A stretch of DNA of 64,000 nucleotides. It comes from Arenimonas caeni (lineage in GTDB: Bacteria; Pseudomonadota; Gammaproteobacteria; Xanthomonadales; Xanthomonadaceae). Position 1 is the first letter of the stretch; each line of letters starts with the position of its first letter. Both the position numbers and the translations under genes were made by a program. The stretch spans positions 1 through 64,000 of the forward strand of contig NZ_KZ679090.1 in assembly GCF_003024235.1 (NCBI RefSeq). The letters are read 5' to 3'. Positions 1 to 64,000 of this stretch are shown one piece after another. Below the pieces are notes generated by a model, which did not search any database, was not told the DNA's origin, and saw only the letters and a program-made list of their open reading frames with translations.

Positions 1-3000
1 GTCACGACGCCGGTCATCCAGGTGCCGGCACTCACGTTGGAAAAGTCGCCGGCGAGCCTGGTGACCGATGCCGACGGCTCGGGTGACATCACCGAAGGCG
101 ACACGCTCAGCTACACCGTCACGCTGACCAACACCGGCGACGTCGCGCTGACCAACGTGGTCATCAACGACGCCCAGCTGACCCCGGCCAGCACGACCTG
201 CGCCAGCGTCGCGGTCGGTGGCACCTGCGTGCTTTCCGGCACGCACGTGGTTTCCGCTGCGGAGGCCCAGGCCGGCGAGGTGGTCAACACCGCCAGTGCC
301 ACCAGCACGGAAGTGCCGGGCCCGACCGACTCGAACACCGTCACCACGCCCGTGGTCCAGGTGCCTGCGCTGACGCTGGTGAAGTCCAACGCCACGCTGA
401 CTACCGATGCCGACGGCTCGGGTGACATCACCGAAGGCGACACGCTCAGCTACACCGTCACGCTGACCAATACCGGTGACGTGGCGCTGAGCAACGTGGT
501 CGTCAACGATCCGCAGCTCACCCCGGCCAGCGCGACCTGCGCCTCCGTCCCGGTGGCCGGCACCTGCGTGCTCGAGGGCACGCACGTGGTCCGCCTGGAC
601 GAAGCACAGGCGGGGGAAGTGGTGAACACCGCCAGCGCCACCGCGGACGAGCTCCCGGCGCCGGTCGTTTCGAACACCGTCATCACCCCGGTGTCGTCCG
701 TGCCGCCCGGCGTGCCGGGCATGACCACGACCAAGCCCGAACCCGTGCTGGCCACGGACGCCGACGGCGATGGCCGCGTCAGCGCCGGGGACACCCTGCT
801 CTACACCGTCACGGTCACCAACACCGGTGAAACGCCGCTCACCGACGTGCGCATCGACGACGCCATGCTGGTGCCGGACAGCATCACCTGCCCGGTGGTG
901 CTGGTCGGCGACACCTGCGTGCTCGAAGGAAGCTACGTCGTGGCCATGGGCGACGTCGAAGCCGGGGCGCTGGCCAACACGGCCAGGGCCAGCTCGCGCG
1001 AAGTCTGCCTGGCGGGCGAACCGCCGGCGGACGGCTGCACGGCCACCGTCACCATCGATATCGAGCAGCGTCCGGGCATCGCCGTCGAGAAGCTGGCTGA
1101 ACTGACCACCGATGAAGGCACCCAGGGCCGCGGCGAAGCCGGGGACGTGATCACCTATTCGGTCACCGTCACCAACACCGGCAACCTGACCATCAGCGGC
1201 CTGACGGTCGAGGACAGCTTCCAGGGCGGCGCGCCGGTGCTGCTGGACTGCGCGCCGACCACGCTGGCTCCCGGCGAAGTGGCGACGTGCACCAGCTACA
1301 CGCACACGATCACCGCCGCCGAGGCCAACGCCGGCGTCCCGCTGGAAAACGCCGTGATCGCCAGCGGCACCACGAACTCGGGCAGCCAGACGGTCACGGT
1401 CACCGGCAATGCCGCGGCGGTCGTGGAAGTGCAGGCCGACCAGACCGTGATCCGCATGAGCAAGTCCGCCCAGCCCACCGAAGTGCGGGCCGGCGACCTG
1501 GTGCGCTACCAAATCGTGGTCGAAAACGCGGGCGATGCTCCGCTGGTGGATGGACTGCTGGTGGATACGCCGCCTGCCGGCTTCAGCTACGTCCAGGACT
1601 CCCTGGCGGTCGCCGACGGCGACGGCGCCGGTCGCCTGGTGGGAACCTTCCCGATCCGGGTCGACCGCATCGACGTCGCGCCCGGCCAGACCGCCACGAT
1701 CAGCTACCTGCTGCGCGTCGGTGCCGGCGTCCGCCCGGGCATGCACGTCAACTCGGCGGTGCTGACCAGCGCCAACGGCCAGTCCAACGTCGCCACCGCA
1801 CAGGTACGCCTGGCCGGTGACCCGCTGATGGACGAATCGCTGGTGATCGGCACGGTCTTCGACGACCGCGATGGCGACGGCCGCCAGGACGTGGCCGCGC
1901 TGACCGGCCTGCGCCTGCAGGGCGGCTTCGACGCGACGGCCTATGTCGCCGGCTCGACCCGGATCCAGAGCAACGACACGTCCGAACCGGTGGCCGACGC
2001 CAGCGCGCCGCTGCTGCGTGGCCTGGACCTGGGCGATATCGAAGGGCGCCAGTCCGAAGCCGATCCGGCTTCGGCGCGGCAGCTGGTGGTTTCCCAGCTG
2101 TTGGCCGAGCCGCGTTTCACCGACGACTTGGTGCTCAGCAACGATCAGGGCCTGACCCTGCGCATGGACGCGGCTGGCGCCACCCGCCTGGAAGGCGAAG
2201 CGTCCGGCGCCAGCGCGGCCATACCCCAGGTGGAGCGGCGCGTCTCCCGCGAGGCCGGCGGTTACCGCGTGGATTACGTGGTGTCGAACGCCGGCATCCA
2301 GGAGCGCGGCATCCCGGGCGTGCGCATCGCCTCGGTGGAAGGCCTGCTGGTCGAGACCGACCCGCATGGTCGCTACCACCTGGTCGGCGTGGCTGGCGGT
2401 CCGTGGGAGCGCGGCCGCAACCTCATCCTCAAGGTGGACACCGCGACCCTGCCGCCCGGCAGCGTGGCGACGACCCGCAATCCGCTGGTGCAGCGTGTCA
2501 CCCAGGGCATTCCAACGCGCTTCGATTTCGGCTTCACCCTGCCGGGTGGCCGGATCGCCGCGCCCGAACAGGTCATGGAAATCGAGCTGGGCAGCGTGAT
2601 GTTCCCGCCCGGCAGCGCCGAGCTTCGTGAAGGACATGGGCCCGTGCTCGACGGGATCGTCGGGCAGCTGCAGGGACGCGGCGCCGGGGAGCTCGTGATC
2701 ACCGCCGAGGGCGGTGCCGAAGCCCTGGGCTTCGAACGCGCCCGTGCCGTGCAGCGGGCCCTCGAGGCCGCGATGCCCGAGGGGCTGGGCGGGATCACCG
2801 TCAGCCTGCGCACCGACCCGACCGATCCGGCAAGCAGCGTGGCTCGCATCGGCGCTTCGCCGGTACTGGGTACCGTGCTCTTCGACACCGGCAAAGCGGA
2901 GGTCGCCCCGCGCTACGGCGCCCTGCTCGACGCTGTGGCCGCCGATATCGAACGGCGCGCGGCCGAGGCCGAGGGCGCACTGGCGGTGGGCATCGTTGGC

Positions 3001-3174
3001 CACGCCGACCGGCGCGGTTCCGACCAGGCCAACATGGCCCTGGGCCTGCGTCGCGCGCTTGCGGTGTTCGACGCACTCGCGACCCGACTGTCACCCGAAC
3101 TGCGCCAACGACTGCGCGTGGACATCAGCCAAGACCCGGATGCCTCCGTCCGCAACACCGAGGGGGGCGAGTGA
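1..3174 (+). CDS. DUF11-repeat surface protein with OmpA-like C-terminus (5' truncated)
   Basis: The reading frame is open from base 1, so the gene begins upstream of the window. The visible 1057 residues begin with tandem DUF11-type beta-sandwich modules of about 113 residues (signature TNTGDVAL, paired Cys), then more divergent modules, then an SdrD-B-like segment with a calcium-style DRDGDGRQD motif near residue 620. The C-terminal part holds two OmpA-like stretches: one with MEIELGSVMFPPGSAEL, one with VLFDTGKAEVAPRYG followed by GHADRRGSDQANMALGLRRA. This suggests an envelope protein with extracellular repeats and a peptidoglycan-associating end; neither is proven. Its TGA stop overlaps the next ATG (TGATG), so translation of the following gene is probably coupled. 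Domain calls are confident, the biological role is not. Confidence 0.85.
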   Translation, partial: VTTPVIQVPALTLEKSPASLVTDADGSGDITEGDTLSYTVTLTNTGDVALTNVVINDAQLTPASTTCASVAVGGTCVLSGTHVVSAAEAQAGEVVNTASATSTEVPGPTDSNTVTTPVVQVPALTLVKSNATLTTDADGSGDITEGDTLSYTVTLTNTGDVALSNVVVNDPQLTPASATCASVPVAGTCVLEGTHVVRLDEAQAGEVVNTASATADELPAPVVSNTVITPVSSVPPGVPGMTTTKPEPVLATDADGDGRVSAGDTLLYTVTVTNTGETPLTDVRIDDAMLVPDSITCPVVLVGDTCVLEGSYVVAMGDVEAGALANTARASSREVCLAGEPPADGCTATVTIDIEQRPGIAVEKLAELTTDEGTQGRGEAGDVITYSVTVTNTGNLTISGLTVEDSFQGGAPVLLDCAPTTLAPGEVATCTSYTHTITAAEANAGVPLENAVIASGTTNSGSQTVTVTGNAAAVVEVQADQTVIRMSKSAQPTEVRAGDLVRYQIVVENAGDAPLVDGLLVDTPPAGFSYVQDSLAVADGDGAGRLVGTFPIRVDRIDVAPGQTATISYLLRVGAGVRPGMHVNSAVLTSANGQSNVATAQVRLAGDPLMDESLVIGTVFDDRDGDGRQDVAALTGLRLQGGFDATAYVAGSTRIQSNDTSEPVADASAPLLRGLDLGDIEGRQSEADPASARQLVVSQLLAEPRFTDDLVLSNDQGLTLRMDAAGATRLEGEASGASAAIPQVERRVSREAGGYRVDYVVSNAGIQERGIPGVRIASVEGLLVETDPHGRYHLVGVAGGPWERGRNLILKVDTATLPPGSVATTRNPLVQRVTQGIPTRFDFGFTLPGGRIAAPEQVMEIELGSVMFPPGSAELREGHGPVLDGIVGQLQGRGAGELVITAEGGAEALGFERARAVQRALEAAMPEGLGGITVSLRTDPTDPASSVARIGASPVLGTVLFDTGKAEVAPRYGALLDAVAADIERRAAEAEGALAVGIVGHADRRGSDQANMALGLRRALAVFDALATRLSPELRQRLRVDISQDPDASVRNTEGGE

Positions 3175-6100
3175 TGCGCCTGAAGATGAAGATCCTGGAC
3201 TGCACCCTGATCGCCGTGCTCGGCACGGCGGCCTTCCCCCTGCTCGCCCAACCGGGCGACGACAGCGCCGGCACGAAGTCCATCGGTGACGTCGAGTGCG
3301 GCGCAGCGGGCTGCACCAGCGACGGCGAGGTGCTGGTGCGCGTGCGCACCCGTGGCGAACGTGAACCCGCCGCGACCGGCAGCGGCGATGGCCTGGCGTC
3401 CGACCGCCGGGTGACCATCGAGTCCGAGCAGGGAGGGCGCGTGTCCGCGGTGGGCAAGTGGACGGTCCAGCTGCCCGACGGTGGCGTGGTCTGGGCCACC
3501 GAAGACCCCAACCTCGGCCAGCCGGTGCTCAATGCCAGCGCGCCCAGCCTGGTGGCCTTCGCGGATGGCCGGATCACCAAGCCGGTCCGCTTCTACGTGC
3601 AAGGCAACTACGCCTCGTTCATCAGCGAGGCCGAAATCATCATCTTCGCGGGCAAGGACACCGACCTGGTCGAACCCCTGGCGCGGATCCCGCTGGACGT
3701 GGCTGCCGTTGCCCACGCCGAATGGGATGGCACGCTGCCGGCCGGCGCCGTGGCCCGCGAAGGCGACGAGCTGCAGTACATCGTGCGCGTCCGCGATGCC
3801 GAAGGCAGCGTCGATGAGACCTTCCCGCAGCGCCTGCAACTGGTGCGCCCTGAAGAAGCGGAGCGAGGCCTGTCCCGGAACCTGGACGGCACCGAAAAGA
3901 CCCGCGGCATCCGCCTGGGCGCCGACGAGGCGCAGGACCTGGCGCTGGTGCAGTCCGCCTTCGCCGGCAATGCCCTGCGCCAGCAGAACATCGCCATCCA
4001 TGGCTCGCGCATCCGCATCCACGGCCGGAACATCCCCGAGGGCTACACACTCGAGATCAACGGCCAGCCGCACCCGGTCGACCTGGAACGCAAGCTCGCG
4101 GCCGAATACCTGATGCCGGTCGGCCGGCACCGGTTCGGCCTGTCCCTGGCGGGCCGGGATCGCGCGCCCATCGAACACACGCTCGATGTCGACGTGACCG
4201 GCCGCTACATGTTCGCCGTCGCCATCGCGGACCTGACCGTCTCCAGCGGCGACACCAGTGGTTCGATCGAACCGCTGGCCGGCGACGAGCGCTTCGACGA
4301 CGGCTTCCTGCTGGAAGGCCGCTTGGCGTTCTACCTCAAGGGCAAGATCAAGGGGCGCTATCTGGTGACCGCGCAAGCCGACACCAGCGAACGGGAAGTG
4401 TCCGAGCTCTTCGACGGCTTCTGGGACGCGGATCCGCAGGACATCTTCCGGCGGCTCGATCCCGACACCTATTACCCGGTGTACGGCGATGATTCGACCA
4501 CCTATCGCGACGTCGACAGCCAGGGCCGCCTCTACGTGCGCGTGGACTGGGACCGCAACCAGGCCCTGTGGGGCAACTTCGGCACCGGCTTCACCGGCAC
4601 CGAATACGGCCAGTACCAGCGCTCGCTCTATGGCGCGGCGCTGGACTGGCGCAGCCGGCGTGCAACGTCCCATGGCGACGCCGGCAGCGAACTGCGCGCC
4701 TTCGCGTCCGAGGCCCAGACCGTGGCGGGCCACAGCGAGTTCGTCGGCACCGGCGGCAGCCTCTATTACCTGCGCCACACCGACGTATTGCCGGGCTCGG
4801 AAGTCCTCACGCTGGAGATTCGCGACACCACCACCGGGCGCGTGGAGGGCAGCGTCGTCCTGCAGCGCGGCGTGGACTACGAGATCGATGAATTCCAGGG
4901 GCGGGTGCTGCTGACGCGACCGCTGGCGCAGATCACCCGCGAGCGCGTGCCGACCCTGACCCGCGACACGCCGCTCGACGGTTGGCTGCAGGTGCTGATG
5001 GCCGACTATGAGTACGTGCCTGGCGGCGGTTTCGACGCCGACGAGGTGGCCGCGGGTTTCCGTGGCCGGCACTGGTTCGGCGACCACGTCGGCCTGGGGG
5101 CGACCTGGGTGGAAGAAAACCGCGCAGGCGACGACTACTCGCTGCGTGGCGCCGACCTGACCCTGAAGGCAGGCCGCGGCACCTACCTGCGCCTGGAACA
5201 CACGAAGACCGAAGCGACCAGCGCGCCGGTATTCTTCTCCGACAACGGCGGCCTGAGCTTCACCGAGCTCAACTCCGGCCTCGGCGCCCGTTCGGGCGAG
5301 GCGCGTGCGGTCGAGGCCCGGGCGAACTTCCGCGAGCTGGGCTGGACCCAGCGCGACTGGAGCGCGGGCGCCTGGTGGCGGGAGGTCGAAGGTGGCTTTT
5401 CCGTCGCACGCTTCGACGCCGGCCAGGATGTCCTGGAATACGGCGCGGAGGTGCGCGGCGAGCTCGGCCCCGATGTCGGCGTCTACGCCAAGGCGAGCCA
5501 GGCCGAGCGCGGTGCCGAGTCGCTTGGCCAGGCGCAGCTGACCGCGGAATGGCGCCTGTCGCAAGACCGCACGCTGTCGGGTGAACTGCGGCGCGTGGAC
5601 GAGCAGCGGCTGGGCGGCGATGCCGTCGGGACGCTGGCGGCGTTCCAGTACAAGCATCGCCTGGGTACCTCGCTGGACCTCTACGGCATTGCCCAGGTCA
5701 CGGTTGACGACGACGGCGGCGCCTACCAGGAGAACGACGCGCTCACCGTCGGCGCCCAGTACCAGTTCGGCAACCTCTCGACCGTGGGCGCGGAGCTGAC
5801 CACCGGCGACCGCGGCGACGCGCTGCGCGTGGACGGTGAGTACCGCATCAGCGCCGAACACAGCTTCTACGGCGGCTACACCTACAGTACCGACCAGTCC
5901 GCCTACGACCCGCTGTTCAACCCGTCGGCCAACACCGGCTGGACGCTCGGCCAGCGCTGGCGCCTGAACAGCCAGGTCAACGTCTTCAACGAAAGCCAGT
6001 ACCTCAAGGCGCCGGGGCAGGCCGGGCTGGCGCACACCTTCGGCATGGACTTCTTCGTCGGCGAAGGCTGGAACCTGGGCTTCACGCTGCAGGATGCCGA

Positions 6101-6851
6101 CCTGGAAACCTCCTCCGGGCTCGTCGAGCGGCGCGCGGTCAGCGTTTCCGGTGGCCGCACCTCCAACCTGACGCAGTGGCAGAGCAAGCTGGAGTGGCGC
6201 GAGGACCAGGGCGCGGAGCAGCGCGAGCAGTGGGTCAGCACCAACCGGCTGCTGCACAAGGTCAATGAAAGTCTGCGCATCGCGGCCCGGCTCAACTGGT
6301 CCGAAACCGAGGACAGCCTGCAGGCGCAGGCCGGTGCGCGCTTCATCGAAGGCAATGTTGGTTTCGCCTGGCGTCCCTGGGACAGCACCCGTTACGCGCT
6401 GCTGGGCAAATACACCTGGCTGTACGACGTCTCGGCCCTCCCCCAGGTGGGCGATGCGGTGGCGTTTTACGATCAGCGCACGCAGGTGGCGTCGATGGAA
6501 GGTATTTTCAGCCCGGACGAGCGCTGGCAGCTTGCCAGCAAGCTGATGCGCCGTGAAGGCGAGGTCCGCATGGGCCGCCTGGCCGGCACCTGGACCGATG
6601 CCGCCGCGACCTTCGCCGCGGGCCAGCTTCGCTACGGCTTCGCCGACCGCTGGCATGCCCTGGCAGAGTACCGCTGGCTCGGCGTCACCCAGGGCGGTGA
6701 CCGGCAGGGTTTCCTGGTCGGCATCGATCGCGACATCGGCGACCATTTCCGGATCGGCGTAGGCTGGAACTTCACCGACTTCAGCGACGACCTTACCGAT
6801 TTCGACTACGACCACCGCGGGTTCTTCCTGAACCTGGTGGGCAGCTACTGA
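3174..6851 (+). CDS. Large outer-membrane beta-barrel protein
   Basis: This is a 1225-residue exported protein. The ATG at 3174 overlaps the preceding stop and gives a clean signal peptide (MRLKMKILDCTLIAVLGTAA, ending near LLAQ). The GTG one codon upstream is less likely. Residues 90-380 look like Ig/carbohydrate-binding-type beta domains. From about residue 390 to the end the sequence has alternating aromatic/polar strands (such as GRYLVTAQADTS and RGTYLRLEHTKTEA), typical of an outer-membrane barrel, and the protein ends on an aromatic residue (LVGSY). No TonB box or plug domain was recognised, so TonB-dependent receptor is not claimed. It is the middle gene of a coupled three-gene operon and may export or anchor its DUF11 partners; that is inference. 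Confidence 0.8.
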   Translation: MRLKMKILDCTLIAVLGTAAFPLLAQPGDDSAGTKSIGDVECGAAGCTSDGEVLVRVRTRGEREPAATGSGDGLASDRRVTIESEQGGRVSAVGKWTVQLPDGGVVWATEDPNLGQPVLNASAPSLVAFADGRITKPVRFYVQGNYASFISEAEIIIFAGKDTDLVEPLARIPLDVAAVAHAEWDGTLPAGAVAREGDELQYIVRVRDAEGSVDETFPQRLQLVRPEEAERGLSRNLDGTEKTRGIRLGADEAQDLALVQSAFAGNALRQQNIAIHGSRIRIHGRNIPEGYTLEINGQPHPVDLERKLAAEYLMPVGRHRFGLSLAGRDRAPIEHTLDVDVTGRYMFAVAIADLTVSSGDTSGSIEPLAGDERFDDGFLLEGRLAFYLKGKIKGRYLVTAQADTSEREVSELFDGFWDADPQDIFRRLDPDTYYPVYGDDSTTYRDVDSQGRLYVRVDWDRNQALWGNFGTGFTGTEYGQYQRSLYGAALDWRSRRATSHGDAGSELRAFASEAQTVAGHSEFVGTGGSLYYLRHTDVLPGSEVLTLEIRDTTTGRVEGSVVLQRGVDYEIDEFQGRVLLTRPLAQITRERVPTLTRDTPLDGWLQVLMADYEYVPGGGFDADEVAAGFRGRHWFGDHVGLGATWVEENRAGDDYSLRGADLTLKAGRGTYLRLEHTKTEATSAPVFFSDNGGLSFTELNSGLGARSGEARAVEARANFRELGWTQRDWSAGAWWREVEGGFSVARFDAGQDVLEYGAEVRGELGPDVGVYAKASQAERGAESLGQAQLTAEWRLSQDRTLSGELRRVDEQRLGGDAVGTLAAFQYKHRLGTSLDLYGIAQVTVDDDGGAYQENDALTVGAQYQFGNLSTVGAELTTGDRGDALRVDGEYRISAEHSFYGGYTYSTDQSAYDPLFNPSANTGWTLGQRWRLNSQVNVFNESQYLKAPGQAGLAHTFGMDFFVGEGWNLGFTLQDADLETSSGLVERRAVSVSGGRTSNLTQWQSKLEWREDQGAEQREQWVSTNRLLHKVNESLRIAARLNWSETEDSLQAQAGARFIEGNVGFAWRPWDSTRYALLGKYTWLYDVSALPQVGDAVAFYDQRTQVASMEGIFSPDERWQLASKLMRREGEVRMGRLAGTWTDAAATFAAGQLRYGFADRWHALAEYRWLGVTQGGDRQGFLVGIDRDIGDHFRIGVGWNFTDFSDDLTDFDYDHRGFFLNLVGSY

Positions 6852-9800
6852 TGCGAGGATCCACCATGCCCGTCGTTAACTCCCGAATGGCGCCGACCGC
6901 CTGGCTCCTGTTCGCCTGCCTGCTGCTGCCCTCCGTGGCCGCGGCGCAGGCCCTGGTCTGCGGCAACCCCGGCAGCAACCCGGCAGGCACGGCCGCGGGC
7001 ATCGTCAACACCTATTACACGGGCACGTCCGGCACCCTGGCCGCGGGCTCCACGGTGCTTGCCCTGGGCAACCGCGACACCCGCGGCGCCAGCACCACGG
7101 TGGCGGTGGGCGACGTCCTGATGCTCATCCAGATGCAGGACGCGTCGGTCAACACCAGCAACAGCAGTCTCTATGGCGCCGGGTCCGGCACGGGTTCGGG
7201 CACCACCGGCATCGGTGGCACCGGCCGCTACGAATTCGTGCGCGCCGATGCCGTCGCCGGCGGCAACGTCACGTTTTCGCCCGCACTGACATATTCCTAC
7301 GTCAACGCCAATGCCACCGCGGGTGCCGGCCAGCGGCGCTACCAGATCGTCCGCGTTCCGCAGTTCGGCAACGTCACGCTCAACGGCGTCACCGCGCCGC
7401 CCTGGGGCAGGGACGGCGCCTCGACGGAAACCGGCGGCGTGGTCGTCGTCGATGCCGCCGGCACCATCACCCTGGGCTCGGCCACCGTCGAGGGCCAGGC
7501 CGGTCGCGCGGTGTTCGTGGCGGGCCGGGGTTTTCGCGGCGCGGCCGGCATCGGCGGCTCGGGCCCGGGCACCGACGTCGACTGGCGCGCCCAGGACACC
7601 GGTGTTTTTTCCTCCACCACGCACGGCGGCAAGGGTGAAGGCATCGCCGGCACACCGCGATTCCTGGCGATCAAGACCAACAATTACGGCGCGGCGGTGA
7701 CCAGCGCCAACCTGCTGGTGCTCGATGCCGGCAGTACCGGCTATCCACAGGGCGACCGCGCCCGCGGTGCGCCGGGCAATGCCGGCGGTGGCGGCACCGA
7801 AGGTTCGCCTGCGGCATTCAGCAACTCGCGCAATGCCGGCGGCGGCGGCGGTGCCAACTATGCCGCGGGCGGCCTGGGCGGCCGGCCGTGGAACGCGCCG
7901 CTCAACGATACCGGTGGCCGCGGCGGTGCCGGGTATTCCGGCACGCTCGAGTTCAACCGCGTGTTCCTGGGCGGCGGTGGGGGTTCGGGCGGCACCAACA
8001 ACAACACCGCCGACAGCGCCACCTATGCCAATTCGGGCATCAGCTGCGCCAACAGCGTCGGCGCGAACTGTTCGGCCGGTGGCGCCGGCGGTGGCCTGGT
8101 GATCCTCCGGGCCCGGCAGGTCACCGGCAGCGGCATCATCGATGCCCGCGGCGCCCACGCCTACAACGTGCTCAACGACGCCGCCGGCGGTGGCGGCGGC
8201 GGCGGCGCGGTCGTGCTGCAGACCCTGGAAGGCGGCAGTGCCACGGTGAACGTCGCTGGTGGCGACGGCGGCAACGCCTGGGCTGGCAACCAGACCGGCG
8301 AAGCCAACCGCCATGGCCCCGGCGGCGGCGGCGGTGGCGGTTTCATCGCGTTCGCGCCTGCGGCCATGTCGCTCTCGACGAACCTGGCCGGGGGTCGCCC
8401 CGGCTACACGACCAACGGCACCACCGACAGCTACGGCGCCTTCGGTCTCAATGGCGGCCTGGCCGCCTTCCAGTCGCCGAACGTGCCCGGCGTGGTGCCG
8501 GGCGCCCAGTGCTTCCCGGACCTGCGCCTGGCCAAGACCAACGGCACGAGCACGCCATCCAATGGCCCGACCACCTACGCGCTGACGGTGTCCAACGTCG
8601 GCCAGGCCACGACCTCGGGAACGGTCACCGTCGTGGACGTGCTGCCCGCGGGCATCTCCGTGCCCGATGGCGCACTCGTCCTGGGCGGGGCCCAGGCCGC
8701 GGACTGGGCCTGCAGCGCGGCCGCCAACGTCATCACCTGCACCTCGGGCACGGCGATCGCGCCGGCCGCCAACAGCGTTTTCAGTTTCACGGCCACCGTG
8801 GCGAGCGCCGACGGCAGCAGCCTCATCAACCGTGCCCGCGTGGGTGGCGGTGGCGACCAGGACCAGCCGACCCCGACCCCGGCCAGCACCAGTGCCTGTA
8901 CCGGCAACAACACGCCCGCGGGCTGCGCGGCCGACGCCGACACCGTGCAGGCACCGCTGCTGACGCTGACCAAATCCGACGGCAGCGACGAAGTCGTGCT
9001 CGGCGGATCGAGCACCTACCAGCTGGTGGTCAGCAACATCGGCAGCCTGGCCACCTCCGGCCCGATCGGCGTGCGCGACGTCCTGCCTGCCGGCGTGACC
9101 TATACCGGTGCCTCGCCCTTCACCAGCGGGGGTTTCTCGTGCACCTGGACCGCGGGCAGCAACAGCATCGACTGCACGCGTGCCACCGCGCTGGCGGCGG
9201 GTGCGACCGCGACCATCAGCCTGCCGGCGCAGGTATCGGCATCCGCGGCCAGTTCCCTGACCAACCGCGCCCGCGTCGGCGGGGGCGGCGATCCGGGCAA
9301 GCCCGCGCTGCCGAGCGTCGCCGACGCCCAGGCGTGCCCGGCCCCGACGCCGCCGGCGACCACCTTCAGCGATCCCTCCAATGGCTGCGCTTCCGACACG
9401 AATGCGGCGCTGAACATCGAACTGCGCCTTGAGAAGGACGATGGCGCGGTGTTCATGTCCATCAATGGCAGCACGACCTATCAGTTCGTGGTGCGCAATG
9501 TCGGCGCGGCCGACTCCGTCGGCACGATCGAGTTCCGGGACGTGCTGCCGACGCCGATGAACTGGCCGGCGACCCTGGTCAAGGCGGGTCCGAACGCGGC
9601 GGCCTGGACCTGCACCCGGGTATCGGCAACGGTGGTGTCCTGCCAATCGGCCACGGTCATCCCGGCCGGCGGCCTCAGCCAGTTCAGCCTGGTGGCCAAC
9701 GTCGGCGCGGCGACCAGCGGCGTCCAATACATCAACCGCGGCCGCATCGGCGGCGGCGGCGACACCGACCTGCCTGCAGCGCTGGACAATGCCACGGTCA

Positions 9801-10594
9801 CGGCCTGCACCGCCAACAACACGCCGCTGGGCTGCGCCATCGACCTCAACACGGCCCAGGCGGGCGCCCAGGTCCGGCTGTCGAAGTCGCACCCGGATCC
9901 GCAGAACCGCGCTCCGGGCGACACCTTTCCGGTCAGCCTGGTCGTGCGCAACGAAGGCGGCACCGCCACCAGCGGCACCATCACGGTGGTCGACGTGCTG
10001 CCGGCCGGCCTGAGCTTCGTCGGTCCCTTCACCGCGCCCAACTCGAGCTGCAGCAACGCGGGGCAGGTCGTCACCTGCACCTCGAACACGGCGCTCGCCG
10101 CTGGCGCCACCCGCACCATTTCCTTCCCGGTGCAGGTGCAGGCGGGCATCGTCGCGCCGGCGGTCAACCGCGCCCAGGTCGGCGGCGGCGGCGATCCGCA
10201 GAACTCGACCGCGCCGACGGCCGCGTCGGCCGCCAACTGCGTGATGAACGGCCAACCGCAGTTCGGCTGTGCAGTCGATCCGATCCCGCTGACGGCCGAC
10301 CTGCAGGTCACCAAGACCAACAACCAGGTCGGCGTGATGTCCGGGGAAACGGTGACCTACGTGGTCACGGTGACCAATACCGGCGGCGTGGCCGTCACGG
10401 GGGCGGTGGTCCACGACAGCCCCAGCGGCCAGCTCACCTGCCCGGCCGGCAATCCGGTGACCTGTTCCGGTGCGGCCTGCCCCGGTGGGGCCCTGACGGT
10501 GGGCGGCCTGGTCGGCGGCGTCACCCTCGGGACCCTGGGTACCAGCGCCCCGGCCAATACGGTTTCCTTCAGTTTCGACTGCCAGGTCCCCTGA
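6851..10594 (+). CDS. Secreted Gly-rich protein with DUF11 repeats
   Basis: This 1247-residue protein has a signal peptide (hydrophobic LLFACLLLPSVAAAQA near residues 17-35). Its start codon overlaps the preceding TGA (TGATG). Residues about 220-500 are very rich in glycine runs (GGGGG, GGAGGG), as in adhesin-like or extracellular matrix proteins. From about residue 557 there are four to five DUF11-like modules of roughly 150 residues. Each has the pattern YxLxVSNVG...VxDVLPAG, and the first four close with a GGGGD motif. There is no C-terminal anchor, barrel or sorting signal; the last module ends abruptly at SFDCQVP. Likely role: surface or released structural protein handled by the two upstream gene products. 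The role is inferred from context only. Confidence 0.85.
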   Translation: MRGSTMPVVNSRMAPTAWLLFACLLLPSVAAAQALVCGNPGSNPAGTAAGIVNTYYTGTSGTLAAGSTVLALGNRDTRGASTTVAVGDVLMLIQMQDASVNTSNSSLYGAGSGTGSGTTGIGGTGRYEFVRADAVAGGNVTFSPALTYSYVNANATAGAGQRRYQIVRVPQFGNVTLNGVTAPPWGRDGASTETGGVVVVDAAGTITLGSATVEGQAGRAVFVAGRGFRGAAGIGGSGPGTDVDWRAQDTGVFSSTTHGGKGEGIAGTPRFLAIKTNNYGAAVTSANLLVLDAGSTGYPQGDRARGAPGNAGGGGTEGSPAAFSNSRNAGGGGGANYAAGGLGGRPWNAPLNDTGGRGGAGYSGTLEFNRVFLGGGGGSGGTNNNTADSATYANSGISCANSVGANCSAGGAGGGLVILRARQVTGSGIIDARGAHAYNVLNDAAGGGGGGGAVVLQTLEGGSATVNVAGGDGGNAWAGNQTGEANRHGPGGGGGGGFIAFAPAAMSLSTNLAGGRPGYTTNGTTDSYGAFGLNGGLAAFQSPNVPGVVPGAQCFPDLRLAKTNGTSTPSNGPTTYALTVSNVGQATTSGTVTVVDVLPAGISVPDGALVLGGAQAADWACSAAANVITCTSGTAIAPAANSVFSFTATVASADGSSLINRARVGGGGDQDQPTPTPASTSACTGNNTPAGCAADADTVQAPLLTLTKSDGSDEVVLGGSSTYQLVVSNIGSLATSGPIGVRDVLPAGVTYTGASPFTSGGFSCTWTAGSNSIDCTRATALAAGATATISLPAQVSASAASSLTNRARVGGGGDPGKPALPSVADAQACPAPTPPATTFSDPSNGCASDTNAALNIELRLEKDDGAVFMSINGSTTYQFVVRNVGAADSVGTIEFRDVLPTPMNWPATLVKAGPNAAAWTCTRVSATVVSCQSATVIPAGGLSQFSLVANVGAATSGVQYINRGRIGGGGDTDLPAALDNATVTACTANNTPLGCAIDLNTAQAGAQVRLSKSHPDPQNRAPGDTFPVSLVVRNEGGTATSGTITVVDVLPAGLSFVGPFTAPNSSCSNAGQVVTCTSNTALAAGATRTISFPVQVQAGIVAPAVNRAQVGGGGDPQNSTAPTAASAANCVMNGQPQFGCAVDPIPLTADLQVTKTNNQVGVMSGETVTYVVTVTNTGGVAVTGAVVHDSPSGQLTCPAGNPVTCSGAACPGGALTVGGLVGGVTLGTLGTSAPANTVSFSFDCQVP

Positions 10595-10604
10595 GGCTCG
10601 GCCT

Positions 10605-10635
10605 CGTGGAATCAATGCAGGCCATTGATTCCACG
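10605..10635 (+). terminator. Strong hairpin after the DUF11 operon
   Basis: A perfect 13-bp stem (arms 10605-10617 and 10623-10635, 5-nt loop) begins 11 nt after the stop codon of the preceding gene. No T-tract follows, so it may act as an mRNA 3'-end stabiliser or a Rho-assisted stop rather than a classical intrinsic terminator. Confidence 0.6.
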
Positions 10636-10639
10636 GGGG

Positions 10640-10667
10640 CTTGAAACCGCCCGCGGCAGCACCAGAT
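10640..10667 (+). promoter_or_regulatory. Possible sigma-32-type promoter for rpoH
   Basis: CTTGAAA (10640-10646) and CACCAGAT (10660-10667) are 13 nt apart and resemble the heat-shock sigma consensus (CTTGAAA / CCCCATNT). The -10 match is weak, so this is only a candidate for autoregulation. Confidence 0.25.
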
Positions 10668-10691
10668 AGGGACGAGGCGGAGGGGAGCCGT

Positions 10692-10709
10692 CGTTCCATT
10701 CATGGAACG
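10692..10709. promoter_or_regulatory. 18-nt palindrome in the rpoH upstream region
   Basis: Perfect 8-nt arms CGTTCCAT and ATGGAACG flank a 2-nt centre. The size and position (about 75 nt before the start) suit a dimeric regulator's operator or a small mRNA hairpin. No regulator is identified. Confidence 0.4.
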
Positions 10710-10730
10710 GACAGGGAACTTTGTGCCCCT

Positions 10731-10757
10731 TTAGCACTCGAAATGCCCGAGTGCTAG
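10731..10757 (+). promoter_or_regulatory. CIRCE element (HrcA operator) in the rpoH leader
   Basis: The sequence is TTAGCACTC-N9-GAGTGCTAG, differing from the CIRCE consensus TTAGCACTC-N9-GAGTGCTAA by one terminal base. It ends 26 nt before the preferred rpoH start codon. CIRCE is the binding site of the heat-shock repressor HrcA and usually controls groESL or hrcA-grpE-dnaK; finding it before rpoH suggests repressor control of the heat-shock sigma factor itself. hrcA is not in this window. Confidence 0.85.
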
Positions 10758-10783
10758 ACTCCGTACCCATGAACGAGGATCGA

Positions 10784-11644
<861 letters not shown>

Positions 11645-11666
11645 GCCGCGTGGCACCCGGAACAGG

Positions 11667-11695
11667 AAGGCCCCGCCCAGGCGGGGCCTTTTTTT
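11667..11695 (+). terminator. Intrinsic terminator of rpoH
   Basis: An 8-bp GC stem (GGCCCCGC / GCGGGGCC, loop CCAG) is followed by seven T residues, 22 nt after the rpoH stop codon. This is a classical Rho-independent terminator. Confidence 0.9.
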
Positions 11696-11718
11696 GTGCG
11701 CCGCGCGCCGGCCGGGCC

Positions 11719-12339
11719 TCAGTCGGGGTCGACCAGCAGGCCGCGCTCGCGGGCGATCTGGGCCAGTTCACCCGGATGCCGGGCGCCGAGTTTTTCCATC
11801 AGGTTGGCGCGGTGCCGGTAGAGCGTCTTGTCGCTGATGCCCAGCGCCGCCGCCACTACCTTCGGCGGCAAGCCCGAGAGCAGGCCGCGCAGGGTTTCGC
11901 GCTCGCGCTGGGTGAGCGCGGCGGCGGGGCCGTGTGAATTGGGCGGCGCCAGGTCGGAGCTGAGCACGCGCTCACCCTGCATGATCCGGCGCAGGCCCTC
12001 GAGCAGCTCCTCGGCGGCGACGGCCTTGGTGAAGAAGCCCTGGGCGCCGCGTTCGAGCGCGCGCAGCACCAGGGCCGGGTCGTCGTGCATGCTCAGCACC
12101 ACGCAGCGCATCTTCGGGAAGGACTCGTGCAGCTGCAGCAGCAGCACCAGGCCGCTGCTCTCGGCGCCCAGGCTCAGGTCGACCAGCGCCAGGTCGGGCG
12201 CATGCGCGCGCGCGGCCGCGAGTGCCTCGCCGGGCGTCCCGGCCTCGGCGACGACCTCGAAGCCATCGGTTTCCTCGAGGAGGCGGCGAAAGCCCTCGCG
12301 CACCATGGCGTGGTCATCGATGAGCAGGATGCGGGGCAT
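11719..12339 (-). CDS. NarL/FixJ-family response regulator
   Basis: This 206-residue two-component regulator (ATG start; a GTG two codons upstream is possible) has a receiver domain. In 1-based numbering from the upstream GTG, the acidic pair is D10-D11, the phospho-acceptor is D56 in LALVDLSL, and a conserved Lys lies in FFTKAV. A LuxR-type DNA-binding domain follows at about 140-200 (LTQRERETLRGLLSGLPPKV, then LGISDKTLYRHRANLMEKLG). It is divergent from a histidine kinase gene 85 bp away, almost certainly its partner. Signal and target genes cannot be read from the sequence. Confidence 0.9.
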   Translation of the reverse strand: MPRILLIDDHAMVREGFRRLLEETDGFEVVAEAGTPGEALAAARAHAPDLALVDLSLGAESSGLVLLLQLHESFPKMRCVVLSMHDDPALVLRALERGAQGFFTKAVAAEELLEGLRRIMQGERVLSSDLAPPNSHGPAAALTQRERETLRGLLSGLPPKVVAAALGISDKTLYRHRANLMEKLGARHPGELAQIARERGLLVDPD

Positions 12340-12424
12340 GGCCACCAGTCTCGCAAAGCTGTCGCGCGGGGCGACGAGAAAAATTCCCAGCCGCAGGCCA
12401 CGCGCGCGGCTAAGCTAGCCGCCG

Positions 12425-14071
12425 ATGACGATCCGGCATTCCTTGTACAAGCCGCTGCGGCGGCTGGAATCCGCCACGCAGGCGCCAGGGCGCTATGTGT
12501 TGGCGGGGTTGTTTTTGTCCGGGTTGGCCTGGGCCGGATTGTGGCTGGCCGGGCTGGCGTCTTTCTATCACTGGAATCTCGGCACCGGCTTGCTGTTCGT
12601 CACGCTTTGGTGCCTTCACCCGCGCTGGTGGCCCTGGCTGCTGGTGGCGGCGATGGTCACGCAGCCGCACGGCGCGCCGGTGGCGGCGTTCTTCGAACCC
12701 CTGGTGGTGGCGGCCGGCGCCTGGCTGCTCAAGGCCTGGGGCGTGCTGCCGGGCCAGCCGCCGACGCTGGCGAGGGTCGGAAGCGTGCACTTGGCGGCGC
12801 TGGTGGTGGCGGTGGCGACCACTTTCATCGAACTGGCGCTGCTGGTGGCCGGCCATGCCGGTGATGGCCAGACCGCAGGCCTGAACCTCTCGGGTGTCCC
12901 CTTCGGCGGCCCTGGCGAAGCCTCGGCGCTGGGCAACGTGGGCATCCGCCACCTGTTGTGCGAGTTCATCGGGGTGCTGTTGCCGGTGCCGCTGGCGATG
13001 TGGTTGACGGCGCCTGCGCAGGAACCGCGCGGCCACGCCGTGCTGGCGCGCGCGGTGCTCGTGATGGTGCCCGTCACCGGCCTGGCGCTGTGGCTTAGCC
13101 TGGCTTTCCCGGGTTCGGAGTTCGCCGAACTCATCCGCCTGTTCACCATTGCCGCGATTGCCGTCTTCACGCTCTGGCAGGGCTGGCGTGGCGGCGTGCT
13201 GGCGGTGCTGATGCTCAGTGCGCTGGTGGCGCTGGAGCAGGGACTGGGCCAGCCGCGCCTGAGCCCGATCGTGATGCAGGGCTACGTGGCGGTGGTCGGC
13301 GCGATGGTGCTGCTGTTCGGCGCATCGGTGGACGACTTCCGCCGGCAGGCGGCCGACCTGGCGCGGGCGCGCCGCCAGGAGCACCTGCTGCTGGACGAAC
13401 TGCAGGATGCCGCGCTGCGCAACCTGCAGCTCGAGGAAAGCGAGCGGCGCCGGCTGGCGCGCGAACTGCACGACGAATTCGGCCAGAACCTCGCCGCGCT
13501 GCAGACCCACCTCAAGCTCGCCGCGCCGCACCTGGCCTCCGCCGGCCGGCTCGGCATGGCCGACCTGCTGCTGGAAACCACCCGCAACATGCAGCGCAAC
13601 ATCAGCCGGGTGCTGGCCGACCTGCGGCCGGCGGGACTGGAGCAGCTGGGCCTGTTCGGCGCGGTCGACCGCGGCTCCGTCCGGCGCCTGGCCCAGGACG
13701 CAGGCCTGGACCTGGACGTGCGCCTGGAAGGCGATGCCCGGCTGCTGGCGCAACTCGATGCCACCCATGCCACGGCGGTCTACCGGATGGCGCAGGAGGC
13801 GGTGACCAACATCGTCCGCCACGCCGGAGCGCGCCGGGCGCGCCTGAAGCTGCGCATCAGCCGGCGCCGGAACGCGCTTTGGGTGTTCCTCGACATCCGT
13901 GACGACGGCATCGGCCGGCTGGACCGGATACTGGCGGGCAACGGCCTGACCGGCATGCGCGACCGCGTGCTCGCGCTCAACGGCGCGCTGCACCTGCACC
14001 AGCTCTCGCCCGGCCTGCGCCTGCACCTGCTGGTGCGCCAGGACGACGACGCGCCCCTGACCGGCCGCTGA
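12425..14071 (+). CDS. Membrane sensor histidine kinase (HisKA_3 type)
   Basis: This 548-residue protein starts with a long hydrophobic region (about residues 25-300, roughly eight or nine membrane segments) resembling MASE1-like integral sensor domains. A coiled linker and a HisKA_3 dimerisation domain follow, with phospho-acceptor H349 in RRLARELHDEFGQNLAALQ. The C-terminus is a HATPase: N-box AVTNIVRHAGARRARLKL and G-box DIRDDGIG, then NGLTGMRDRV. This is the NarX/DegS/UhpB-like class that pairs with NarL-type regulators, matching the divergent neighbour. No periplasmic ligand domain is evident, so a membrane or cytoplasmic cue is likely. The MASE1 assignment is tentative. Confidence 0.88.
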   Translation: MTIRHSLYKPLRRLESATQAPGRYVLAGLFLSGLAWAGLWLAGLASFYHWNLGTGLLFVTLWCLHPRWWPWLLVAAMVTQPHGAPVAAFFEPLVVAAGAWLLKAWGVLPGQPPTLARVGSVHLAALVVAVATTFIELALLVAGHAGDGQTAGLNLSGVPFGGPGEASALGNVGIRHLLCEFIGVLLPVPLAMWLTAPAQEPRGHAVLARAVLVMVPVTGLALWLSLAFPGSEFAELIRLFTIAAIAVFTLWQGWRGGVLAVLMLSALVALEQGLGQPRLSPIVMQGYVAVVGAMVLLFGASVDDFRRQAADLARARRQEHLLLDELQDAALRNLQLEESERRRLARELHDEFGQNLAALQTHLKLAAPHLASAGRLGMADLLLETTRNMQRNISRVLADLRPAGLEQLGLFGAVDRGSVRRLAQDAGLDLDVRLEGDARLLAQLDATHATAVYRMAQEAVTNIVRHAGARRARLKLRISRRRNALWVFLDIRDDGIGRLDRILAGNGLTGMRDRVLALNGALHLHQLSPGLRLHLLVRQDDDAPLTGR

Positions 14072-14079
14072 GGCGGCGC

Positions 14080-16272
14080 TCAGTAGAGGTCGGTGGGGTC
14101 CACGTCCAGCGACCAGCGCACCTTGCGCGCCGAACGCATCGCGCGCAGCAGCGGCAGCCATTCGCGCAGGGCCGCGTGCAGCGGCGGCCGCTGGCTGGCG
14201 TCGAGCAGCAGCTGGCCGCGCGCGCGGCCAGCGCGGCGGGCCATCGGCGCGGGCATCGGCGCGTTGGCGCGCACGCCCTCGCGCGCCGGGAAAGCCGCGT
14301 GCGCTTCCTGCAGGAAGGCCTGCACGGCCGCTTCGGTGCCGGCCTCCGCGCGCAGCAGCGCCAGGTAGGCATAGGGCGGGAAGCCCGCGGCCTCGCGTTC
14401 GGCCAGCGCCAGCGCCGCCACCGCGGGGTAGCCGCCGTGCAGCAGGGTGCCCAGCAGCGGGTGGTCGGGGTGGTGCGTCTGCAGGACGACCTCGCCCGGC
14501 AGCGTCGAACGGCCGGCGCGGCCGGCGACCTGGATCAGCAGTTGCGCCAGCTTCTCGCCGGCACGAAAGTCGGCGCTGAACAGGCCTTCGTCCACGCCCA
14601 CCACCGCCACCAGCGTGAGCCGTGGCAGGTCGTGGCCCTTGGCCAGGATCTGGGTGCCGACCAGGATGCCCGGGCCGTCGCCCAGCGATGCCAGGTGCTG
14701 GCCGAGCGCATCACGCCGGCGGGTGGTCTCGCGGTCCACGCGCACCAGGGTGGCGCCGGGGAAGCGCGCGGCCAGGGCCTTTTCAAGCCGTTCGGTGCCG
14801 GCGCCCTGGGGCTGCAGCGCCAGGCTGGCGCAGTCGGGGCAGGCATCGGGTGGCGTGGCGCGCGCGCCGCAGTGGTGGCAGATGAGCCGGCGTCCGCCGG
14901 CGTGCACCGTCATCGCGGCGTCGCAGCGCCGGCAGTGCGCGCTCCAGCCGCAGTCGTGGCAGATCAGCACCGGTGCGTAACCGCGCCGGTTCTTGAACAC
15001 GAGCGCCTGTTCGCCACGCGCCAGGCAGGCCGCCACCGCATCAAGCAGTTCGCCCGACAGGCCATCGGCCAGGGGCCGCTTGCGCACGTCCAGCACGCGC
15101 ACGCGCGGCGGTGACGCGCCACCGGCGCGCTGGCCCAGGCGCAGGTGCAGGTAGCGGCCCGAGAGCGCGTTGTGCAGCGACTCGAGCGAGGGCGTGGCGC
15201 TGCCCAGGATCACCGGGATGCCGAGCTTGCTGGCCCGCACCAGGGCGAGGTCGCGGGCGTGGTAGCGCACGCCGTCCTGCTGCTTGTAGGAGCCGTCGTG
15301 CTCTTCGTCGACCACCAGCAGGCCGGGGCGGGCCATCGGGCAGAACACGGCCGAACGCGTGCCGACCAGTACGCCGGCGCGACCCTCGGCCAGGTCGACC
15401 CAGGCGCGGGCGCGCTCGCCGTCGGACAGGCCGGAATGGAAGGCGGCCACCGGCACGCCCAGGCGCGCCCGGAAGCGGCCCAGTGCCTGCGGCGTCAGCC
15501 CGATCTCGGGCACCAGCACCAGGGCCTGGCGGCCGGCGGCCAGGCAGTCGGCGATGGCCTGCAGGTAGACCTCGGTCTTGCCGCTTCCGGTGACGCCCTC
15601 GAGCAGCACCGGCTGGAAGCCGCTGGATCCGCGCAGGGCCGCGACGGCCTCGGCCTGCGCCGGCGTCAGCGTCGGTGCTTCCGACCTGGCGAGGGGCGCC
15701 GCGGCCGGCTCGAGCGTGGTTGGCCCGGCCAGGCCGCGCTCGGCGAGGCTGCGGGCCGCCGGTCGCCAGCCGGGCAGGCGGGTGTCGAGTTCGTCTTCGG
15801 CCAGGTCTTGTTCGCAAAGCAGTTGCAGCAGCTCGCGCGGCCGGCCCTTGCGGCCGGGCGCCGCCGCCGCGTCGCGACCGGCCGGCGTGGCGCGCCAGCC
15901 GGCGCGGCGGGTGTCCGGGACCGGCTGGCCGGCGCGCAGCAGGCCGGGCAGGGCGGTGGCCAGGACCTCGCCCAGGGGCGCGTGGTAGTAGCCGGCGGTC
16001 CAGCGCAGGGATTCGAGCAGTTCGCCCTGCAGCAAGGGCTGCGCGTCGAGGCGGGCGAGCACCGGCTTGAGCGAGGCCGGGTCGGCGCCGGACTCACCCA
16101 CGCCGACCACCACGCCGACCTGCTCGCCGTCGCCCCGGCCGAAGGGCACGCGCACCCGGCAGCCCACCCAGTCCGGGCCCGGCAGGGCGCCGGCGGGCGG
16201 CAGGTAGTCGAAGTCGCGCGGCAGCGGCACCGGCAGGGCCACGTGCAGCACCGGAACGGGGCGGAAATCCAT
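14080..16272 (-). CDS. priA: Primosomal replication restart helicase PriA
   Basis: This 730-residue protein has the expected length. An N-terminal DNA-binding domain (VPVLHVALPVPLPRDFDYL) precedes the helicase core: Walker A GVTGSGKTEVYL, Walker B VVDEEHDGSYKQ, and GSATPSLES. The zinc-binding insertion (CHDCGWSAHCRRCDAAM plus CHHCGA and CPDC) is complete. The C-terminus has motif V/VI (GTQILAKGHDLPRLTLV, QVAGRAGR). PriA reloads the replisome at stalled forks. Its last codons end 9 bp from the oppositely oriented kinase gene, so the two are convergent. The upstream gap contains inverted DnaA boxes that could influence priA transcription. Confidence 0.97.
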   Translation of the reverse strand: MDFRPVPVLHVALPVPLPRDFDYLPPAGALPGPDWVGCRVRVPFGRGDGEQVGVVVGVGESGADPASLKPVLARLDAQPLLQGELLESLRWTAGYYHAPLGEVLATALPGLLRAGQPVPDTRRAGWRATPAGRDAAAAPGRKGRPRELLQLLCEQDLAEDELDTRLPGWRPAARSLAERGLAGPTTLEPAAAPLARSEAPTLTPAQAEAVAALRGSSGFQPVLLEGVTGSGKTEVYLQAIADCLAAGRQALVLVPEIGLTPQALGRFRARLGVPVAAFHSGLSDGERARAWVDLAEGRAGVLVGTRSAVFCPMARPGLLVVDEEHDGSYKQQDGVRYHARDLALVRASKLGIPVILGSATPSLESLHNALSGRYLHLRLGQRAGGASPPRVRVLDVRKRPLADGLSGELLDAVAACLARGEQALVFKNRRGYAPVLICHDCGWSAHCRRCDAAMTVHAGGRRLICHHCGARATPPDACPDCASLALQPQGAGTERLEKALAARFPGATLVRVDRETTRRRDALGQHLASLGDGPGILVGTQILAKGHDLPRLTLVAVVGVDEGLFSADFRAGEKLAQLLIQVAGRAGRSTLPGEVVLQTHHPDHPLLGTLLHGGYPAVAALALAEREAAGFPPYAYLALLRAEAGTEAAVQAFLQEAHAAFPAREGVRANAPMPAPMARRAGRARGQLLLDASQRPPLHAALREWLPLLRAMRSARKVRWSLDVDPTDLY

Positions 16273-16387
16273 CGGCGGAGTCTAGCCTGCGTCCGCCGCG
16301 GCCGGGCTGTGGACAGACTTGCGCTGCATACCTGCCGATTGCATCACAAAGCTTGGGTAAGCCACTGTTCACAAAAACGAAAACCCC

Positions 16388-16410
16388 TTATCCACATGAG
16401 ATGTGGATAA
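16388..16410. promoter_or_regulatory. Two inverted perfect DnaA boxes
   Basis: TTATCCACA (16388-16396) and its reverse complement TGTGGATAA (16402-16410) form a palindrome with 10-nt arms around GAG. Related sequences lie close by: CTGTGGACA near 16308 and CTGTGGAA at about 16413. An AT-rich stretch follows at 16480-16520. TTATCCACA is the high-affinity DnaA consensus. The 442-bp gap 16273-16714 between priA and the next gene contains no convincing coding sequence. Confidence 0.7.
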
Positions 16411-16714
16411 GTCTGTGGAAGGGGCTGCGGCCAGACCTGCGCACCCCCCATCCCTAAGGCCCCCCGGCCGGGTTGGCGATTTTTTAACCACATCGTCATA
16501 TTCCATATAAATCAATCACTTCTCTTGCTTGCCGGGCGGCGCCAGGGCCGCCGGCTGGCGTGAAGACACGCCATCACGCCGCGGTCCTGCCGCTGTGCAC
16601 AACGTTCCACGCCAGAAGCCGCGCCGGGCTTGGCTTGAGCGCCTGTCGGGTGAAAGTCAAGCGCTTGCGCAAGGCGAGTGCTGGCTAGAATGGGGGGTGA
16701 TTCCTGCAGCCCAG

Positions 16715-18199
16715 ATGCGCCCTTCTCCTACCCCTTCTTCGGCCCTGGCCGCCTTCCTGCGCGGCATCGAGCGGCGCGCCTTCGTCTTCGCCGACCTGCA
16801 GTGCGGCGAGCCGGGGCGGGCGCTGGCGGCCGTGGAACATGCCATGCGGGCCTTCGTGCCGATTTCCGGCGGCACCCCGCTGTCGGCCTGGCCGGCCAGC
16901 TTCTGGTCGCTGCTGCTGGCCCAGACCGAACTGTCCGGCGGCGAGGGCGGCGCGCCCGAGCTCGCCCGGCTGGGCAGCGGCCCGCGCGCGGCCCTGCTGC
17001 TGCGGCTGGTGGGCGGGCTCGACTACCCGCACGCGGCCAAGGTGCTGGGCGTGGCCGAACCGACCTACCGTTTCGCCCTGCAGCGTGCGCTGCAGCAGCT
17101 GGCGGACGCCGAGGTGAGCTACGCGGCGCTGGGGCGGCTGCGCGAACGCCTGCACCGCCAGGTCAAGACCCTGGGCGAGGAGCGCGTGGCGGAGCTGGCC
17201 ACGATCCGCGCCCGCGCGCTGGCGGGCGAGCCGGCCCCGGAAGCTGCACCCGTCCCGCCCGCCTCGCCCTGGCCGCGTCGCCTGGCCTGGGCCGCGCTGG
17301 TGGCGCTGGGGCTGGCCTTCGCCGCCACCTGGTGGAAGCCGCAGCCGGCGCTGCTGCCCGGCGCGGTGCAGGACCTGCCGGCAGAATCGCCGGGCGCGCA
17401 GGCCCCGGCGGATCCCGCGGACGCCGATGCCGATCGCATCATCCATCCCGACTACGCCGCGCTGGCGGTGCCGGAAGCCGCCGCCCTGGCCGGCGAGCTG
17501 CCTTTCCTGAGCTGGCTGGCGGCCGAGGCAAGCCTGGCGCCGGTGCCCGATGCGCCGCCCGCGCCGGCCCCGCTCCCGGCCGCCGCCGTCGACGACGTTC
17601 CGCTGTTCCAGGATCTCGCCGGCGCCGAACGCCCCCTGCTGGTGCCGGTGGCGGGCAATTGGCCGGGCCTGGAGCCCGCCACGCGCCGCCAGTTGCTGGG
17701 CCAGGCGCGCCACTGGCTGGCGCTGGACGATGCCGGGCGCGCGGCGCTGCGCGCGCGCCTGGACGCCTGGGACGCGCTGCCGCCGGCCGAACGCGCCAGC
17801 CGGCGTGGCGCGCTGGCGGCCTGGGCCGCGCTGTCGCCGGAAGAACAGGCCCGGGTCGCCGCCAGCGACGCCGCCTGGCGCGCCCTGGACGAGGCGGCGC
17901 GCGGCGAGTGGCGTGCGCGGTTCGAAGCGCTGCCCGTCGACCAGCGCCAGCCCTGGTGGCTGGGCCCGGCGCTGGGCGAGTGGTTCTCGCCGGTGCAGCC
18001 GCTGTTCGCCTACGTGCCCGGCGCCGAGCGCGAGCCCCTGCTGGCGATGCTGCGGGCGCTGCCGCCCCCGGCGCGCGACGACCTGGCGATGCTGGCGCGC
18101 CGGCTGCCGGCCGACGAACGCGAGAAGTTGCGCCGGGAGCTGCTCGAGGCCGCGCCCGGCCAGCGCGAAGCGCTGGTGCGCGAACGCCTGGCTCAGTAG
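16715..18199 (+). CDS. Sigma-70-region-4-like, DUF3106-containing membrane protein
   Basis: This protein is 494 residues from the ATG at 16715; an upstream in-frame start would add 62 low-complexity residues without homology signs. Residues 1-170 are helical, with a sigma-factor-like region 4 (LLLRLVGGLDYPHAAKVLGVAEPTYRFALQRAL in two adjoining parts). A single membrane segment lies around residues 185-210 (LAWAALVALGLAFAATWW), then a Pro/Ala-rich linker, then a DUF3106-type region (WAALSPEEQARVAASDAAWR). The combination suggests a membrane-tethered ECF-like factor or a degenerate one acting structurally. TAGAAT at about 16685 could be a -10 site. Function not established. Confidence 0.75.
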   Translation: MRPSPTPSSALAAFLRGIERRAFVFADLQCGEPGRALAAVEHAMRAFVPISGGTPLSAWPASFWSLLLAQTELSGGEGGAPELARLGSGPRAALLLRLVGGLDYPHAAKVLGVAEPTYRFALQRALQQLADAEVSYAALGRLRERLHRQVKTLGEERVAELATIRARALAGEPAPEAAPVPPASPWPRRLAWAALVALGLAFAATWWKPQPALLPGAVQDLPAESPGAQAPADPADADADRIIHPDYAALAVPEAAALAGELPFLSWLAAEASLAPVPDAPPAPAPLPAAAVDDVPLFQDLAGAERPLLVPVAGNWPGLEPATRRQLLGQARHWLALDDAGRAALRARLDAWDALPPAERASRRGALAAWAALSPEEQARVAASDAAWRALDEAARGEWRARFEALPVDQRQPWWLGPALGEWFSPVQPLFAYVPGAEREPLLAMLRALPPPARDDLAMLARRLPADEREKLRRELLEAAPGQREALVRERLAQ

Positions 18200-18248
18200 C
18201 CGGGCCGTTCCCCGGGCGCGCGCCGCGTCACTTCGCAGGCCACCGCGC

Positions 18249-19466
18249 TCACATGTTCACCAGGCTGATCATCAGGTTCAGGCTTGCGCCGATGGTGATC
18301 AGGAGCAGGTAGGCGGCGCCCAGCACGCAGTACTTGAACAGGGTCATGATCCAGCCCTGGCCGTACACCCGCTTCTGCATCACCAGCAGGTAGACCGGCA
18401 TCCAGACGATCATCGCCACCTCGACCCAGCCGATCGGCCGCGACAGCCAGGGCAGGGCGGCGGTCCAGCCCGCCAGCAGGTCGAGCAGCAGCACCACCAG
18501 CAGCGCGAAGCACAGGAAGCTGTGGCTGTGCAGGGCGACGATCAGGTGTTCCATGTAAAGGCGCCGCCTGAACACGTACATCACCTTCAGGAACACGGCG
18601 AACAGCGGCAGCAGCACGAACAGCGAGGTCGGCACCGTCGAGAGGAAGGCGTCCTTGAGCAAGTTGGGGTCGCGGTTGATGCGCTTGGCGTTCTCGTTGG
18701 CCTTGCCGGCCTGCCTGTTGAGCCAGGCATTGCCCGCCTCGCCCAGCCAGCCGACCTGCAGCGGGTTGTCCACCGGGTGCCAGGGCCGGCCGTTGAAACT
18801 CATCGAGCCGTCGCGCGGCATCTCGGGCGGCACCTCCGGCTCGTAGCCGCCGGCCTTCGCCGCCTCGATCTCGCGGATCCGCCGCCTGGCCTCGGCCTCG
18901 ATGCTTTTCTCGGCGACGTCCAGCCCGATGCCGACCCCGAAATCGACCGCGGGGATGTCGCTGGTTTCGTTCCGGGCCTCGCGCAGCGCCGCGATCGCCT
19001 CGTCGCGCAGGCGCCCGACTTCCTCGACGCTGGTGGCCCGGCGGATGCCCTCGGTGTTGCGCAGTTCGCGACCTTCGGGCGTGTCCACCTCCACCGACGG
19101 CCCGCCGTCGGCGGCGTCCTCGAAGTCGAAGCTCAGCTGCGCGGCGAAGAACGCGAACAGGCTCAGGAACACGAACAGCCGCACCGGGCTGACGTAGCGC
19201 ACGCGCCGGCCGGCGAAGTACTCGATGCTCAGGAATCCGGGGCGGAACATCAGCGGGCCGAGCGTGCGCAGGATGCGCGAGTCGAGCTCGAACACGGAGT
19301 CCATGAAGTCGCCGACGATCGAACCGAAGTGCCGCACCAGCCCCTTGGTCGGCTGGCCGCAGGCATAGCAGTGCTCGCCCAGCAGCACTTCTTCGCAGTT
19401 CTGGCAGCGGCGTGGCTCGGCGGCCAGTTCGGCCGGCTCGGCGGACGGGGCGGCGGTCTCGCTCAT
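18249..19466 (-). CDS. DUF3667 membrane protein with N-terminal zinc ribbon
   Basis: This protein is 405 residues from the ATG; a GTG one codon earlier is also in frame. An N-terminal zinc-ribbon-like motif (CQNCEEVLLGEHCYACGQP, about residues 22-40) is followed by the DUF3667 core, including SIVGDFMDSVFELDSRILRT and RVRYVSPVRLFVFLSLFAFF. A large soluble insertion spans about 135-250. Several C-terminal membrane helices follow near residues 270-400. It is a conserved integral membrane protein of unknown function, convergent with the sigma-like gene and divergent from the MATE pump. Confidence 0.85.
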   Translation of the reverse strand: MSETAAPSAEPAELAAEPRRCQNCEEVLLGEHCYACGQPTKGLVRHFGSIVGDFMDSVFELDSRILRTLGPLMFRPGFLSIEYFAGRRVRYVSPVRLFVFLSLFAFFAAQLSFDFEDAADGGPSVEVDTPEGRELRNTEGIRRATSVEEVGRLRDEAIAALREARNETSDIPAVDFGVGIGLDVAEKSIEAEARRRIREIEAAKAGGYEPEVPPEMPRDGSMSFNGRPWHPVDNPLQVGWLGEAGNAWLNRQAGKANENAKRINRDPNLLKDAFLSTVPTSLFVLLPLFAVFLKVMYVFRRRLYMEHLIVALHSHSFLCFALLVVLLLDLLAGWTAALPWLSRPIGWVEVAMIVWMPVYLLVMQKRVYGQGWIMTLFKYCVLGAAYLLLITIGASLNLMISLVNM

Positions 19467-19522
19467 CACGGGCTCCTGCGTGGCAGGGGCTAATATAGCC
19501 GGCCCTTCACGCCCGCGACGCC

Positions 19523-20881
19523 ATGAGCCGCTCCGAAAGCCGCACCGCCCGCCTGCTGCGGGAAATGCGGGTCAGCTTCGTGCTGGCCCTGCCGCTGGTC
19601 CTGAGCCAGGTCTCCTCGATGGGCATGAACATCGTCGACACCGTGCTCGCCGGCCGGCATGGCCCGGTGACCCTGGCGGCGGTGGGCGTGGGCAGCGCGA
19701 TCTGGTCGGTGGTGATCCTGGTGAGCATCGGCGTGCTGATGGCGGTGCCGCCGACCGTGTCCCAGCTCAACGGCGCCGGCCGCCGCGCCGAGATCGGCCC
19801 GGTGTTCCGGCAGGCGCTGTGGCTGGCGCTGGCGCTGGGCGTGGCGCTGGTGTTCGTCGTGCGCGCCGGCGCCCTGTCGCTGGGGCCGATGGGCATCACC
19901 CCGGAGGCGCGGCCCGAGGCCGTGGCCTTCCTGCGCGCGATCAGCTGGGGCGCGCCGGGCCTGGCGCTGTTCTTCTGCCTGCGCAACCTCAGCGAGGGCG
20001 TGGCCTGGACGGTTCCCTCGATGGTCTTCGGCGGCCTCGGCCTGGCCCTGCTGGTGCCCCTGGGTTACGCGCTGATGTTCGGCGCGGGGCTCGGCGCCGC
20101 CGGACTGGGTTACGCCGTGGCGATCGTGCTGTGGTGCCAGGCGGCGGCGATGGCCACCTACCTCGGCCGCTCGCGGCGTTTCGCCGACCTGGCCCTGTTC
20201 GCGCGTTTCGAGGGCCCGCGCTGGCCGCCGATCCGCGCGCTGCTGCGGCTGGGCCTGCCGATGGGCGTGTCGGTGTTCATGGAGGGCAGCCTGTTCGTCG
20301 CCACCGCGCTCCTGATCGGCACGCTCGGCACCACCCAGATGGCCGCGCACCAGATCGCCATCCTCATGGCCAGCCTGTGCTTCATGGTGCCGCTGGGCAT
20401 GGCCATGGCCACCACGGTGCGGGTCGGCCACGCCGTCGGCGCCGGCGACCTGTCCGCGGTGCGCTGGGCGGCCGGTGCCGGCTACGCGCTGGCCATGCTG
20501 GCCCAGACCGCCTCCGCGCTGCTGCTCGTGACCGGCGCGGCCTGGCTTGCGGCGCTGTTCACCACCGACCCGGCCGTGATCGCGCTGGCCAGCCTGCTGA
20601 TGGCCTACGCCGCGGTCTTCCAGTACCCCGACGGCCTGCAGGCGCTGTCGGCCGGCGCGCTGCGCGGGCTCAAGGACACGCGCGTGCCGATGGTGATCAC
20701 CGTGCTCGCTTACTGGGGCGTGGGCCTGCCGCTGGGCGCCTGGCTGGGCCTGGCCCGCGAACAGGGCGCGCCGGGGCTCTGGACCGGGCTGATCTTCGGC
20801 CTCTCGGTCGCCGCCAGCCTGCTGGCCTGGCGCTTCTGGCGCCTGGTGCGGCGCCCCCTGCCGGCGGTGTCCGTTACCTGA
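19523..20881 (+). CDS. MATE-family multidrug/Na+ antiporter
   Basis: This is a 452-residue polytopic inner-membrane protein with about 12 hydrophobic helices in two similar halves. The start gives MSRSESRTARLLREMRVSFV. The first half carries the MATE-type PLVLSQVSSMGMNIVDTVLAG. The second repeats the theme with GLPMGVSVFMEGSLFVATALL, and ISWGAPGLALFFCLRNLSEG is typical of NorM. It likely exports cationic compounds using an ion gradient; the substrate cannot be inferred. Confidence 0.93.
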   Translation: MSRSESRTARLLREMRVSFVLALPLVLSQVSSMGMNIVDTVLAGRHGPVTLAAVGVGSAIWSVVILVSIGVLMAVPPTVSQLNGAGRRAEIGPVFRQALWLALALGVALVFVVRAGALSLGPMGITPEARPEAVAFLRAISWGAPGLALFFCLRNLSEGVAWTVPSMVFGGLGLALLVPLGYALMFGAGLGAAGLGYAVAIVLWCQAAAMATYLGRSRRFADLALFARFEGPRWPPIRALLRLGLPMGVSVFMEGSLFVATALLIGTLGTTQMAAHQIAILMASLCFMVPLGMAMATTVRVGHAVGAGDLSAVRWAAGAGYALAMLAQTASALLLVTGAAWLAALFTTDPAVIALASLLMAYAAVFQYPDGLQALSAGALRGLKDTRVPMVITVLAYWGVGLPLGAWLGLAREQGAPGLWTGLIFGLSVAASLLAWRFWRLVRRPLPAVSVT

Positions 20882-20942
20882 CGCCCATGCGGCCTTCACC
20901 CCCGGCCGGTATGCTGTGGACAGGATCCATCGGAGCTTCCCC

Positions 20943-22820
20943 ATGTCGCAGTCGCAGGCCGGTCCCATCCGGCGGTTTTTCGTCGGCCTCTGGAATGTCG
21001 TCAATTTCACCCGGCGCCTGGTGCTCAACCTGGTCTTCATCGGCCTGCTGCTGCTGGTGCCGATCTTCTTCCTGGCGCTGATCGGTCTGTCCTCCGGGGT
21101 CAAGCCGGTGGCCGAGCAGAGCGCGCTGGTCATCCGCCTCGACGGCGCCCTGGTCGAGCAGTACAGCGCGCACCCGGTCGACCGCGTGCTCAACCAGGCC
21201 ATGGGCCAGGGCCGCATCGAGACGCAGCTGCGCGACATCCTGCGCGCCATCGAAGCCGCAAAGGACGACAAGCGCATCGATCGCATCGTGCTGGTCACCG
21301 ACGGCTTCCAGGCCGCCGGCTTCGCCGCCCTGCGCGACGTCGCCGCCGCGCTGCGCGAGTTCCGCGCCGCCGGAAAGCAGGTGGTCGCCTACGGCACCGA
21401 CATGGAGCAGCGCGCCTATTACCTGGCCGCGCAGGCCGACGAGGTCTACATCGACCCGCAGGGCGCGGTGATCCTCGAGGGCCTGGGCCGCTACCGCATG
21501 TATTACCGCGAGGGCCTGCAGGACAAGCTCGGCGTGGACGTGCACCTGTTCAAGGTGGGCGAGTACAAGTCGGCCGCCGAGCCCTACATCCTCGACGCCG
21601 CCTCGCCGGAGGCGCGCGAGGCCGACCTGTACTGGATGGGCGACATCTGGAACCGCTTCCTCGACGACATCGCCGCCGCCCGCGGCATCGAGCGCGGCGC
21701 GCTCGACGCGATGATCAACGAACTGCCCGAGCGCGTGCAGGCCGCCGGTGGCGACCTGGGCCGGCTGGCGCTCGAGGAGAAGCTGGTCGACGGCCTCCGG
21801 ACCGGCCACGAGCTCGAGCAGATGCTGATCGAGCGCGGCGCCCTGGACGAGGAAGAAAACACCTTCCGCCAGGTCGACATGCGCACCTACCTGGCGCACA
21901 TGAGCCTGCCCAACATCGCGCTCGACAAGCGCCCGCAGGTGGCGGTGGTGGTGGCCCAAGGCGAGATCACCTACGGCCAGCAGCCGCCGGGCACCGTCGG
22001 CGGCGAGTCCACCTCGGCCCTGCTGCGCCAGGCCCGCGAGGACGAGAACGTCAAGGCCGTGCTGCTGCGCGTCGATTCGCCCGGCGGCGGCGTGTTCCCG
22101 TCCGAGCAGATCCGCCGCGAGGTCGAGCTCACCCAGGCCGCCGGCAAGCCGGTGGTGGTGTCGATGGGCAACGTGGCGGCCTCGGGCGGCTACTGGATCT
22201 CGATGAACGCCGACGCCATCTACGCCGACGAGTCCACCATCACCGGTTCGATCGGCATCTTCGGCCTGTTCATGACCGGCCCGCGCGTGCTCGACAAGCT
22301 CGGCATCAGCACCGACGGCGTCGGCACCACGCCGATCGCCGGTGCCTTCGACCCGACCCGGCCGCTCGACCCGAAGGTCGGCGTGATCATCCAGTCGGTG
22401 ATCGAGAAGGGCTACGCGGACTTCATCGGCAAGGTCGCCGAGGCGCGCGAGAGTTCGCCCGAACAGATCGACGTGCATGCGCGCGGCCGCGTCTGGTCCG
22501 GCGCGCAGGCCAAGGAGCGCGGGCTGGTGGACGAGCTGGGCGGTTTCGCGGCCGCGCTCGACGCCGTCGCCGCGCTGGCGAAGCTGGAGGAGGGCAAGTA
22601 CGGCGTGCGCTACATCGAGCGCCCGCTCACTGCCTTCGAGCAGTTCATCGTGAACATGGGCGGCCAGGCGCGCTACGAAGGCGTGGTGCGCCTGCTGGCG
22701 CCGTCGATGCTCGGCCTGGACCGCAGCACGGCCGAGACGCTGGAGCAGGAGCTGCGCTGGCTCGACGCCAAGGCCCGCACGCCCTATCGCGCGGTGGCGC
22801 ACTGCCTGTGCGACCTCTGA
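20943..22820 (+). CDS. sppA: Signal peptide peptidase SppA (67-kDa type)
   Basis: This 625-residue protease is anchored in the inner membrane by one helix near residues 30-55. It contains two tandem S49 domains, as in the long E. coli-type enzyme. The N-terminal domain carries the catalytic lysine in VGEYKSAAEP. The C-terminal domain carries the nucleophilic serine in NVAASGGYWISMNADAIYA, after DSPGGGVFPSEQIR. It degrades cleaved signal peptides in the membrane. The ATG at 20943 is preferred over an upstream in-frame ATG because it gives the usual short cytoplasmic tail. It ends 54 bp before a hairpin shared with a convergent lipoprotein gene. Confidence 0.95.
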   Translation: MSQSQAGPIRRFFVGLWNVVNFTRRLVLNLVFIGLLLLVPIFFLALIGLSSGVKPVAEQSALVIRLDGALVEQYSAHPVDRVLNQAMGQGRIETQLRDILRAIEAAKDDKRIDRIVLVTDGFQAAGFAALRDVAAALREFRAAGKQVVAYGTDMEQRAYYLAAQADEVYIDPQGAVILEGLGRYRMYYREGLQDKLGVDVHLFKVGEYKSAAEPYILDAASPEAREADLYWMGDIWNRFLDDIAAARGIERGALDAMINELPERVQAAGGDLGRLALEEKLVDGLRTGHELEQMLIERGALDEEENTFRQVDMRTYLAHMSLPNIALDKRPQVAVVVAQGEITYGQQPPGTVGGESTSALLRQAREDENVKAVLLRVDSPGGGVFPSEQIRREVELTQAAGKPVVVSMGNVAASGGYWISMNADAIYADESTITGSIGIFGLFMTGPRVLDKLGISTDGVGTTPIAGAFDPTRPLDPKVGVIIQSVIEKGYADFIGKVAEARESSPEQIDVHARGRVWSGAQAKERGLVDELGGFAAALDAVAALAKLEEGKYGVRYIERPLTAFEQFIVNMGGQARYEGVVRLLAPSMLGLDRSTAETLEQELRWLDAKARTPYRAVAHCLCDL

Positions 22821-22841
22821 GCCGCACGCACGGCTGACCAC

Positions 22842-22868
22842 GGACGCCCGGGCCTGGCCCGGGCGTCC
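22842..22868. terminator. Bidirectional hairpin terminator between sppA and a lipoprotein gene
   Basis: A 12-bp perfect GC-rich stem with a 3-nt loop (arms 22842-22853 and 22857-22868) is followed on the + strand by TGCTTTC. It lies between two convergent genes and could end both transcripts. Confidence 0.75.
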
Positions 22869-22873
22869 TGCTT

Positions 22874-23107
22874 TCAGCCGCCGGCGTCCTCGAGCGCCTG
22901 TTCGCGGGTGGCATCCCGTTCGGTCTGCGCGTCCTCGACGGCGCGGGCCTTGTCCAGCGGTTCTTCGATCGCCTGGCGCAGCGCGGTGTCGCCACCGCCG
23001 CTGGCCGCGGCGGCCTGCGGTTCGGGCGGGTCGGCCTCCGGCACCGGCGGCGGGTTGCTGCAGGCGGCAAGCGCGAGGCAGGCGAGCGCGAGCATCGGGA
23101 TCCTCAT
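22874..23107 (-). CDS. Small lipoprotein of unknown function
   Basis: This 77-residue protein has a classical lipoprotein signal peptide [18 protein letters not shown]; the lipobox LAAC puts the lipidated cysteine near position 16. The mature part is Pro/Ala/Glu-rich and charged ([11 protein letters not shown], then [18 protein letters not shown]) with no recognisable domain. The start at 23107 is chosen to fit the signal peptide; a start five codons upstream is possible. Confidence 0.75.
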
Positions 23108-23168
23108 CGAAGTGTCCTCCATGGCGTGGCGCCCGTTATCCTACGCCTGGGTGGACCGGAGGATGGCC

Positions 23169-23945
23169 ATGGGCACGAACCGCTGGCGGTTGGACGGACA
23201 GGTGGCGCTGGTGACCGGCGCGAGCGTGGGCATCGGCCGGGCGATCGCCGCCGAGCTGCTCGGCCTGGGCGCCGACGTGATGATCGTGGCGCGCGACCAG
23301 GACCTGCTCGACACCACGCGCGAAGAGCTGCAGGACGAGTTCCCCGAGTCCGAGGTGCTGGCCTTCGCCGCCGACGTCTCCGACGGCGAGCAGCGCCGCG
23401 AGGTCTTCGACTGGGTCGAGGACCTGGGCACGGGCCTGCACATCCTGGTCAACAACGCCGGCACCAACACCAGCAAGCCGACGATGGACTACGGCGACGC
23501 GGAGTGGCGCGCGATCTTCGAGACCAACCTGTTCTCGGCCTTCGAACTCAGCCGCTTCGCCTTCCCGCTGCTCAGCGAACACGCGAACTCGAGCATCGTC
23601 AACGTCGGCTCGGTCTCGGGCCTCACGCACGTGCGCACCGGCTCGCCCTACGGCATGAGCAAGGCGGCGCTGCACCAGCTGACCAAGAACCTGGCCTGCG
23701 AATGGGCCGAGGACGGCGTGCGCGTGAACGCGGTGGCGCCCTGGTACATCCGCACGCGCCGCACCTCGGGCAAGCTCGCCGACCCGGACTACCTGGACGA
23801 GGTGCTCGACCGCACGCCGATGGGCCGCATCGGCGAGCCCGAGGAAGTCGCCGCTGCCGTCGCCTTCCTCTGCCTGCCCGCCGCCAGCTACATCACCGGC
23901 GAAACCATCGCCGTCGACGGTGGCTTCGTCCGCTACGGCTTCTGA
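23169..23945 (+). CDS. Short-chain dehydrogenase/reductase
   Basis: This 258-residue SDR has the Rossmann motif [14 protein letters not shown], the catalytic YGMSK (YxxxK) preceded by a serine in NVGSVSGL, and the C-terminal [10 protein letters not shown] typical of FabG/tropinone-reductase-like enzymes. A GGAGG lies six bases before the ATG at 23169, which decides the start over an ATG at 23163. NAD(P)H-dependent oxidoreduction of a carbonyl is expected; the substrate is unknown. Confidence 0.93.
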
Positions 23946-23956
23946 CCCCACGTCCC

Positions 23957-23991
23957 CTGTAGGAGCGCCTTCAGGCGCGAAGCTTCTCCTG
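23957..23991. repeat. REP-like palindromic element
   Basis: The sequence has a TGTAGGAGCG head followed by GCC TTCA GGC pairing and CGCGAAGC, closed by an outer AGGAG/CTCCT pair. This resembles the intergenic REP elements abundant in xanthomonads and pseudomonads. Only one copy is evident in the window. Confidence 0.6.
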
Positions 23992-24049
23992 TTTCCGATT
24001 GCGGCGCCCCTCGACCAAGCCCCCGGCCGGAGGGGCCAGCCAAGCCCAC

Positions 24050-24616
24050 TCAGCGGCAGGAGGTATCGACGATCTGGCGCAGTCGGCGGACTTCGGACTT
24101 GCGGTAGGCGGCGGTGTCGCTGAAGGCGTGCAGGGCGTCGGATTCGGCCTGTTCGAGCTTGTCCTCGAAGACCTCGCAGGCGCCGATGTCGTCCAGCCGC
24201 ACGCAGGAGTCCTCGACCCAGCGGCAGATCGCGCCCCAGGCGCCCGCGTCGTAGCCGAGCACCGCCAGCGGCACGCAGCGCGGGTTCGGGTCGTAGTTCT
24301 CGCTGTAGCGCGTCGCCCCGTCGTAGGCCGTGCACTGGTAGAGCGGCGGTGGCGACGGGCGGGGCAGGGCGATTGGCGGCGGCGGTTCCGGGGCTGGCGT
24401 GGTCGCGGGCGGTGCGGTCTCGCGAGCCACCGGGCGCGGCGGCGGGTCCTGCGGGCGCACCATGTTGCGCCGTTCCTGCGTCTGGCCCGCGGGGCAGGGG
24501 GCATCCTGCAGCGACACCCGGCCCTGTGCATCCGTGCAGCGGTACACGGTGATCTGCTGCGCGCCGGCCGGGCCGACGCACGCGAGCAAAATGGCTAAGC
24601 TTGGCCACCAGCGCAT
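24050..24616 (-). CDS. DUF4124-domain secreted protein
   Basis: This 188-residue protein has a signal peptide (MRWWPSLAILLACVGPAGAQ). A DUF4124 motif follows at once (ITVYRCTDAQGRVSLQDAPC), then a proline-rich linker, then a Cys-containing domain with CTAYDGATRYSENYDPNPRC and RWVEDSCVRLDDIGACEVF. It is probably periplasmic with disulfides. It lies divergently, 49 bp from the amidohydrolase gene. Function unknown. Confidence 0.82.
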   Translation of the reverse strand: MRWWPSLAILLACVGPAGAQQITVYRCTDAQGRVSLQDAPCPAGQTQERRNMVRPQDPPPRPVARETAPPATTPAPEPPPPIALPRPSPPPLYQCTAYDGATRYSENYDPNPRCVPLAVLGYDAGAWGAICRWVEDSCVRLDDIGACEVFEDKLEQAESDALHAFSDTAAYRKSEVRRLRQIVDTSCR

Positions 24617-24665
24617 GCCGGCATTGTCCGCCCGCGCCGCCGCCACTTCCAGCCCGGGAAATCCC

Positions 24666-26243
<1,578 letters not shown>

Positions 26244-26270
26244 ACCCGGCCCGGTGGACCGCCGCCGGGC

Positions 26271-28763
26271 TCAGCCGGCGGCTTTTTTCGCGACCTTCTT
26301 CGTCGCTTTTTTGGTGGCCTTCTTGGCGGCTTTCTTGGTCGCCTTCTTCGCCACCTTCTTGGTGGCCTTCTTCGGCGCCTCGCCCTCGACGGCCTTCTTC
26401 GTCGCGGCCTTCTTCGCCGGCGCCTTCGTCGCGGCCTTCTTCGCGGCCACCTTCTTGCCGAAGCGGCCGCCCTTGCGCACCGGCTTGCCCTCGGCCAGCA
26501 GCGCCTCGCACTCGGCCTGGGTCAGGGTCTTCGGGTCGCGGTCCTTCGGGATCTTGCCGTTCTTCTCGCCGTCGGTGACGTAAGGGCCGAAGCGGCCGTT
26601 GAGCACCTGGATCTCCGTGCCCGGGAAGGCCTTGATGATGCGGTTGGCGATCATCTCCTCCTTGGCGCGGATCAACTCGGCGGCGCGCTCGAAGCTGATC
26701 GTGTACGGGTCGTCTTCCTTGCCCAGCGAGGCGTAGGTATCGCCGCGCTTGGCGAAGGGCCCGAAGCGGCCGATCGCCACCGTCACCGGCTTGCCGTCCA
26801 TCTCGCCGATCGTGCGCGGCAGGTCGAACAGCGGCAGCGCCTCCTCGAGCGTGATGGTGTGCATCGAGGTGCCCGGCCGCAGCGAGGCGAACTTGGGTTT
26901 TTCCTCGTCGTCCATGTGGCCGATCTGCGCGTAGGGCCCGTAGCGGCCCAGGCGCACCGACACCGGCTTGCCCGACTTCGGGTCGGTGCCCAGCAGGCGC
27001 GCGCCGGTGGCTTCCGAGCGGTCGACCGACTCGCTCTTCTCCTCCACCGTGGTCTTGAACGGCTTCCAGAACCGCTCCATCAGCGGCACCCACGCGGCTT
27101 CGCCGGCGGCGACCGCGTCAAGCTCGTCCTCGAGCTTGGCGGTGAAGTCGTAGTCGACGTACTGGGTGAAGTGGCTGGTGAGGAACTTGGCCACCGCGCG
27201 GCCGACGTCGCTGGGCCGGAAGCGGCGGTTGTCGAGGTAGACGTACTCGCGGCCCTGCAGCACCTGGATGATGCTGGCGTAGGTGGACGGGCGGCCGATG
27301 CCGTATTCCTCGAGTGCCTTGACCAGCGAGGCTTCCGAGAAGCGCGGCGGCGGCTCGGTGAAGTGCTGGTCGGTGTGGATGCTGCCCAGCGGCACGTTCT
27401 GGCCGGGCTTCATCGGCGGCAGCTTGCGGCCCTCGTCATCGTCTTCCGCGGCTTTCTGGTCCTTGCCTTCCTCGTACACGGCCAGGAAGCCCGGGTCGAC
27501 CACCGTGGTGCCGCTGGCGCGGAAGCCGTGCTCGCTGCCCGCGGCCAGTTCCACCGACACGGTGTTCATCGTCGCCGGCACCATCTGCGAGGCGACGGTG
27601 CGCTTCCACACCAGCTCGTAGAGGCGGCGGGCGTCGTCGTCGAGGTACTTGGCGATCGAGGCCGGCGTGCGCAGCGCGGAGGTCGGGCGGATGGCCTCGT
27701 GGGCTTCCTGCGCGTTCTTGGACTTGGACTTGTACTCGTTGGGCTTGTCGGGCACCGCCTGGGTGCCGAAGTCCCGGGCGATGACGTCGCGGATTTCCTT
27801 GACCGCGTCCACCGACAGGTTCACCGAGTCGGTACGCATGTAGCTGATCAGGCCGACCGTGCCTTCGTCGCCGATCGCCACGCCCTCGTAGAGCTTCTGC
27901 GCCACGCGCATGGTGCGCGAGGTGGTGAAGCCGAGCTTGCGCGCGGCCTCCTGCTGCAGGGTCGAGGTGATGAAGGGCGGCGCCGGACGGCGCTTGCGCT
28001 CCTTGCTGGCCACGTCGGTGACGCGCAGGGCGTCGCCGGCGGCCTTCACCAGGCGCGCGCGCGCGGCTTCGGCGTCCTTCGAGTTGGTGATCGTGAACTG
28101 CTCGAACTTCTGGCCGTCGAGCTTCACCAGCCGGGCGGTGAAAGCCTGCTGCGGGTGGTTGAGCTCGGCTTCGACGCTCCAGTACTCGCGCGGCACGAAG
28201 GCTTCGATCTCCTCCTCGCGCTCGACGATCATGCGCAGGGCCGGCGACTGCACGCGGCCGGCCGACAGCCCGCGCTGCACCTTGCGCCACAGCACCGGCG
28301 AGAGGTTGAAGCCCACCAGGTAGTCCAGCGCGCGCCGGGCCTGCTGGGCGTCCACCAGGTCGGCGGCGACCTGGCGCGGGTTGTCGACCGCCTCGCGGAT
28401 GGCGCGCGGCGTGATCTCGGTGAACACCACCCGGTGCAGGTCGCGGCCCTTGAGCAGGCCGCGCTCCTTGAGGATCTCGGAAATGTGCCAGCTGATCGCC
28501 TCGCCCTCGCGGTCCGGGTCGGTGGCCAGGTAGATGGCGTCGGCCGCCTTGGCCGCCTTGGCGATGGCTTCGACATGCTTGGTGTTCTTGTCGATCAGCT
28601 CATAGCGCATGGCGAAGCCATGGTCCGGGTCGACGGCGCCTTCCTTCGGCACCAGGTCGCGGACGTGGCCGTACGAGGCCAGGACGTGGAAGTCCTTGCC
28701 CAGGTACTTGTTGATCGTCTTGGCCTTTGCGGGCGACTCGACGATGAGGAGGTTCTTGGCCAT
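26271..28763 (-). CDS. topA: DNA topoisomerase I
   Basis: This 830-residue type IA topoisomerase starts at MAKNLLIVESPAKAKTINKY (TOPRIM), with the acidic triad region YLATDPDREGEAISWH. The active-site tyrosine is in VGLISYMRTDSVNLS. Downstream are Toprim_C-type repeats (GRYGPYAQIG, GRFGPFAKRGDTYASLG, NGRFGPYVTDGEKNGKI). The last about 70 residues are a Lys/Ala-rich, histone-H1-like tail (repeated KKAATK/KKATKK) instead of zinc ribbons. The enzyme relaxes negative supercoils. The longer upstream reading frame is ignored because MAKNLL is the family's invariant start. Confidence 0.97.
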   Translation of the reverse strand: MAKNLLIVESPAKAKTINKYLGKDFHVLASYGHVRDLVPKEGAVDPDHGFAMRYELIDKNTKHVEAIAKAAKAADAIYLATDPDREGEAISWHISEILKERGLLKGRDLHRVVFTEITPRAIREAVDNPRQVAADLVDAQQARRALDYLVGFNLSPVLWRKVQRGLSAGRVQSPALRMIVEREEEIEAFVPREYWSVEAELNHPQQAFTARLVKLDGQKFEQFTITNSKDAEAARARLVKAAGDALRVTDVASKERKRRPAPPFITSTLQQEAARKLGFTTSRTMRVAQKLYEGVAIGDEGTVGLISYMRTDSVNLSVDAVKEIRDVIARDFGTQAVPDKPNEYKSKSKNAQEAHEAIRPTSALRTPASIAKYLDDDARRLYELVWKRTVASQMVPATMNTVSVELAAGSEHGFRASGTTVVDPGFLAVYEEGKDQKAAEDDDEGRKLPPMKPGQNVPLGSIHTDQHFTEPPPRFSEASLVKALEEYGIGRPSTYASIIQVLQGREYVYLDNRRFRPSDVGRAVAKFLTSHFTQYVDYDFTAKLEDELDAVAAGEAAWVPLMERFWKPFKTTVEEKSESVDRSEATGARLLGTDPKSGKPVSVRLGRYGPYAQIGHMDDEEKPKFASLRPGTSMHTITLEEALPLFDLPRTIGEMDGKPVTVAIGRFGPFAKRGDTYASLGKEDDPYTISFERAAELIRAKEEMIANRIIKAFPGTEIQVLNGRFGPYVTDGEKNGKIPKDRDPKTLTQAECEALLAEGKPVRKGGRFGKKVAAKKAATKAPAKKAATKKAVEGEAPKKATKKVAKKATKKAAKKATKKATKKVAKKAAG

Positions 28764-28811
28764 GCCGGGGGATGCTCCAGGGCGGCCCGGTCTCGGGGCA
28801 CCCAGATGGCG

Positions 28812-28847
28812 CGGCCCGCGAGGGACGCGGGCCGGGGTTCTTTTTTT
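28812..28847 (+). terminator. Intrinsic-terminator-like hairpin in + orientation
   Basis: A 9-bp GC stem (28812-28820 with 28826-28834, loop AGGGA) is followed by GGGTTC and eight T residues. It lies between two genes that both read leftward, so on the + strand there is no obvious transcript to end. It might block antisense transcription. Confidence 0.55.
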
Positions 28848-28910
28848 CATTAAGGCCCCACTCGGGCCGGGCCTGTCAAGCAAGGACCCGGCCGGGGGGT
28901 GGGGCGGCGG

Positions 28911-30071
28911 CTAGCGGCAGCTGGCCGGGAGCAGCTTGTCCGGCACGCCGTCGGCCTCGCACCAGTAGCCGCCATCGCCGTTGTCGCGCAGGTAGAGCAC
29001 CCCGTTGGCGGCGGACTTGAGCTCAGCCGAACTGGCCAGCACAAGGGCCAGGTCGCAGCCGCCGGATTCTGACTCGATCACCAGCATTTCCCGGATGTTG
29101 GCGTTGGTCGGGGCCGCCAGGCCCGCCTCCGCGGGGTCCCGGGGGCAGCGGTCGGTGTTGTAGCGGAACTCCTCGATGGCCGCCCGCTGCGCGCTGCCCT
29201 CGGCGACGACCTCGGTGATGCGGGCCCGGTCCAGGTAGTCCTGGTAGGCCGGGATGGCGATGGCCGCCAGGATGCCCAGCACCATCACCGCGCCGCCCAC
29301 CAGCACCAGGGCCACCACGGCCACCACCGCCCCGTTCACGCCCTCCTTCTGGCGGCCGGGCTGTTCGGTGTAGGCCCATTTGTCGACCACGTAGGTGCCG
29401 GCCATCAGGTCGTGCAGGGCCTGCTTGCGGCGGGTCCAGCCGGCCATGAAGAAGCCGAAATACAGGATCAGGTAGGACACCAGGCTGCCCGCCCAGCGGG
29501 CCGAGGCCTTGCCCCAGCCCAGGCGGCGGCCGTCGGCATCCACCACCTTGATGCCCAGGGCCAGCTTGCCCACGGTGGCCTGCAGCTTCGAACGCTCCAT
29601 GCCCACGTAATAGAAGTAGCTCATCACCGCGTAGGCCAGCGCCATCAGCACTGCGCCGGTGGCGGCCACGGCGCCGCCGTCGGTCGCTCCGGCGACCGCC
29701 ACGGCCATCACGACCATGCCGACCATCAACACCGCGTAATACGCGGTGCCCAGCAGCATATTGTCGATGATGAAGGCGACGAGCCGGCGGATGAAGCCGG
29801 CGTCGACCACGTGGTCGATGTCGGTGGCCACCGGCGCCTGGGCGGCAGTCTGCGGCGGCGCGGCAGGCGGAGCAACCGGCACCGGCGCAGCCGGGGGCGG
29901 GGCGGGCAGTTCCTGCAGGTGCGATTCGAGCGGCTCCCACTGGGTCATGCCTTCGCGCCAGACCAGGCTGTCGCGCTGCACGCGGCCCTCGCGGAAGGCG
30001 CGGGCCAGGGCCTCGGCGGTGATCGGGCCGTGGCGATCGTGCGCCCGGTCGACGTAGTACCACATGACCAT
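28911..30071 (-). CDS. GYF_2-RDD membrane protein with pilin-like C-terminal part
   Basis: This 386-residue protein joins three parts. A GYF_2 domain lies at about 1-55 (MWYYVDRAHDRHGPITAEAL, WREGMTQWEPL). A Pro/Ala linker and an RDD membrane domain follow at about 90-250 (GFIRRLVAFIIDNMLLG, KLALGIKVVDADGRRLGWG, KQALHDLMAGTYVV). A C-terminal helix-plus-soluble segment resembles a type IV pilin-like module (LGILAAIAIPAYQDYLDRAR, then a Cys-containing beta region). GGGAGG seven bases upstream supports the start. Possibly a membrane scaffold or transporter; role unknown. It sits between smg and topA. Confidence 0.85.
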   Translation of the reverse strand: MVMWYYVDRAHDRHGPITAEALARAFREGRVQRDSLVWREGMTQWEPLESHLQELPAPPPAAPVPVAPPAAPPQTAAQAPVATDIDHVVDAGFIRRLVAFIIDNMLLGTAYYAVLMVGMVVMAVAVAGATDGGAVAATGAVLMALAYAVMSYFYYVGMERSKLQATVGKLALGIKVVDADGRRLGWGKASARWAGSLVSYLILYFGFFMAGWTRRKQALHDLMAGTYVVDKWAYTEQPGRQKEGVNGAVVAVVALVLVGGAVMVLGILAAIAIPAYQDYLDRARITEVVAEGSAQRAAIEEFRYNTDRCPRDPAEAGLAAPTNANIREMLVIESESGGCDLALVLASSAELKSAANGVLYLRDNGDGGYWCEADGVPDKLLPASCR

Positions 30072-30111
30072 CGTTGAGCCTCCCCGCGGCGACGGCTGGC
30101 GTCGCGCTCCC

Positions 30112-30142
30112 CAAAAAAGAATGCCCGGCCGGTGCCGGGCAT
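30112..30142 (-). terminator. Terminator downstream of smg
   Basis: Read on the minus strand, an 8-bp stem ATGCCCGG/CCGGGCAT is followed by TCTTTTTTGG. It lies after the smg stop codon and ends the leftward dprA-smg transcript. Confidence 0.8.
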
Positions 30143-30167
30143 CCACAGACTAGCGGTGAAACCGGCG

Positions 30168-30641
30168 TCAGTGAACCGGTTCGGGCTCGTCCTCGAACAT
30201 CTGGCTTTCCATCCAGGCGTAGGCGGCCTCGGAGCCGGGCTGGTTGAACAGCACCATCAGCACCACCCACTTGAGGTCGTCCACGTCGACCTCGTCCTGG
30301 TCGAGCGCCATGACGCGGTCGAGCACCAGCTCGCGCTGGTCGGCGTCGAGCACGCCGCTGTGTTCAAGGAACATCAGGAAGCCGCGGCAGTCGGCGTCGA
30401 GGCGGTCGAGTTCGGGCTCGGAGTACACCCGCACCGGCGTCTGCGGCCGCGGCGAGGCCACGGCGGGGCGCTGGCGCGCGAGTTCGTCGAGCCAGTCGAA
30501 GGCCTTGTTGATTTCGGCGGGGGTGAAGCCGGCCTGGATCAGGCCGTTCTGGAGGGAGTCGCGATCCCGTACGGCGTCGGGGTCGTCGTAGAAGTAGTGC
30601 TCGAACAGATACAGCAGGACATCCAGAATGGTCTCTTTCAT
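30168..30641 (-). CDS. smg: Smg protein (DUF494)
   Basis: This 157-residue protein matches the Smg/DUF494 family throughout ([37 protein letters not shown]). Smg is commonly encoded next to dprA and topA in gammaproteobacteria, and here lies 36 bp downstream of dprA in the same orientation. Its molecular function remains undefined. Confidence 0.93.
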
Positions 30642-30677
30642 TACCCTCAGCCTGCGCCAGCTGGCGCGATGGGAAGG

Positions 30678-31796
30678 TCAGGGGTGCCGGGCGTAGCGGC
30701 CATTGTCGGCGACCACCTGCCCGTCCAACTCCATGACCAGCAGCATGGAGGACAGTTCGGCCACCGTCAATCCCGTGCGCCGGGCCAGTTCATCCAAACC
30801 GGTGGGGTCGTGGCCCAGCGCCGACCACAAGCGCTTGTGGTGCCCGGAGGGTTCCGGCTGTCCCGTGGCTGAGTGCCCGGTGGCGCCGTCGCCGTCGCCA
30901 GCCAGGCGGCCGCGCAGGGACTCGGCCAGGCTGGCGGCCACCGGGCCCAGTGCCGCCACGACCTCCCCCGGCGATTCCACCAGGGCGGCGCCTTCGCGGA
31001 TCAGCCGGTGGCATCCGCGCGCCACCGGGTTGTCCGGCGAGCCCGGCAGGGCGAAGACCTCCCGCCCGGCCTCGGCCGCCAGCCGCGCGCTGATCAGGGC
31101 ACCCGAACGCAGCGCCGCCTCCACCACTACGGTGCCCAGCGACAGCCCGGCGATGATCCGGTTGCGGCCGGGGAAATGGCTGGCCACCGGTGCCGTGCCC
31201 GGTGGGTGCTCGCTGACCACCAGGCCCTCGGCGGCGATGCGCGCCATCAGGCCGGCGTTGCGGCGCGGGTAGGCCAGGTCCGGGCCGGTGCCGATGACCG
31301 CCAGCGTGGGCCCGCCGCCTTCCAGGGCGCCCTCGTGGGCCGCCGCGTCGATGCCTTCGGCCAGGCCGCTGGTGACCGCCCAGCCCGCCCCGGCGAACAC
31401 GCGGGCGAAACCGTGCGCGCGCTGGCGGCCGCCGGCGCTGGGCCTGCGGCTGCCCACCACGGCCACCTGCGGGTGCCAGAGCAGGGCGGGGTTGCCTTCG
31501 AGGAAGAGCATGGCCGGCGGCGAGGCCGCGCGTCGCAGCAGGGCGGGGTAGTCGGGCGATGACCAGGCCAGCAGGCTGCGGCCACGCCCGGCCAGCCAGG
31601 CCTGGTCGGCGCCCAGCCGTCGCGGGCAGGGGCGCCCGAGCGCCTCGCGCACCGGGCCGGGCAGGGACAGGCCGGCGCCGTGGCGCGCGGCGGCCAGTGC
31701 CGCCGCGGCATCGGGATGGCTGTCGAGCAGGTGCCGCAGCTGGGCGGCAGGCAGGCCGGCGCGGGCCAGGATGAGCAGGGCGGTGTCGGGTTCCAT
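30678..31796 (-). CDS. dprA: DNA-processing protein DprA
   Basis: This 372-residue protein has the DprA Rossmann-like core (VAVVGSRRPSAGGRQRAHGF, SGLAEGIDAAAHEGAL, GRNRIIAGLSLGTVVVEA). The winged-helix C-terminus is also present (TGLDELARRTGLTVAELSSM). DprA loads RecA on incoming single-stranded DNA during natural transformation. It is followed by smg and preceded by a LysM gene with a hairpin between, so it may have its own promoter. Confidence 0.95.
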   Translation of the reverse strand: MEPDTALLILARAGLPAAQLRHLLDSHPDAAAALAAARHGAGLSLPGPVREALGRPCPRRLGADQAWLAGRGRSLLAWSSPDYPALLRRAASPPAMLFLEGNPALLWHPQVAVVGSRRPSAGGRQRAHGFARVFAGAGWAVTSGLAEGIDAAAHEGALEGGGPTLAVIGTGPDLAYPRRNAGLMARIAAEGLVVSEHPPGTAPVASHFPGRNRIIAGLSLGTVVVEAALRSGALISARLAAEAGREVFALPGSPDNPVARGCHRLIREGAALVESPGEVVAALGPVAASLAESLRGRLAGDGDGATGHSATGQPEPSGHHKRLWSALGHDPTGLDELARRTGLTVAELSSMLLVMELDGQVVADNGRYARHP

Positions 31797-31808
31797 GGCC
31801 CCGACAGC

Positions 31809-31834
31809 ATCACGGCGCCCTGGGGCGCCGTGAT
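31809..31834. terminator. Hairpin between the LysM gene and dprA
   Basis: An 11-bp perfect stem (31809-31819 with 31824-31834, loop CTGG) lies after the leftward LysM gene stop. There is no T-tract on the minus side, so it may be an attenuator or stabiliser. Confidence 0.55.
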
Positions 31835-31845
31835 GTAGGAAAAAC

Positions 31846-32952
31846 TTATTCCGTCGCGTCGGGATGTTTCAGCAAGTCGCCGTGGTGCACCGGGCGGATG
31901 CCGTCCATCACCAGCGCGTAGCTGACCTTGTCGAAGGTGCGGAACACCATCAGGTTGCCCACGAACTCGTCCGGCAGCGTCACCTTGTCGGTCTTGGCGG
32001 CGGCGCCGCTGCGGTGGCTGACCACGTCGGCGACGCGGCTGCCTTCGTTCCAGATCGACATGACGTGGCCGTTGCGGATGCCGTCGCGGGCACCCACCGA
32101 CAGCGCCACCACCAGGTGCGGACCGGACTGCATGCCGTCGGCCACGGCCAGGATGCGGGCATTGGCCGGCACCACGTCGGGCGCGCGCGGCACGAACTGC
32201 AGGTCGTAGGGCTGGGCCTCGGACGGCATCACGCGGTCGCCGACCCGGATCTCGCGGCCTTCCTCGCGCAGCACCACCGAGGCGATCTCGCCCTTGACGT
32301 TGGTGACTTCGCCGGTGGCGTGGATCTGCAGCTCGTAGCCCAGCTTCACGCCGGTGGCTTCGCCGTAACCGGCCGGCACGGTCCAGTGGCCGTGGTGGCG
32401 GTCGCCGCGGAAGTCGAGCGGGGTGGCGCCCGGCAGGTTGCGGCCATTGCCGGCACCGAAGAGGTTCACCGGGCGGGCGATGTCGACCACCATGCCCGGG
32501 GTCGCGCCCTGCAGGCCACGCACGTAGACCAGCTGGCCGGCGGTGCTGTAGAGGCGGTCATCCTCGAGGCCGACCACGTGCGGCAGCGCCTGCGGGTCGT
32601 TGACCACGGTGAAGTGCTTGAGCAGCGCCTCGACCTCGGACAGCGGGATGGTGTTGACCGCCTCGCCGACCTGCGGGCCATCGGCCTGCACGCGCGGCTG
32701 CCCGTCGATGTACACCAGGCTCAGCACCTGGCCCGGGAAGATGAGATGCGGGTTCTGCACCTGCGGGTTGGCCTGCCAGATTTCCGGCCAGAGCCAGGGC
32801 TTCTGGAGGAAGCGCCCCGCGATGTCCCAAAGGGTGTCGCCCTTCTTTACCACGTACGTGGTGGGATGATCCTCGCGCAGGTCGGCCGCGATGACGGCGC
32901 CCGCGAGGGTGAGCAACATGGCAGCGGTAACTGCAAGAAGCCGTTTAAACAT
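31846..32952 (-). CDS. LysM-domain periplasmic protein
   Basis: This 368-residue protein has a signal peptide ([20 protein letters not shown]). One LysM domain follows at about residues 31-80 ([33 protein letters not shown]). The remainder is a beta-rich domain conserved with this gene beside dprA in xanthomonads ([20 protein letters not shown]). It likely binds peptidoglycan in the periplasm. It is divergent from def, sharing a 138-bp intergenic region that contains TATACT at 33035-33040, a possible -10 site for def. Confidence 0.88.
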
Positions 32953-33090
32953 GGCGGCTATCCACCTGATTTTCCCCGGACAGGTTGGGCGACTATAGCC
33001 CAAATCCGGCCCCGGATTGCAAGCCCGCCGGGGGTATACTGTCGTACCGGCCCCTTGAGGTCCGGGCCCTTGTTCCCCATCTTTCCGTCC

Positions 33091-33597
33091 ATGGCCAAGC
33101 TCCCCATCCTGGAATTCCCCGATCCGCGCCTGCGTACGGTCGCCAAGCCCGTCGAAACGGTCGATGACGGCCTGCGCCGGCTGGTGGACGACATGTTCGA
33201 GACCATGTACGCCGCACCGGGCATCGGCCTGGCCGCGACCCAGGTCGACGTGCACCAGCGCCTCCTCGTGCTTGACGTAAGCGAGGACCAAAGCCGGCCA
33301 ATGGTGTTCATCAACCCCGAGATCCTCGAGGCCGAGGGCCACCAGGTCTACCAGGAAGGCTGCCTGTCGGTGCCGGGCATCTATGCCGACGTCAAGCGCG
33401 CCAACAAGATCCGGGTGCGCGCCCTCGACCGCGACGGCAAGTCGTTCGAGCTCGAGGCCGACGGCCTGCTGGCGGTCTGCATCCAGCACGAGATGGACCA
33501 CCTGGCCGGCAAGGTGTTCGTGGACTATCTCTCGCCGCTCAAGCGCGAGCAGGTCAAGAAGAAGCTCGCAAAGCAGCAGCGCGCCAGCGCCGCCTGA
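33091..33597 (+). CDS. def: Peptide deformylase
   Basis: This 168-residue enzyme has the three deformylase motifs: [17 protein letters not shown] and [12 protein letters not shown] (HExxH metal site). It removes the N-formyl group from new proteins. The start at [15 protein letters not shown] matches the family. It is the first gene of def-fmt-rsmB; only one base separates its stop from the fmt start. Confidence 0.97.
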
Positions 33598-33598
33598 A

Positions 33599-34525
33599 AT
33601 GTCCCTGCGCATCGTCTTCGCGGGCACGCCCGGATTCGCCGTGCCCTGCCTGCGCGCCGCCGCCGCCCGCGGCGAAGTGGTGGGCGTCTGGACCCAGCCC
33701 GACCGTCCGGCCGGCCGCGGCCGCCAGCTGGCGCCCTCGCCGGTGAAGGTCGAGGCGCTCGCGCGCCAGCTGCCGGTGTTCCAGCCCGAGAACTTCAGGT
33801 CCGCCGCGGCCCGCGAACAGCTGCGCGCCCTGCAGCCCGACCTCATGGTGGTGGTGGCCTATGGCCTGATCCTGCCGCAGTCGGTGCTCGACATCCCGCG
33901 CCATGGCTGCTGGAACGTGCACGCCTCGCTGCTGCCGCGCTGGCGCGGCGCGGCGCCGATCCAGCGCGCCATCGAAGCCGGCGACCAGCGCACGGGCGTG
34001 TGCCTGATGCAGATGGAAAAGGGCCTGGACACCGGCCCGGTGCTGCTGTCGCTGGAAACCCCGATCAGCCCGGATGACACCGGCGGCAGCCTGCACGACC
34101 GCCTCGCCGACCTCGGCGCTGAAGTGCTTTCCGATGGCCTGAAGCTGCTGCGTGCCGGCATGCGCCCGGTGCCGCAGCCGCAGCCGGCCGAAGGTGTCAC
34201 CTACGCCCACAAGCTCGACAAGGCCGAAGCCCGCCTCGACTGGGCCCGGCCGGCACGCGAACTGGCGAACCGCGTGCGCGCCTTCAACCCCTGGCCGGTG
34301 GCCGAGGCCGGGCTGGCCGGCGAGCGCCTGCGCATCCACGCCGCCACCGCGCTCGACCTGGCGCACGACCAGCCCCCCGGCACCGTGCTGGCCGCCGGCC
34401 GCGACGGGCTCGACGTGGCCTGCGGCGAAGGCGCGCTGCGCCTGCTGCAGGTGCAGCGCGAAGGCGGACGCGCGATGGCGGTGGCCGACTACTTCAACGC
34501 CCGCCCGGCGCTGGCCGGCCGATGA
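33599..34525 (+). CDS. fmt: Methionyl-tRNA formyltransferase
   Basis: This 308-residue enzyme has the N-terminal formyl_trans core ([37 protein letters not shown] with the catalytic N/H and nearby Asp in [11 protein letters not shown]). The C-terminal OB-like domain carries [13 protein letters not shown]. It formylates initiator Met-tRNA, the step that deformylase later reverses. The stop overlaps the rsmB start (ATGA). Confidence 0.97.
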
Positions 34526-35835
34526 GCGGCCCCGGCTCGGCCCTGCGCGCCGAAGCGGCCCGCGGGCTGCAGGCGGTGCTGGCCGAGGGTCGCTCGCTCA
34601 AGGCCGTGCTCGGCCGCCTGCTGCCGGGACTGGACGACCCGCGCGACCGCGCCCTGCTCGAGGCCATCTGCTTCGATACCCTGCGCCATCGCCGGCGTTA
34701 CGAATTCGCACTTTCCCGCTGGCTGGCCCGGCCGCTGCCCCGGCGCGACCAGGCGGTGCACTTCCTGCTGCTCGCCGGCCTGGCCCAGCTCAAGGGCCTG
34801 GGCCTCGCCCCGCATGCCGCGGTGGGCGCCACCGCCGAGGCCGCCCGCGACCTGGGCCGCAGCGGCCTGGTGGGCCTGGTGAACGCCCTGCTGCGCCGCG
34901 CCAGCCGCGAACCGCTGCCGGAGAGCCCGGACCCCGCGGTCGCCTGCAGCCACCCCGACTGGCTGGTGGCCCGCCTGCGCGCCGACTGGCCGGGGCAGGC
35001 CGGGGACATCCTGGCCGCCAACAACCAGCCGGCGCCGCTGTGGCTGCGCGCCAACCCGCGCCAGGGTCGCGCGGAAACCCTGCACGCCAGGCTGCGTGAC
35101 GCCGGCCTGGACGCCAGCCTCGTCGGGCTCGTGCCCGGCGCCTTGCGCCTGGATGCCCCGGTCCCGGTCGAGGCCCTGCCGGGCTGGTCCGAAGGCGCGC
35201 TGTCGGTGCAGGACGGCGCCGCCCAGCTGGCCGTGCTCGCGCTCGACCCGCGGCCGGGCGAACGCGTGCTCGACGCCTGCGCCGCCCCCGGCGGCAAGGC
35301 CGCGCAGGTCGCCGCCGCGATCGGCGCGGAGGGCGGGCTGCTGGCCCTGGACGTGGACGCCCGCCGGCTCGACAAGGTCGCGCAGCTGCTCGCGCGCCTG
35401 CACCTGGCCGGTCCGGGCGTGCAGCTGCGGGTGGCCGACGCCGCGGCGCCGGACGGCTGGTGGGACGGCCGGCATTTCGACGCCATCCTGCTCGACGCGC
35501 CGTGTTCGGCCACCGGCATCATCCGCCGCCAGCCCGACATCAAGTGGCATCGCCGCGAACAGGACATCGGGGCGCTGGCCGACATCCAGGCGCGCCTGCT
35601 CGACGCGCTGTGGCCGCTGCTGCGCCCCGGCGGCCGCCTGCTCTACGCCACCTGCTCGGTGCTGGTGCAGGAGAACGCGGCGCAGGTGCAGGCCTTCCTC
35701 GGGCGCCATGCCGACGCCGCGGCGCGGCCGCTGCCGGACCATTTCGGCCATGCCAGCGGTGCCGGCCGCCAGCGCCTTCCGGGCGAGGACGGCATGGACG
35801 GATTCTTCTACGCGCTGCTGGAAAAGGCCGGCTAG
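34522..35835 (+). CDS. rsmB: 16S rRNA m5C967 methyltransferase RsmB
   Basis: This 437-residue enzyme has an N-terminal NusB-like RNA-binding domain (about residues 1-135). A SAM-dependent m5C methyltransferase domain follows, with [14 protein letters not shown], the catalytic-cysteine motif [15 protein letters not shown] and [15 protein letters not shown]. It is the third gene of the def-fmt-rsmB operon. It converges with a glycosyltransferase gene, overlapping by four bases. Confidence 0.96.
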
Positions 35836-36590
35836 GCGAGCTCGCGCAGCAGCGCGTACTTGAGCCGCGCATAGCGCGCCTGCAGCCAGTGGAAGCGCAG
35901 GCCGGGCAGGCCGTCGACCACGCCCAGGCGCAGCACCAGGTGCTTGAGCACGTAGGCCAGCGCGGCGAGTTCGCCGCGGCCGGGCAGGGCCACGCGACCA
36001 CGCGCGGCCTGGTCCTCGGCCCACAGGCGCGCGTGCTGTTCGAGCTTGCGCCAGTGCGCCGCCGGGCAGCGGGCGATTTCGTGTTCGATGCGGATGCGCG
36101 AGGTCGCCACCCGCTGCCCGCGCGTGTCGAGCTGCTCGTGCACCGGCTGGATCTCGTAGCGCAGGTGGCGCCGGAACAGGCGCGGCAGCGGCTCGCGGGC
36201 GAAGCCGCCGCCGCGCATGCGGTGGCCGAGGAAATGCGCGCGCCGGCGCAGGCGCCAGGCGTCGGCGGTCTCGACCGCGCCGTCGGCGAACAGCGCGCGC
36301 AGCGCGTCGACGGCGGCAGGCTCGAGCCACTCGTCGGCATCGAGCAGCAGCACCCAGGGCTGGCTGGCGCGCGAAATGGCGGTGTTCTTCTGGCTGGCGT
36401 AGCCGAGCCACTCCTGGTGTTCGACCTGGGCGCCGAGCGAACGCGCGATCGCCACGGTGTCGTCGGTCGACCCCGAGTCGAGCACCACCACTTCGCTACA
36501 GACCGCCAGCAGCGGTCGAAGGCAGCGCGCGATGCGGGCGGCCTCGTCGCGGGTGACGACGACGCCGGTCAGCGGCAGGGGCGTGGCCAT
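35832..36590 (-). CDS. Family 2 glycosyltransferase (WaaE/KdtX-like)
   Basis: This 252-residue GT-A enzyme has LTGVVVTRDEAARIARCL, VVLDSGSTDDTVAIA and the metal-binding LLLDADEWLEP. The C-terminal half resembles lipopolysaccharide-core transferases (WRLRRRAHFLGHRMRGGGF, PVHEQLDT). It likely adds a glucosyl or similar residue to an LPS inner core. It is divergent from the membrane glycosyltransferase genes, 50 bp away. Confidence 0.9.
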   Translation of the reverse strand: MATPLPLTGVVVTRDEAARIARCLRPLLAVCSEVVVLDSGSTDDTVAIARSLGAQVEHQEWLGYASQKNTAISRASQPWVLLLDADEWLEPAAVDALRALFADGAVETADAWRLRRRAHFLGHRMRGGGFAREPLPRLFRRHLRYEIQPVHEQLDTRGQRVATSRIRIEHEIARCPAAHWRKLEQHARLWAEDQAARGRVALPGRGELAALAYVLKHLVLRLGVVDGLPGLRFHWLQARYARLKYALLRELA

Positions 36591-36640
36591 GGCGGTGGGT
36601 CATGTCCGGGGGGCGGGCCAGGCAAGTATAGTTGCCGGCC

Positions 36641-38329
36641 ATGACCACCGCCGACCGTCGTGCCGCCCTGGCCCTATTCACGCTGGCCCTGCTGGTGCTG
36701 GCCGCCGGCTACGGCTTGCGCGACCCCTGGCCGGCCGACGAGCCGCGCTTCGTGCTCGTGGCCCGGCAGATGGTCGAGAGCGGCGACTTCCTGTTCCCGC
36801 ACCGCGGTTCCGAGCTTTATCCGGACAAGCCCCCGGTCTACTTCTGGCTGCTCTCCCTGGCCTACGGGCTGGTGGGAAGCTGGCGGTGGAGCTTCCTGCT
36901 GCCGTCCCTGCTATCGGCCCTGGGCACGCTGGCGCTGGTGTTCGACCTGGGCCGGCGCCTGTGGAGCCCGCGAGCGGGCGTGTGGGCAGCCACCGCGGTG
37001 CTGGTGAGCCTGCAGTTCGTCTACCAGGCCAAGCGCGCGCAGATCGACCCGACCCTGGTGTTCCTGACCACGCTGGCCTTCTACGGCCTGTGCCGGCACC
37101 TGCTGCTCGGCCCGCACTGGCGCTGGTACCTGGGCGCCTGCTTCGCCGCCGGCGTGGGCGTGGTGACCAAGGGCGTGGGCTTCCTGCCGCTGCTGGCCCT
37201 GCTGCCGTTCGCCCTGATGGCCCGGCGTGGCTGGCAGGGCCTGGCGCCGGTGCCCGCAGGCAGCGGCCTGCGCTGGTCGGCCGGCGTACTGGCCTTCCTC
37301 GGGGCGATCGCGCTGTGGCTGGTGCCCGTGCTGGCGGTCGGCCTGGGCAGCGGCAATCCCGAGCACGCCGAGTACCTCGACAACATCCTGTTCAAGCAAA
37401 CCGCGCAGCGTTACGCCGATCCCTGGCACCACCACGAGCCATTCTGGTACTTCGGCCAGGTGGTGCTGCTGTTCTGGCTGCCGTTCTCGCTGGCCCTGCC
37501 CTGGCTGCTGGCGCCCTGGCGCGCCGCGTGGCGGGCGCGCGACGCGCGGGTCTGGCTGCCGCTGGCCTGGTTCGCGCTGGTGATCGTTTTTTTCAGTCTC
37601 AGCAGCGGCAAGCGCGACATGTACATCCTGCCGGCGCTGCCGGCGCTGGCGCTGGCGGCGGCGCCCTTCCTCGACGGGCTCTCGCGTCGTCGCGGCTTCC
37701 GCATCGTGGTGCTGGCCTTCACCGGCCTGCTGTCGCTGGTGCTGCTGGCCGGCGGCCTGCTGGCGCTGAACGGCGAGCCCTCCTTCGAAGCCCGGCTCGT
37801 CCGCGAGCGCGGCCTGGGCGCCGAGGCGCACTGGCTCTGGTGGATGCTGGTCGCCGTGGGCGGCAGCAGCCTGCTCGCCCTGGCGATCGCCCGGCTGCGC
37901 CATTCGCTGGTGGCCTGCGCCTGGCTGCTGGCCAGTCTGTGGTGCGGCTACGGCTTCGTCGTGCATCCGTTGCTCGACGACGAAAACTCCGCGCGTACCG
38001 TGATGCAGCGCGCGCGCGACCTGGCCGGGCCCGACGCCACGCTCGGCCTGGTCGACTGGAAGGAACAGAACCTGCTGCAGGCCGTCGGCCCGGTGGCCGA
38101 ATTCGGCTTCCGCCGGCCGCCGGCGGAGCAGCTCGGCCGGGCCCGCGCCTGGATGGCCGGGGAGCCGTCGACGCGCCTGCTGCTGGTGCAGGCCAGCCCG
38201 GCGCTGGAATGCATCGACCTGGACCAGGGTGCGCGCCGGGTCGGCACCGCCAATCGCCGTGACTGGTGGCTGCTCGACGAGCGCGCGCTGGTCCGCTGCA
38301 GGGCGGAGCCCGGCGGTTGGGGCGACTGA
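36641..38329 (+). CDS. ArnT/PMT-family membrane glycosyltransferase, copy 1
   Basis: This 562-residue polytopic enzyme belongs to the GT83/39 superfamily. The first periplasmic loop has the acidic metal site LRDPWPADEPRF, followed by PDKPPVYFWLLSL. A further conserved stretch is AKRAQIDPTLVFLTTLAFYG. About 11-12 membrane segments precede a C-terminal soluble part. Members transfer sugars from undecaprenyl-phosphate donors to lipid A or proteins. Acceptor and sugar are unknown. It overlaps or abuts the second copy. Confidence 0.9.
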   Translation: MTTADRRAALALFTLALLVLAAGYGLRDPWPADEPRFVLVARQMVESGDFLFPHRGSELYPDKPPVYFWLLSLAYGLVGSWRWSFLLPSLLSALGTLALVFDLGRRLWSPRAGVWAATAVLVSLQFVYQAKRAQIDPTLVFLTTLAFYGLCRHLLLGPHWRWYLGACFAAGVGVVTKGVGFLPLLALLPFALMARRGWQGLAPVPAGSGLRWSAGVLAFLGAIALWLVPVLAVGLGSGNPEHAEYLDNILFKQTAQRYADPWHHHEPFWYFGQVVLLFWLPFSLALPWLLAPWRAAWRARDARVWLPLAWFALVIVFFSLSSGKRDMYILPALPALALAAAPFLDGLSRRRGFRIVVLAFTGLLSLVLLAGGLLALNGEPSFEARLVRERGLGAEAHWLWWMLVAVGGSSLLALAIARLRHSLVACAWLLASLWCGYGFVVHPLLDDENSARTVMQRARDLAGPDATLGLVDWKEQNLLQAVGPVAEFGFRRPPAEQLGRARAWMAGEPSTRLLLVQASPALECIDLDQGARRVGTANRRDWWLLDERALVRCRAEPGGWGD

Positions 38330-40038
38330 CGCCACCGCAGGGACGTGACCTTGGCCTGCTGATGCTGGCGGCGCTGGTCGTGATCGCCAGCGGCATCGGC
38401 CTGCGTGACCCCTGGCCGGCGGACGAGCCCCGGTTCGCGCTGCTCTCGCGCTACATCCTCGACAGCGGCGAGTGGCTGTTCCTGATGCGCGGGGACGAGC
38501 TGTATTCCGACAAGCCGCCGGTGTTCATGTGGCTGCAGGCCGCGGCCATCCGGATGGCGGGCGGCAGCCTGAGGCTGGGCTTCCTGCTGCCGTCGCTGCT
38601 GGCGGCGCTGGGCACGCTGTGGCTGGTCTACGACCTTGGCCGGCGCCTGTGGACGCACCGGGTCGGGCTCTGGGCGGCCTGGCTGTTGCTGTTCGCGCTG
38701 CAGTTCACCTTCCAGTCCAAGCGCGCGCAGATCGACCCGGTGCTGCTGTTCCTGATGACCCTGGCCAACCATGGCCTGCTGCTGGCGGTGCTGCGCGGCG
38801 GCGGCGCGCAGGCCTGGGGACGGGCCTGGTTCGCCGCGGGCCTGGGGACGATCACCAAGGCGGTCGGCGGCCTGTCGCTGCTGCTGCTGGCGCCGGCCGC
38901 CTGGGCGGCCCGGCGCGGCTGGCCGGGCGTGCAGCTGCCGCCGGCGCGGCTCTGGTCCGCCGGCCTGGCCTTGTTCCTCCTGGCCGCCGCGATCTGGCTC
39001 GGGCCACTGCTGTGGTTCGCGCTGCGCGATGGCGAGCCGGCGCATCGCGAATACCTGCACACGATCCTGTTCCACCAGACGATGAACCGCTACGCGGCCT
39101 CCTGGGACCACCACGAACCCGTCTGGTACCACTTCTCGATCGTGCTCACGCTCTGGCTCCCGGCGGCGCTGGCGCTGCCCTGGGCGCTTCCGGCCTGGTG
39201 GTCGCGCCTGAAGCGGCGCGACCCGCGCTACCTGCTGCCGCTGGCCTGGGTGCTGGGCGTGCTGGTGTTCTTCTCGATCCCCAGCGGCAAGCGCGACGTC
39301 TACGTCATGCCGGCCCTGCCCATGTTCTGCCTCGCGCTCGCGCCGCTGATGCCCGGCCTGTCGCGCCGCGCCGGTCCGCGAAGGCTGGCGCTGGCCTTCG
39401 TCGCCGGCCTGGGGGGCCTGCTGTTCCTGGCCGGGCTGGCGATGTGGCTGGGCGACCCGGGCTTCGAACGCCGCCTGCTGGTGCGGCGTGGTTACCAGCC
39501 CGACGAGGTGGCGCACCTCGCCGGGGTGCTCGCCCTCGCCGGCGGGTGGATGCTGGCCTGCGCGGCCTGGCTGCGCACCCGACGGGCCGTGGCCTGCGCG
39601 GGTTGGGCGCTGGCGGGCCTGTGGGTGCTGACCTCGCTCGGCGCCTACCCGGTGATCGACCGGTACGCCTCGCCGCGCGGCGTGATGGACGCCGTGGCGG
39701 CCCGGCTGGGCCCGCAGGGCGAGCTGGCCGCGGTGGCCTGGCGCGAGCAGCACCTGCTGCTGGCGGACCGGCCGGTGGCCACCTTCGGCTTCGGTCCGCA
39801 GCCCACCGGCGGGGCGCCCTGGTCCGAACAGTGGCGCCGCGCCGCGCAGTGGCAGGCGCAGCGCCCGGGCGTGCGCTGGATCCTGGTGCTCGGGGATGCG
39901 CTGCCGGGCTGCGTGGACGCGCGGCGCGTGCACGTGGCCGGCGTGACCTCGCGCCGCACCTGGCTGCTGGTGCCGCCCGGCGCCGTCCCTGCGGGATGCC
40001 GCTGGACGGGTCCGACAAAAGAACGGCCTTCCGGCTAG
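38317..40038 (+). CDS. ArnT/PMT-family membrane glycosyltransferase, copy 2
   Basis: This is a paralogue of the preceding gene, sharing LRDPWPADEPRF, DKPPVF and SKRAQIDPVLLFLMTLANHG, plus the same helix order. I chose the TTG at 38317, which overlaps the upstream stop by 13 bp and gives 573 residues with an N-terminus like copy 1. The first ATG at 38362 would cut into the first helix. The start is therefore uncertain. The tandem pair may act on two acceptor sites or two sugars of the same envelope lipid. Confidence 0.85.
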   Translation: MGRLTPPQGRDLGLLMLAALVVIASGIGLRDPWPADEPRFALLSRYILDSGEWLFLMRGDELYSDKPPVFMWLQAAAIRMAGGSLRLGFLLPSLLAALGTLWLVYDLGRRLWTHRVGLWAAWLLLFALQFTFQSKRAQIDPVLLFLMTLANHGLLLAVLRGGGAQAWGRAWFAAGLGTITKAVGGLSLLLLAPAAWAARRGWPGVQLPPARLWSAGLALFLLAAAIWLGPLLWFALRDGEPAHREYLHTILFHQTMNRYAASWDHHEPVWYHFSIVLTLWLPAALALPWALPAWWSRLKRRDPRYLLPLAWVLGVLVFFSIPSGKRDVYVMPALPMFCLALAPLMPGLSRRAGPRRLALAFVAGLGGLLFLAGLAMWLGDPGFERRLLVRRGYQPDEVAHLAGVLALAGGWMLACAAWLRTRRAVACAGWALAGLWVLTSLGAYPVIDRYASPRGVMDAVAARLGPQGELAAVAWREQHLLLADRPVATFGFGPQPTGGAPWSEQWRRAAQWQAQRPGVRWILVLGDALPGCVDARRVHVAGVTSRRTWLLVPPGAVPAGCRWTGPTKERPSG

Positions 40039-40086
40039 ACTGGCGGCGCTCGCAGGGGCGACCAACGTCGAGGGCACGAAGGAAAC

Positions 40087-41466
40087 ATGAAGATCCTGAT
40101 CCTGGGCGCGGGCCAGGTCGGCACGTCGGTGGCCTCGGCGCTGGCGTCGGAGAACAACGACATCACCGTCGTCGACACCGACCACCAGCGCCTGCGCGAC
40201 CTGGCCGAGAAGCTCGACATCCGCACCGTGGTCGGCCATGCCTCCCTGCCCAGCGTGCTGTCGCAGGCCGGCGCCGAGGATGCCGAGCTGCTGGTGGCGG
40301 TGACCTCCAGCGACGAGGTCAACCTGATCGCCTGCCAGGTGGCCCAGCACCAGTTCCGCACGCCCACCCGCGTCGCCCGCCTGCGCGAGGCGCAGTACCT
40401 CGAGGTGGCCGCGCTGGCCGACCCCGAGCACTCGGCGGTGAACGCGGCCATCAGCCCCGAGCAGCTGGTCTGCCAGCACGTCGAGCGCCTGATCGAGTAC
40501 CCCGGCGCCCTGCAGGTGCTGGACTTCGCCGAGGGCCGCGTGCAGCTGGTGGCCGTGCGCGCGGTGCCCGGCGGCGCCCTGGTGGGCCATGAGATCCGCG
40601 CGCTGCGCGAACACCTGCCGTCGGGCGTGGACGCGCGCGTGGCGGCCATCTTCCGCGACGGCCGGCCGGTGCAGCCCGAGGGGCACACCGTCATCGAGGT
40701 CGACGACGAGGTGTTCTTCCTGGCCGAACGCAAGAACATCCTCACGGTGATGGCCGAACTGCGCCGCGTCGATGCGCGCCCGGCCCGCCGGCTGCTGATC
40801 GCCGGCGGCGGCAACATCGGCCGCAACCTCGCCCGCAGCCTCGAAAGCCGCTACTCCGTGAAGGTGCTCGAGCGCAGCCGCGAGCGCGCCCGCGGCATCG
40901 CCGAAGACCTGCTCAACTCGATCGTGCTGGTCGGCGACTGCGCCGACGAGGACCTGCTGCGCGAGGAGAACATCGACCAGACCGACGTCTACTGCGCGAT
41001 GACCAACGACGACGAGGCCAACATCCTCTCGGCGATGCTGGCCAAGCGCATGGGCTGTCCGCGCGTGATCTCGCTGATCAACCGGCCCAGCTATGCCGAG
41101 CTGGTCGAGGGCGGGACCATCGACATCGCCGTCAGCCCGCAGCTGGTGACGCTGGGCGCGCTGCTGGCGCACATCCGCGAGGGCGCGCCGGCGCGGGTGT
41201 ACTCGCTGCGCCGCGGCGCAGCCGAGGCGATCGAGGCGGTGGTGCGCGGCGACGCCCGCACCTCGAAGGTGATCGGCCGCGCGCTCGACGAACTCGAGCT
41301 GCCGGCGGCCACCACCATCGGCGGCATCGTGCGCGGCGACAAGCTGCTGATCGCCCACCACGACGTGGTGATCGAATCGGGCGACCACGTCATCCTGTTC
41401 GTGATGGACAAGCGCGAAATGGGCAAGGTCAGCGCCCTGTTCCAGACCGGGGCGACCTGGCTGTGA
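40087..41466 (+). CDS. trkA: Trk system potassium uptake regulator TrkA
   Basis: This 459-residue peripheral membrane protein has two RCK halves. Each has an NAD-binding Rossmann fold (MKILILGAGQVGTSVASALA and LIAGGGNIGRNLARSLES) followed by a TrkA_C domain. It gates the TrkH potassium channel in response to nucleotide. Its TGA overlaps the GTG start of trkH (GTGA), so the two are co-translated. Confidence 0.97.
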   Translation: MKILILGAGQVGTSVASALASENNDITVVDTDHQRLRDLAEKLDIRTVVGHASLPSVLSQAGAEDAELLVAVTSSDEVNLIACQVAQHQFRTPTRVARLREAQYLEVAALADPEHSAVNAAISPEQLVCQHVERLIEYPGALQVLDFAEGRVQLVAVRAVPGGALVGHEIRALREHLPSGVDARVAAIFRDGRPVQPEGHTVIEVDDEVFFLAERKNILTVMAELRRVDARPARRLLIAGGGNIGRNLARSLESRYSVKVLERSRERARGIAEDLLNSIVLVGDCADEDLLREENIDQTDVYCAMTNDDEANILSAMLAKRMGCPRVISLINRPSYAELVEGGTIDIAVSPQLVTLGALLAHIREGAPARVYSLRRGAAEAIEAVVRGDARTSKVIGRALDELELPAATTIGGIVRGDKLLIAHHDVVIESGDHVILFVMDKREMGKVSALFQTGATWL

Positions 41467-42920
41467 GCCAGCGTTTCCGCGCCATCCAGCGCATCCTGGG
41501 CGTGATCATCGTCCTGTCCTCGCTTTCGAAGCTGCCGCCGGCGCTGCTGGCGCTGGCCTGGGAGGAGGAGGGCACGGCGGGTGTGTTCTTCGGCAGTTTC
41601 CTGGCCAGCTTCCTGGTCGGCGCGGTGCTGTGGCTGGGCGCGCGCGGCGTGCGCTACGAGCTGCGCCTGCGCGACGGCTTCCTGATCGTCACGCTCACCT
41701 GGGTCTTCGCCAGCCTGGTCTCGGCGCTGCCCTTCGTGCACGGCCCGCCGTACCTGGGTTACGCCGACGCGATCTTCGAGGCCACCTCGGGCCTGACCAC
41801 CACCGGCGCGACCGTCATCGCCGGCCTCGACGACCTGCCGCGCAGCGTGCTGTTCTACCGCCAGCTGCTGCAGTTCCTCGGCGGCATGGGCATCGTGATC
41901 CTGGCGGTGGCGATCCTGCCGATGCTCAAGATCGGCGGCACCCAGCTCTTCCGCGCCGAGAGCACCGGCCCGACCAAGGACACCAAGCTCACCCCGCGCA
42001 TCGCCGAAACCGCCAAGGCGCTCTGGGGCGTGTATTTCGGCCTGACCGTGCTGTGCGCCGCGGCCTACTGGGCGGCCGGCATGAGCCTGTTCGACGCCGT
42101 CTGCCACTCGCTGTCGACGGTTTCGACGGCCGGCTTCTCGACCTACGACGCGGCGCTCGATCATTTCAACAGCGCCCTGATCGACTGGATCGCGATCGTG
42201 TTCATGGCCCTGGGTGGCGTGAACTTCGGCCTGCATTTCGTCGCCTGGCGGCGCGCCTCCGTGGGCGTGTACGCCAGCGATTCGGAGCTGCGCTCCTACG
42301 TGCGCATCATCGCCGTGGCGGCCATGCTCGTGACCCTGGTGGCCTTGATCGGCGGCAGTTTCGAAAGCTTCGGCGAGGCCTTCCGCCGCGCCAGCTTCCA
42401 GGTCGTCTCCAACATCACCACCACCGGCTTCGCCACCAGCGGCTTCGAACAGTGGGCCCACCCGGCGCCGCTGCTGCTGATGGCGCTGGCCTTCATCGGC
42501 GGCTGTTCGGGCTCCACGGTCGGCGGCCTGAAGGTGGCGCGCGTGGTGATGCTGGTGCGCCAGGGCTTCCGCGAGATCAAGCAGCTGGTGCACCCCAAGG
42601 CGCAGTTCCTGGTGAAGATGGGCGGCCGCCGCGTGTCCGAGTCGGTGGTGCTGTCGGTGAGCGGCTTCATCGCGATCTGGATGCTGTGCTTCGTGGCGCT
42701 GATGATCGGCATGAACCTGTCCGGCCTCGACCATGAATCGTCCTTCGGCGCCGCGGTGTCCACGCTGACCAACCTCGGCCCGGGGCTGGGCTCGGTTGCC
42801 AGCACCTGGTCGGGCGCGCCGGACCTGGCCGTGTGGCTGGGCAGCTTCGGCATGATCCTCGGCCGCCTCGAGGTATTCTCGGTGCTGGTGCTGCTTACCC
42901 CGCAGTTCTGGCGGGAGTAG
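41463..42920 (+). CDS. trkH: Trk potassium uptake channel TrkH
   Basis: This 485-residue channel subunit has four filter-like repeats, including [35 protein letters not shown] and [10 protein letters not shown]. The GTG start overlaps trkA. The last 26 bp overlap the convergent PH-domain gene. Together with TrkA it imports K+. Confidence 0.96.
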
Positions 42921-44397
42921 GCGCGGCGTCCATCGCCGCCGCCAGGCGCGCGAGCAGCCCGCGGGCCTCGGCCAGCGGCAGGTAGCGCACCCGCACCGGC
43001 GGCTCGAAGGGGCTGGCGCCGACGGTGTCCATCAGCAGCGTGGCCATGCCGTGCCGGCGGTCGAGCGGCGACTGGGTGAGCACCAGCGACTGGATGCGCC
43101 GCACTTCGACGAAGCGCCAGCGCTTGTCCAGCCAGCCTTCGCGCACCGCGACCAGGCCGCCTTCCTCGCAGTAGCCCGCGTGCCGGGCCCAGACCACCGC
43201 GCGCAGCGCCAGCAGCGGCAGCAGCGCCAGCACGGCCAGGCCCACGGCGCCGTTGAGCCAGGCCAGCAGGCCGGCCAGCAGCAGCGTGGCCAGCGCCGGC
43301 AGGCCGAACTGGCGGCGCCAGGCGCGCGGGTGCAGCGGCCGCCAGTCGTTCAGTGGCCAGTGGCCGCCGGGCAGCAGGTGCCGCACCAGTTCGTCGGCGG
43401 CCTCGGGCGTGGCGAGCGGGGCGAGGTCGCGCAGCGAGCGCTGGTCGCCGGAAGTCTCCACCGAAGCACTGTCGACGCGGAGCGAGCGGCGGCCGAACCA
43501 GCGATGCACCAGGCCCTCGTGCAGGCTCCAGGCCTGGATGCGCGAGCGCGGCATGTTGGCGCGCAGACGGGTGAGCAGGCCGCGCTGGGCGCTCAGGCGC
43601 CGGCCCTGCTCGCTGAGCGTGAAGCCGTGGAACTGCAGCAGCGCCAGCGCCACGGAAAGCAGGCGCAGCGCCACCACGGCCGCCAGCAGCACGCCGGCGA
43701 TGCCGACCATCCAGCCCAGCCAGTCCATCTGCTGTTCGCGGCCCCATTCGACCGCGCCCTTCACCGACGGTCCGATCCAGTCGTCGAGCACGTCGGCCTG
43801 GGCCAGGATGCCGAAGGCCGCGGCGACGGCGATCAGCCCGCGGTTCGACACCAGCCCCAGCCGCACCACCTCGCCGGTGGACATCGACAGCAGCACCCGC
43901 GACGGCGGCGCCGTCGCTTCGGGCGCGGCGGTGCCGGCGCTGTGTTCGTGGCCACGCACCAGCTCCTCGAGCGCCTGCGCGTCGGCCAGCGACAGCACGC
44001 GCATCTCCGCCTCGGCCTTCATGCCGCCGGCCGACTCGAGCCGCACCTCGGCCACGTCGAACAGCCGGTGCAGCACGGTCTGGTGCAGGGCCACGTTGTG
44101 CACGCGCTGCCAGGGCACGTGCCGGTGGCTCCTGTGCAGCACGCCGCTGCGGATGACGATGCCGTCGGCCTCGATGCGGAAGCGGTAGAAGAAGTACTGC
44201 AGCACCGCCGCCGCCACCAGCACGCCGGCGCCCACCAGGCCCCAGAGCTCCCAGGAGTTTCCCCGGCCCGTGAACAGCAGCACCAGCAGCGGCAGCGCGA
44301 AGCTCCGCAGCTGCTGCAGCAGCACGAACAGCCAGCTCAGCGGATGCAGGCGGCGCTCGCCGCCACCGACGCCGATCGGTTCAGAGGCCGTCGTCAT
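42895..44397 (-). CDS. Bacterial PH-domain membrane protein (YdbT-like)
   Basis: This 500-residue protein contains repeated bPH2/DUF304 domains, each preceded by paired membrane helices. The first has [20 protein letters not shown] and [15 protein letters not shown]; the third has [20 protein letters not shown]. It overlaps by 17 bp the upstream gene for a single-PH partner, the standard YdbS-YdbT arrangement. Function undefined; probably a membrane-associated complex. Confidence 0.88.
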
Positions 44398-44899
44398 GGC
44401 GGTCGGGCTCGGGCAGGAGGGTGTCGCGCAGGGCCACGGCGTCGGCGTCCTCGAAACCGGACTGGCGCAGGGCGTGCATCCGGGTGCCGGCGGTGTGCAC
44501 CACCAGCGTGGCCAGGCCGAAGCGGCGCTCGATCGGGCCGCGCTCGATGTCCAGGTGCTGCACCCGGCTGCGCGGCACCAGGGCCTCGCTGCGCCAGAAC
44601 ACGCCGCGGCGCACCCGCAGGCCGGTGCCGTCGAGCCGCCAGTGGGTGCGGCGCCAGCGCGCGCGCGCCAGCCAGGCCAGCAGCGTCGCCGGCAGCAGCC
44701 AAATCGCCGCGGCCACGCCCAGGCGCGCCGGCAGCGACAGGCCGTCGGCGGCGACGAAGACCGCGAAGGCCACACCCGTGGACGGCAGCAGCGCCGACAG
44801 GGCCGCGGCGATCGACCAGACCGTGCGTGCGGCCGGTGGCAGCGGCCGCCAGTCTTCGGCGACGGCGCTGGCGGGGCTCGCTGGGGCGTCGGGGATCAT
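44381..44899 (-). CDS. Bacterial PH-domain membrane protein (YdbS-like)
   Basis: This 172-residue protein has two N-terminal membrane helices and one bPH2/DUF304 domain ([40 protein letters not shown]). It is the upstream partner of the YdbT-like gene; ends overlap on both sides, indicating an operon with the acyltransferase gene. Confidence 0.88.
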
Positions 44900-45816
44900 C
44901 GCGTGTCCTTGGCGGGGGCCTTGTAGGGATTCGGTTCGCCCGAACCCGGTGGCCTGAGTGTGTAGCGCTTGTAGGTCCACTGGTACTGCCGCAGGTCACG
45001 CCGGGCCACCGCCTCGACCGCGGCGTTCATGGCGGTGGTGGCGCGCACGAGGTCGTCGCTGGCGATGTCGGCGGGCGCCGGCTCGAAGTGCACGGTGTAG
45101 CGGCCGTCGCCGCCGCGCTCGGCATACGCCATCAGCACCGCCGCGCCGGTGCGCGCGGCCAGCTTGGGGATCAGGCTGAGCGTGAGCGCGGGCACCTCGA
45201 AGAAGGGGGCGAACTCGCCGCCGCCGAGCTTGGGCTGGTGGTCGGGCGTGATGCCCACCACCTCGCCGGCCTGCAGGGCCCGCCACAGTGGCCGCATCGC
45301 GTTGGCTTCGGCCGGCACCAGGCGCACGTTCTCGCCGCCCCGGGCCAGGCGCAGGAAGCCGTCGCCGGCGGCGCTCTCGGGCACCCGGTAGACCAGGCTG
45401 AAGGGGCCGCGGGCGGCCATGAATTCGACCAGCAGCTCCCAGCTGCCGTAGTGCGGGGCGGCGATGATCACGCCCCGGCCGGCGGCCTCGGCCGCCTGCA
45501 GCAGCCCGAGCCCGACGCAGCCCGCGACCCGCGAGAGGGCGTCGGCGCGGGGCCGGGTCCAGAGCCGCAGGGTCTCGAAGGCCGCGCGCCCGGTCTCGCG
45601 CATCACGTCCCGGACCAGGGCCTCGCGCTCGCCGGCGTCCAGGCCGGGCAGGGCCAGCCCGAGGTTTCGCCGCGCCACCTTCGGCTCGCGGCCATCGAAC
45701 CGCCAGGCCAGGCTGCCGAGCGCCCGGCCCAGGCCATCCTGCAGCCTCCGCGGCAGGCGCCCCACGCACCAGGCGAGGGCATACAGGCAGCGGCTGGCGA
45801 AGGGCACGGCGGGCAT
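44896..45816 (-). CDS. LpxL/HtrB-family lysophospholipid/lipid A acyltransferase
   Basis: This 306-residue inner-membrane acyltransferase has the HX4E-type catalytic motif in [10 protein letters not shown] and the family signatures [26 protein letters not shown] and [13 protein letters not shown]. It would attach a secondary acyl chain to lipid A or a related lipid. Its 3' end overlaps the PH-domain gene start (ATGA), so all three are one operon. Confidence 0.9.
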
Positions 45817-45891
45817 CGCCGAAGTGTAAGGGAATCGCCGCGCGCCCCGGCCGCGTTGACCGGCCGCGCCGGCGGCGGCGACGATGAGGGC

Positions 45892-46329
45892 ATGATTTCC
45901 CTGATCCAGCGTGTCACCGAAGCCAGCGTCCGCGTCGACGGCGAGGTCGTGGGCGCCATCGGCCCGGGCCTGCTGGCGCTGGTGGCCGTGCAGCCGGGCG
46001 ACGACGAGGCCCGGATCGCCCGCATGGCCGAGCGCCTGCTCGGCTACCGGGTGTTCGCCGACGCCGCCGGCCGCATGAACCGCTCCCTGGCCGACACCGG
46101 CGGCGGCCTGCTGCTGGTCAGCCAGTTCACCCTGGCGGCCGACACCCGCAGCGGCATGCGCCCCAGCTTCACCTCGGCGGCCAGCCCCGAGGACGGGCGG
46201 CGGGGCTTCGACCGGCTGGTCGAGCTGTGCCGGGCCCGGCACCCGGTGGTTGAAACCGGCCGCTTTGGCGCCCACATGGTGATCAGCCTGGTCAATGACG
46301 GCCCGGTCACCTTCCAGCTGCAGAGCTGA
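45892..46329 (+). CDS. dtd: D-aminoacyl-tRNA deacylase
   Basis: This 145-residue enzyme matches Dtd end to end: [39 protein letters not shown] and the C-terminal [11 protein letters not shown]. It hydrolyses D-amino acids mischarged onto tRNA. It is divergent from the acyltransferase gene, 75 bp away. Confidence 0.97.
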
Positions 46330-46426
46330 GGCCTAAAAAGTCCCCGTTCATCAAATAGATAGCGGGGGGTTGGCCCCTCCTGTATACTGCGCGGTTCCAT
46401 TTTCCCAGTCTTCGGGACACGTTTTC

Positions 46427-48277
<1,851 letters not shown>

Positions 48278-48290
48278 GCACCGCCTTCCA

Positions 48291-48314
48291 CCCTCTCCCG
48301 CCTGCGGGAGAGGG
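48291..48314. repeat. Short palindrome CCTCTCCCGC/GCGGGAGAGG
   Basis: A hairpin with a short loop lies just after rpoD; its CTCTCCCGC/GCGGGAGAG arms resemble a small interspersed repeat frequently seen between genes of xanthomonads. No second copy was noticed here. Confidence 0.5.
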
Positions 48315-48327
48315 CCGGGAAAAGGGA

Positions 48328-48358
48328 AAAACGGCCGCGCAAGCGGCCGTTTTGTTTT
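48328..48358 (+). terminator. Intrinsic terminator of rpoD
   Basis: An 8-bp stem ACGGCCGC/GCGGCCGT extended by A-T pairs is followed by TTTGTTTT. It lies 50 bp after the rpoD stop codon and just before the tRNA gene. Confidence 0.85.
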
Positions 48359-48377
48359 ACGATTCTGCAGCTACGAT

Positions 48378-48453
48378 GGGCCTATAGCTCAATGGTTAGA
48401 GCACGGGACTCATAATCCCTTGGTTCCAGGTTCGAGTCCTGGTGGGCCCACCA
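48378..48453 (+). tRNA. tRNA-Ile2 (anticodon CAU)
   Basis: This 76-nt cloverleaf has an encoded CCA. The acceptor GGGCCTA pairs with TGGGCCC, D-stem GCTC with GAGC, and T-stem CCAGG with CCTGG. The anticodon CAT is at 48411-48413. The CTCATAATC...CTTGG context resembles the lysidine-modified isoleucine tRNA that reads AUA rather than the methionine tRNAs. The anticodon stem has a C-T mismatch at its outer pair. The gene is the likely integration site of the element that follows. Confidence 0.85.
48430..48453 (+). other. Probable left attachment site (tRNA 3' end)
   Basis: P4-type integrases usually recombine within the T-arm to CCA end of a tRNA gene and leave a direct repeat at the other boundary. 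The tRNA is intact and the integrase begins 177 bp downstream. No second copy of this 3' end was seen up to 64000, so the right junction is outside the window and the core limits are unknown. Confidence 0.5.
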
Positions 48454-48498
48454 AAAAGCCGTCCATCGGTGTCCAAGCAAGTCCACGATACGGCATAC

Positions 48499-48522
48499 AA
48501 CCCCGCATTTCGCGGGGTTTTG
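48499..48522 (+). terminator. Intrinsic terminator downstream of the tRNA
   Basis: The 8-bp stem AACCCCGC/GCGGGGTT ends in TTTTGTG. It separates the tRNA transcript from the integrase region. Confidence 0.75.
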
Positions 48523-48566
48523 TGTGTGCCAATGTCCACAGGTGTCCAGTTGAATCCACGGCCTGA

Positions 48567-48629
48567 GTGAGTCACCCTGTGAGTCATCTGGGGATCGCCT
48601 CCGGCCTGACTCACACCTTTCTGACTCAC
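48567..48629. promoter_or_regulatory. Four copies of the octamer GTGAGTCA before the integrase
   Basis: Two direct copies of GTGAGTCA (48567-48574, 48579-48586) are followed by two copies in the opposite orientation (TGACTCAC at 48607-48614 and 48622-48629). The last copy abuts the integrase ATG. A pair of imperfect 20-bp repeats (48468-48487 and 48541-48560, both GGTGTCCA...TCCACG) lies upstream. These resemble arm-type integrase sites or an autoregulatory operator. Confidence 0.6.
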
Positions 48630-49829
48630 ATGCTCACAGACACCAAGATTCGAGCCCAAAAGCCGCGGGATCGCGCCTACCGGATCGCGGATACCAACGG
48701 TCTCTGCATCGAGGTCCGTCCCAGCGGCGCCAAGGCGTGGCGCTATCGCTACCGGCACGACGGCCAGGCCAGCATGATCACGCTGGGCGAGTACCCGGCC
48801 ATGGGGCTGGCCGCCGCCCGTGCGGAGCGGGACCGATTGCGGGCCTTGGTGCGGTCGGGTGCCAACCCGGCGCACGTGGCCCGCATCGAGCGCGCGGCCA
48901 AGGCCGAGCAGGCGGCCACGACCTTCGGTGCCGTTGGTCTGGAGTTGCTCGAGAAGCGCGCGAAGGAGGGGCTCAGCCCGCAGTCCGTGAAGCGCGAGCG
49001 CCGGTTGATCGAGAAGGACATGGCCAGCATCCGCGACCTTCCAATCGCGGAAGTCACTGCGCCGCTCTTGCTGGAGGCCCTGCGCAAGCTGGAGCGGCGA
49101 GGGGTGGTGGAGACGGCTCACCGTGCCCGCGCGCACTCGGGGCGGGTATTCCGCTATGCCATTGCCACCGGCCGGGCTGAGCGGAACCCGGCAGCGGACC
49201 TGGCGGGTGCCCTGGAGCAGCCGAGGACTACCCACCTGGCCGCCCTCACGGAGCCCGCCAAGATTGCTGGGCTCCTGCGGGCCATCAACGCCTACCAAGG
49301 CTCGCCCGTCACCACTGCCGCCCTGAAGCTGGCTCCGCTCTTCTTCGTGCGCCCGGGCGAGCTTCGGAGCGCCCGGTGGGCCGACATCGACCTGGAGGCC
49401 GCGGAGTGGCGCTACACGGCCTCCAAGACCAAGACCCCGCACATCGTCCCGCTGGCCACCCAGGCGATTGCCATCCTCCGGGAGCTCCGGCCGCTGACCC
49501 AGCGGAGCCTGTACGTCTTCCCTAGCGTCCGTGGCGCCTCCCGCCCGATGAGCGAAAACACCATCAACGTGGCCCTGCGGACCATGGGATACGACGGCAG
49601 TGTCATGACCGGGCACGGATTCCGGGCGATGGCCCGTACCGTGCTGGACGAGGTGCTTGGGTTCCGGCCGGACTTCATCGAGCACCAGCTGGCGCATGCG
49701 GTTCGGGACCCGCTCGGGCGGGCATACAACCGTACTGCGCACTTGCCGGAGCGAAAGAAGATGATGCAGGCGTGGGCAGACTATCTGGACAGCCTCGCAA
49801 GAGATTCATTCCGGGCGGCAAGGGGCTGA
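48630..49829 (+). CDS. P4-type tyrosine site-specific integrase
   Basis: This 399-residue integrase has an N-terminal Arm-DNA-binding domain (MLTDTKIRAQKPRDRAYRIA, then TLGEYPAMGLAAARAERD). The central SAM-like domain spans about 100-200. The catalytic set is R241 in FVRPGELRSARW, a Lys in ASKTKTPHIVPL, H329 and R332 in HGFR, H356 in LAH, and nucleophile Y366 in GRAYNRTAH. The ATG at 48630 matches the family's usual start; a GTG at 48567 would add 21 residues made of the octamer repeats. It catalyses insertion at, and excision from, the tRNA. The window's mobile-element genes all lie downstream. Confidence 0.96.
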   Translation: MLTDTKIRAQKPRDRAYRIADTNGLCIEVRPSGAKAWRYRYRHDGQASMITLGEYPAMGLAAARAERDRLRALVRSGANPAHVARIERAAKAEQAATTFGAVGLELLEKRAKEGLSPQSVKRERRLIEKDMASIRDLPIAEVTAPLLLEALRKLERRGVVETAHRARAHSGRVFRYAIATGRAERNPAADLAGALEQPRTTHLAALTEPAKIAGLLRAINAYQGSPVTTAALKLAPLFFVRPGELRSARWADIDLEAAEWRYTASKTKTPHIVPLATQAIAILRELRPLTQRSLYVFPSVRGASRPMSENTINVALRTMGYDGSVMTGHGFRAMARTVLDEVLGFRPDFIEHQLAHAVRDPLGRAYNRTAHLPERKKMMQAWADYLDSLARDSFRAARG

Positions 49830-49943
49830 TAGGTCCGGCCTTCTAGCGGCGTGTACTTAGGGCCTTATACCGTCGCGGGCGAGATGTGATGGCCTGAGAA
49901 TGCAGCACGCGAGGAGTGTTTCCTGTTTGGTGCGAAAGGATCT

Positions 49944-51167
49944 CTATTCGGTTGTCTGTAGGATGAGGGCATGGTCAGCGAAGCCACGAACATTCATTAA
50001 CCAGATGCGCTGGCTATCGTTGTAGGTGCCGTGCAATGCACTGGGAACTACCAGCTGCAGCTTTTTTGCTTTCATTTCGTTTGTTTGGTTTGGGCTTATT
50101 GCTGCCTCAAGCGTGAGTAGGTGCTTGGTGCTAATGCGATCAGCCTCTGCAAGAGCTTGGCGCCATCTGTCCTTGCACGTGCTCTTGACGGCAAGCATTG
50201 AGAGGCGTGACTCGTCAAAGCTCGGATCGTGATAAGCCGTCTCTCCGGGGAAAAGAAAGTCGGGCCTCGATTTGTTCTCTGTGAAACCGCCCCGCTTGTG
50301 CTTCACTCCCAGTGAGTCAAAGACCACTTCAAGGTGATTCTCAAGCGCATAGCCAACCCTGCTCTTGCGGCGATTCTGCACCGACAGCGAGAACGAGACA
50401 AAATCGTCAATGCTGTCAGCAGCGAACCCTTTCGAGAGGCGCTCGGCGATGAGGTGACGCTCAAGGGTTCGGAACAGTATCTCCTCACGCTCCATCCATG
50501 CCATCAAGGCAGCGTCGGCATCCTCTCGCGGATCGACACCGGCCAATGTCTCGCGTGCAAACGCAGAGAATTCGGTCGTCTTGGGAAATTTGCCACCAAA
50601 GCGCGAGAGCATAGTGTCAAGGAGCGTCTCTTCCTTGTGGGTTACAGCAACGCCGATACTCTCAAGGATGAAAGTGGCTGCGAACCCGACGCGATCCTGC
50701 TCGTTCTCAAGCTCCGCCCTGACCGAGAATTTTGGATACGTGTCTTCCGAGAACCCGAAGAGCCACTCAAGCTGGCTGGCGGCGCTGGATCCGTCTTCTG
50801 CGATTATGACGAGCAAACCGCCGTCACGTCGCTTGGCAATCAGCAGCAGATCGCCTTGGCTAGCGAGCTGGGAAACTCGGGTTGTCGGGAAGTAAAAGCG
50901 ATATTCCGCAGAGCGGCCGGCTTGGTTCTCCCGGCTGTCGTAAAGGGTGAGAAAAGCATCCTCAAACACCGGTTCATCGTCCTCATCGCTGAGGTAGATA
51001 AAGCGTGTATCAAGGCGGGTTGCTTCGGACGGCCTGCCAAGAAATGCGAGCATTTCCCTGGTTGCGTTGTACTCGTGCTGGTTGGATCGTGTCTGGTCGG
51101 CCTCAACAGCAGAGAGTCTCTTGATGGCGACTCCTTCAAAGTACTCGGACAGATAGCCGCGCTTCAT
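49944..51167 (-). CDS. EcoRII-like type IIE restriction endonuclease
   Basis: This 407-residue protein is close to the EcoRII length (about 404). The C-terminal nuclease domain contains SRVGYALENHLEVVFDSLG, TENKSRPDFLFPGETAY and LAVKSTCKDRWRQALAEA. Candidate catalytic residues D303, K328, K332 and E341 have exactly the spacing I recall for EcoRII (D299, K324, K328, E337). The N-terminal half (AIKRLSA near residues 14-20) looks like a diverged B3-like effector domain. It is expected to cut unmethylated CCWGG-type sites when a second site is bound. Its start overlaps the vsr stop (ATGA). GC content is visibly lower than the chromosome. Confidence 0.9.
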   Translation of the reverse strand: MKRGYLSEYFEGVAIKRLSAVEADQTRSNQHEYNATREMLAFLGRPSEATRLDTRFIYLSDEDDEPVFEDAFLTLYDSRENQAGRSAEYRFYFPTTRVSQLASQGDLLLIAKRRDGGLLVIIAEDGSSAASQLEWLFGFSEDTYPKFSVRAELENEQDRVGFAATFILESIGVAVTHKEETLLDTMLSRFGGKFPKTTEFSAFARETLAGVDPREDADAALMAWMEREEILFRTLERHLIAERLSKGFAADSIDDFVSFSLSVQNRRKSRVGYALENHLEVVFDSLGVKHKRGGFTENKSRPDFLFPGETAYHDPSFDESRLSMLAVKSTCKDRWRQALAEADRISTKHLLTLEAAISPNQTNEMKAKKLQLVVPSALHGTYNDSQRIWLMNVRGFADHALILQTTE

Positions 51168-51610
51168 TCCCGTATCTCGATGCTTTCAGAGGACGATGCG
51201 ATCCACTCTGCCAACCGGTCGGCTACGGCGTCAACGTCAGCCCCTTTTCGCCGCAAGGCGCATTCCCAGATGATGCCAACGCGCCACCCTGCTGCCGACA
51301 GCAGGGCGGCGTTCCTCTGATCATTTGCCCGGTTTCTATCTATCTTCGTGCGCCAGAACTCCGTGCGGGTCCCGGGAGTCTTGAAGAATCGACAGTTGTG
51401 CCCGTGCCAGAAGCAGCCATGGACAAACAGCGCTACCCGATATCGTGGCAGCAGGATGTCGGGCCGCCCGGGGAGTGTGCCGGTGTGGAGCCGGTACCTG
51501 AAGCCGCGGGAGTGCAGAGCCTTTCTGACAAGGATCTCGGGTCTTGTGTCCTTGGCCCGGATCCCGGACATCATCCGGCTCCGGGTTGCAGGCGATACCA
51601 CATCAGCCAT
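51164..51610 (-). CDS. vsr: Very short patch repair endonuclease Vsr
   Basis: This 148-residue nuclease shows the Vsr landmarks at the same numbers as the E. coli enzyme as I recall it: M14 region (SRMMSGIRAKDTRPE), catalytic D51 (LPGRPDILLP), W68-H69 (CFWHGHNC) and W86 (TEFWRT). The C-terminus is GWRVGIIWECAL. It nicks at T:G mismatches produced by deamination of 5-methylcytosine in the methylase's target. It lies 7 bp after the methyltransferase gene and overlaps the endonuclease gene. Confidence 0.95.
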   Translation of the reverse strand: MADVVSPATRSRMMSGIRAKDTRPEILVRKALHSRGFRYRLHTGTLPGRPDILLPRYRVALFVHGCFWHGHNCRFFKTPGTRTEFWRTKIDRNRANDQRNAALLSAAGWRVGIIWECALRRKGADVDAVADRLAEWIASSSESIEIRE

Positions 51611-51617
51611 CAGGGGC

Positions 51618-52877
51618 TCAGGCAGCCGACATCAGTCGAGGCTGGATGACGCCGCCTTCCTCCCGGGCCTTCAGCTCGACGATTCTGGGCGCCATGATGC
51701 GGGCTACCGCCTCCATTACATCCACCACCACGCTGTTTCCGAACTGCTTGTATGCCTGAGTGTCGCTGACAACAATCTTGAAGGAGTCAGGGAACCCCAT
51801 CAGGCGTGCACACTCACGGGGCGTGAGGCGCCGTGGCCGCTTCCCCTTGCCCCTGTGGATGAGAATTTCGCTGCCGTCCTTGTAGTAGCGGGCAGACAGG
51901 GTGCGAGTGTGCCGGTCAATTCCCGGCCTCACCAGTCCAAAACCAAATCCGTTGCCGGCCGCCTGGTGCTTCGCTGCGTAGTCCTGCAGGTAGGTCCACA
52001 TGTTGGCGGTCAGAACGTATTTTGGATTCACCTTCGCCTGCGGTCCGGAGGTGTAGTGGCTCTCTGCCGCTTCGCTTCCGTCTTCCGGGTGAAGAATGCT
52101 CGTGATATCCGGGCCCTGTTCAGGGAGCAGCAGGTCGTCCCAGGTGAAGTCCGTGTCCTCCCGAAAGCCGACGATCAGGATTCGCTCACGGTGCTGCGGA
52201 ACGAAATACTTGCCATCGATGACGCGATGAAAGACTCGGTAGCCAAGCTTGTTCTCAAGGACATCCTTGATGACGCGGAAGGTGTTGCCCTTGTCGTGAC
52301 TAACGAGGTTCTTCACGTTCTCAAGCAGAAAAGCCTTCGGTCGCTTGGCCGCAATTATCCGCTCAATGTCGAAGAACAGCGTGCCCTGTGTCGAGCACTC
52401 GAACCCATGGGGTCGGCCAAGCGCATTCTTCTTGCTCACGCCTGCGATGGAGAACGGCTGGCAGGGGAAGCCGGCAAGCAGCACGTCGTGATCCGGGACG
52501 TCGTGCGCATCCACTTTGGTGATATCGCCGTTGAACGGGTGGTCGTCGCCAAAGTTCGATTGATAGGTCTTCTTTGACCACTCGTTCCATTCGCTTGTGA
52601 ATACGCACCGGCCGCCGGCGCGCTCGAAGCCCAGGCGGATGCCTCCGATACCCGCGAACAGGTCGATGAAGCTGAACTTCTGGCCGGGTGCGTCGCTGGA
52701 CTTGTCCATTCTGAGAATCTCTCTTAAGGCGGGGATGACCATCTGCGGGCATCGACTCAGGCCGCGCTCCCATCTGGAGATGGTCTTGGTGGTTGTCCCC
52801 AGGCGGTCTGCCAGCGTCTGCTGCGTTAGAAGCTCCCGGGCCCGTCGAAGAAGGTCCAGTGACTCAGATCCAGACAT
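51618..52877 (-). CDS. C5-cytosine DNA methyltransferase (Dcm/M.EcoRII family) with N-terminal HTH
   Basis: This 419-residue protein has an XRE-like HTH at about residues 18-40 ([20 protein letters not shown]). The C5 methylase core has FAGIGG 74-79, catalytic C139 in [14 protein letters not shown] 186-188, QHRER 228-232 and GNSV 380-383. The target-recognition part ([36 protein letters not shown]) strongly resembles E. coli Dcm, so CCWGG is the likely target. The HTH is of the type used by M.SsoII-like enzymes for autoregulation, and a matching operator lies 26 nt upstream. It is the first gene of the methylase-vsr-endonuclease operon. Confidence 0.95.
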
Positions 52878-52902
52878 GCTGCGCCTCCGCGGGAATTCTG
52901 CA

Positions 52903-52915
52903 GGACATATTGTCC
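52903..52915. promoter_or_regulatory. Predicted methylase operator GGACA-TAT-TGTCC
   Basis: A palindrome (AGGACATATTGTCCG with flanks, 52902-52916) lies in the 300-bp gap between the divergent methylase and helicase genes. From memory, M.SsoII binds AGGACAAATTGTCCT through its N-terminal HTH; the arms here are the same. Binding would repress the methylase operon and might affect the divergent one. The rest of 52878-53178 shows no gene. Confidence 0.7.
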
Positions 52916-53178
52916 GACAGCATTCCCAGGGTCAACATGCAGAAGTCTTGGCTCGGGTGTCCCGAGCCACAAGGCGAGGACGTCCCCGTGCAGCGTAAGA
53001 ATTTCTCTCGCTCCGGTCTCACCGCCCGAGACGGCCGCGAACTAGCCTCGATCCCGGCCTCAGGGCAAGCTAGCGCAGCCGGCCGGAATGACGAACAGGG
53101 AGAGGTGCGAACCGCGATGCAGCAGGGGAAGGCCGGATCAGAAGCCGCCATCGTGCCGTCCGCGGAGGGAGTGGGGTG

Positions 53179-55065
53179 ATGCCCCGAGCCGTCAGCATTG
53201 AGCTGAGAGGCCGGGTCCTGGTTCTGGTTGGCCACGACGGCGTAGAGACCGTGCCGGGCGTTGATGAGGCCTACAGGCTCCTCGTCGAGGCATTGCCGGC
53301 GGCGGGTAGCCATGCCGTCATCCGTCCGCCGGAGCTGGTGGCGTCCCGCTACCCCCTGGTTCCAGGACTGGTCCTGGACCTTAACGAGAACGGCACTCCG
53401 GTTGTTCAGCTTGTCGGACGTAGCCGTGGGCGCACCGAATCGCTAACGACTGAGGACTTGCGCCGCGGGCATGTCGTCGTAGCCGGCACGTGGTTTCCGA
53501 TCGAAGCTGCCAGTTCGCATGAGGTCCTCGGTCTGCTGGAGCGTGCCGGCGCCGAACCGGGTCCCGTCTGTTCCCTTCCTGCGTTCCTGGGGATCCGGAA
53601 GGCTGGTGGCCCGGTAGAGGACATGATTGGCGACCGTGCTGTATCACCGCTCGCCTTCCTTCCACCGGAGAACGATGCGCCCAATGTCAGCGCCACGCTG
53701 TATCCGTATCAGCTGACAGGATGGCGCTGGCTTCGTTTTATCCGGTCCGAAGGCTTGGGCGGCCTGCTCGCAGACGAGATGGGCCTTGGCAAGACCCTTC
53801 AGGTCATCAGCGTCATCAGCGATCTGGTCCCTGATGTGTCCGGTCCGTGCCTCATCGTTGCCCCCGGCTCGCTTCTAGAAAACTGGAGAAGGGAGATCGC
53901 CCGGTTCGCTCCCGATCTGCGGGTCCTCAAGCATCACGGTCCCCGTCGGACCGGGCGACCTGCAGACATGCGTGAATTCGATGTGGTTGTGACCTCTTAC
54001 GACAATGTCGTCAGGGACAACAGTCTGTTGAGCATGATCCGTTGGGAAATGGTTGTTCTCGACGAGGCGCAGTTCATCAGGAATCCGGATGCCCAGCGGA
54101 CGAAGGCAGTCAAGCACCTCCCCCGCAGGGTTGGCCTCGCCGTGACCGGAACCCCAATCGAGAACCGCCTTCTGGATCTCTGGTCAATCGTGGACTTTGT
54201 GCTTCCCGGGCAGCTGGATGAAAGGCGCGAGTTTGAGTCGCGGTATCCCGAGGACGTTCTGGGCGCGCGGCTGCTGGAGGCAAGTGTTTCACCATTCATG
54301 CTCAGAAGGCGGGTAAAGGAGGTGGCTCAGGACCTCCCGCCACGTATCGACATTCCCCAGGTTGTCGAGCTTTCCGACGAAGAGGCATTGGAGTACGACT
54401 ACGTCCGGAAGCAGATCGCCGAAGAGTACGGTGCGGCAGCAACCCTCGTCTCGCTGACGCAGTTGAGAAGGTTCTGTGCACATCCTTCGTTGCTGGATGA
54501 TCTCCCCTGCAGTGCGATGCTCAGTTTCAGCAAGTTCCAGCGGCTGGATGAGATACTTCGGGAGATATTCATCCAAGGAGAGAAGGCGCTGGTCTTTACC
54601 TCCTTCACCAGAATGGCCGACATGGTTGCGATGCACGTCAGCAAGACCGTTGGCTGCTACTCAGCCGTGATCGATGGAAGGCTGCCAATAGACGACAGAC
54701 AACCGCTCATCGACACCTTCTCCGGTGTGGCAGGTCCAGCGGTGCTGGTGCTTAATCCGCGAGCCGGCGGGGCCGGTCTGAACATTACGGCAGCAAATCA
54801 TGTCATTCACTACAACCCTGAGTGGAACCCGGCACTTGAGGATCAGGCGTCCGCGCGCGCGCACAGGCGCGGTCAGGAGCTGCCGGTTACCGTGCACAGG
54901 CTTCTAGTAGCGGATACGGTTGAGGACGTTATCAACGAGCGCCTGGAAAGGAAGCGTGCGATTGCTTCCTCTGCAATCGTCGGTGTCGCCGGAAGCGATG
55001 ATGACTATGCTGACATCATCAGCGCGCTTAGCCGATCGCCATCAAGGAAAGGAAAGAGCGGCTGA
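53179..55065 (+). CDS. SNF2-family helicase/translocase of the defence module
   Basis: This protein is 628 residues from the ATG at 53179; a GTG one codon upstream is possible, and GGAGG lies at about 53163. The N-terminal 170 residues are a domain I do not recognise. The SNF2 core then follows: Q-like LYPYQLTGWRWLRFI, motif I DEMGLGKT 199-206, motif II DEAQ 295-298, motif III TGTPIEN 323-329, and in the second lobe VLNPRAGGAGLNITAANHVI and QASARAHRRGQ 556-566. It is an ATP-driven double-strand DNA translocase of Rad54/RapA style. Its stop overlaps the start of the EcoRII-N gene (TGATG), making a four-gene operon. It may remodel or track along invading DNA (inference). Confidence 0.93.
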   Translation: MPRAVSIELRGRVLVLVGHDGVETVPGVDEAYRLLVEALPAAGSHAVIRPPELVASRYPLVPGLVLDLNENGTPVVQLVGRSRGRTESLTTEDLRRGHVVVAGTWFPIEAASSHEVLGLLERAGAEPGPVCSLPAFLGIRKAGGPVEDMIGDRAVSPLAFLPPENDAPNVSATLYPYQLTGWRWLRFIRSEGLGGLLADEMGLGKTLQVISVISDLVPDVSGPCLIVAPGSLLENWRREIARFAPDLRVLKHHGPRRTGRPADMREFDVVVTSYDNVVRDNSLLSMIRWEMVVLDEAQFIRNPDAQRTKAVKHLPRRVGLAVTGTPIENRLLDLWSIVDFVLPGQLDERREFESRYPEDVLGARLLEASVSPFMLRRRVKEVAQDLPPRIDIPQVVELSDEEALEYDYVRKQIAEEYGAAATLVSLTQLRRFCAHPSLLDDLPCSAMLSFSKFQRLDEILREIFIQGEKALVFTSFTRMADMVAMHVSKTVGCYSAVIDGRLPIDDRQPLIDTFSGVAGPAVLVLNPRAGGAGLNITAANHVIHYNPEWNPALEDQASARAHRRGQELPVTVHRLLVADTVEDVINERLERKRAIASSAIVGVAGSDDDYADIISALSRSPSRKGKSG

Positions 55066-55484
55066 TGCAGAGAAGGATTGCCAAGATACTGAGCGCAAAC
55101 GATACGGGTGAAACCGGCGGTCATCAGGCCGGAATTCTTGTTCCAAAAGAGGAAAGTGTGCTGTCGTTCTTTCCTCCTCTCGATGAGTCGATCCAGAATC
55201 CGCGCTGCCATCTCAGGTTTCTGGATGGTGCGGGAACCTTCTGGGAGTTCGCCTTCATCTACTACAACAACAGGCTGTATGGCGGAACCAGGAACGAGTA
55301 CAGGCTCACCCGGATGACGAAGTTCATCCGGCAAGCGGGGCTTGTGCAGGGAGATGAGCTCCTTCTCACCCGGGAGGGTTCACGCTACTGCGTGGATTAC
55401 AGACGGAAGAGGGCTGCGTCGTCCGGCGCGGCCGGCGTGCTCAAGCTTGGAACAGGCTGGCGCGTAGTCGAAATCAATAGGTAA
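55065..55484 (+). CDS. Stand-alone EcoRII-N (B3-like) DNA-recognition protein
   Basis: This 139-residue protein consists almost only of a domain matching the N-terminal effector domain of the restriction enzyme EcoRII, judged by recalled sequence: SANDTGETGGHQ (residues 10-21), FFPPLDESIQNP (35-46) and IYYNNRLYGGTRNEYRLTR (65-83). In EcoRII this B3-like fold binds CCWGG as an allosteric site. No nuclease domain is attached. It is coupled to the SNF2 gene and lies 16 bp before the GHKL gene. It probably supplies sequence specificity to the helicase/ATPase/nuclease module (inference). Confidence 0.85.
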   Translation: MQRRIAKILSANDTGETGGHQAGILVPKEESVLSFFPPLDESIQNPRCHLRFLDGAGTFWEFAFIYYNNRLYGGTRNEYRLTRMTKFIRQAGLVQGDELLLTREGSRYCVDYRRKRAASSGAAGVLKLGTGWRVVEINR

Positions 55485-55500
55485 AAAGAGGAACTGAACG

Positions 55501-57108
55501 ATGACTTTTGAAGAATTCGAGCTGCCGCCGGATCCGGAGCGGGTTATCGTTGGCTTGCGGGATACCGGCTACGAGTTCGAAACTGCAGTAGCCGACATTG
55601 TCGACAACTCCATTGCGGCGAATGCACGCCGCGTTGACCTGTGGCTCGGTGCCGACCATCGCGGAAACATCCGGCTGGCAATCGTCGACGACGGCGACGG
55701 AATGGACAGGGATGGGCTGATCAACGCCATGCAGTACGGGTCGAAGGCTCGCCCGAGTGCGGCAAGTCTCGGAAAGTACGGCCTCGGGCTCAAGACGGCT
55801 TCCACTGCTTTCTGCAAGAGGCTTTCAGTGGTCTCTAGGCCGGACGGGAATACGCCTGCCTTGATGGCAACGTGGGATCTGATGCATGTTGCGCGCGCGC
55901 GAAAGTGGGCTCTGCTCCTAAGCGCAGAGTGTGATCGGGAGGCGATGGACTATCTTGAGGAAGTTGCCCCCGGGCATTCGGGAACCGTTGTCCTGTGGGA
56001 TGAGGTTGATCGCCTCATCAAGGACTACCAGAACAAGACCGGCACCCATGCAAGAAAGGCACTTCAAGCCAGGGAGGCTTCGCTAAGAAGCCATCTCGCG
56101 ATGGTTTACCAGCGGTTTCTTGACTCCGGCGATGATCGCGCCAGGAACGTAGAGATCCGGCTGAACGGCGCCCGCGTCGAGGCGTGGGATCCATTTCAGC
56201 GGCAGGTTTCTGAGCTGGTAGCTGAGGAAGTCATGAGGTCCGAACTGCCTGACGGGACAGAGGCCGAGTTCACTGTCCGCGCCTACATCCTGCCCAGGCG
56301 CGAGGAATTCCCGAATGACCAGATGGCCCAAGCAGCCATGCTGTCCAACGACAAGCAGGGCATCTACATCTACCGGGAAAGCCGCCTGATTCACGATGCT
56401 GACTGGCTTGGCCTGTACCAGAAAGAGCCCCACTCAACACTGCTGCGCGTCGAGTTCTCCTTCGATCACAAGCTCGATGATGCATTCCATCTGGACATCA
56501 AGAAGTCGCAGATCATTCTTAATGATGATCTGGCCGACTGGCTCAAGTCCCAGTTCCTGCCGGCGCCGCGTCGAGAGGCAAACAACCGGTCGCGAGAGGG
56601 TCAGCAGAGGAGGATTGCGCAGCAGGGGCAGGGCGCGCATGACGTATCCAACAATACGATCCGCAACCGTCAGGCTGCTGCGGCAGGAGTAAAGGTCGAC
56701 GCCGTAGACGTAGATCGGGGAGAGGCAGAAATAACCAACCGCCACGGGACCTTCAGGCTCCGGATCCCGCTCGCAACTGCAAGGCGGCCCGGCGAGGTCT
56801 TTGTTCAGCCGCAAGACGGGATCACGAATGGTCTGCTGTTCCAGCCAGCGCTGATTGACAAACATCGAGCTGTCCAGCTGAACACCAGCCACCCCTACTA
56901 CCACAAGGTTTACGTTCCGAACCTCAACCGTGGTGTGACGCTGCAGGGCCTCGACACCCTCATGTGGGCACTCTGTGTGGCCGAGCTGACAACGGTGCAG
57001 GACACTACGGCAAGGATGTTCCAGGACATGCGATACGAGGTTTCCCGGATCCTCGAGCAGCTCGTTGAATCGCTCCCTGAGCCCGAGACGGACCAGAATG
57101 GCAATTGA
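55501..57108 (+). CDS. MORC/MutL-like GHKL ATPase of the defence module
   Basis: This 535-residue GHKL-family ATPase has the N-box ADIVDNSIAANA (D32, D35-N36), motif II DDGDGM 63-68 and a glycine-rich lid GKYGLGLKTAS 91-101. A second region around 330-365 (LRVEFSFDHKLDDAFHLDIK then KSQIILND) has the S5-like transducer typical of MutL/MORC/Hsp90 clamps; the lysine probably contacts ATP. A basic linker (ANNRSREGQQRRIAQQGQG) and a C-terminal helical part follow. It lacks a histidine-kinase domain. It likely forms an ATP-gated DNA clamp. The C-terminus overlaps the HNH gene by 11 bp. Confidence 0.9.
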   Translation: MTFEEFELPPDPERVIVGLRDTGYEFETAVADIVDNSIAANARRVDLWLGADHRGNIRLAIVDDGDGMDRDGLINAMQYGSKARPSAASLGKYGLGLKTASTAFCKRLSVVSRPDGNTPALMATWDLMHVARARKWALLLSAECDREAMDYLEEVAPGHSGTVVLWDEVDRLIKDYQNKTGTHARKALQAREASLRSHLAMVYQRFLDSGDDRARNVEIRLNGARVEAWDPFQRQVSELVAEEVMRSELPDGTEAEFTVRAYILPRREEFPNDQMAQAAMLSNDKQGIYIYRESRLIHDADWLGLYQKEPHSTLLRVEFSFDHKLDDAFHLDIKKSQIILNDDLADWLKSQFLPAPRREANNRSREGQQRRIAQQGQGAHDVSNNTIRNRQAAAAGVKVDAVDVDRGEAEITNRHGTFRLRIPLATARRPGEVFVQPQDGITNGLLFQPALIDKHRAVQLNTSHPYYHKVYVPNLNRGVTLQGLDTLMWALCVAELTTVQDTTARMFQDMRYEVSRILEQLVESLPEPETDQNGN

Positions 57109-57991
57109 CCCCGGACGCCTGGCAGCCCGTATCTCGTCTGAGTGCGGTTTGGAGTTTGTTGGCTCAGGCAGTCGTGCAGGCGACTCCGGTCAGAGGCTCG
57201 TTCTCCAGCCGGCACACCATCCTCCCGCTCATGCTTTTGCTCTCGTCGTTGAAGTCGGATGGCGAAGTGTCGAGATAGCTTTCAGTCCGGGGAGTTTCGC
57301 CAGTGGCCTCCTCGAGGCAATGGGTGATGCAGAGGAGGCTGGCCGGGCGGCATTCGTATCGGTCCTGCGGACCAGCATCGAGGATGGCGCTGAGGTAGGG
57401 TTTGTCCTGAACGGGGCGACGAGCTCATTCGATGATCCGGCCATCTGGCGAGCGCGGTGGCAAAGGGTCACCCTCACGATGCGGAAGGGAATGCTCCCGC
57501 TCGATTTTTCAGCGAGTGAGCATGATGCCGAGCTTGTTGGAAAGTGGGTTTGCCGGATGTCCGCGGCGATTCTCGCCTTGCTGCCGGTTGAATCCGATGA
57601 ATCTCTGGACCTGCGCAATCCCGAGGAGTCTGTGGCTGGGCTCCCGGAGGGATCAAGGCTGCGGGTCGAAGTGAATCGATACGAGCGCGACCGCAGGAAC
57701 CGAGCCGCAGCACTCGCTATCCATGGCAACAGCTGCATGGCGTGCGGCCTGTCTATGGGGGATCGCTATGGCGCTGCAGCGGCGGGTCTGATCGAAGTGC
57801 ATCACACGACGCCTGTCTCTCAAATGGGTGGGAGCTACGTCGTGGATCCGCGAACCGACCTGATTCCACTCTGCCCTAATTGCCATTCCGTCGCGCATCG
57901 CAGGTCACCTCCATTTTCGGTCAATGAGCTGAGGGTCTTGGTTGGCTATGACGCCATCGCCAGAGAGAGCGATAGGGTTGGACGCGAGTAG
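57098..57991 (+). CDS. HNH endonuclease of the defence module
   Basis: This protein is 297 residues from the ATG at 57098; an upstream TTG is possible. The N-terminal 190 residues are unrecognised alpha/beta sequence. The C-terminal HNH domain has zinc pairs C213-C216 (CMACG) and C259-C262 (CPNC), the catalytic HH at 235-236 (LIEVHHTTPVSQ) and DLIPLCPNCHSVAHR. This is the McrA-like form common in restriction enzymes. As last gene of the operon it is the only obvious nuclease, so it is the likely effector that cleaves DNA. Confidence 0.9.
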   Translation: MAIDPGRLAARISSECGLEFVGSGSRAGDSGQRLVLQPAHHPPAHAFALVVEVGWRSVEIAFSPGSFASGLLEAMGDAEEAGRAAFVSVLRTSIEDGAEVGFVLNGATSSFDDPAIWRARWQRVTLTMRKGMLPLDFSASEHDAELVGKWVCRMSAAILALLPVESDESLDLRNPEESVAGLPEGSRLRVEVNRYERDRRNRAAALAIHGNSCMACGLSMGDRYGAAAAGLIEVHHTTPVSQMGGSYVVDPRTDLIPLCPNCHSVAHRRSPPFSVNELRVLVGYDAIARESDRVGRE

Positions 57992-58306
57992 TTGGCTGGT
58001 GATTCCTGGTCGGATTCAAAATGATTTCAGCCACATATCACCACACTGAAGCCGAGGGATTTGGCTTCGCGTAAAGGCACTCCGCACGAAGTGCCCGTAT
58101 AGGTGGCTAAATGTGTCCAGCGAGAAGCGAGAAGCCCTTTACTGCGTCCTCGTGGTGGTGACAGCGATCCTGGCGGGCATCGTCAAATGCTCGTTCTGCG
58201 ACGGATCGAAGGTGAACTGAATCATCCAACCCAGGTTCCCGACACAAGGCCCGGCATTGCGCCCGGGCCTTGTGCGTTTATGCCTGCGAAATAGGGAGAG
58301 CGCGAA
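57992..58306. other. Non-coding boundary between defence module and plasmid-like module
   Basis: No convincing gene is present in these 315 bases. There are two adjacent small hairpins (58048-58068, GAAGCC/GGCTTC; 58076-58095, GGCACT/AGTGCC), which could end the HNH transcript. A long GC hairpin follows at 58243-58274. Confidence 0.5.
58243..58274 (+). terminator. Long hairpin in the leader of the DUF932 gene
   Basis: A 12-bp perfect stem (CACAAGGCCCGG with CCGGGCCTTGTG, 8-nt loop) ends 32 nt before the DUF932 start and is followed by CGTTTAT. It may insulate or attenuate the downstream gene. Confidence 0.6.
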
Positions 58307-59263
58307 ATGCATTTGGTCGAGTCGATGGCGTATACAGGTGCCCGCCCGTGGCACGGACTGGGTGCCAGCCTTGCACCGGACCAGCCGATCGAGGTCTGGC
58401 GACGGCAGGCGGGCATGGAGTGGGAGATCGAAGAAGCCGAGGTCCGGTATGTGGTGGGGCGTGATGGCATCGGGTCCTTGAATGGGTTCCCGGAGCAGAA
58501 GGTTCTCTACCGGTCCGATACCCGGCGGCCGCTGGCTGTGGTTTCGAAGCGTTTCCAGGTGGTCCAGCCCGGCGAGGTCCTCGAGTTCTACCGTGACCTG
58601 ACGGCCCACAGCGGATTCAGGCTCGAGACGGCAGGTGTCCTCAGGGAGGGGCGGAAGTTCTGGGCAATGGCCAGAACCGGCCAGAGCACGAGCCTCAAGG
58701 GCCGCGACAGGGTCGAAGGCTACCTGCTGCTGGCGACAGCCTGCGACGGGACCTTGGCCACGACTGCGCAGTTCACGTCCGTCCGGGTTGTCTGCAACAA
58801 CACCCTTCGGATTGCCCTGGGCAACAGTGCGGGTGCCATCAAGGTGCCGCATCGAAGCCAGTTCGATCCCGAGGTGGTCAAACGCCAGCTGGGCATCACG
58901 GTGTCATCGTGGGACGGGTTCGTGGCCCGCATGAGGGCGCTCTGCGAAGTTCCGGTGGATCCGGACTCGGTTGAGGGCATCCTGCGCCGGGTCCTGACTT
59001 ACCCCAGTCCGGCCGGAGCCGCGCCGGTGGTAAACGAGCAGGCGCTGGCAGGCGTCAGGGCTCTATACGAAGGCGGTGGGCGTGGCTCGCAGCTCGCTTC
59101 GAGCCGCGGGACGGCGTGGGGCCTGCTCAACAGCGTCACCGAGTACGTAGACCACCACCGTCGGGCCCGCAGCGATGACCACCGGCGTGACGCCGCCTGG
59201 TTCGGGCCGGGAGCCCAGATCAAGCAGCGGGCGTGGGACGAGGTCGTGCGTCTGGTCGCCTGA
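58307..59263 (+). CDS. DUF932 phage/plasmid-like protein
   Basis: This 318-residue protein matches the DUF932 family throughout: MAYTGARPWHGLGASL, SKRFQVVQPGEVLEFYRDL, GRKFWAMARTG, GYLLLATACDGTLATTAQFT, RVVCNNTLRIAL and GTAWGLLNSVTEYVDHHRR. Such proteins are found almost only on plasmids, phages and integrative elements, often beside YqaJ exonucleases. The biochemical function is unknown. GGGAGAG lies upstream of the ATG. Confidence 0.92.
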   Translation: MHLVESMAYTGARPWHGLGASLAPDQPIEVWRRQAGMEWEIEEAEVRYVVGRDGIGSLNGFPEQKVLYRSDTRRPLAVVSKRFQVVQPGEVLEFYRDLTAHSGFRLETAGVLREGRKFWAMARTGQSTSLKGRDRVEGYLLLATACDGTLATTAQFTSVRVVCNNTLRIALGNSAGAIKVPHRSQFDPEVVKRQLGITVSSWDGFVARMRALCEVPVDPDSVEGILRRVLTYPSPAGAAPVVNEQALAGVRALYEGGGRGSQLASSRGTAWGLLNSVTEYVDHHRRARSDDHRRDAAWFGPGAQIKQRAWDEVVRLVA

Positions 59264-59284
59264 AGGCGACACCCCAGAAGGGCT

Positions 59285-59659
59285 CTAGGTTGGCGACGGG
59301 CCTGTGGCGCCATCGACCAGCCGGGCCAACGCTTCGGGGTCCTGTATCGCCAGTCGAAGTGCCTCCAGCATCAGCGCCTGCTGCTGGGGGCTGGCTGAGG
59401 CGAGCAGGCGGATGGCTTCCGCCATGCCGGGGCTGTCAGCGAGGAGATAGGCCGGGGGTACATCGAGGGCTTGGGCCAGCGCGTCCAGGCTCTCGAAGCC
59501 GATGGCGGTCACTTGGCGCTCATAGCGGTTGATCCGAACCGAGCCCTTGTCCTTTCCCAGCCCCATGCGGTCACCCAGCGCTCGCTGACTCAGGCCGCGC
59601 AGCTGCCTGGCTTCGGCCAGGCGGGCGGCGAACAGGGAGCGGGCGGACCTCTCGGGCAC
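59285..59659 (-). CDS. XRE-family transcriptional repressor
   Basis: This 124-residue protein has an N-terminal HTH_XRE domain (RLAEARQLRGLSQRALGDRM, INRYERQVTAIGFESLDALA) and a short helical C-terminus. It is convergent with the DUF932 gene and divergent from a membrane-protein gene. A palindrome 61 bp upstream of its start is a likely operator, so it probably represses itself and the rightward genes. Confidence 0.9.
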   Translation of the reverse strand: MPERSARSLFAARLAEARQLRGLSQRALGDRMGLGKDKGSVRINRYERQVTAIGFESLDALAQALDVPPAYLLADSPGMAEAIRLLASASPQQQALMLEALRLAIQDPEALARLVDGATGPSPT

Positions 59660-59719
59660 CGGGAAAGTTTCTCGTTCGGGTGCTCCGAATCATGACGAAA
59701 CCTCTACCGGCGTGGCAGA

Positions 59720-59738
59720 CTCTACGTAGCACGTAGAG
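59720..59738. promoter_or_regulatory. Palindromic operator CTCTACGT-N3-ACGTAGAG
   Basis: Perfect 8-nt arms with a 3-nt centre lie between the divergent XRE gene and the small membrane-protein gene. CTCTAC recurs at about 59702 as a half site. The natural candidate ligand is the neighbouring XRE repressor. Confidence 0.6.
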
Positions 59739-59860
59739 GTCAGTCAAGCCACGTGCTGACCCGAGCGACAGGCCTGCTGCGACTTTCCCGAAACGTCACC
59801 AGGCAGCACCTCCTCAGGGGTGCAGTCGCCAACAAGAAGCAACCAAAACAGGAGCAATGC

Positions 59861-60202
59861 ATGCTGATCTACACCCTGGCCCTGATCTTCATCATCATCC
59901 CCATGACGATTCGGGCCTACCTGAGCCTCAAGGCGGGCAAGCTGCCCCTGCCGAAGTTCCAGAACAACATCGTCGTCAACCAGATCAAGATCCGGAACGC
60001 CCTCGGCGTGATGTACCACGTGCTGTTCTGGGGCTTCCATGTCTTCTTTGCCCTCTGGGCCGTCGAGAAGGAGGCGTGGGGCTCCTTTCTGGCCGTGGTC
60101 GTGTACATGGTGGCCAATCCGATGCTGTCCGCCCAGATCAAGGCGCGTGGCGTCACGGTGCAGCCCGCCAACCCGCCGGGTGGAACCAGCAACGGCAGCT
60201 AA
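59861..60202 (+). CDS. Small three-helix membrane protein
   Basis: This 113-residue protein has hydrophobic segments near residues 3-22 (IYTLALIFIIIPMTIRAYL), 50-68 (VMYHVLFWGFHVFFALWAV) and 75-88 (SFLAVVVYMVANPM). GGAGC lies a few bases before the ATG at 59861. The family is not recognised. It is the first gene rightward of the XRE operator, so probably repressed by it. Confidence 0.75.
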   Translation: MLIYTLALIFIIIPMTIRAYLSLKAGKLPLPKFQNNIVVNQIKIRNALGVMYHVLFWGFHVFFALWAVEKEAWGSFLAVVVYMVANPMLSAQIKARGVTVQPANPPGGTSNGS

Positions 60203-60233
60203 GCCCTCCACCGAGAGAGAACTTCCACGCACG

Positions 60234-60261
60234 GAGAGCCCGGCCAAATGGCCGGGCTCTC
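60234..60261 (+). terminator. Hairpin in the leader of the YqaJ gene
   Basis: A 12-bp perfect stem (GAGAGCCCGGCC with GGCCGGGCTCTC, loop AAAT) is followed by TGCTTTTGG. It ends 19 nt before the next start codon. Placement is the same as in the DUF932 leader. Confidence 0.65.
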
Positions 60262-60280
60262 TGCTTTTGGGGACAAGAAA

Positions 60281-61252
60281 ATGAGCAACGCATCCGCATT
60301 GCGACTGGTCGATACCCGGACCCTGTCGCGCGAACAATGGCTGGAGGTGAGGGCTGGTGGCATCGGAAGCTCGGACGCCGCCGCGGCGGTGGGCCTGTGC
60401 CCGTACAAGAGCCAGCTCGAGCTATGGATGGAGAAGACCGGACGCGCCACGAAGGCTGGCGAGCACCTCGGGCTCGACGACCCTCGGTACTGGGGCACGC
60501 TGCTGGAGCCCTTCGTGGCCAACGCCTACCAGCAGAAGACTGGGCGCAAGGTCCGCAAAGTCAACGCCGTCCTGCAGCATCCGAGCCTGCCTTTCATGCT
60601 GGCCAACATCGACCGCGAGGTGGTCGGCAGCCCCGACGTGCAGATCCTGGAGTGCAAGACCGCCGGCGAGTTCGGCGCGCGTCTCTGGCGGGACGGCGTG
60701 CCCGAGTACGTCCAGCTCCAGGTTCAGCACCAGCTGGCGGTAACGGGCAAGCAGGCGGCGGACGTGGCCGTGCTGCTGTGTGGCCAGACGCTCGAGGTAT
60801 TCCGGATTCCCCGGGACGACGAGGCCATCGCCCGCCTGGTCGTGCTGGAGGCGCGCTTCTGGGAGTACGTCGAGACTGACACGCCCCCGCCGGCTGACGG
60901 CAGTGAGTCCTCGGCCCGAGCACTTCGGAAGCTCTATCCGGGAGGCGGCGACACCGTCGACCTCACGGGCGACCCGGTGCTGGGGCAAGCGCTTGAGGAA
61001 CTGCGCCTGCTCCGGGATGAGCTGGACGCAAAGCAGGCCACGGCCGAGGCCCTCCGGCAGCGCATCCAGCAGGCCATGGGCGACGCATCGCGAGCGGTCC
61101 TCTCCACCGGCGAGGTCAGCTTCAAGCGAGCCAGGGATGGCGTGTCCATCGACACCCGGCAGCTGACCCTCGACCACCCCGAGCTCGTCGCCCGCTACAC
61201 CACCACCCGGCTGGGCGCCCGCCGGTTCCTGATCCTCGACAAACCTACCTGA
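60281..61252 (+). CDS. YqaJ/lambda-exonuclease-family recombinase nuclease
   Basis: This 323-residue protein has the YqaJ fold motifs: REQWLEVRAGGIGSSDAAAA, YWGTLLEPFVANAYQQKTGR (catalytic Glu), ANIDREVVGSPDVQILECKT (D...ExK) and VQLQVQHQLAVTG. The C-terminal third is a coiled helix. It would resect linear double-stranded DNA to give single strands for annealing. It lies directly before a possible partner gene, and such pairs are typical of plasmids and conjugative elements. Confidence 0.92.
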   Translation: MSNASALRLVDTRTLSREQWLEVRAGGIGSSDAAAAVGLCPYKSQLELWMEKTGRATKAGEHLGLDDPRYWGTLLEPFVANAYQQKTGRKVRKVNAVLQHPSLPFMLANIDREVVGSPDVQILECKTAGEFGARLWRDGVPEYVQLQVQHQLAVTGKQAADVAVLLCGQTLEVFRIPRDDEAIARLVVLEARFWEYVETDTPPPADGSESSARALRKLYPGGGDTVDLTGDPVLGQALEELRLLRDELDAKQATAEALRQRIQQAMGDASRAVLSTGEVSFKRARDGVSIDTRQLTLDHPELVARYTTTRLGARRFLILDKPT

Positions 61253-61268
61253 CCCCAGGGAGAACAAC

Positions 61269-62171
61269 ATGCTCAAAGGCTTGGCTATCACGCCGCCCGT
61301 GGTCGGGCGGATCTCGATCGGACGCGTGGTGGAGCGCAATGGCAAGCGCCTGCCGGAGAAGGACGACCAGTTCACCCTCACCAGTCAGGTACAGAACCGC
61401 GAAGGCTGGGTCCTGCACCCGCTGGACGAGCAGCTGCGCAAGGATGCGGGCGGAAAGCTGCGCTCTATCCCCGTCAGGCTGGTCTTCAACGACCCCGAGC
61501 TCAACCTCCGGGCCGACTACACCCTGTTCGACCGCACCACCGGGCGCCCGCAGTGCGTGGGCAACGGCGAGACCTGCCGACGCCGGGGCGGTGCGGAGGG
61601 GGTAGAGACCCTCCCTTGCCCGGGGCCGGACACCTGCAGCTACGCCGCAGGGGCTTGCAAGGCCTACGCCCGGTTCAACGTGCTGGTGGGCGATGGAGAA
61701 GAGGACGCCCTCGGCACCTTCGTGCTCCGTACCACCTCGTTCAACACCATCCGGACGCTGGCGGCTCGCCTGCAGTACTTCAGTGCTGTCTCGGGCGGGC
61801 GCCTCGCCACCATGCCGCTCGAGCTGAAGCTGCGCGGCAAGAGCACCACGCAGAGCCACCGTGCCCCGATCTACTACGTGGACCTGGTGGTCCGGCAGGG
61901 CATCACCCTGGAGCAGGCTATCGCTCAGGCGCGGGTGCGCGACGAGCAGCGCAGGAATGACGGGGTGGACCAGGCCGCGCTCGACGAGGCGGCCCGTCGC
62001 GGCTTCCTGAGCGGTGCCTACGAGGAACTGGAGGAGGACATCCCGGCCGTCGTTGAGGAGTTCTACCCGGAGGCCACCGCGGGCGACGCTTCAGCAGAAC
62101 CTCGGCAGGCGAGCCCCGTGAACCTCACGGGCCGGCTGCAGGAAAAGGTCGCCCGGATCGGGGCGGGATAA
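61269..62171 (+). CDS. Recombination directionality factor-like, Cys-cluster protein
   Basis: This 300-residue protein begins MLKGLAITPPVVGRISIGRV. It contains a possible zinc cluster (CVGNGETCRRRGG, CPGPDTCSYAAGACKAYARF) and FVLRTTSFNTIRTLAARLQY. The pattern resembles mobile-element proteins annotated as hydrolase/metal-binding or phage gp3-like recombination directionality factors. It starts 16 bp after the YqaJ gene. It may instead act with that exonuclease as a DNA-annealing factor. Family placement moderate, function uncertain. Confidence 0.7.
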   Translation: MLKGLAITPPVVGRISIGRVVERNGKRLPEKDDQFTLTSQVQNREGWVLHPLDEQLRKDAGGKLRSIPVRLVFNDPELNLRADYTLFDRTTGRPQCVGNGETCRRRGGAEGVETLPCPGPDTCSYAAGACKAYARFNVLVGDGEEDALGTFVLRTTSFNTIRTLAARLQYFSAVSGGRLATMPLELKLRGKSTTQSHRAPIYYVDLVVRQGITLEQAIAQARVRDEQRRNDGVDQAALDEAARRGFLSGAYEELEEDIPAVVEEFYPEATAGDASAEPRQASPVNLTGRLQEKVARIGAG

Positions 62172-62189
62172 GCAACCAAGGAGAAGGCA

Positions 62190-62387
62190 ATGATGTTTCG
62201 ACTGATTGGCGGCGCCGTGGTCTACGGCTTCGCCCTGTACGGCGTGGCCGCGTTCCTGGACCGCCCGAGGGTGAAGGTGTTCCTCGCCCAGGGCAGGCAG
62301 GGGCGTGGCACCCGCGGAGAAACGCATGAGACGCGCCAGGACGCGTCTTCGGAAGAGTCTGCGACCAGCTCCGCGACCGGCGACTGA
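62190..62387 (+). CDS. Small membrane-anchored protein
   Basis: This 65-residue protein has one N-terminal hydrophobic helix (LIGGAVVYGFALYGVAAFL) and a basic, then Ser/Thr/Glu-rich tail. A purine-rich AAGGAGAAGG precedes the ATG. It follows the previous gene by 18 bp. No family recognised. Confidence 0.6.
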   Translation: MMFRLIGGAVVYGFALYGVAAFLDRPRVKVFLAQGRQGRGTRGETHETRQDASSEESATSSATGD

Positions 62388-62445
62388 CGCGCTCATACAG
62401 GCGCGTGTACAGGCCTGTCAGGGGCCGTGCGATGCATGACACAAC

Positions 62446-62465
62446 AGGGGCGCTTCGGCGCCCCT
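62446..62465 (+). terminator. TTCG-loop hairpin in the leader of radC
   Basis: The 8-bp stem AGGGGCGC/GCGCCCCT with a TTCG tetraloop is followed by TTCTAC and ends 24 nt before the radC start. It is the third such leader hairpin in this module. Confidence 0.6.
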
Positions 62466-62489
62466 TTCTACTCACAGGGAGACAAGCAC

Positions 62490-62993
62490 ATGTCCATTGA
62501 CTGCAACAACCGCACGGCGCTGTTTGTGCGGGGCGGACGCAGCCGTTACTCACCTGCTTCGCCTGAGCAGATCGTGGAGGCGGCACGACGGGTCATCGAC
62601 CAGAGGGTGCCGGCGGGTACACCGTTCAAGGATCCCGAGATTGCCCGGACGTTCTTCCGGGACAAGCTGGCCGGCCTTGAGCGTGAGGTCTTCGCCGCAG
62701 CATTCCTCGACACCCGTCACCGACTGATCGAGTACGTGGAACTGTTCCACGGGACCATCGATGGCGCTGAGGTGCATCCGAGGGAGGTGGTGAAGAAGGC
62801 CATCGCGTGCAATGCGGCTGCGGTGCTGTTCAGTCACAACCATCCGTCGGGGGAAGTGGAGCCGTCGCCTGCTGACCGGGCGGTTACCGCGCGCCTGAAA
62901 CAGGCGCTGGTACTGGTTGATGTCAGGGTACTAGACCACGTCATCGTGGGTGGCAATGACACGCTGAGCATGGCGTCTCGCGGACTTCTTTGA
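62490..62993 (+). CDS. radC: RadC-family JAB/MPN protein
   Basis: This 167-residue protein lacks the N-terminal HhH domain of chromosomal RadC and has the JAB domain with the metal motif SHNHPSGEVEPSPAD, preceded by DTRHRLIEYVELFHGTIDGA and VHPREVVKKAIACNAAAV. This short form is typical of mobile elements. Function is unclear despite the historic repair name; a metal-dependent hydrolase is implied by the motif. Confidence 0.93.
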   Translation: MSIDCNNRTALFVRGGRSRYSPASPEQIVEAARRVIDQRVPAGTPFKDPEIARTFFRDKLAGLEREVFAAAFLDTRHRLIEYVELFHGTIDGAEVHPREVVKKAIACNAAAVLFSHNHPSGEVEPSPADRAVTARLKQALVLVDVRVLDHVIVGGNDTLSMASRGLL

Positions 62994-63012
62994 CTGGTCG
63001 GGAGCCAGTCCT

Positions 63013-63038
63013 CGCATTAGGGGTTCGCCCCTAATGCG
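63013..63038 (+). terminator. Hairpin terminator after radC
   Basis: An 11-bp perfect stem with a TTCG loop lies 20 bp after the radC stop. A run of T residues appears about 20 nt later (63058-63065). The remaining bases to 63258 contain no supported gene. Confidence 0.65.
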
Positions 63039-63258
63039 GGGCGATAGCTGTGGGTACTTTTTTTTCGTTGAAACCATTGGGAGATGCTTTTCTGGGCGGC
63101 TTCATGCACGACACAGCAGCTCACCGTCCTATCCGCCCTAGGGTCGAACACCTCCTTGCAACTCGGCCCTGATGTCGAGCGCGTGCTTCAGGAAGAGGAG
63201 TGTGTTGTCAGTGAACTATCGATCACAGGAGTGAAACCCTGTGTAAAAAAATGGTTCT

Positions 63259-64000
63259 TCACCCAAGTCCGGGGAATGCCGCCCGAATCTTCAGGAAGAA
63301 GTAGGCGTCGTCCCGGTAGCCGTAGGCCACCCGCTTGATGACCTTGATCTTGTTGTTGATGCCTTCGACCAGGTTGGTGCCCAAGGGCCAGCGGCAGTGG
63401 GCCAGGATGCCGGCCAGGTAGGGCTCGATGCGGCGAACGAAGGCCCGCAGTGGCTCCAGCCCACTGCGCAGGGCCCGGCGTTTCCAGCTTTTCCAGGCTT
63501 TCCTGGCCCAGGCTTCGGATCGGTAGTCCCAGAGCGCTTTGAGGTCATCCTTGAGCAGGTAGGTCGTCAACAGCGCCTTGTTGGCCGCCAGCAGTTCCTC
63601 CAGCCGCACGACCTGATCCCGCGGCACGTTTTCACGGTTACGCAGCAGCAGCCAGCGCGACGTCTTCACCACCCGCCGGGCTGGCTTGTCGCCCCTGAGT
63701 CGGTTGGCTTCATCCACCCGCACCCGGTCGATCACCTCGCGGCCGTACTTGGCCACGACGTGGAACAGGTCGTAGACCACCTCGGCGTTCGGGCAGTGCG
63801 CCCGCACTTCCAGGTCAAAAGCCGTGCTCATGTCCATGGCCACGGCCCGGATCTGGGCACAGCGATCAGGACCAAGGAGTTCAAAGAAAGGCCGAATGTC
63901 GGCCCTGGACCGACCCCGCCCCACCCACAGCACCCGCTTGCGCTCGGGATCAACGATCACCGTGGCATAGCGGTGGCCCTTTTGAATGGCGAACTCGTCC
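63259..64000 (-). CDS. ISL3-family (IS204/IS1001-type) transposase, truncated by window end
   Basis: The 247 visible C-terminal residues continue open through base 64000, so the N-terminus lies outside. The DDE domain shows DEFAIQKGHRYATVIVDPER (first Asp), AVAMDMSTAFDLEVRAHCPN (second Asp), VYDLFHVVAKYGREVIDRVR and, near the end, LVEGINNKIKVIKRVAYGYR (Glu). It would mobilise an ISL3 element. The insertion sequence's left end should lie shortly downstream of 63259, but I could not define its inverted repeat with only one side visible. Confidence 0.9.
   Translation of the reverse strand, partial: DEFAIQKGHRYATVIVDPERKRVLWVGRGRSRADIRPFFELLGPDRCAQIRAVAMDMSTAFDLEVRAHCPNAEVVYDLFHVVAKYGREVIDRVRVDEANRLRGDKPARRVVKTSRWLLLRNRENVPRDQVVRLEELLAANKALLTTYLLKDDLKALWDYRSEAWARKAWKSWKRRALRSGLEPLRAFVRRIEPYLAGILAHCRWPLGTNLVEGINNKIKVIKRVAYGYRDDAYFFLKIRAAFPGLG

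Follow-up and report, generated by a model that had tools for sequence, protein, structure and literature searches.

A SNF2-EcoRII-N-MORC-HNH gene cassette that travels with Dcm and Vsr: a probable multi-subunit CCWGG restriction-modification system

What do four tightly packed genes of Arenimonas caeni, encoding a SNF2 translocase, a stand-alone EcoRII-N reader, a MORC-family ATPase and an HNH nuclease, do together, and where does the unit to which they belong end? They lie in a 64,000-nucleotide stretch of contig NZ_KZ679090.1, hereafter the window, where an initial annotation had taken them for a methylase-free defence operon on a mobile element. The search for co-occurrence that it proposed has now been run: 27 distinct loci contain all four genes together, and the recurrence of the set in the same order in distant bacteria, seen by locus comparison, excludes a chance grouping.

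Four genes and their conserved motifs

The core, all on the + strand, opens with the gene for a SWI2/SNF2 translocase (53179..55065; 629 aa from a GTG at 53176, with an ATG at 53179), which overlaps the reader gene (55065..55484; 139 aa) by 1 bp; a 16-bp gap leads to the MORC gene (55501..57108; 535 aa), which overlaps the HNH gene (57098..57991) by 11 bp. These spacings, taken from ORF coordinates, reproduce those of the initial annotation when the HNH protein starts at ATG 57098, about where the starts of its homologues align; the ORF itself opens at TTG 57065. A promoter and terminator scan returned no promoter-like and one terminator-like site, in each case fewer than the mean of shuffled sequences. 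The four domain calls all find Pfam support, with matches to SNF2-rel_dom (4.3e-60) and Helicase_C (6.6e-18), EcoRII-N (1.8e-17), HATPase_c_3 (3.4e-27) and HNH (3.4e-6; a predicted nuclease); Pfam detected no nuclease domain in the SNF2 protein. The active sites that had been named exist as well, and the catalytic motifs of the core are kept across loci: SNF2 K206, T207 and the DEAQ box (residues 296-299) are identical in 27/27, MORC N36 is conserved in all 25 readable sequences of the 27, and both HNH histidines, H236 of the 297-aa protein included, are present in every locus.

The reader has the EcoRII-N, B3-type fold. Its profile matches the EcoRII structures 3hqf and 1na6 at 6e-15 and 5e-14 and the plant RAV1 structure at 1e-4, and a Pfam B3 match (0.005) falls below cut-off. 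The loops LSANDTG.TGGHQ and TRNE.R are common to the reader and EcoRII, and residues K7, N12, D13, H20, R76, N77, E78 and R80 match EcoRII and are identical in 27/27 loci; Gln21 is replaced by Met in three of the 27 and Gly15 by Ser in one.

In the MORC protein, residues 287-297 (GIYIYRESRLI) fit the family motif GhXhhpXXRhl that Iyer, Abhiman and Aravind defined in 2008 (PMC2292703), with G287, Y289, Y291, R292, R295, L296 and I297 invariant in alignments of 11 and 14 rows. The best PDB match by profile is MORC2 (3e-10), and a fold search returns MORC2 and MORC3 at E about 1e-13, from a model with a pLDDT of only 70 and a poor C-terminal third. An Asp, D32, aligns with the Glu of the MORC2 sequence AELVDN and is Asp in 25/25 readable relatives; with Asp in place of Glu, ATP hydrolysis may be slow.

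The HNH protein combines a Cys-containing, McrA/TagI-like HNH domain with an N-terminal domain (about residues 1-165) of unrecognised fold. The match to PDB entry 6ghc (9.7e-7) is confined to the HNH part, at profile positions 179-269. A fold search with the AF2 model (pLDDT 86) gave no match at E <= 0.001, the best being 2a8e at 2.5e-3. Position 244 carries His for Glu in two loci, L034 and L035.

Dcm and Vsr as constant companions

About 300 bp from the start of the core, and divergent from it, a trio begins on the - strand: a Dcm-type C5-cytosine methyltransferase with an N-terminal HTH (51618..52877; Pfam DNA_methylase 3.1e-86), a Vsr mismatch endonuclease (51164..51610; Pfam Vsr 1.5e-32, TIGR00632 above cut-off) and a type II endonuclease of the EcoRII-C kind whose N-terminal domain has diverged (49944..51167; Pfam EcoRII-C 6.1e-68). 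Only MORC or EcoRII-N served as bait, yet Dcm and Vsr adjoin the four genes in 26/27 loci; in the lone locus without them, L039, MORC and HNH are present as split, inverted fragments close to the end of a contig. Such Dcm genes are otherwise uncommon: in a phylum sample of 100 genomes, the window's own among them, 16 carry at least one, for 17 matches in all at E <= 1e-60. SNF2, reader, MORC, HNH, Dcm and Vsr thus belong together as one unit. That no methylase was present holds for the four genes themselves but not for the unit, and a methylase-free system is rejected. The placing of the operon beside a full restriction-modification system likewise put the border in the wrong place, as Dcm and Vsr are shared by nearly all loci and the type II endonuclease by only 13/27.

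Dcm and Vsr take seven arrangements around the core: divergent (window, L008), convergent (L002, L004, L007, L009-L014, L036), upstream in line (L003, L005, L006, L015, L033), downstream in line (L056), Dcm first and Vsr last (L034, L035), a second core order Dcm-Vsr-MORC-HNH-SNF2-EcoRII-N (L016, L037, L038, L040, L041), and this last with Dcm turned (L017). Pairwise divergences of the core genes correlate at r 0.95-0.98 across the 26 loci compared; those of Dcm follow the core only loosely (r 0.34-0.49), which indicates exchange of the methylase. Some loci are related by descent (e.g. L009, L010 and L012-L014 of Rhizobium/Agrobacterium; L037/L038; L004/L007) and so do not count as independent, and the permutation counts therefore make significance look higher than it is. 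The window Dcm shares 54% of its residues with E. coli Dcm and 58% with an M.EcoRII-like enzyme, and over the TRD stretch it is 49% identical to either one; all three have a TRD core in common. In L034/L035 the Dcm has a different TRD, 28-36% identical to those of the reference enzymes.

The EcoRII-type endonuclease is not a constant part of the cassette, and was rejected as a necessary one. Within the stretches scanned, 14/27 loci have no EcoRII-C-type gene, and in seven of them (L008, L016, L034-L037, L040) the cassette is flanked by 4 kb or more on either side; in L005, L033, L038, L041 and L056 the scan reaches 1-3 kb beyond one edge of the cassette, and the plasmid of L017 was scanned except for 4 kb. 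The window endonuclease matches Pfam EcoRII-C only, with no EcoRII-N match, and its N-terminal domain aligns weakly with EcoRII-N (hhalign E 0.0025, probability 12%; three controls E 0.33-0.44). An hhalign E of 7e-8 between the reader and the entire endonuclease family was set aside as biased by L002, whose endonuclease has a real EcoRII-N; the repeat without L002 was weak.

The tally of 27 leaves out duplicates (L001, L019, L020, L032, L048-L050), the short loci L021-L031 (ten with EcoRII-type endonucleases; L030 is the same place as L043) and L051-L055 (larger versions are L058-L062), the yardsticks L046 and L047, and loci with at least one core gene missing (L018, L042-L045, L057, L058-L062). 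Among the latter, L018 has Dcm with SNF2-MORC and, by profiles, no Vsr, reader or HNH; L057, a 4.1-kb contig, holds MORC, HNH, an EcoRII-type gene and a stand-alone reader, with no Dcm or Vsr within the contig. The plasmid search with MORC matched 54 records, nine covering at least 80% of the query, and the top 10 were examined; of 60 listed among 2525 plasmid EcoRII-N matches, nine are annotated as EcoRII N-terminal effector-binding protein, and these nine are the full cassettes on plasmids. A phage collection gave two partial matches at ~40% identity.

The claim of a mobile element is plausible in that a tRNA-Met (48378..48453, +; ARAGORN), a candidate integration site, is followed by a tyrosine integrase (48567..49829, +; Pfam Arm-DNA-bind_3, Phage_int_M, Phage_integrase) of the presumed element, but a second copy of the tRNA 3' end as att site was not found, the genome holding one copy at <=2 mismatches. 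CCWGG is enriched rather than avoided in the window (476 observed vs 228 expected), so an enzyme that cuts CCWGG would depend on a methylase; the count says little about the element, since a large share of the window precedes the integrase gene.

A probable CCWGG restriction-modification system and its rivals

Because the four genes almost always travel with Dcm and Vsr, they appear to be the cleavage arm of a restriction system made of several parts, and we consider it fairly probable that the cassette is a multi-subunit, probably ATP-dependent, CCWGG restriction-modification system. The CCWGG site, the use of ATP and cutting itself are all inferred from sequence. In the proposed scheme, Dcm, the modification arm, would methylate host CCWGG as the mark of self, and the reader, judging by its conserved recognition loops, would bind unmethylated CCWGG of incoming DNA. 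As their families suggest, a MORC dimer would then receive the reader-bound DNA and close on it upon ATP binding, and the SNF2 translocase would move or reel DNA between sites; the HNH protein, with its intact site, would cut. Vsr would repair the T:G mismatches that arise from deaminated methylated cytosines. Whether this amounts to a restriction type with separate reader, MORC clamp, SNF2 motor and HNH cutter, in which ATP-dependent MORC closure near unmethylated CCWGG licenses cleavage, we put at slightly under an even chance.

It is improbable that the four genes are a self-contained defence system, coincidentally next to restriction-modification genes and sparing self by some other cue. 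The core does co-diverge far more tightly within itself than with Dcm, and annotations place several loci amid other restriction- or defence-like genes; yet Dcm and Vsr persist through seven arrangements, whereas most other annotated neighbours change between plasmids, and the sole exception is the disrupted L039. The adjacency of an EcoRII-C-type gene in the window, and its presence in nearly half of the loci, could suggest that the four genes are helpers and this endonuclease the real cutter, which is quite unlikely given the 14 loci without it, seven of them well flanked on both sides, and HNH histidines intact throughout.

We find equally unlikely a dedicated repair machine that guards methylated CCWGG from mutation, with MORC as a MutL-like partner of Vsr and SNF2 as a helicase. 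The constancy of Vsr, the GHKL-S5 fold common to MORC and MutL, and the distant MORC relatives, with a C5-methylase nearby in 5/5 loci and Vsr in 4/5, would fit it, but mismatch repair needs neither a sequence reader nor an HNH cutter, EcoRII-N::HNH_2 fusions directly follow Dcm-Vsr in L043 and L045, and carriage of the cassette is sporadic. Least likely of all is a type IV-like system cutting methylated-cytosine DNA through its McrA/TagI-like HNH, since such a cutter, encoded together with a cytosine methylase, would cut its own host. The best solved HNH relative, 6ghc, is named 5-methylcytosine-specific restriction enzyme A, and the sole PADLOC match of the HNH protein is a type IV model, but both matches span the HNH part only, and an SRA-type methyl reader was rejected, with no SRA-like title among the best 50 of 407 fold matches.

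Several features sit against the CCWGG restriction-modification reading: the exchange of Dcm, the TRD and HNH position 244 changes of L034/L035, the reader variants at Gln21 and Gly15, MORC D32, and locus L018.

Relation to known systems and meaning

As a prediction, the gene set dates back to 2008. The initial annotation was right to point to Iyer, Abhiman and Aravind: their computational study describes MORC operons with SNF2, HNH or EcoRII-like nucleases and a VP1/RAV domain, names a cytosine methylase and Vsr as frequent neighbours, proposes looping and unwinding, and assigns prokaryotic MORCs to restriction systems (PMC2292703). The window, with an S5-motif MORC, SNF2, HNH, EcoRII-N/B3 reader, Dcm and Vsr, resembles its SNF2-group operons; the pairing of a CCWGG reader with the methylase is proposed here and not stated in the available text of that paper. 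No functional study was found among the literature matches listed, judged by title and start of abstract.

Like EcoRII restriction-modification (type IIE), the cassette pairs an EcoRII-N reader with a Dcm/M.EcoRII-like methylase; unlike EcoRII, which joins reader and EcoRII-C in one protein, its reader is a separate gene with SNF2, MORC and HNH. The Dcm-Vsr-[EcoRII-N::HNH_2] loci, L045 (Thauera plasmid pTha01) and L043 (genome G321), likewise have methylase, Vsr, reader and HNH, but there reader and cutter are fused, the recognition loop is different, and profiles find no SNF2 or MORC in the scanned stretches.

Among the defence models scanned (PADLOC-DB 2.0.0, with its best 25 matches for SNF2 and for Dcm, and NCBIfam 20.0), the four genes have domain-level matches only, and, as the initial annotation expected, none in NCBIfam or among the PADLOC matches listed fits them. 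MORC is homologous to MzaB over residues 9-373, but at 177.5 bits against an NCBIfam cut-off of 850. In MZA a Z1 gene stands beside MzaB; no Z1 domain was found among the sixteen window proteins scanned (ten and six further), and membership was rejected. The SNF2 motor domain resembles Zorya ZorD, Dpd DpdE and DISARM DrmD (best PADLOC match ZorD, 3e-123 over 171-604), but the match covers the motor only. Zorya membership was also rejected (ZorD 226 bits against an NCBIfam cut-off of 1500); neither ZorA nor ZorB is found among the PADLOC matches listed.

The cassette makes the 2008 assignment testable: its reader comes from a family of solved structure and known site, its methylase is a Dcm like that of E. 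coli, and natural cassettes without a type II endonuclease exist as an aid to testing. With the unit corrected to include the methylase, cloning without it may be misleading or toxic. If the proposal is true, MORC-licensed cleavage would be the bacterial parallel, tied to a defined DNA site, of eukaryotic MORC action on chromatin.

The four-gene core

The initial annotation had named four tightly packed genes, and the ORF coordinates bear out that spacing, with Pfam backing each domain assignment: an SNF2 translocase at 53179-55065 (+), with a GTG one codon upstream at 53176; a stand-alone EcoRII-N reader at 55065-55484 (+); a MORC-family GHKL ATPase at 55501-57108 (+); and an HNH nuclease at 57098-57991 (+). 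The HNH frame can be opened at a TTG at 57065, and in alignments the N-termini of homologues fall at about the ATG at 57098. The active-site features singled out at that stage (DEAQ, N36 and H236) were all found.

A MORC-protein scan of genomes returned six loci, in Sphingomonas, Polaromonas, Novosphingobium, Nitratireductor, Hahella and Sphingobium, all six with the core genes in identical order; further loci came from plasmid and IMG/VR searches and from samples of 398 phylum and 369 class genomes. With duplicates removed and the window included, all four core genes stand together in at least 27 distinct loci, so the families do co-occur, in two orders (SNF2-reader-MORC-HNH and MORC-HNH-SNF2-reader). 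Among the sampled genomes the cassette is rare. The stand-alone reader occurs in two of the 398 phylum genomes (the window's own and G313), and the other 11 reader matches are to frames that are longer or split, of which ten lie in or next to EcoRII-type endonucleases and the eleventh is an HNH_2 fusion; full-length MORC of the cassette type occurs in two of the 369 class genomes (the window's own and G566), with one MORC fragment in G468.

MORC residues 287-297 (GIYIYRESRLI) match the S5 motif GhXhhpXXRhl, the criterion for MORC in the relevant passage of Iyer et al. (2008). A fold search with the MORC model, which is of moderate quality, places MORC2 and MORC3 top and SMCHD1 close behind. 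Residues N36, D63, G65, G67, G91, G94, G96 and K98 do not vary across the 25 of 27 loci in which MORC is readable, L011 and L039 holding pieces only, and in the same 25 an Asp (D32) occupies the N-box position aligned with the Glu of AELVDN in MORC2. If the Glu of this motif serves as general base, MORC hydrolysis may be slow, fitting a switch. In L011, a Sphingomonas melonis plasmid, the MORC gene (9001-10607) is annotated as two pieces, and this copy may be inactive or mis-sequenced. SNF2 K206, T207 and DEAQ are kept in 27/27 loci, as are the two histidines of HNH and the four of its cysteines that were tested; HNH Glu244 is kept in 25 of 27, with His in L034 and L035. A structure-model search gave no confident fold match for the HNH N-domain.

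Dcm, Vsr and the border of the unit

The core had been taken alone, without a methylase, as a candidate defence system, and it is this border that must be redrawn. The C5-cytosine methyltransferase Dcm (window 51618-52877, -) and Vsr (51164-51610, -) are each present in 26 of the 27 four-gene loci, although neither was a bait in the locus searches; the unit thus exceeds four genes, and Dcm and Vsr belong to it. The sole locus without them, L039, has its MORC and HNH fragments split and inverted close to a contig end. Chance presence of Dcm in a 20-kb stretch is estimated at well under one per cent, given 17 Dcm matches in 16 of 100 genomes of a phylum sample, the window's own included. Placement relative to the core is divergent, convergent, upstream, downstream or flanking, and these seven arrangements mean that the association is not one inherited layout. 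In the clearest case, L056, SNF2, reader, MORC, HNH, Dcm and Vsr run consecutively on a single strand, and the scanned stretch, which reaches 1.2 kb beyond Vsr, contains no EcoRII-type gene.

The type II gene, on the other hand, is inconstant: an EcoRII-C-type endonuclease (window 49944-51167, -) was found in 13 of the 27 loci, in the stretches scanned, and seven loci lacking one have at least 4 kb on either side (L008, L016, L034-L037, L040). Pairwise divergence (26 loci) correlates at r 0.95-0.98 among the four core genes, at 0.70-0.78 between Vsr and core, at 0.74 between Dcm and Vsr and at only 0.34-0.49 between Dcm and core, which suggests to us a fixed machine that occasionally swaps its methylase.

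After the cassette, the window at 58307-63960 carries DUF932, an HTH regulator, a YqaJ recombinase, a Gp3-like gene, RadC and an ISL3-family transposase, a set resembling integrated plasmid- or phage-like elements. The tRNA-Met 3' end beside the integrase (48431-48453) has no second copy at two or fewer mismatches in the 41-contig genome, and the element's far end was therefore not located.

Specificity and simpler relatives

The reader profile finds EcoRII best (3hqf, 6e-15; 1na6, 5e-14), with plant B3 proteins next, and the loops LSANDTG.TGGHQ and TRNE.R are common to reader and EcoRII. Reader residues K7, S10, N12, D13, H20, Y67, N68, T75, R76, N77, E78 and R80 are identical in 27/27 loci, G15 is kept in 26 and Q21 in 24; R76, E78 and R80 align with EcoRII R94, E96 and R98, which lie in the DNA-contact loop of that enzyme. 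The N-terminal domains of EcoRII are described as allosteric effectors that bind extra site copies without cleavage (PMC4081073). The window Dcm shares 54% identity with E. coli Dcm and 58% with an M.EcoRII-like enzyme, whose own specificity is inferred from its neighbour; its TRD stretch is 49% identical to each, with a common core, and L034 and L035 carry a different TRD. CCWGG is the likely specificity of reader and methylase, judged from these alignments. Across window positions 1-64000, CCWGG occurs 476 times against 228 in dinucleotide shuffles (about twofold), and CCSGG is close to expectation (431 against 406).

In L045 (a Thauera plasmid) and L043 (genome G321), Dcm and Vsr are directly followed by a single EcoRII-N-like/HNH_2 protein (L045:8923-9924; L043:8974-9915), a predicted minimal, one-protein restriction arm. 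The L045 fusion scores 20.4 for Pfam EcoRII-N, below the cut-off of 25, and matches our reader profile at 1.9e-11; the recognition loop is altered in both fusions. That a reader and an HNH cutter exist beside Dcm-Vsr in this minimal form lends support to the view that the four-gene version is a restriction arm that has been elaborated. Locus L018, on a plasmid of Vibrio vulnificus, combines Dcm with SNF2-MORC, and a profile search found no Vsr, stand-alone EcoRII-N or HNH there. MORC is linked to cytosine methylase and Vsr outside the cassette as well, since partial, distant MORC matches in L058-L062, where neither SNF2 nor EcoRII-N was found, lie near a more distant C5-methylase in 5/5 and Vsr in 4/5.

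The endonuclease N-domain (the N-terminal 200 residues of window 49944-51167; KRLSAVEADQTRSNQHE) is possibly an EcoRII-N that has diverged very far. It recurs as a small stand-alone gene at L034:9579-9983 and, in resemblance, at L018:5312-5656, perhaps a second reader type.

Proposed mechanism and known systems

Most likely, reading biochemistry from domains, Dcm would mark self DNA, the reader would locate unmarked CCWGG, MORC would close on DNA with ATP, SNF2 would translocate, HNH would cut and Vsr would repair deaminated marks. What the comparison itself shows is that the genes go together, that their motifs are kept and that the type II gene varies from locus to locus. For MORC operons, the relevant passages of Iyer et al. 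(2008; PMC2292703) describe an SNF2 group that often encodes nucleases of the HNH or EcoRII-like type and in some cases a VP1/RAV domain, note frequent cytosine methylases and Vsr in MORC neighbourhoods, and propose that looping occurs between the site recognised and the site cut. The window locus fits that description and belongs to the group, as the suggested kinship with gene sets predicted by Iyer, Abhiman and Aravind had it. The PADLOC comparison called for earlier gave the four genes, among the matches listed, domain-level matches only (ZorD, DpdE, DrmD and others; REase_II; MzaB; type IV), and none rose above cut-off in an NCBIfam scan. No functional study of the gene set stood among the papers listed from the openly licensed literature, judged by title and abstract opening, which is not proof of absence.

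The predicted restriction cassette is real, coherent and rare. It is a member of a kind already predicted in 2008, now with its border corrected and a testable site.
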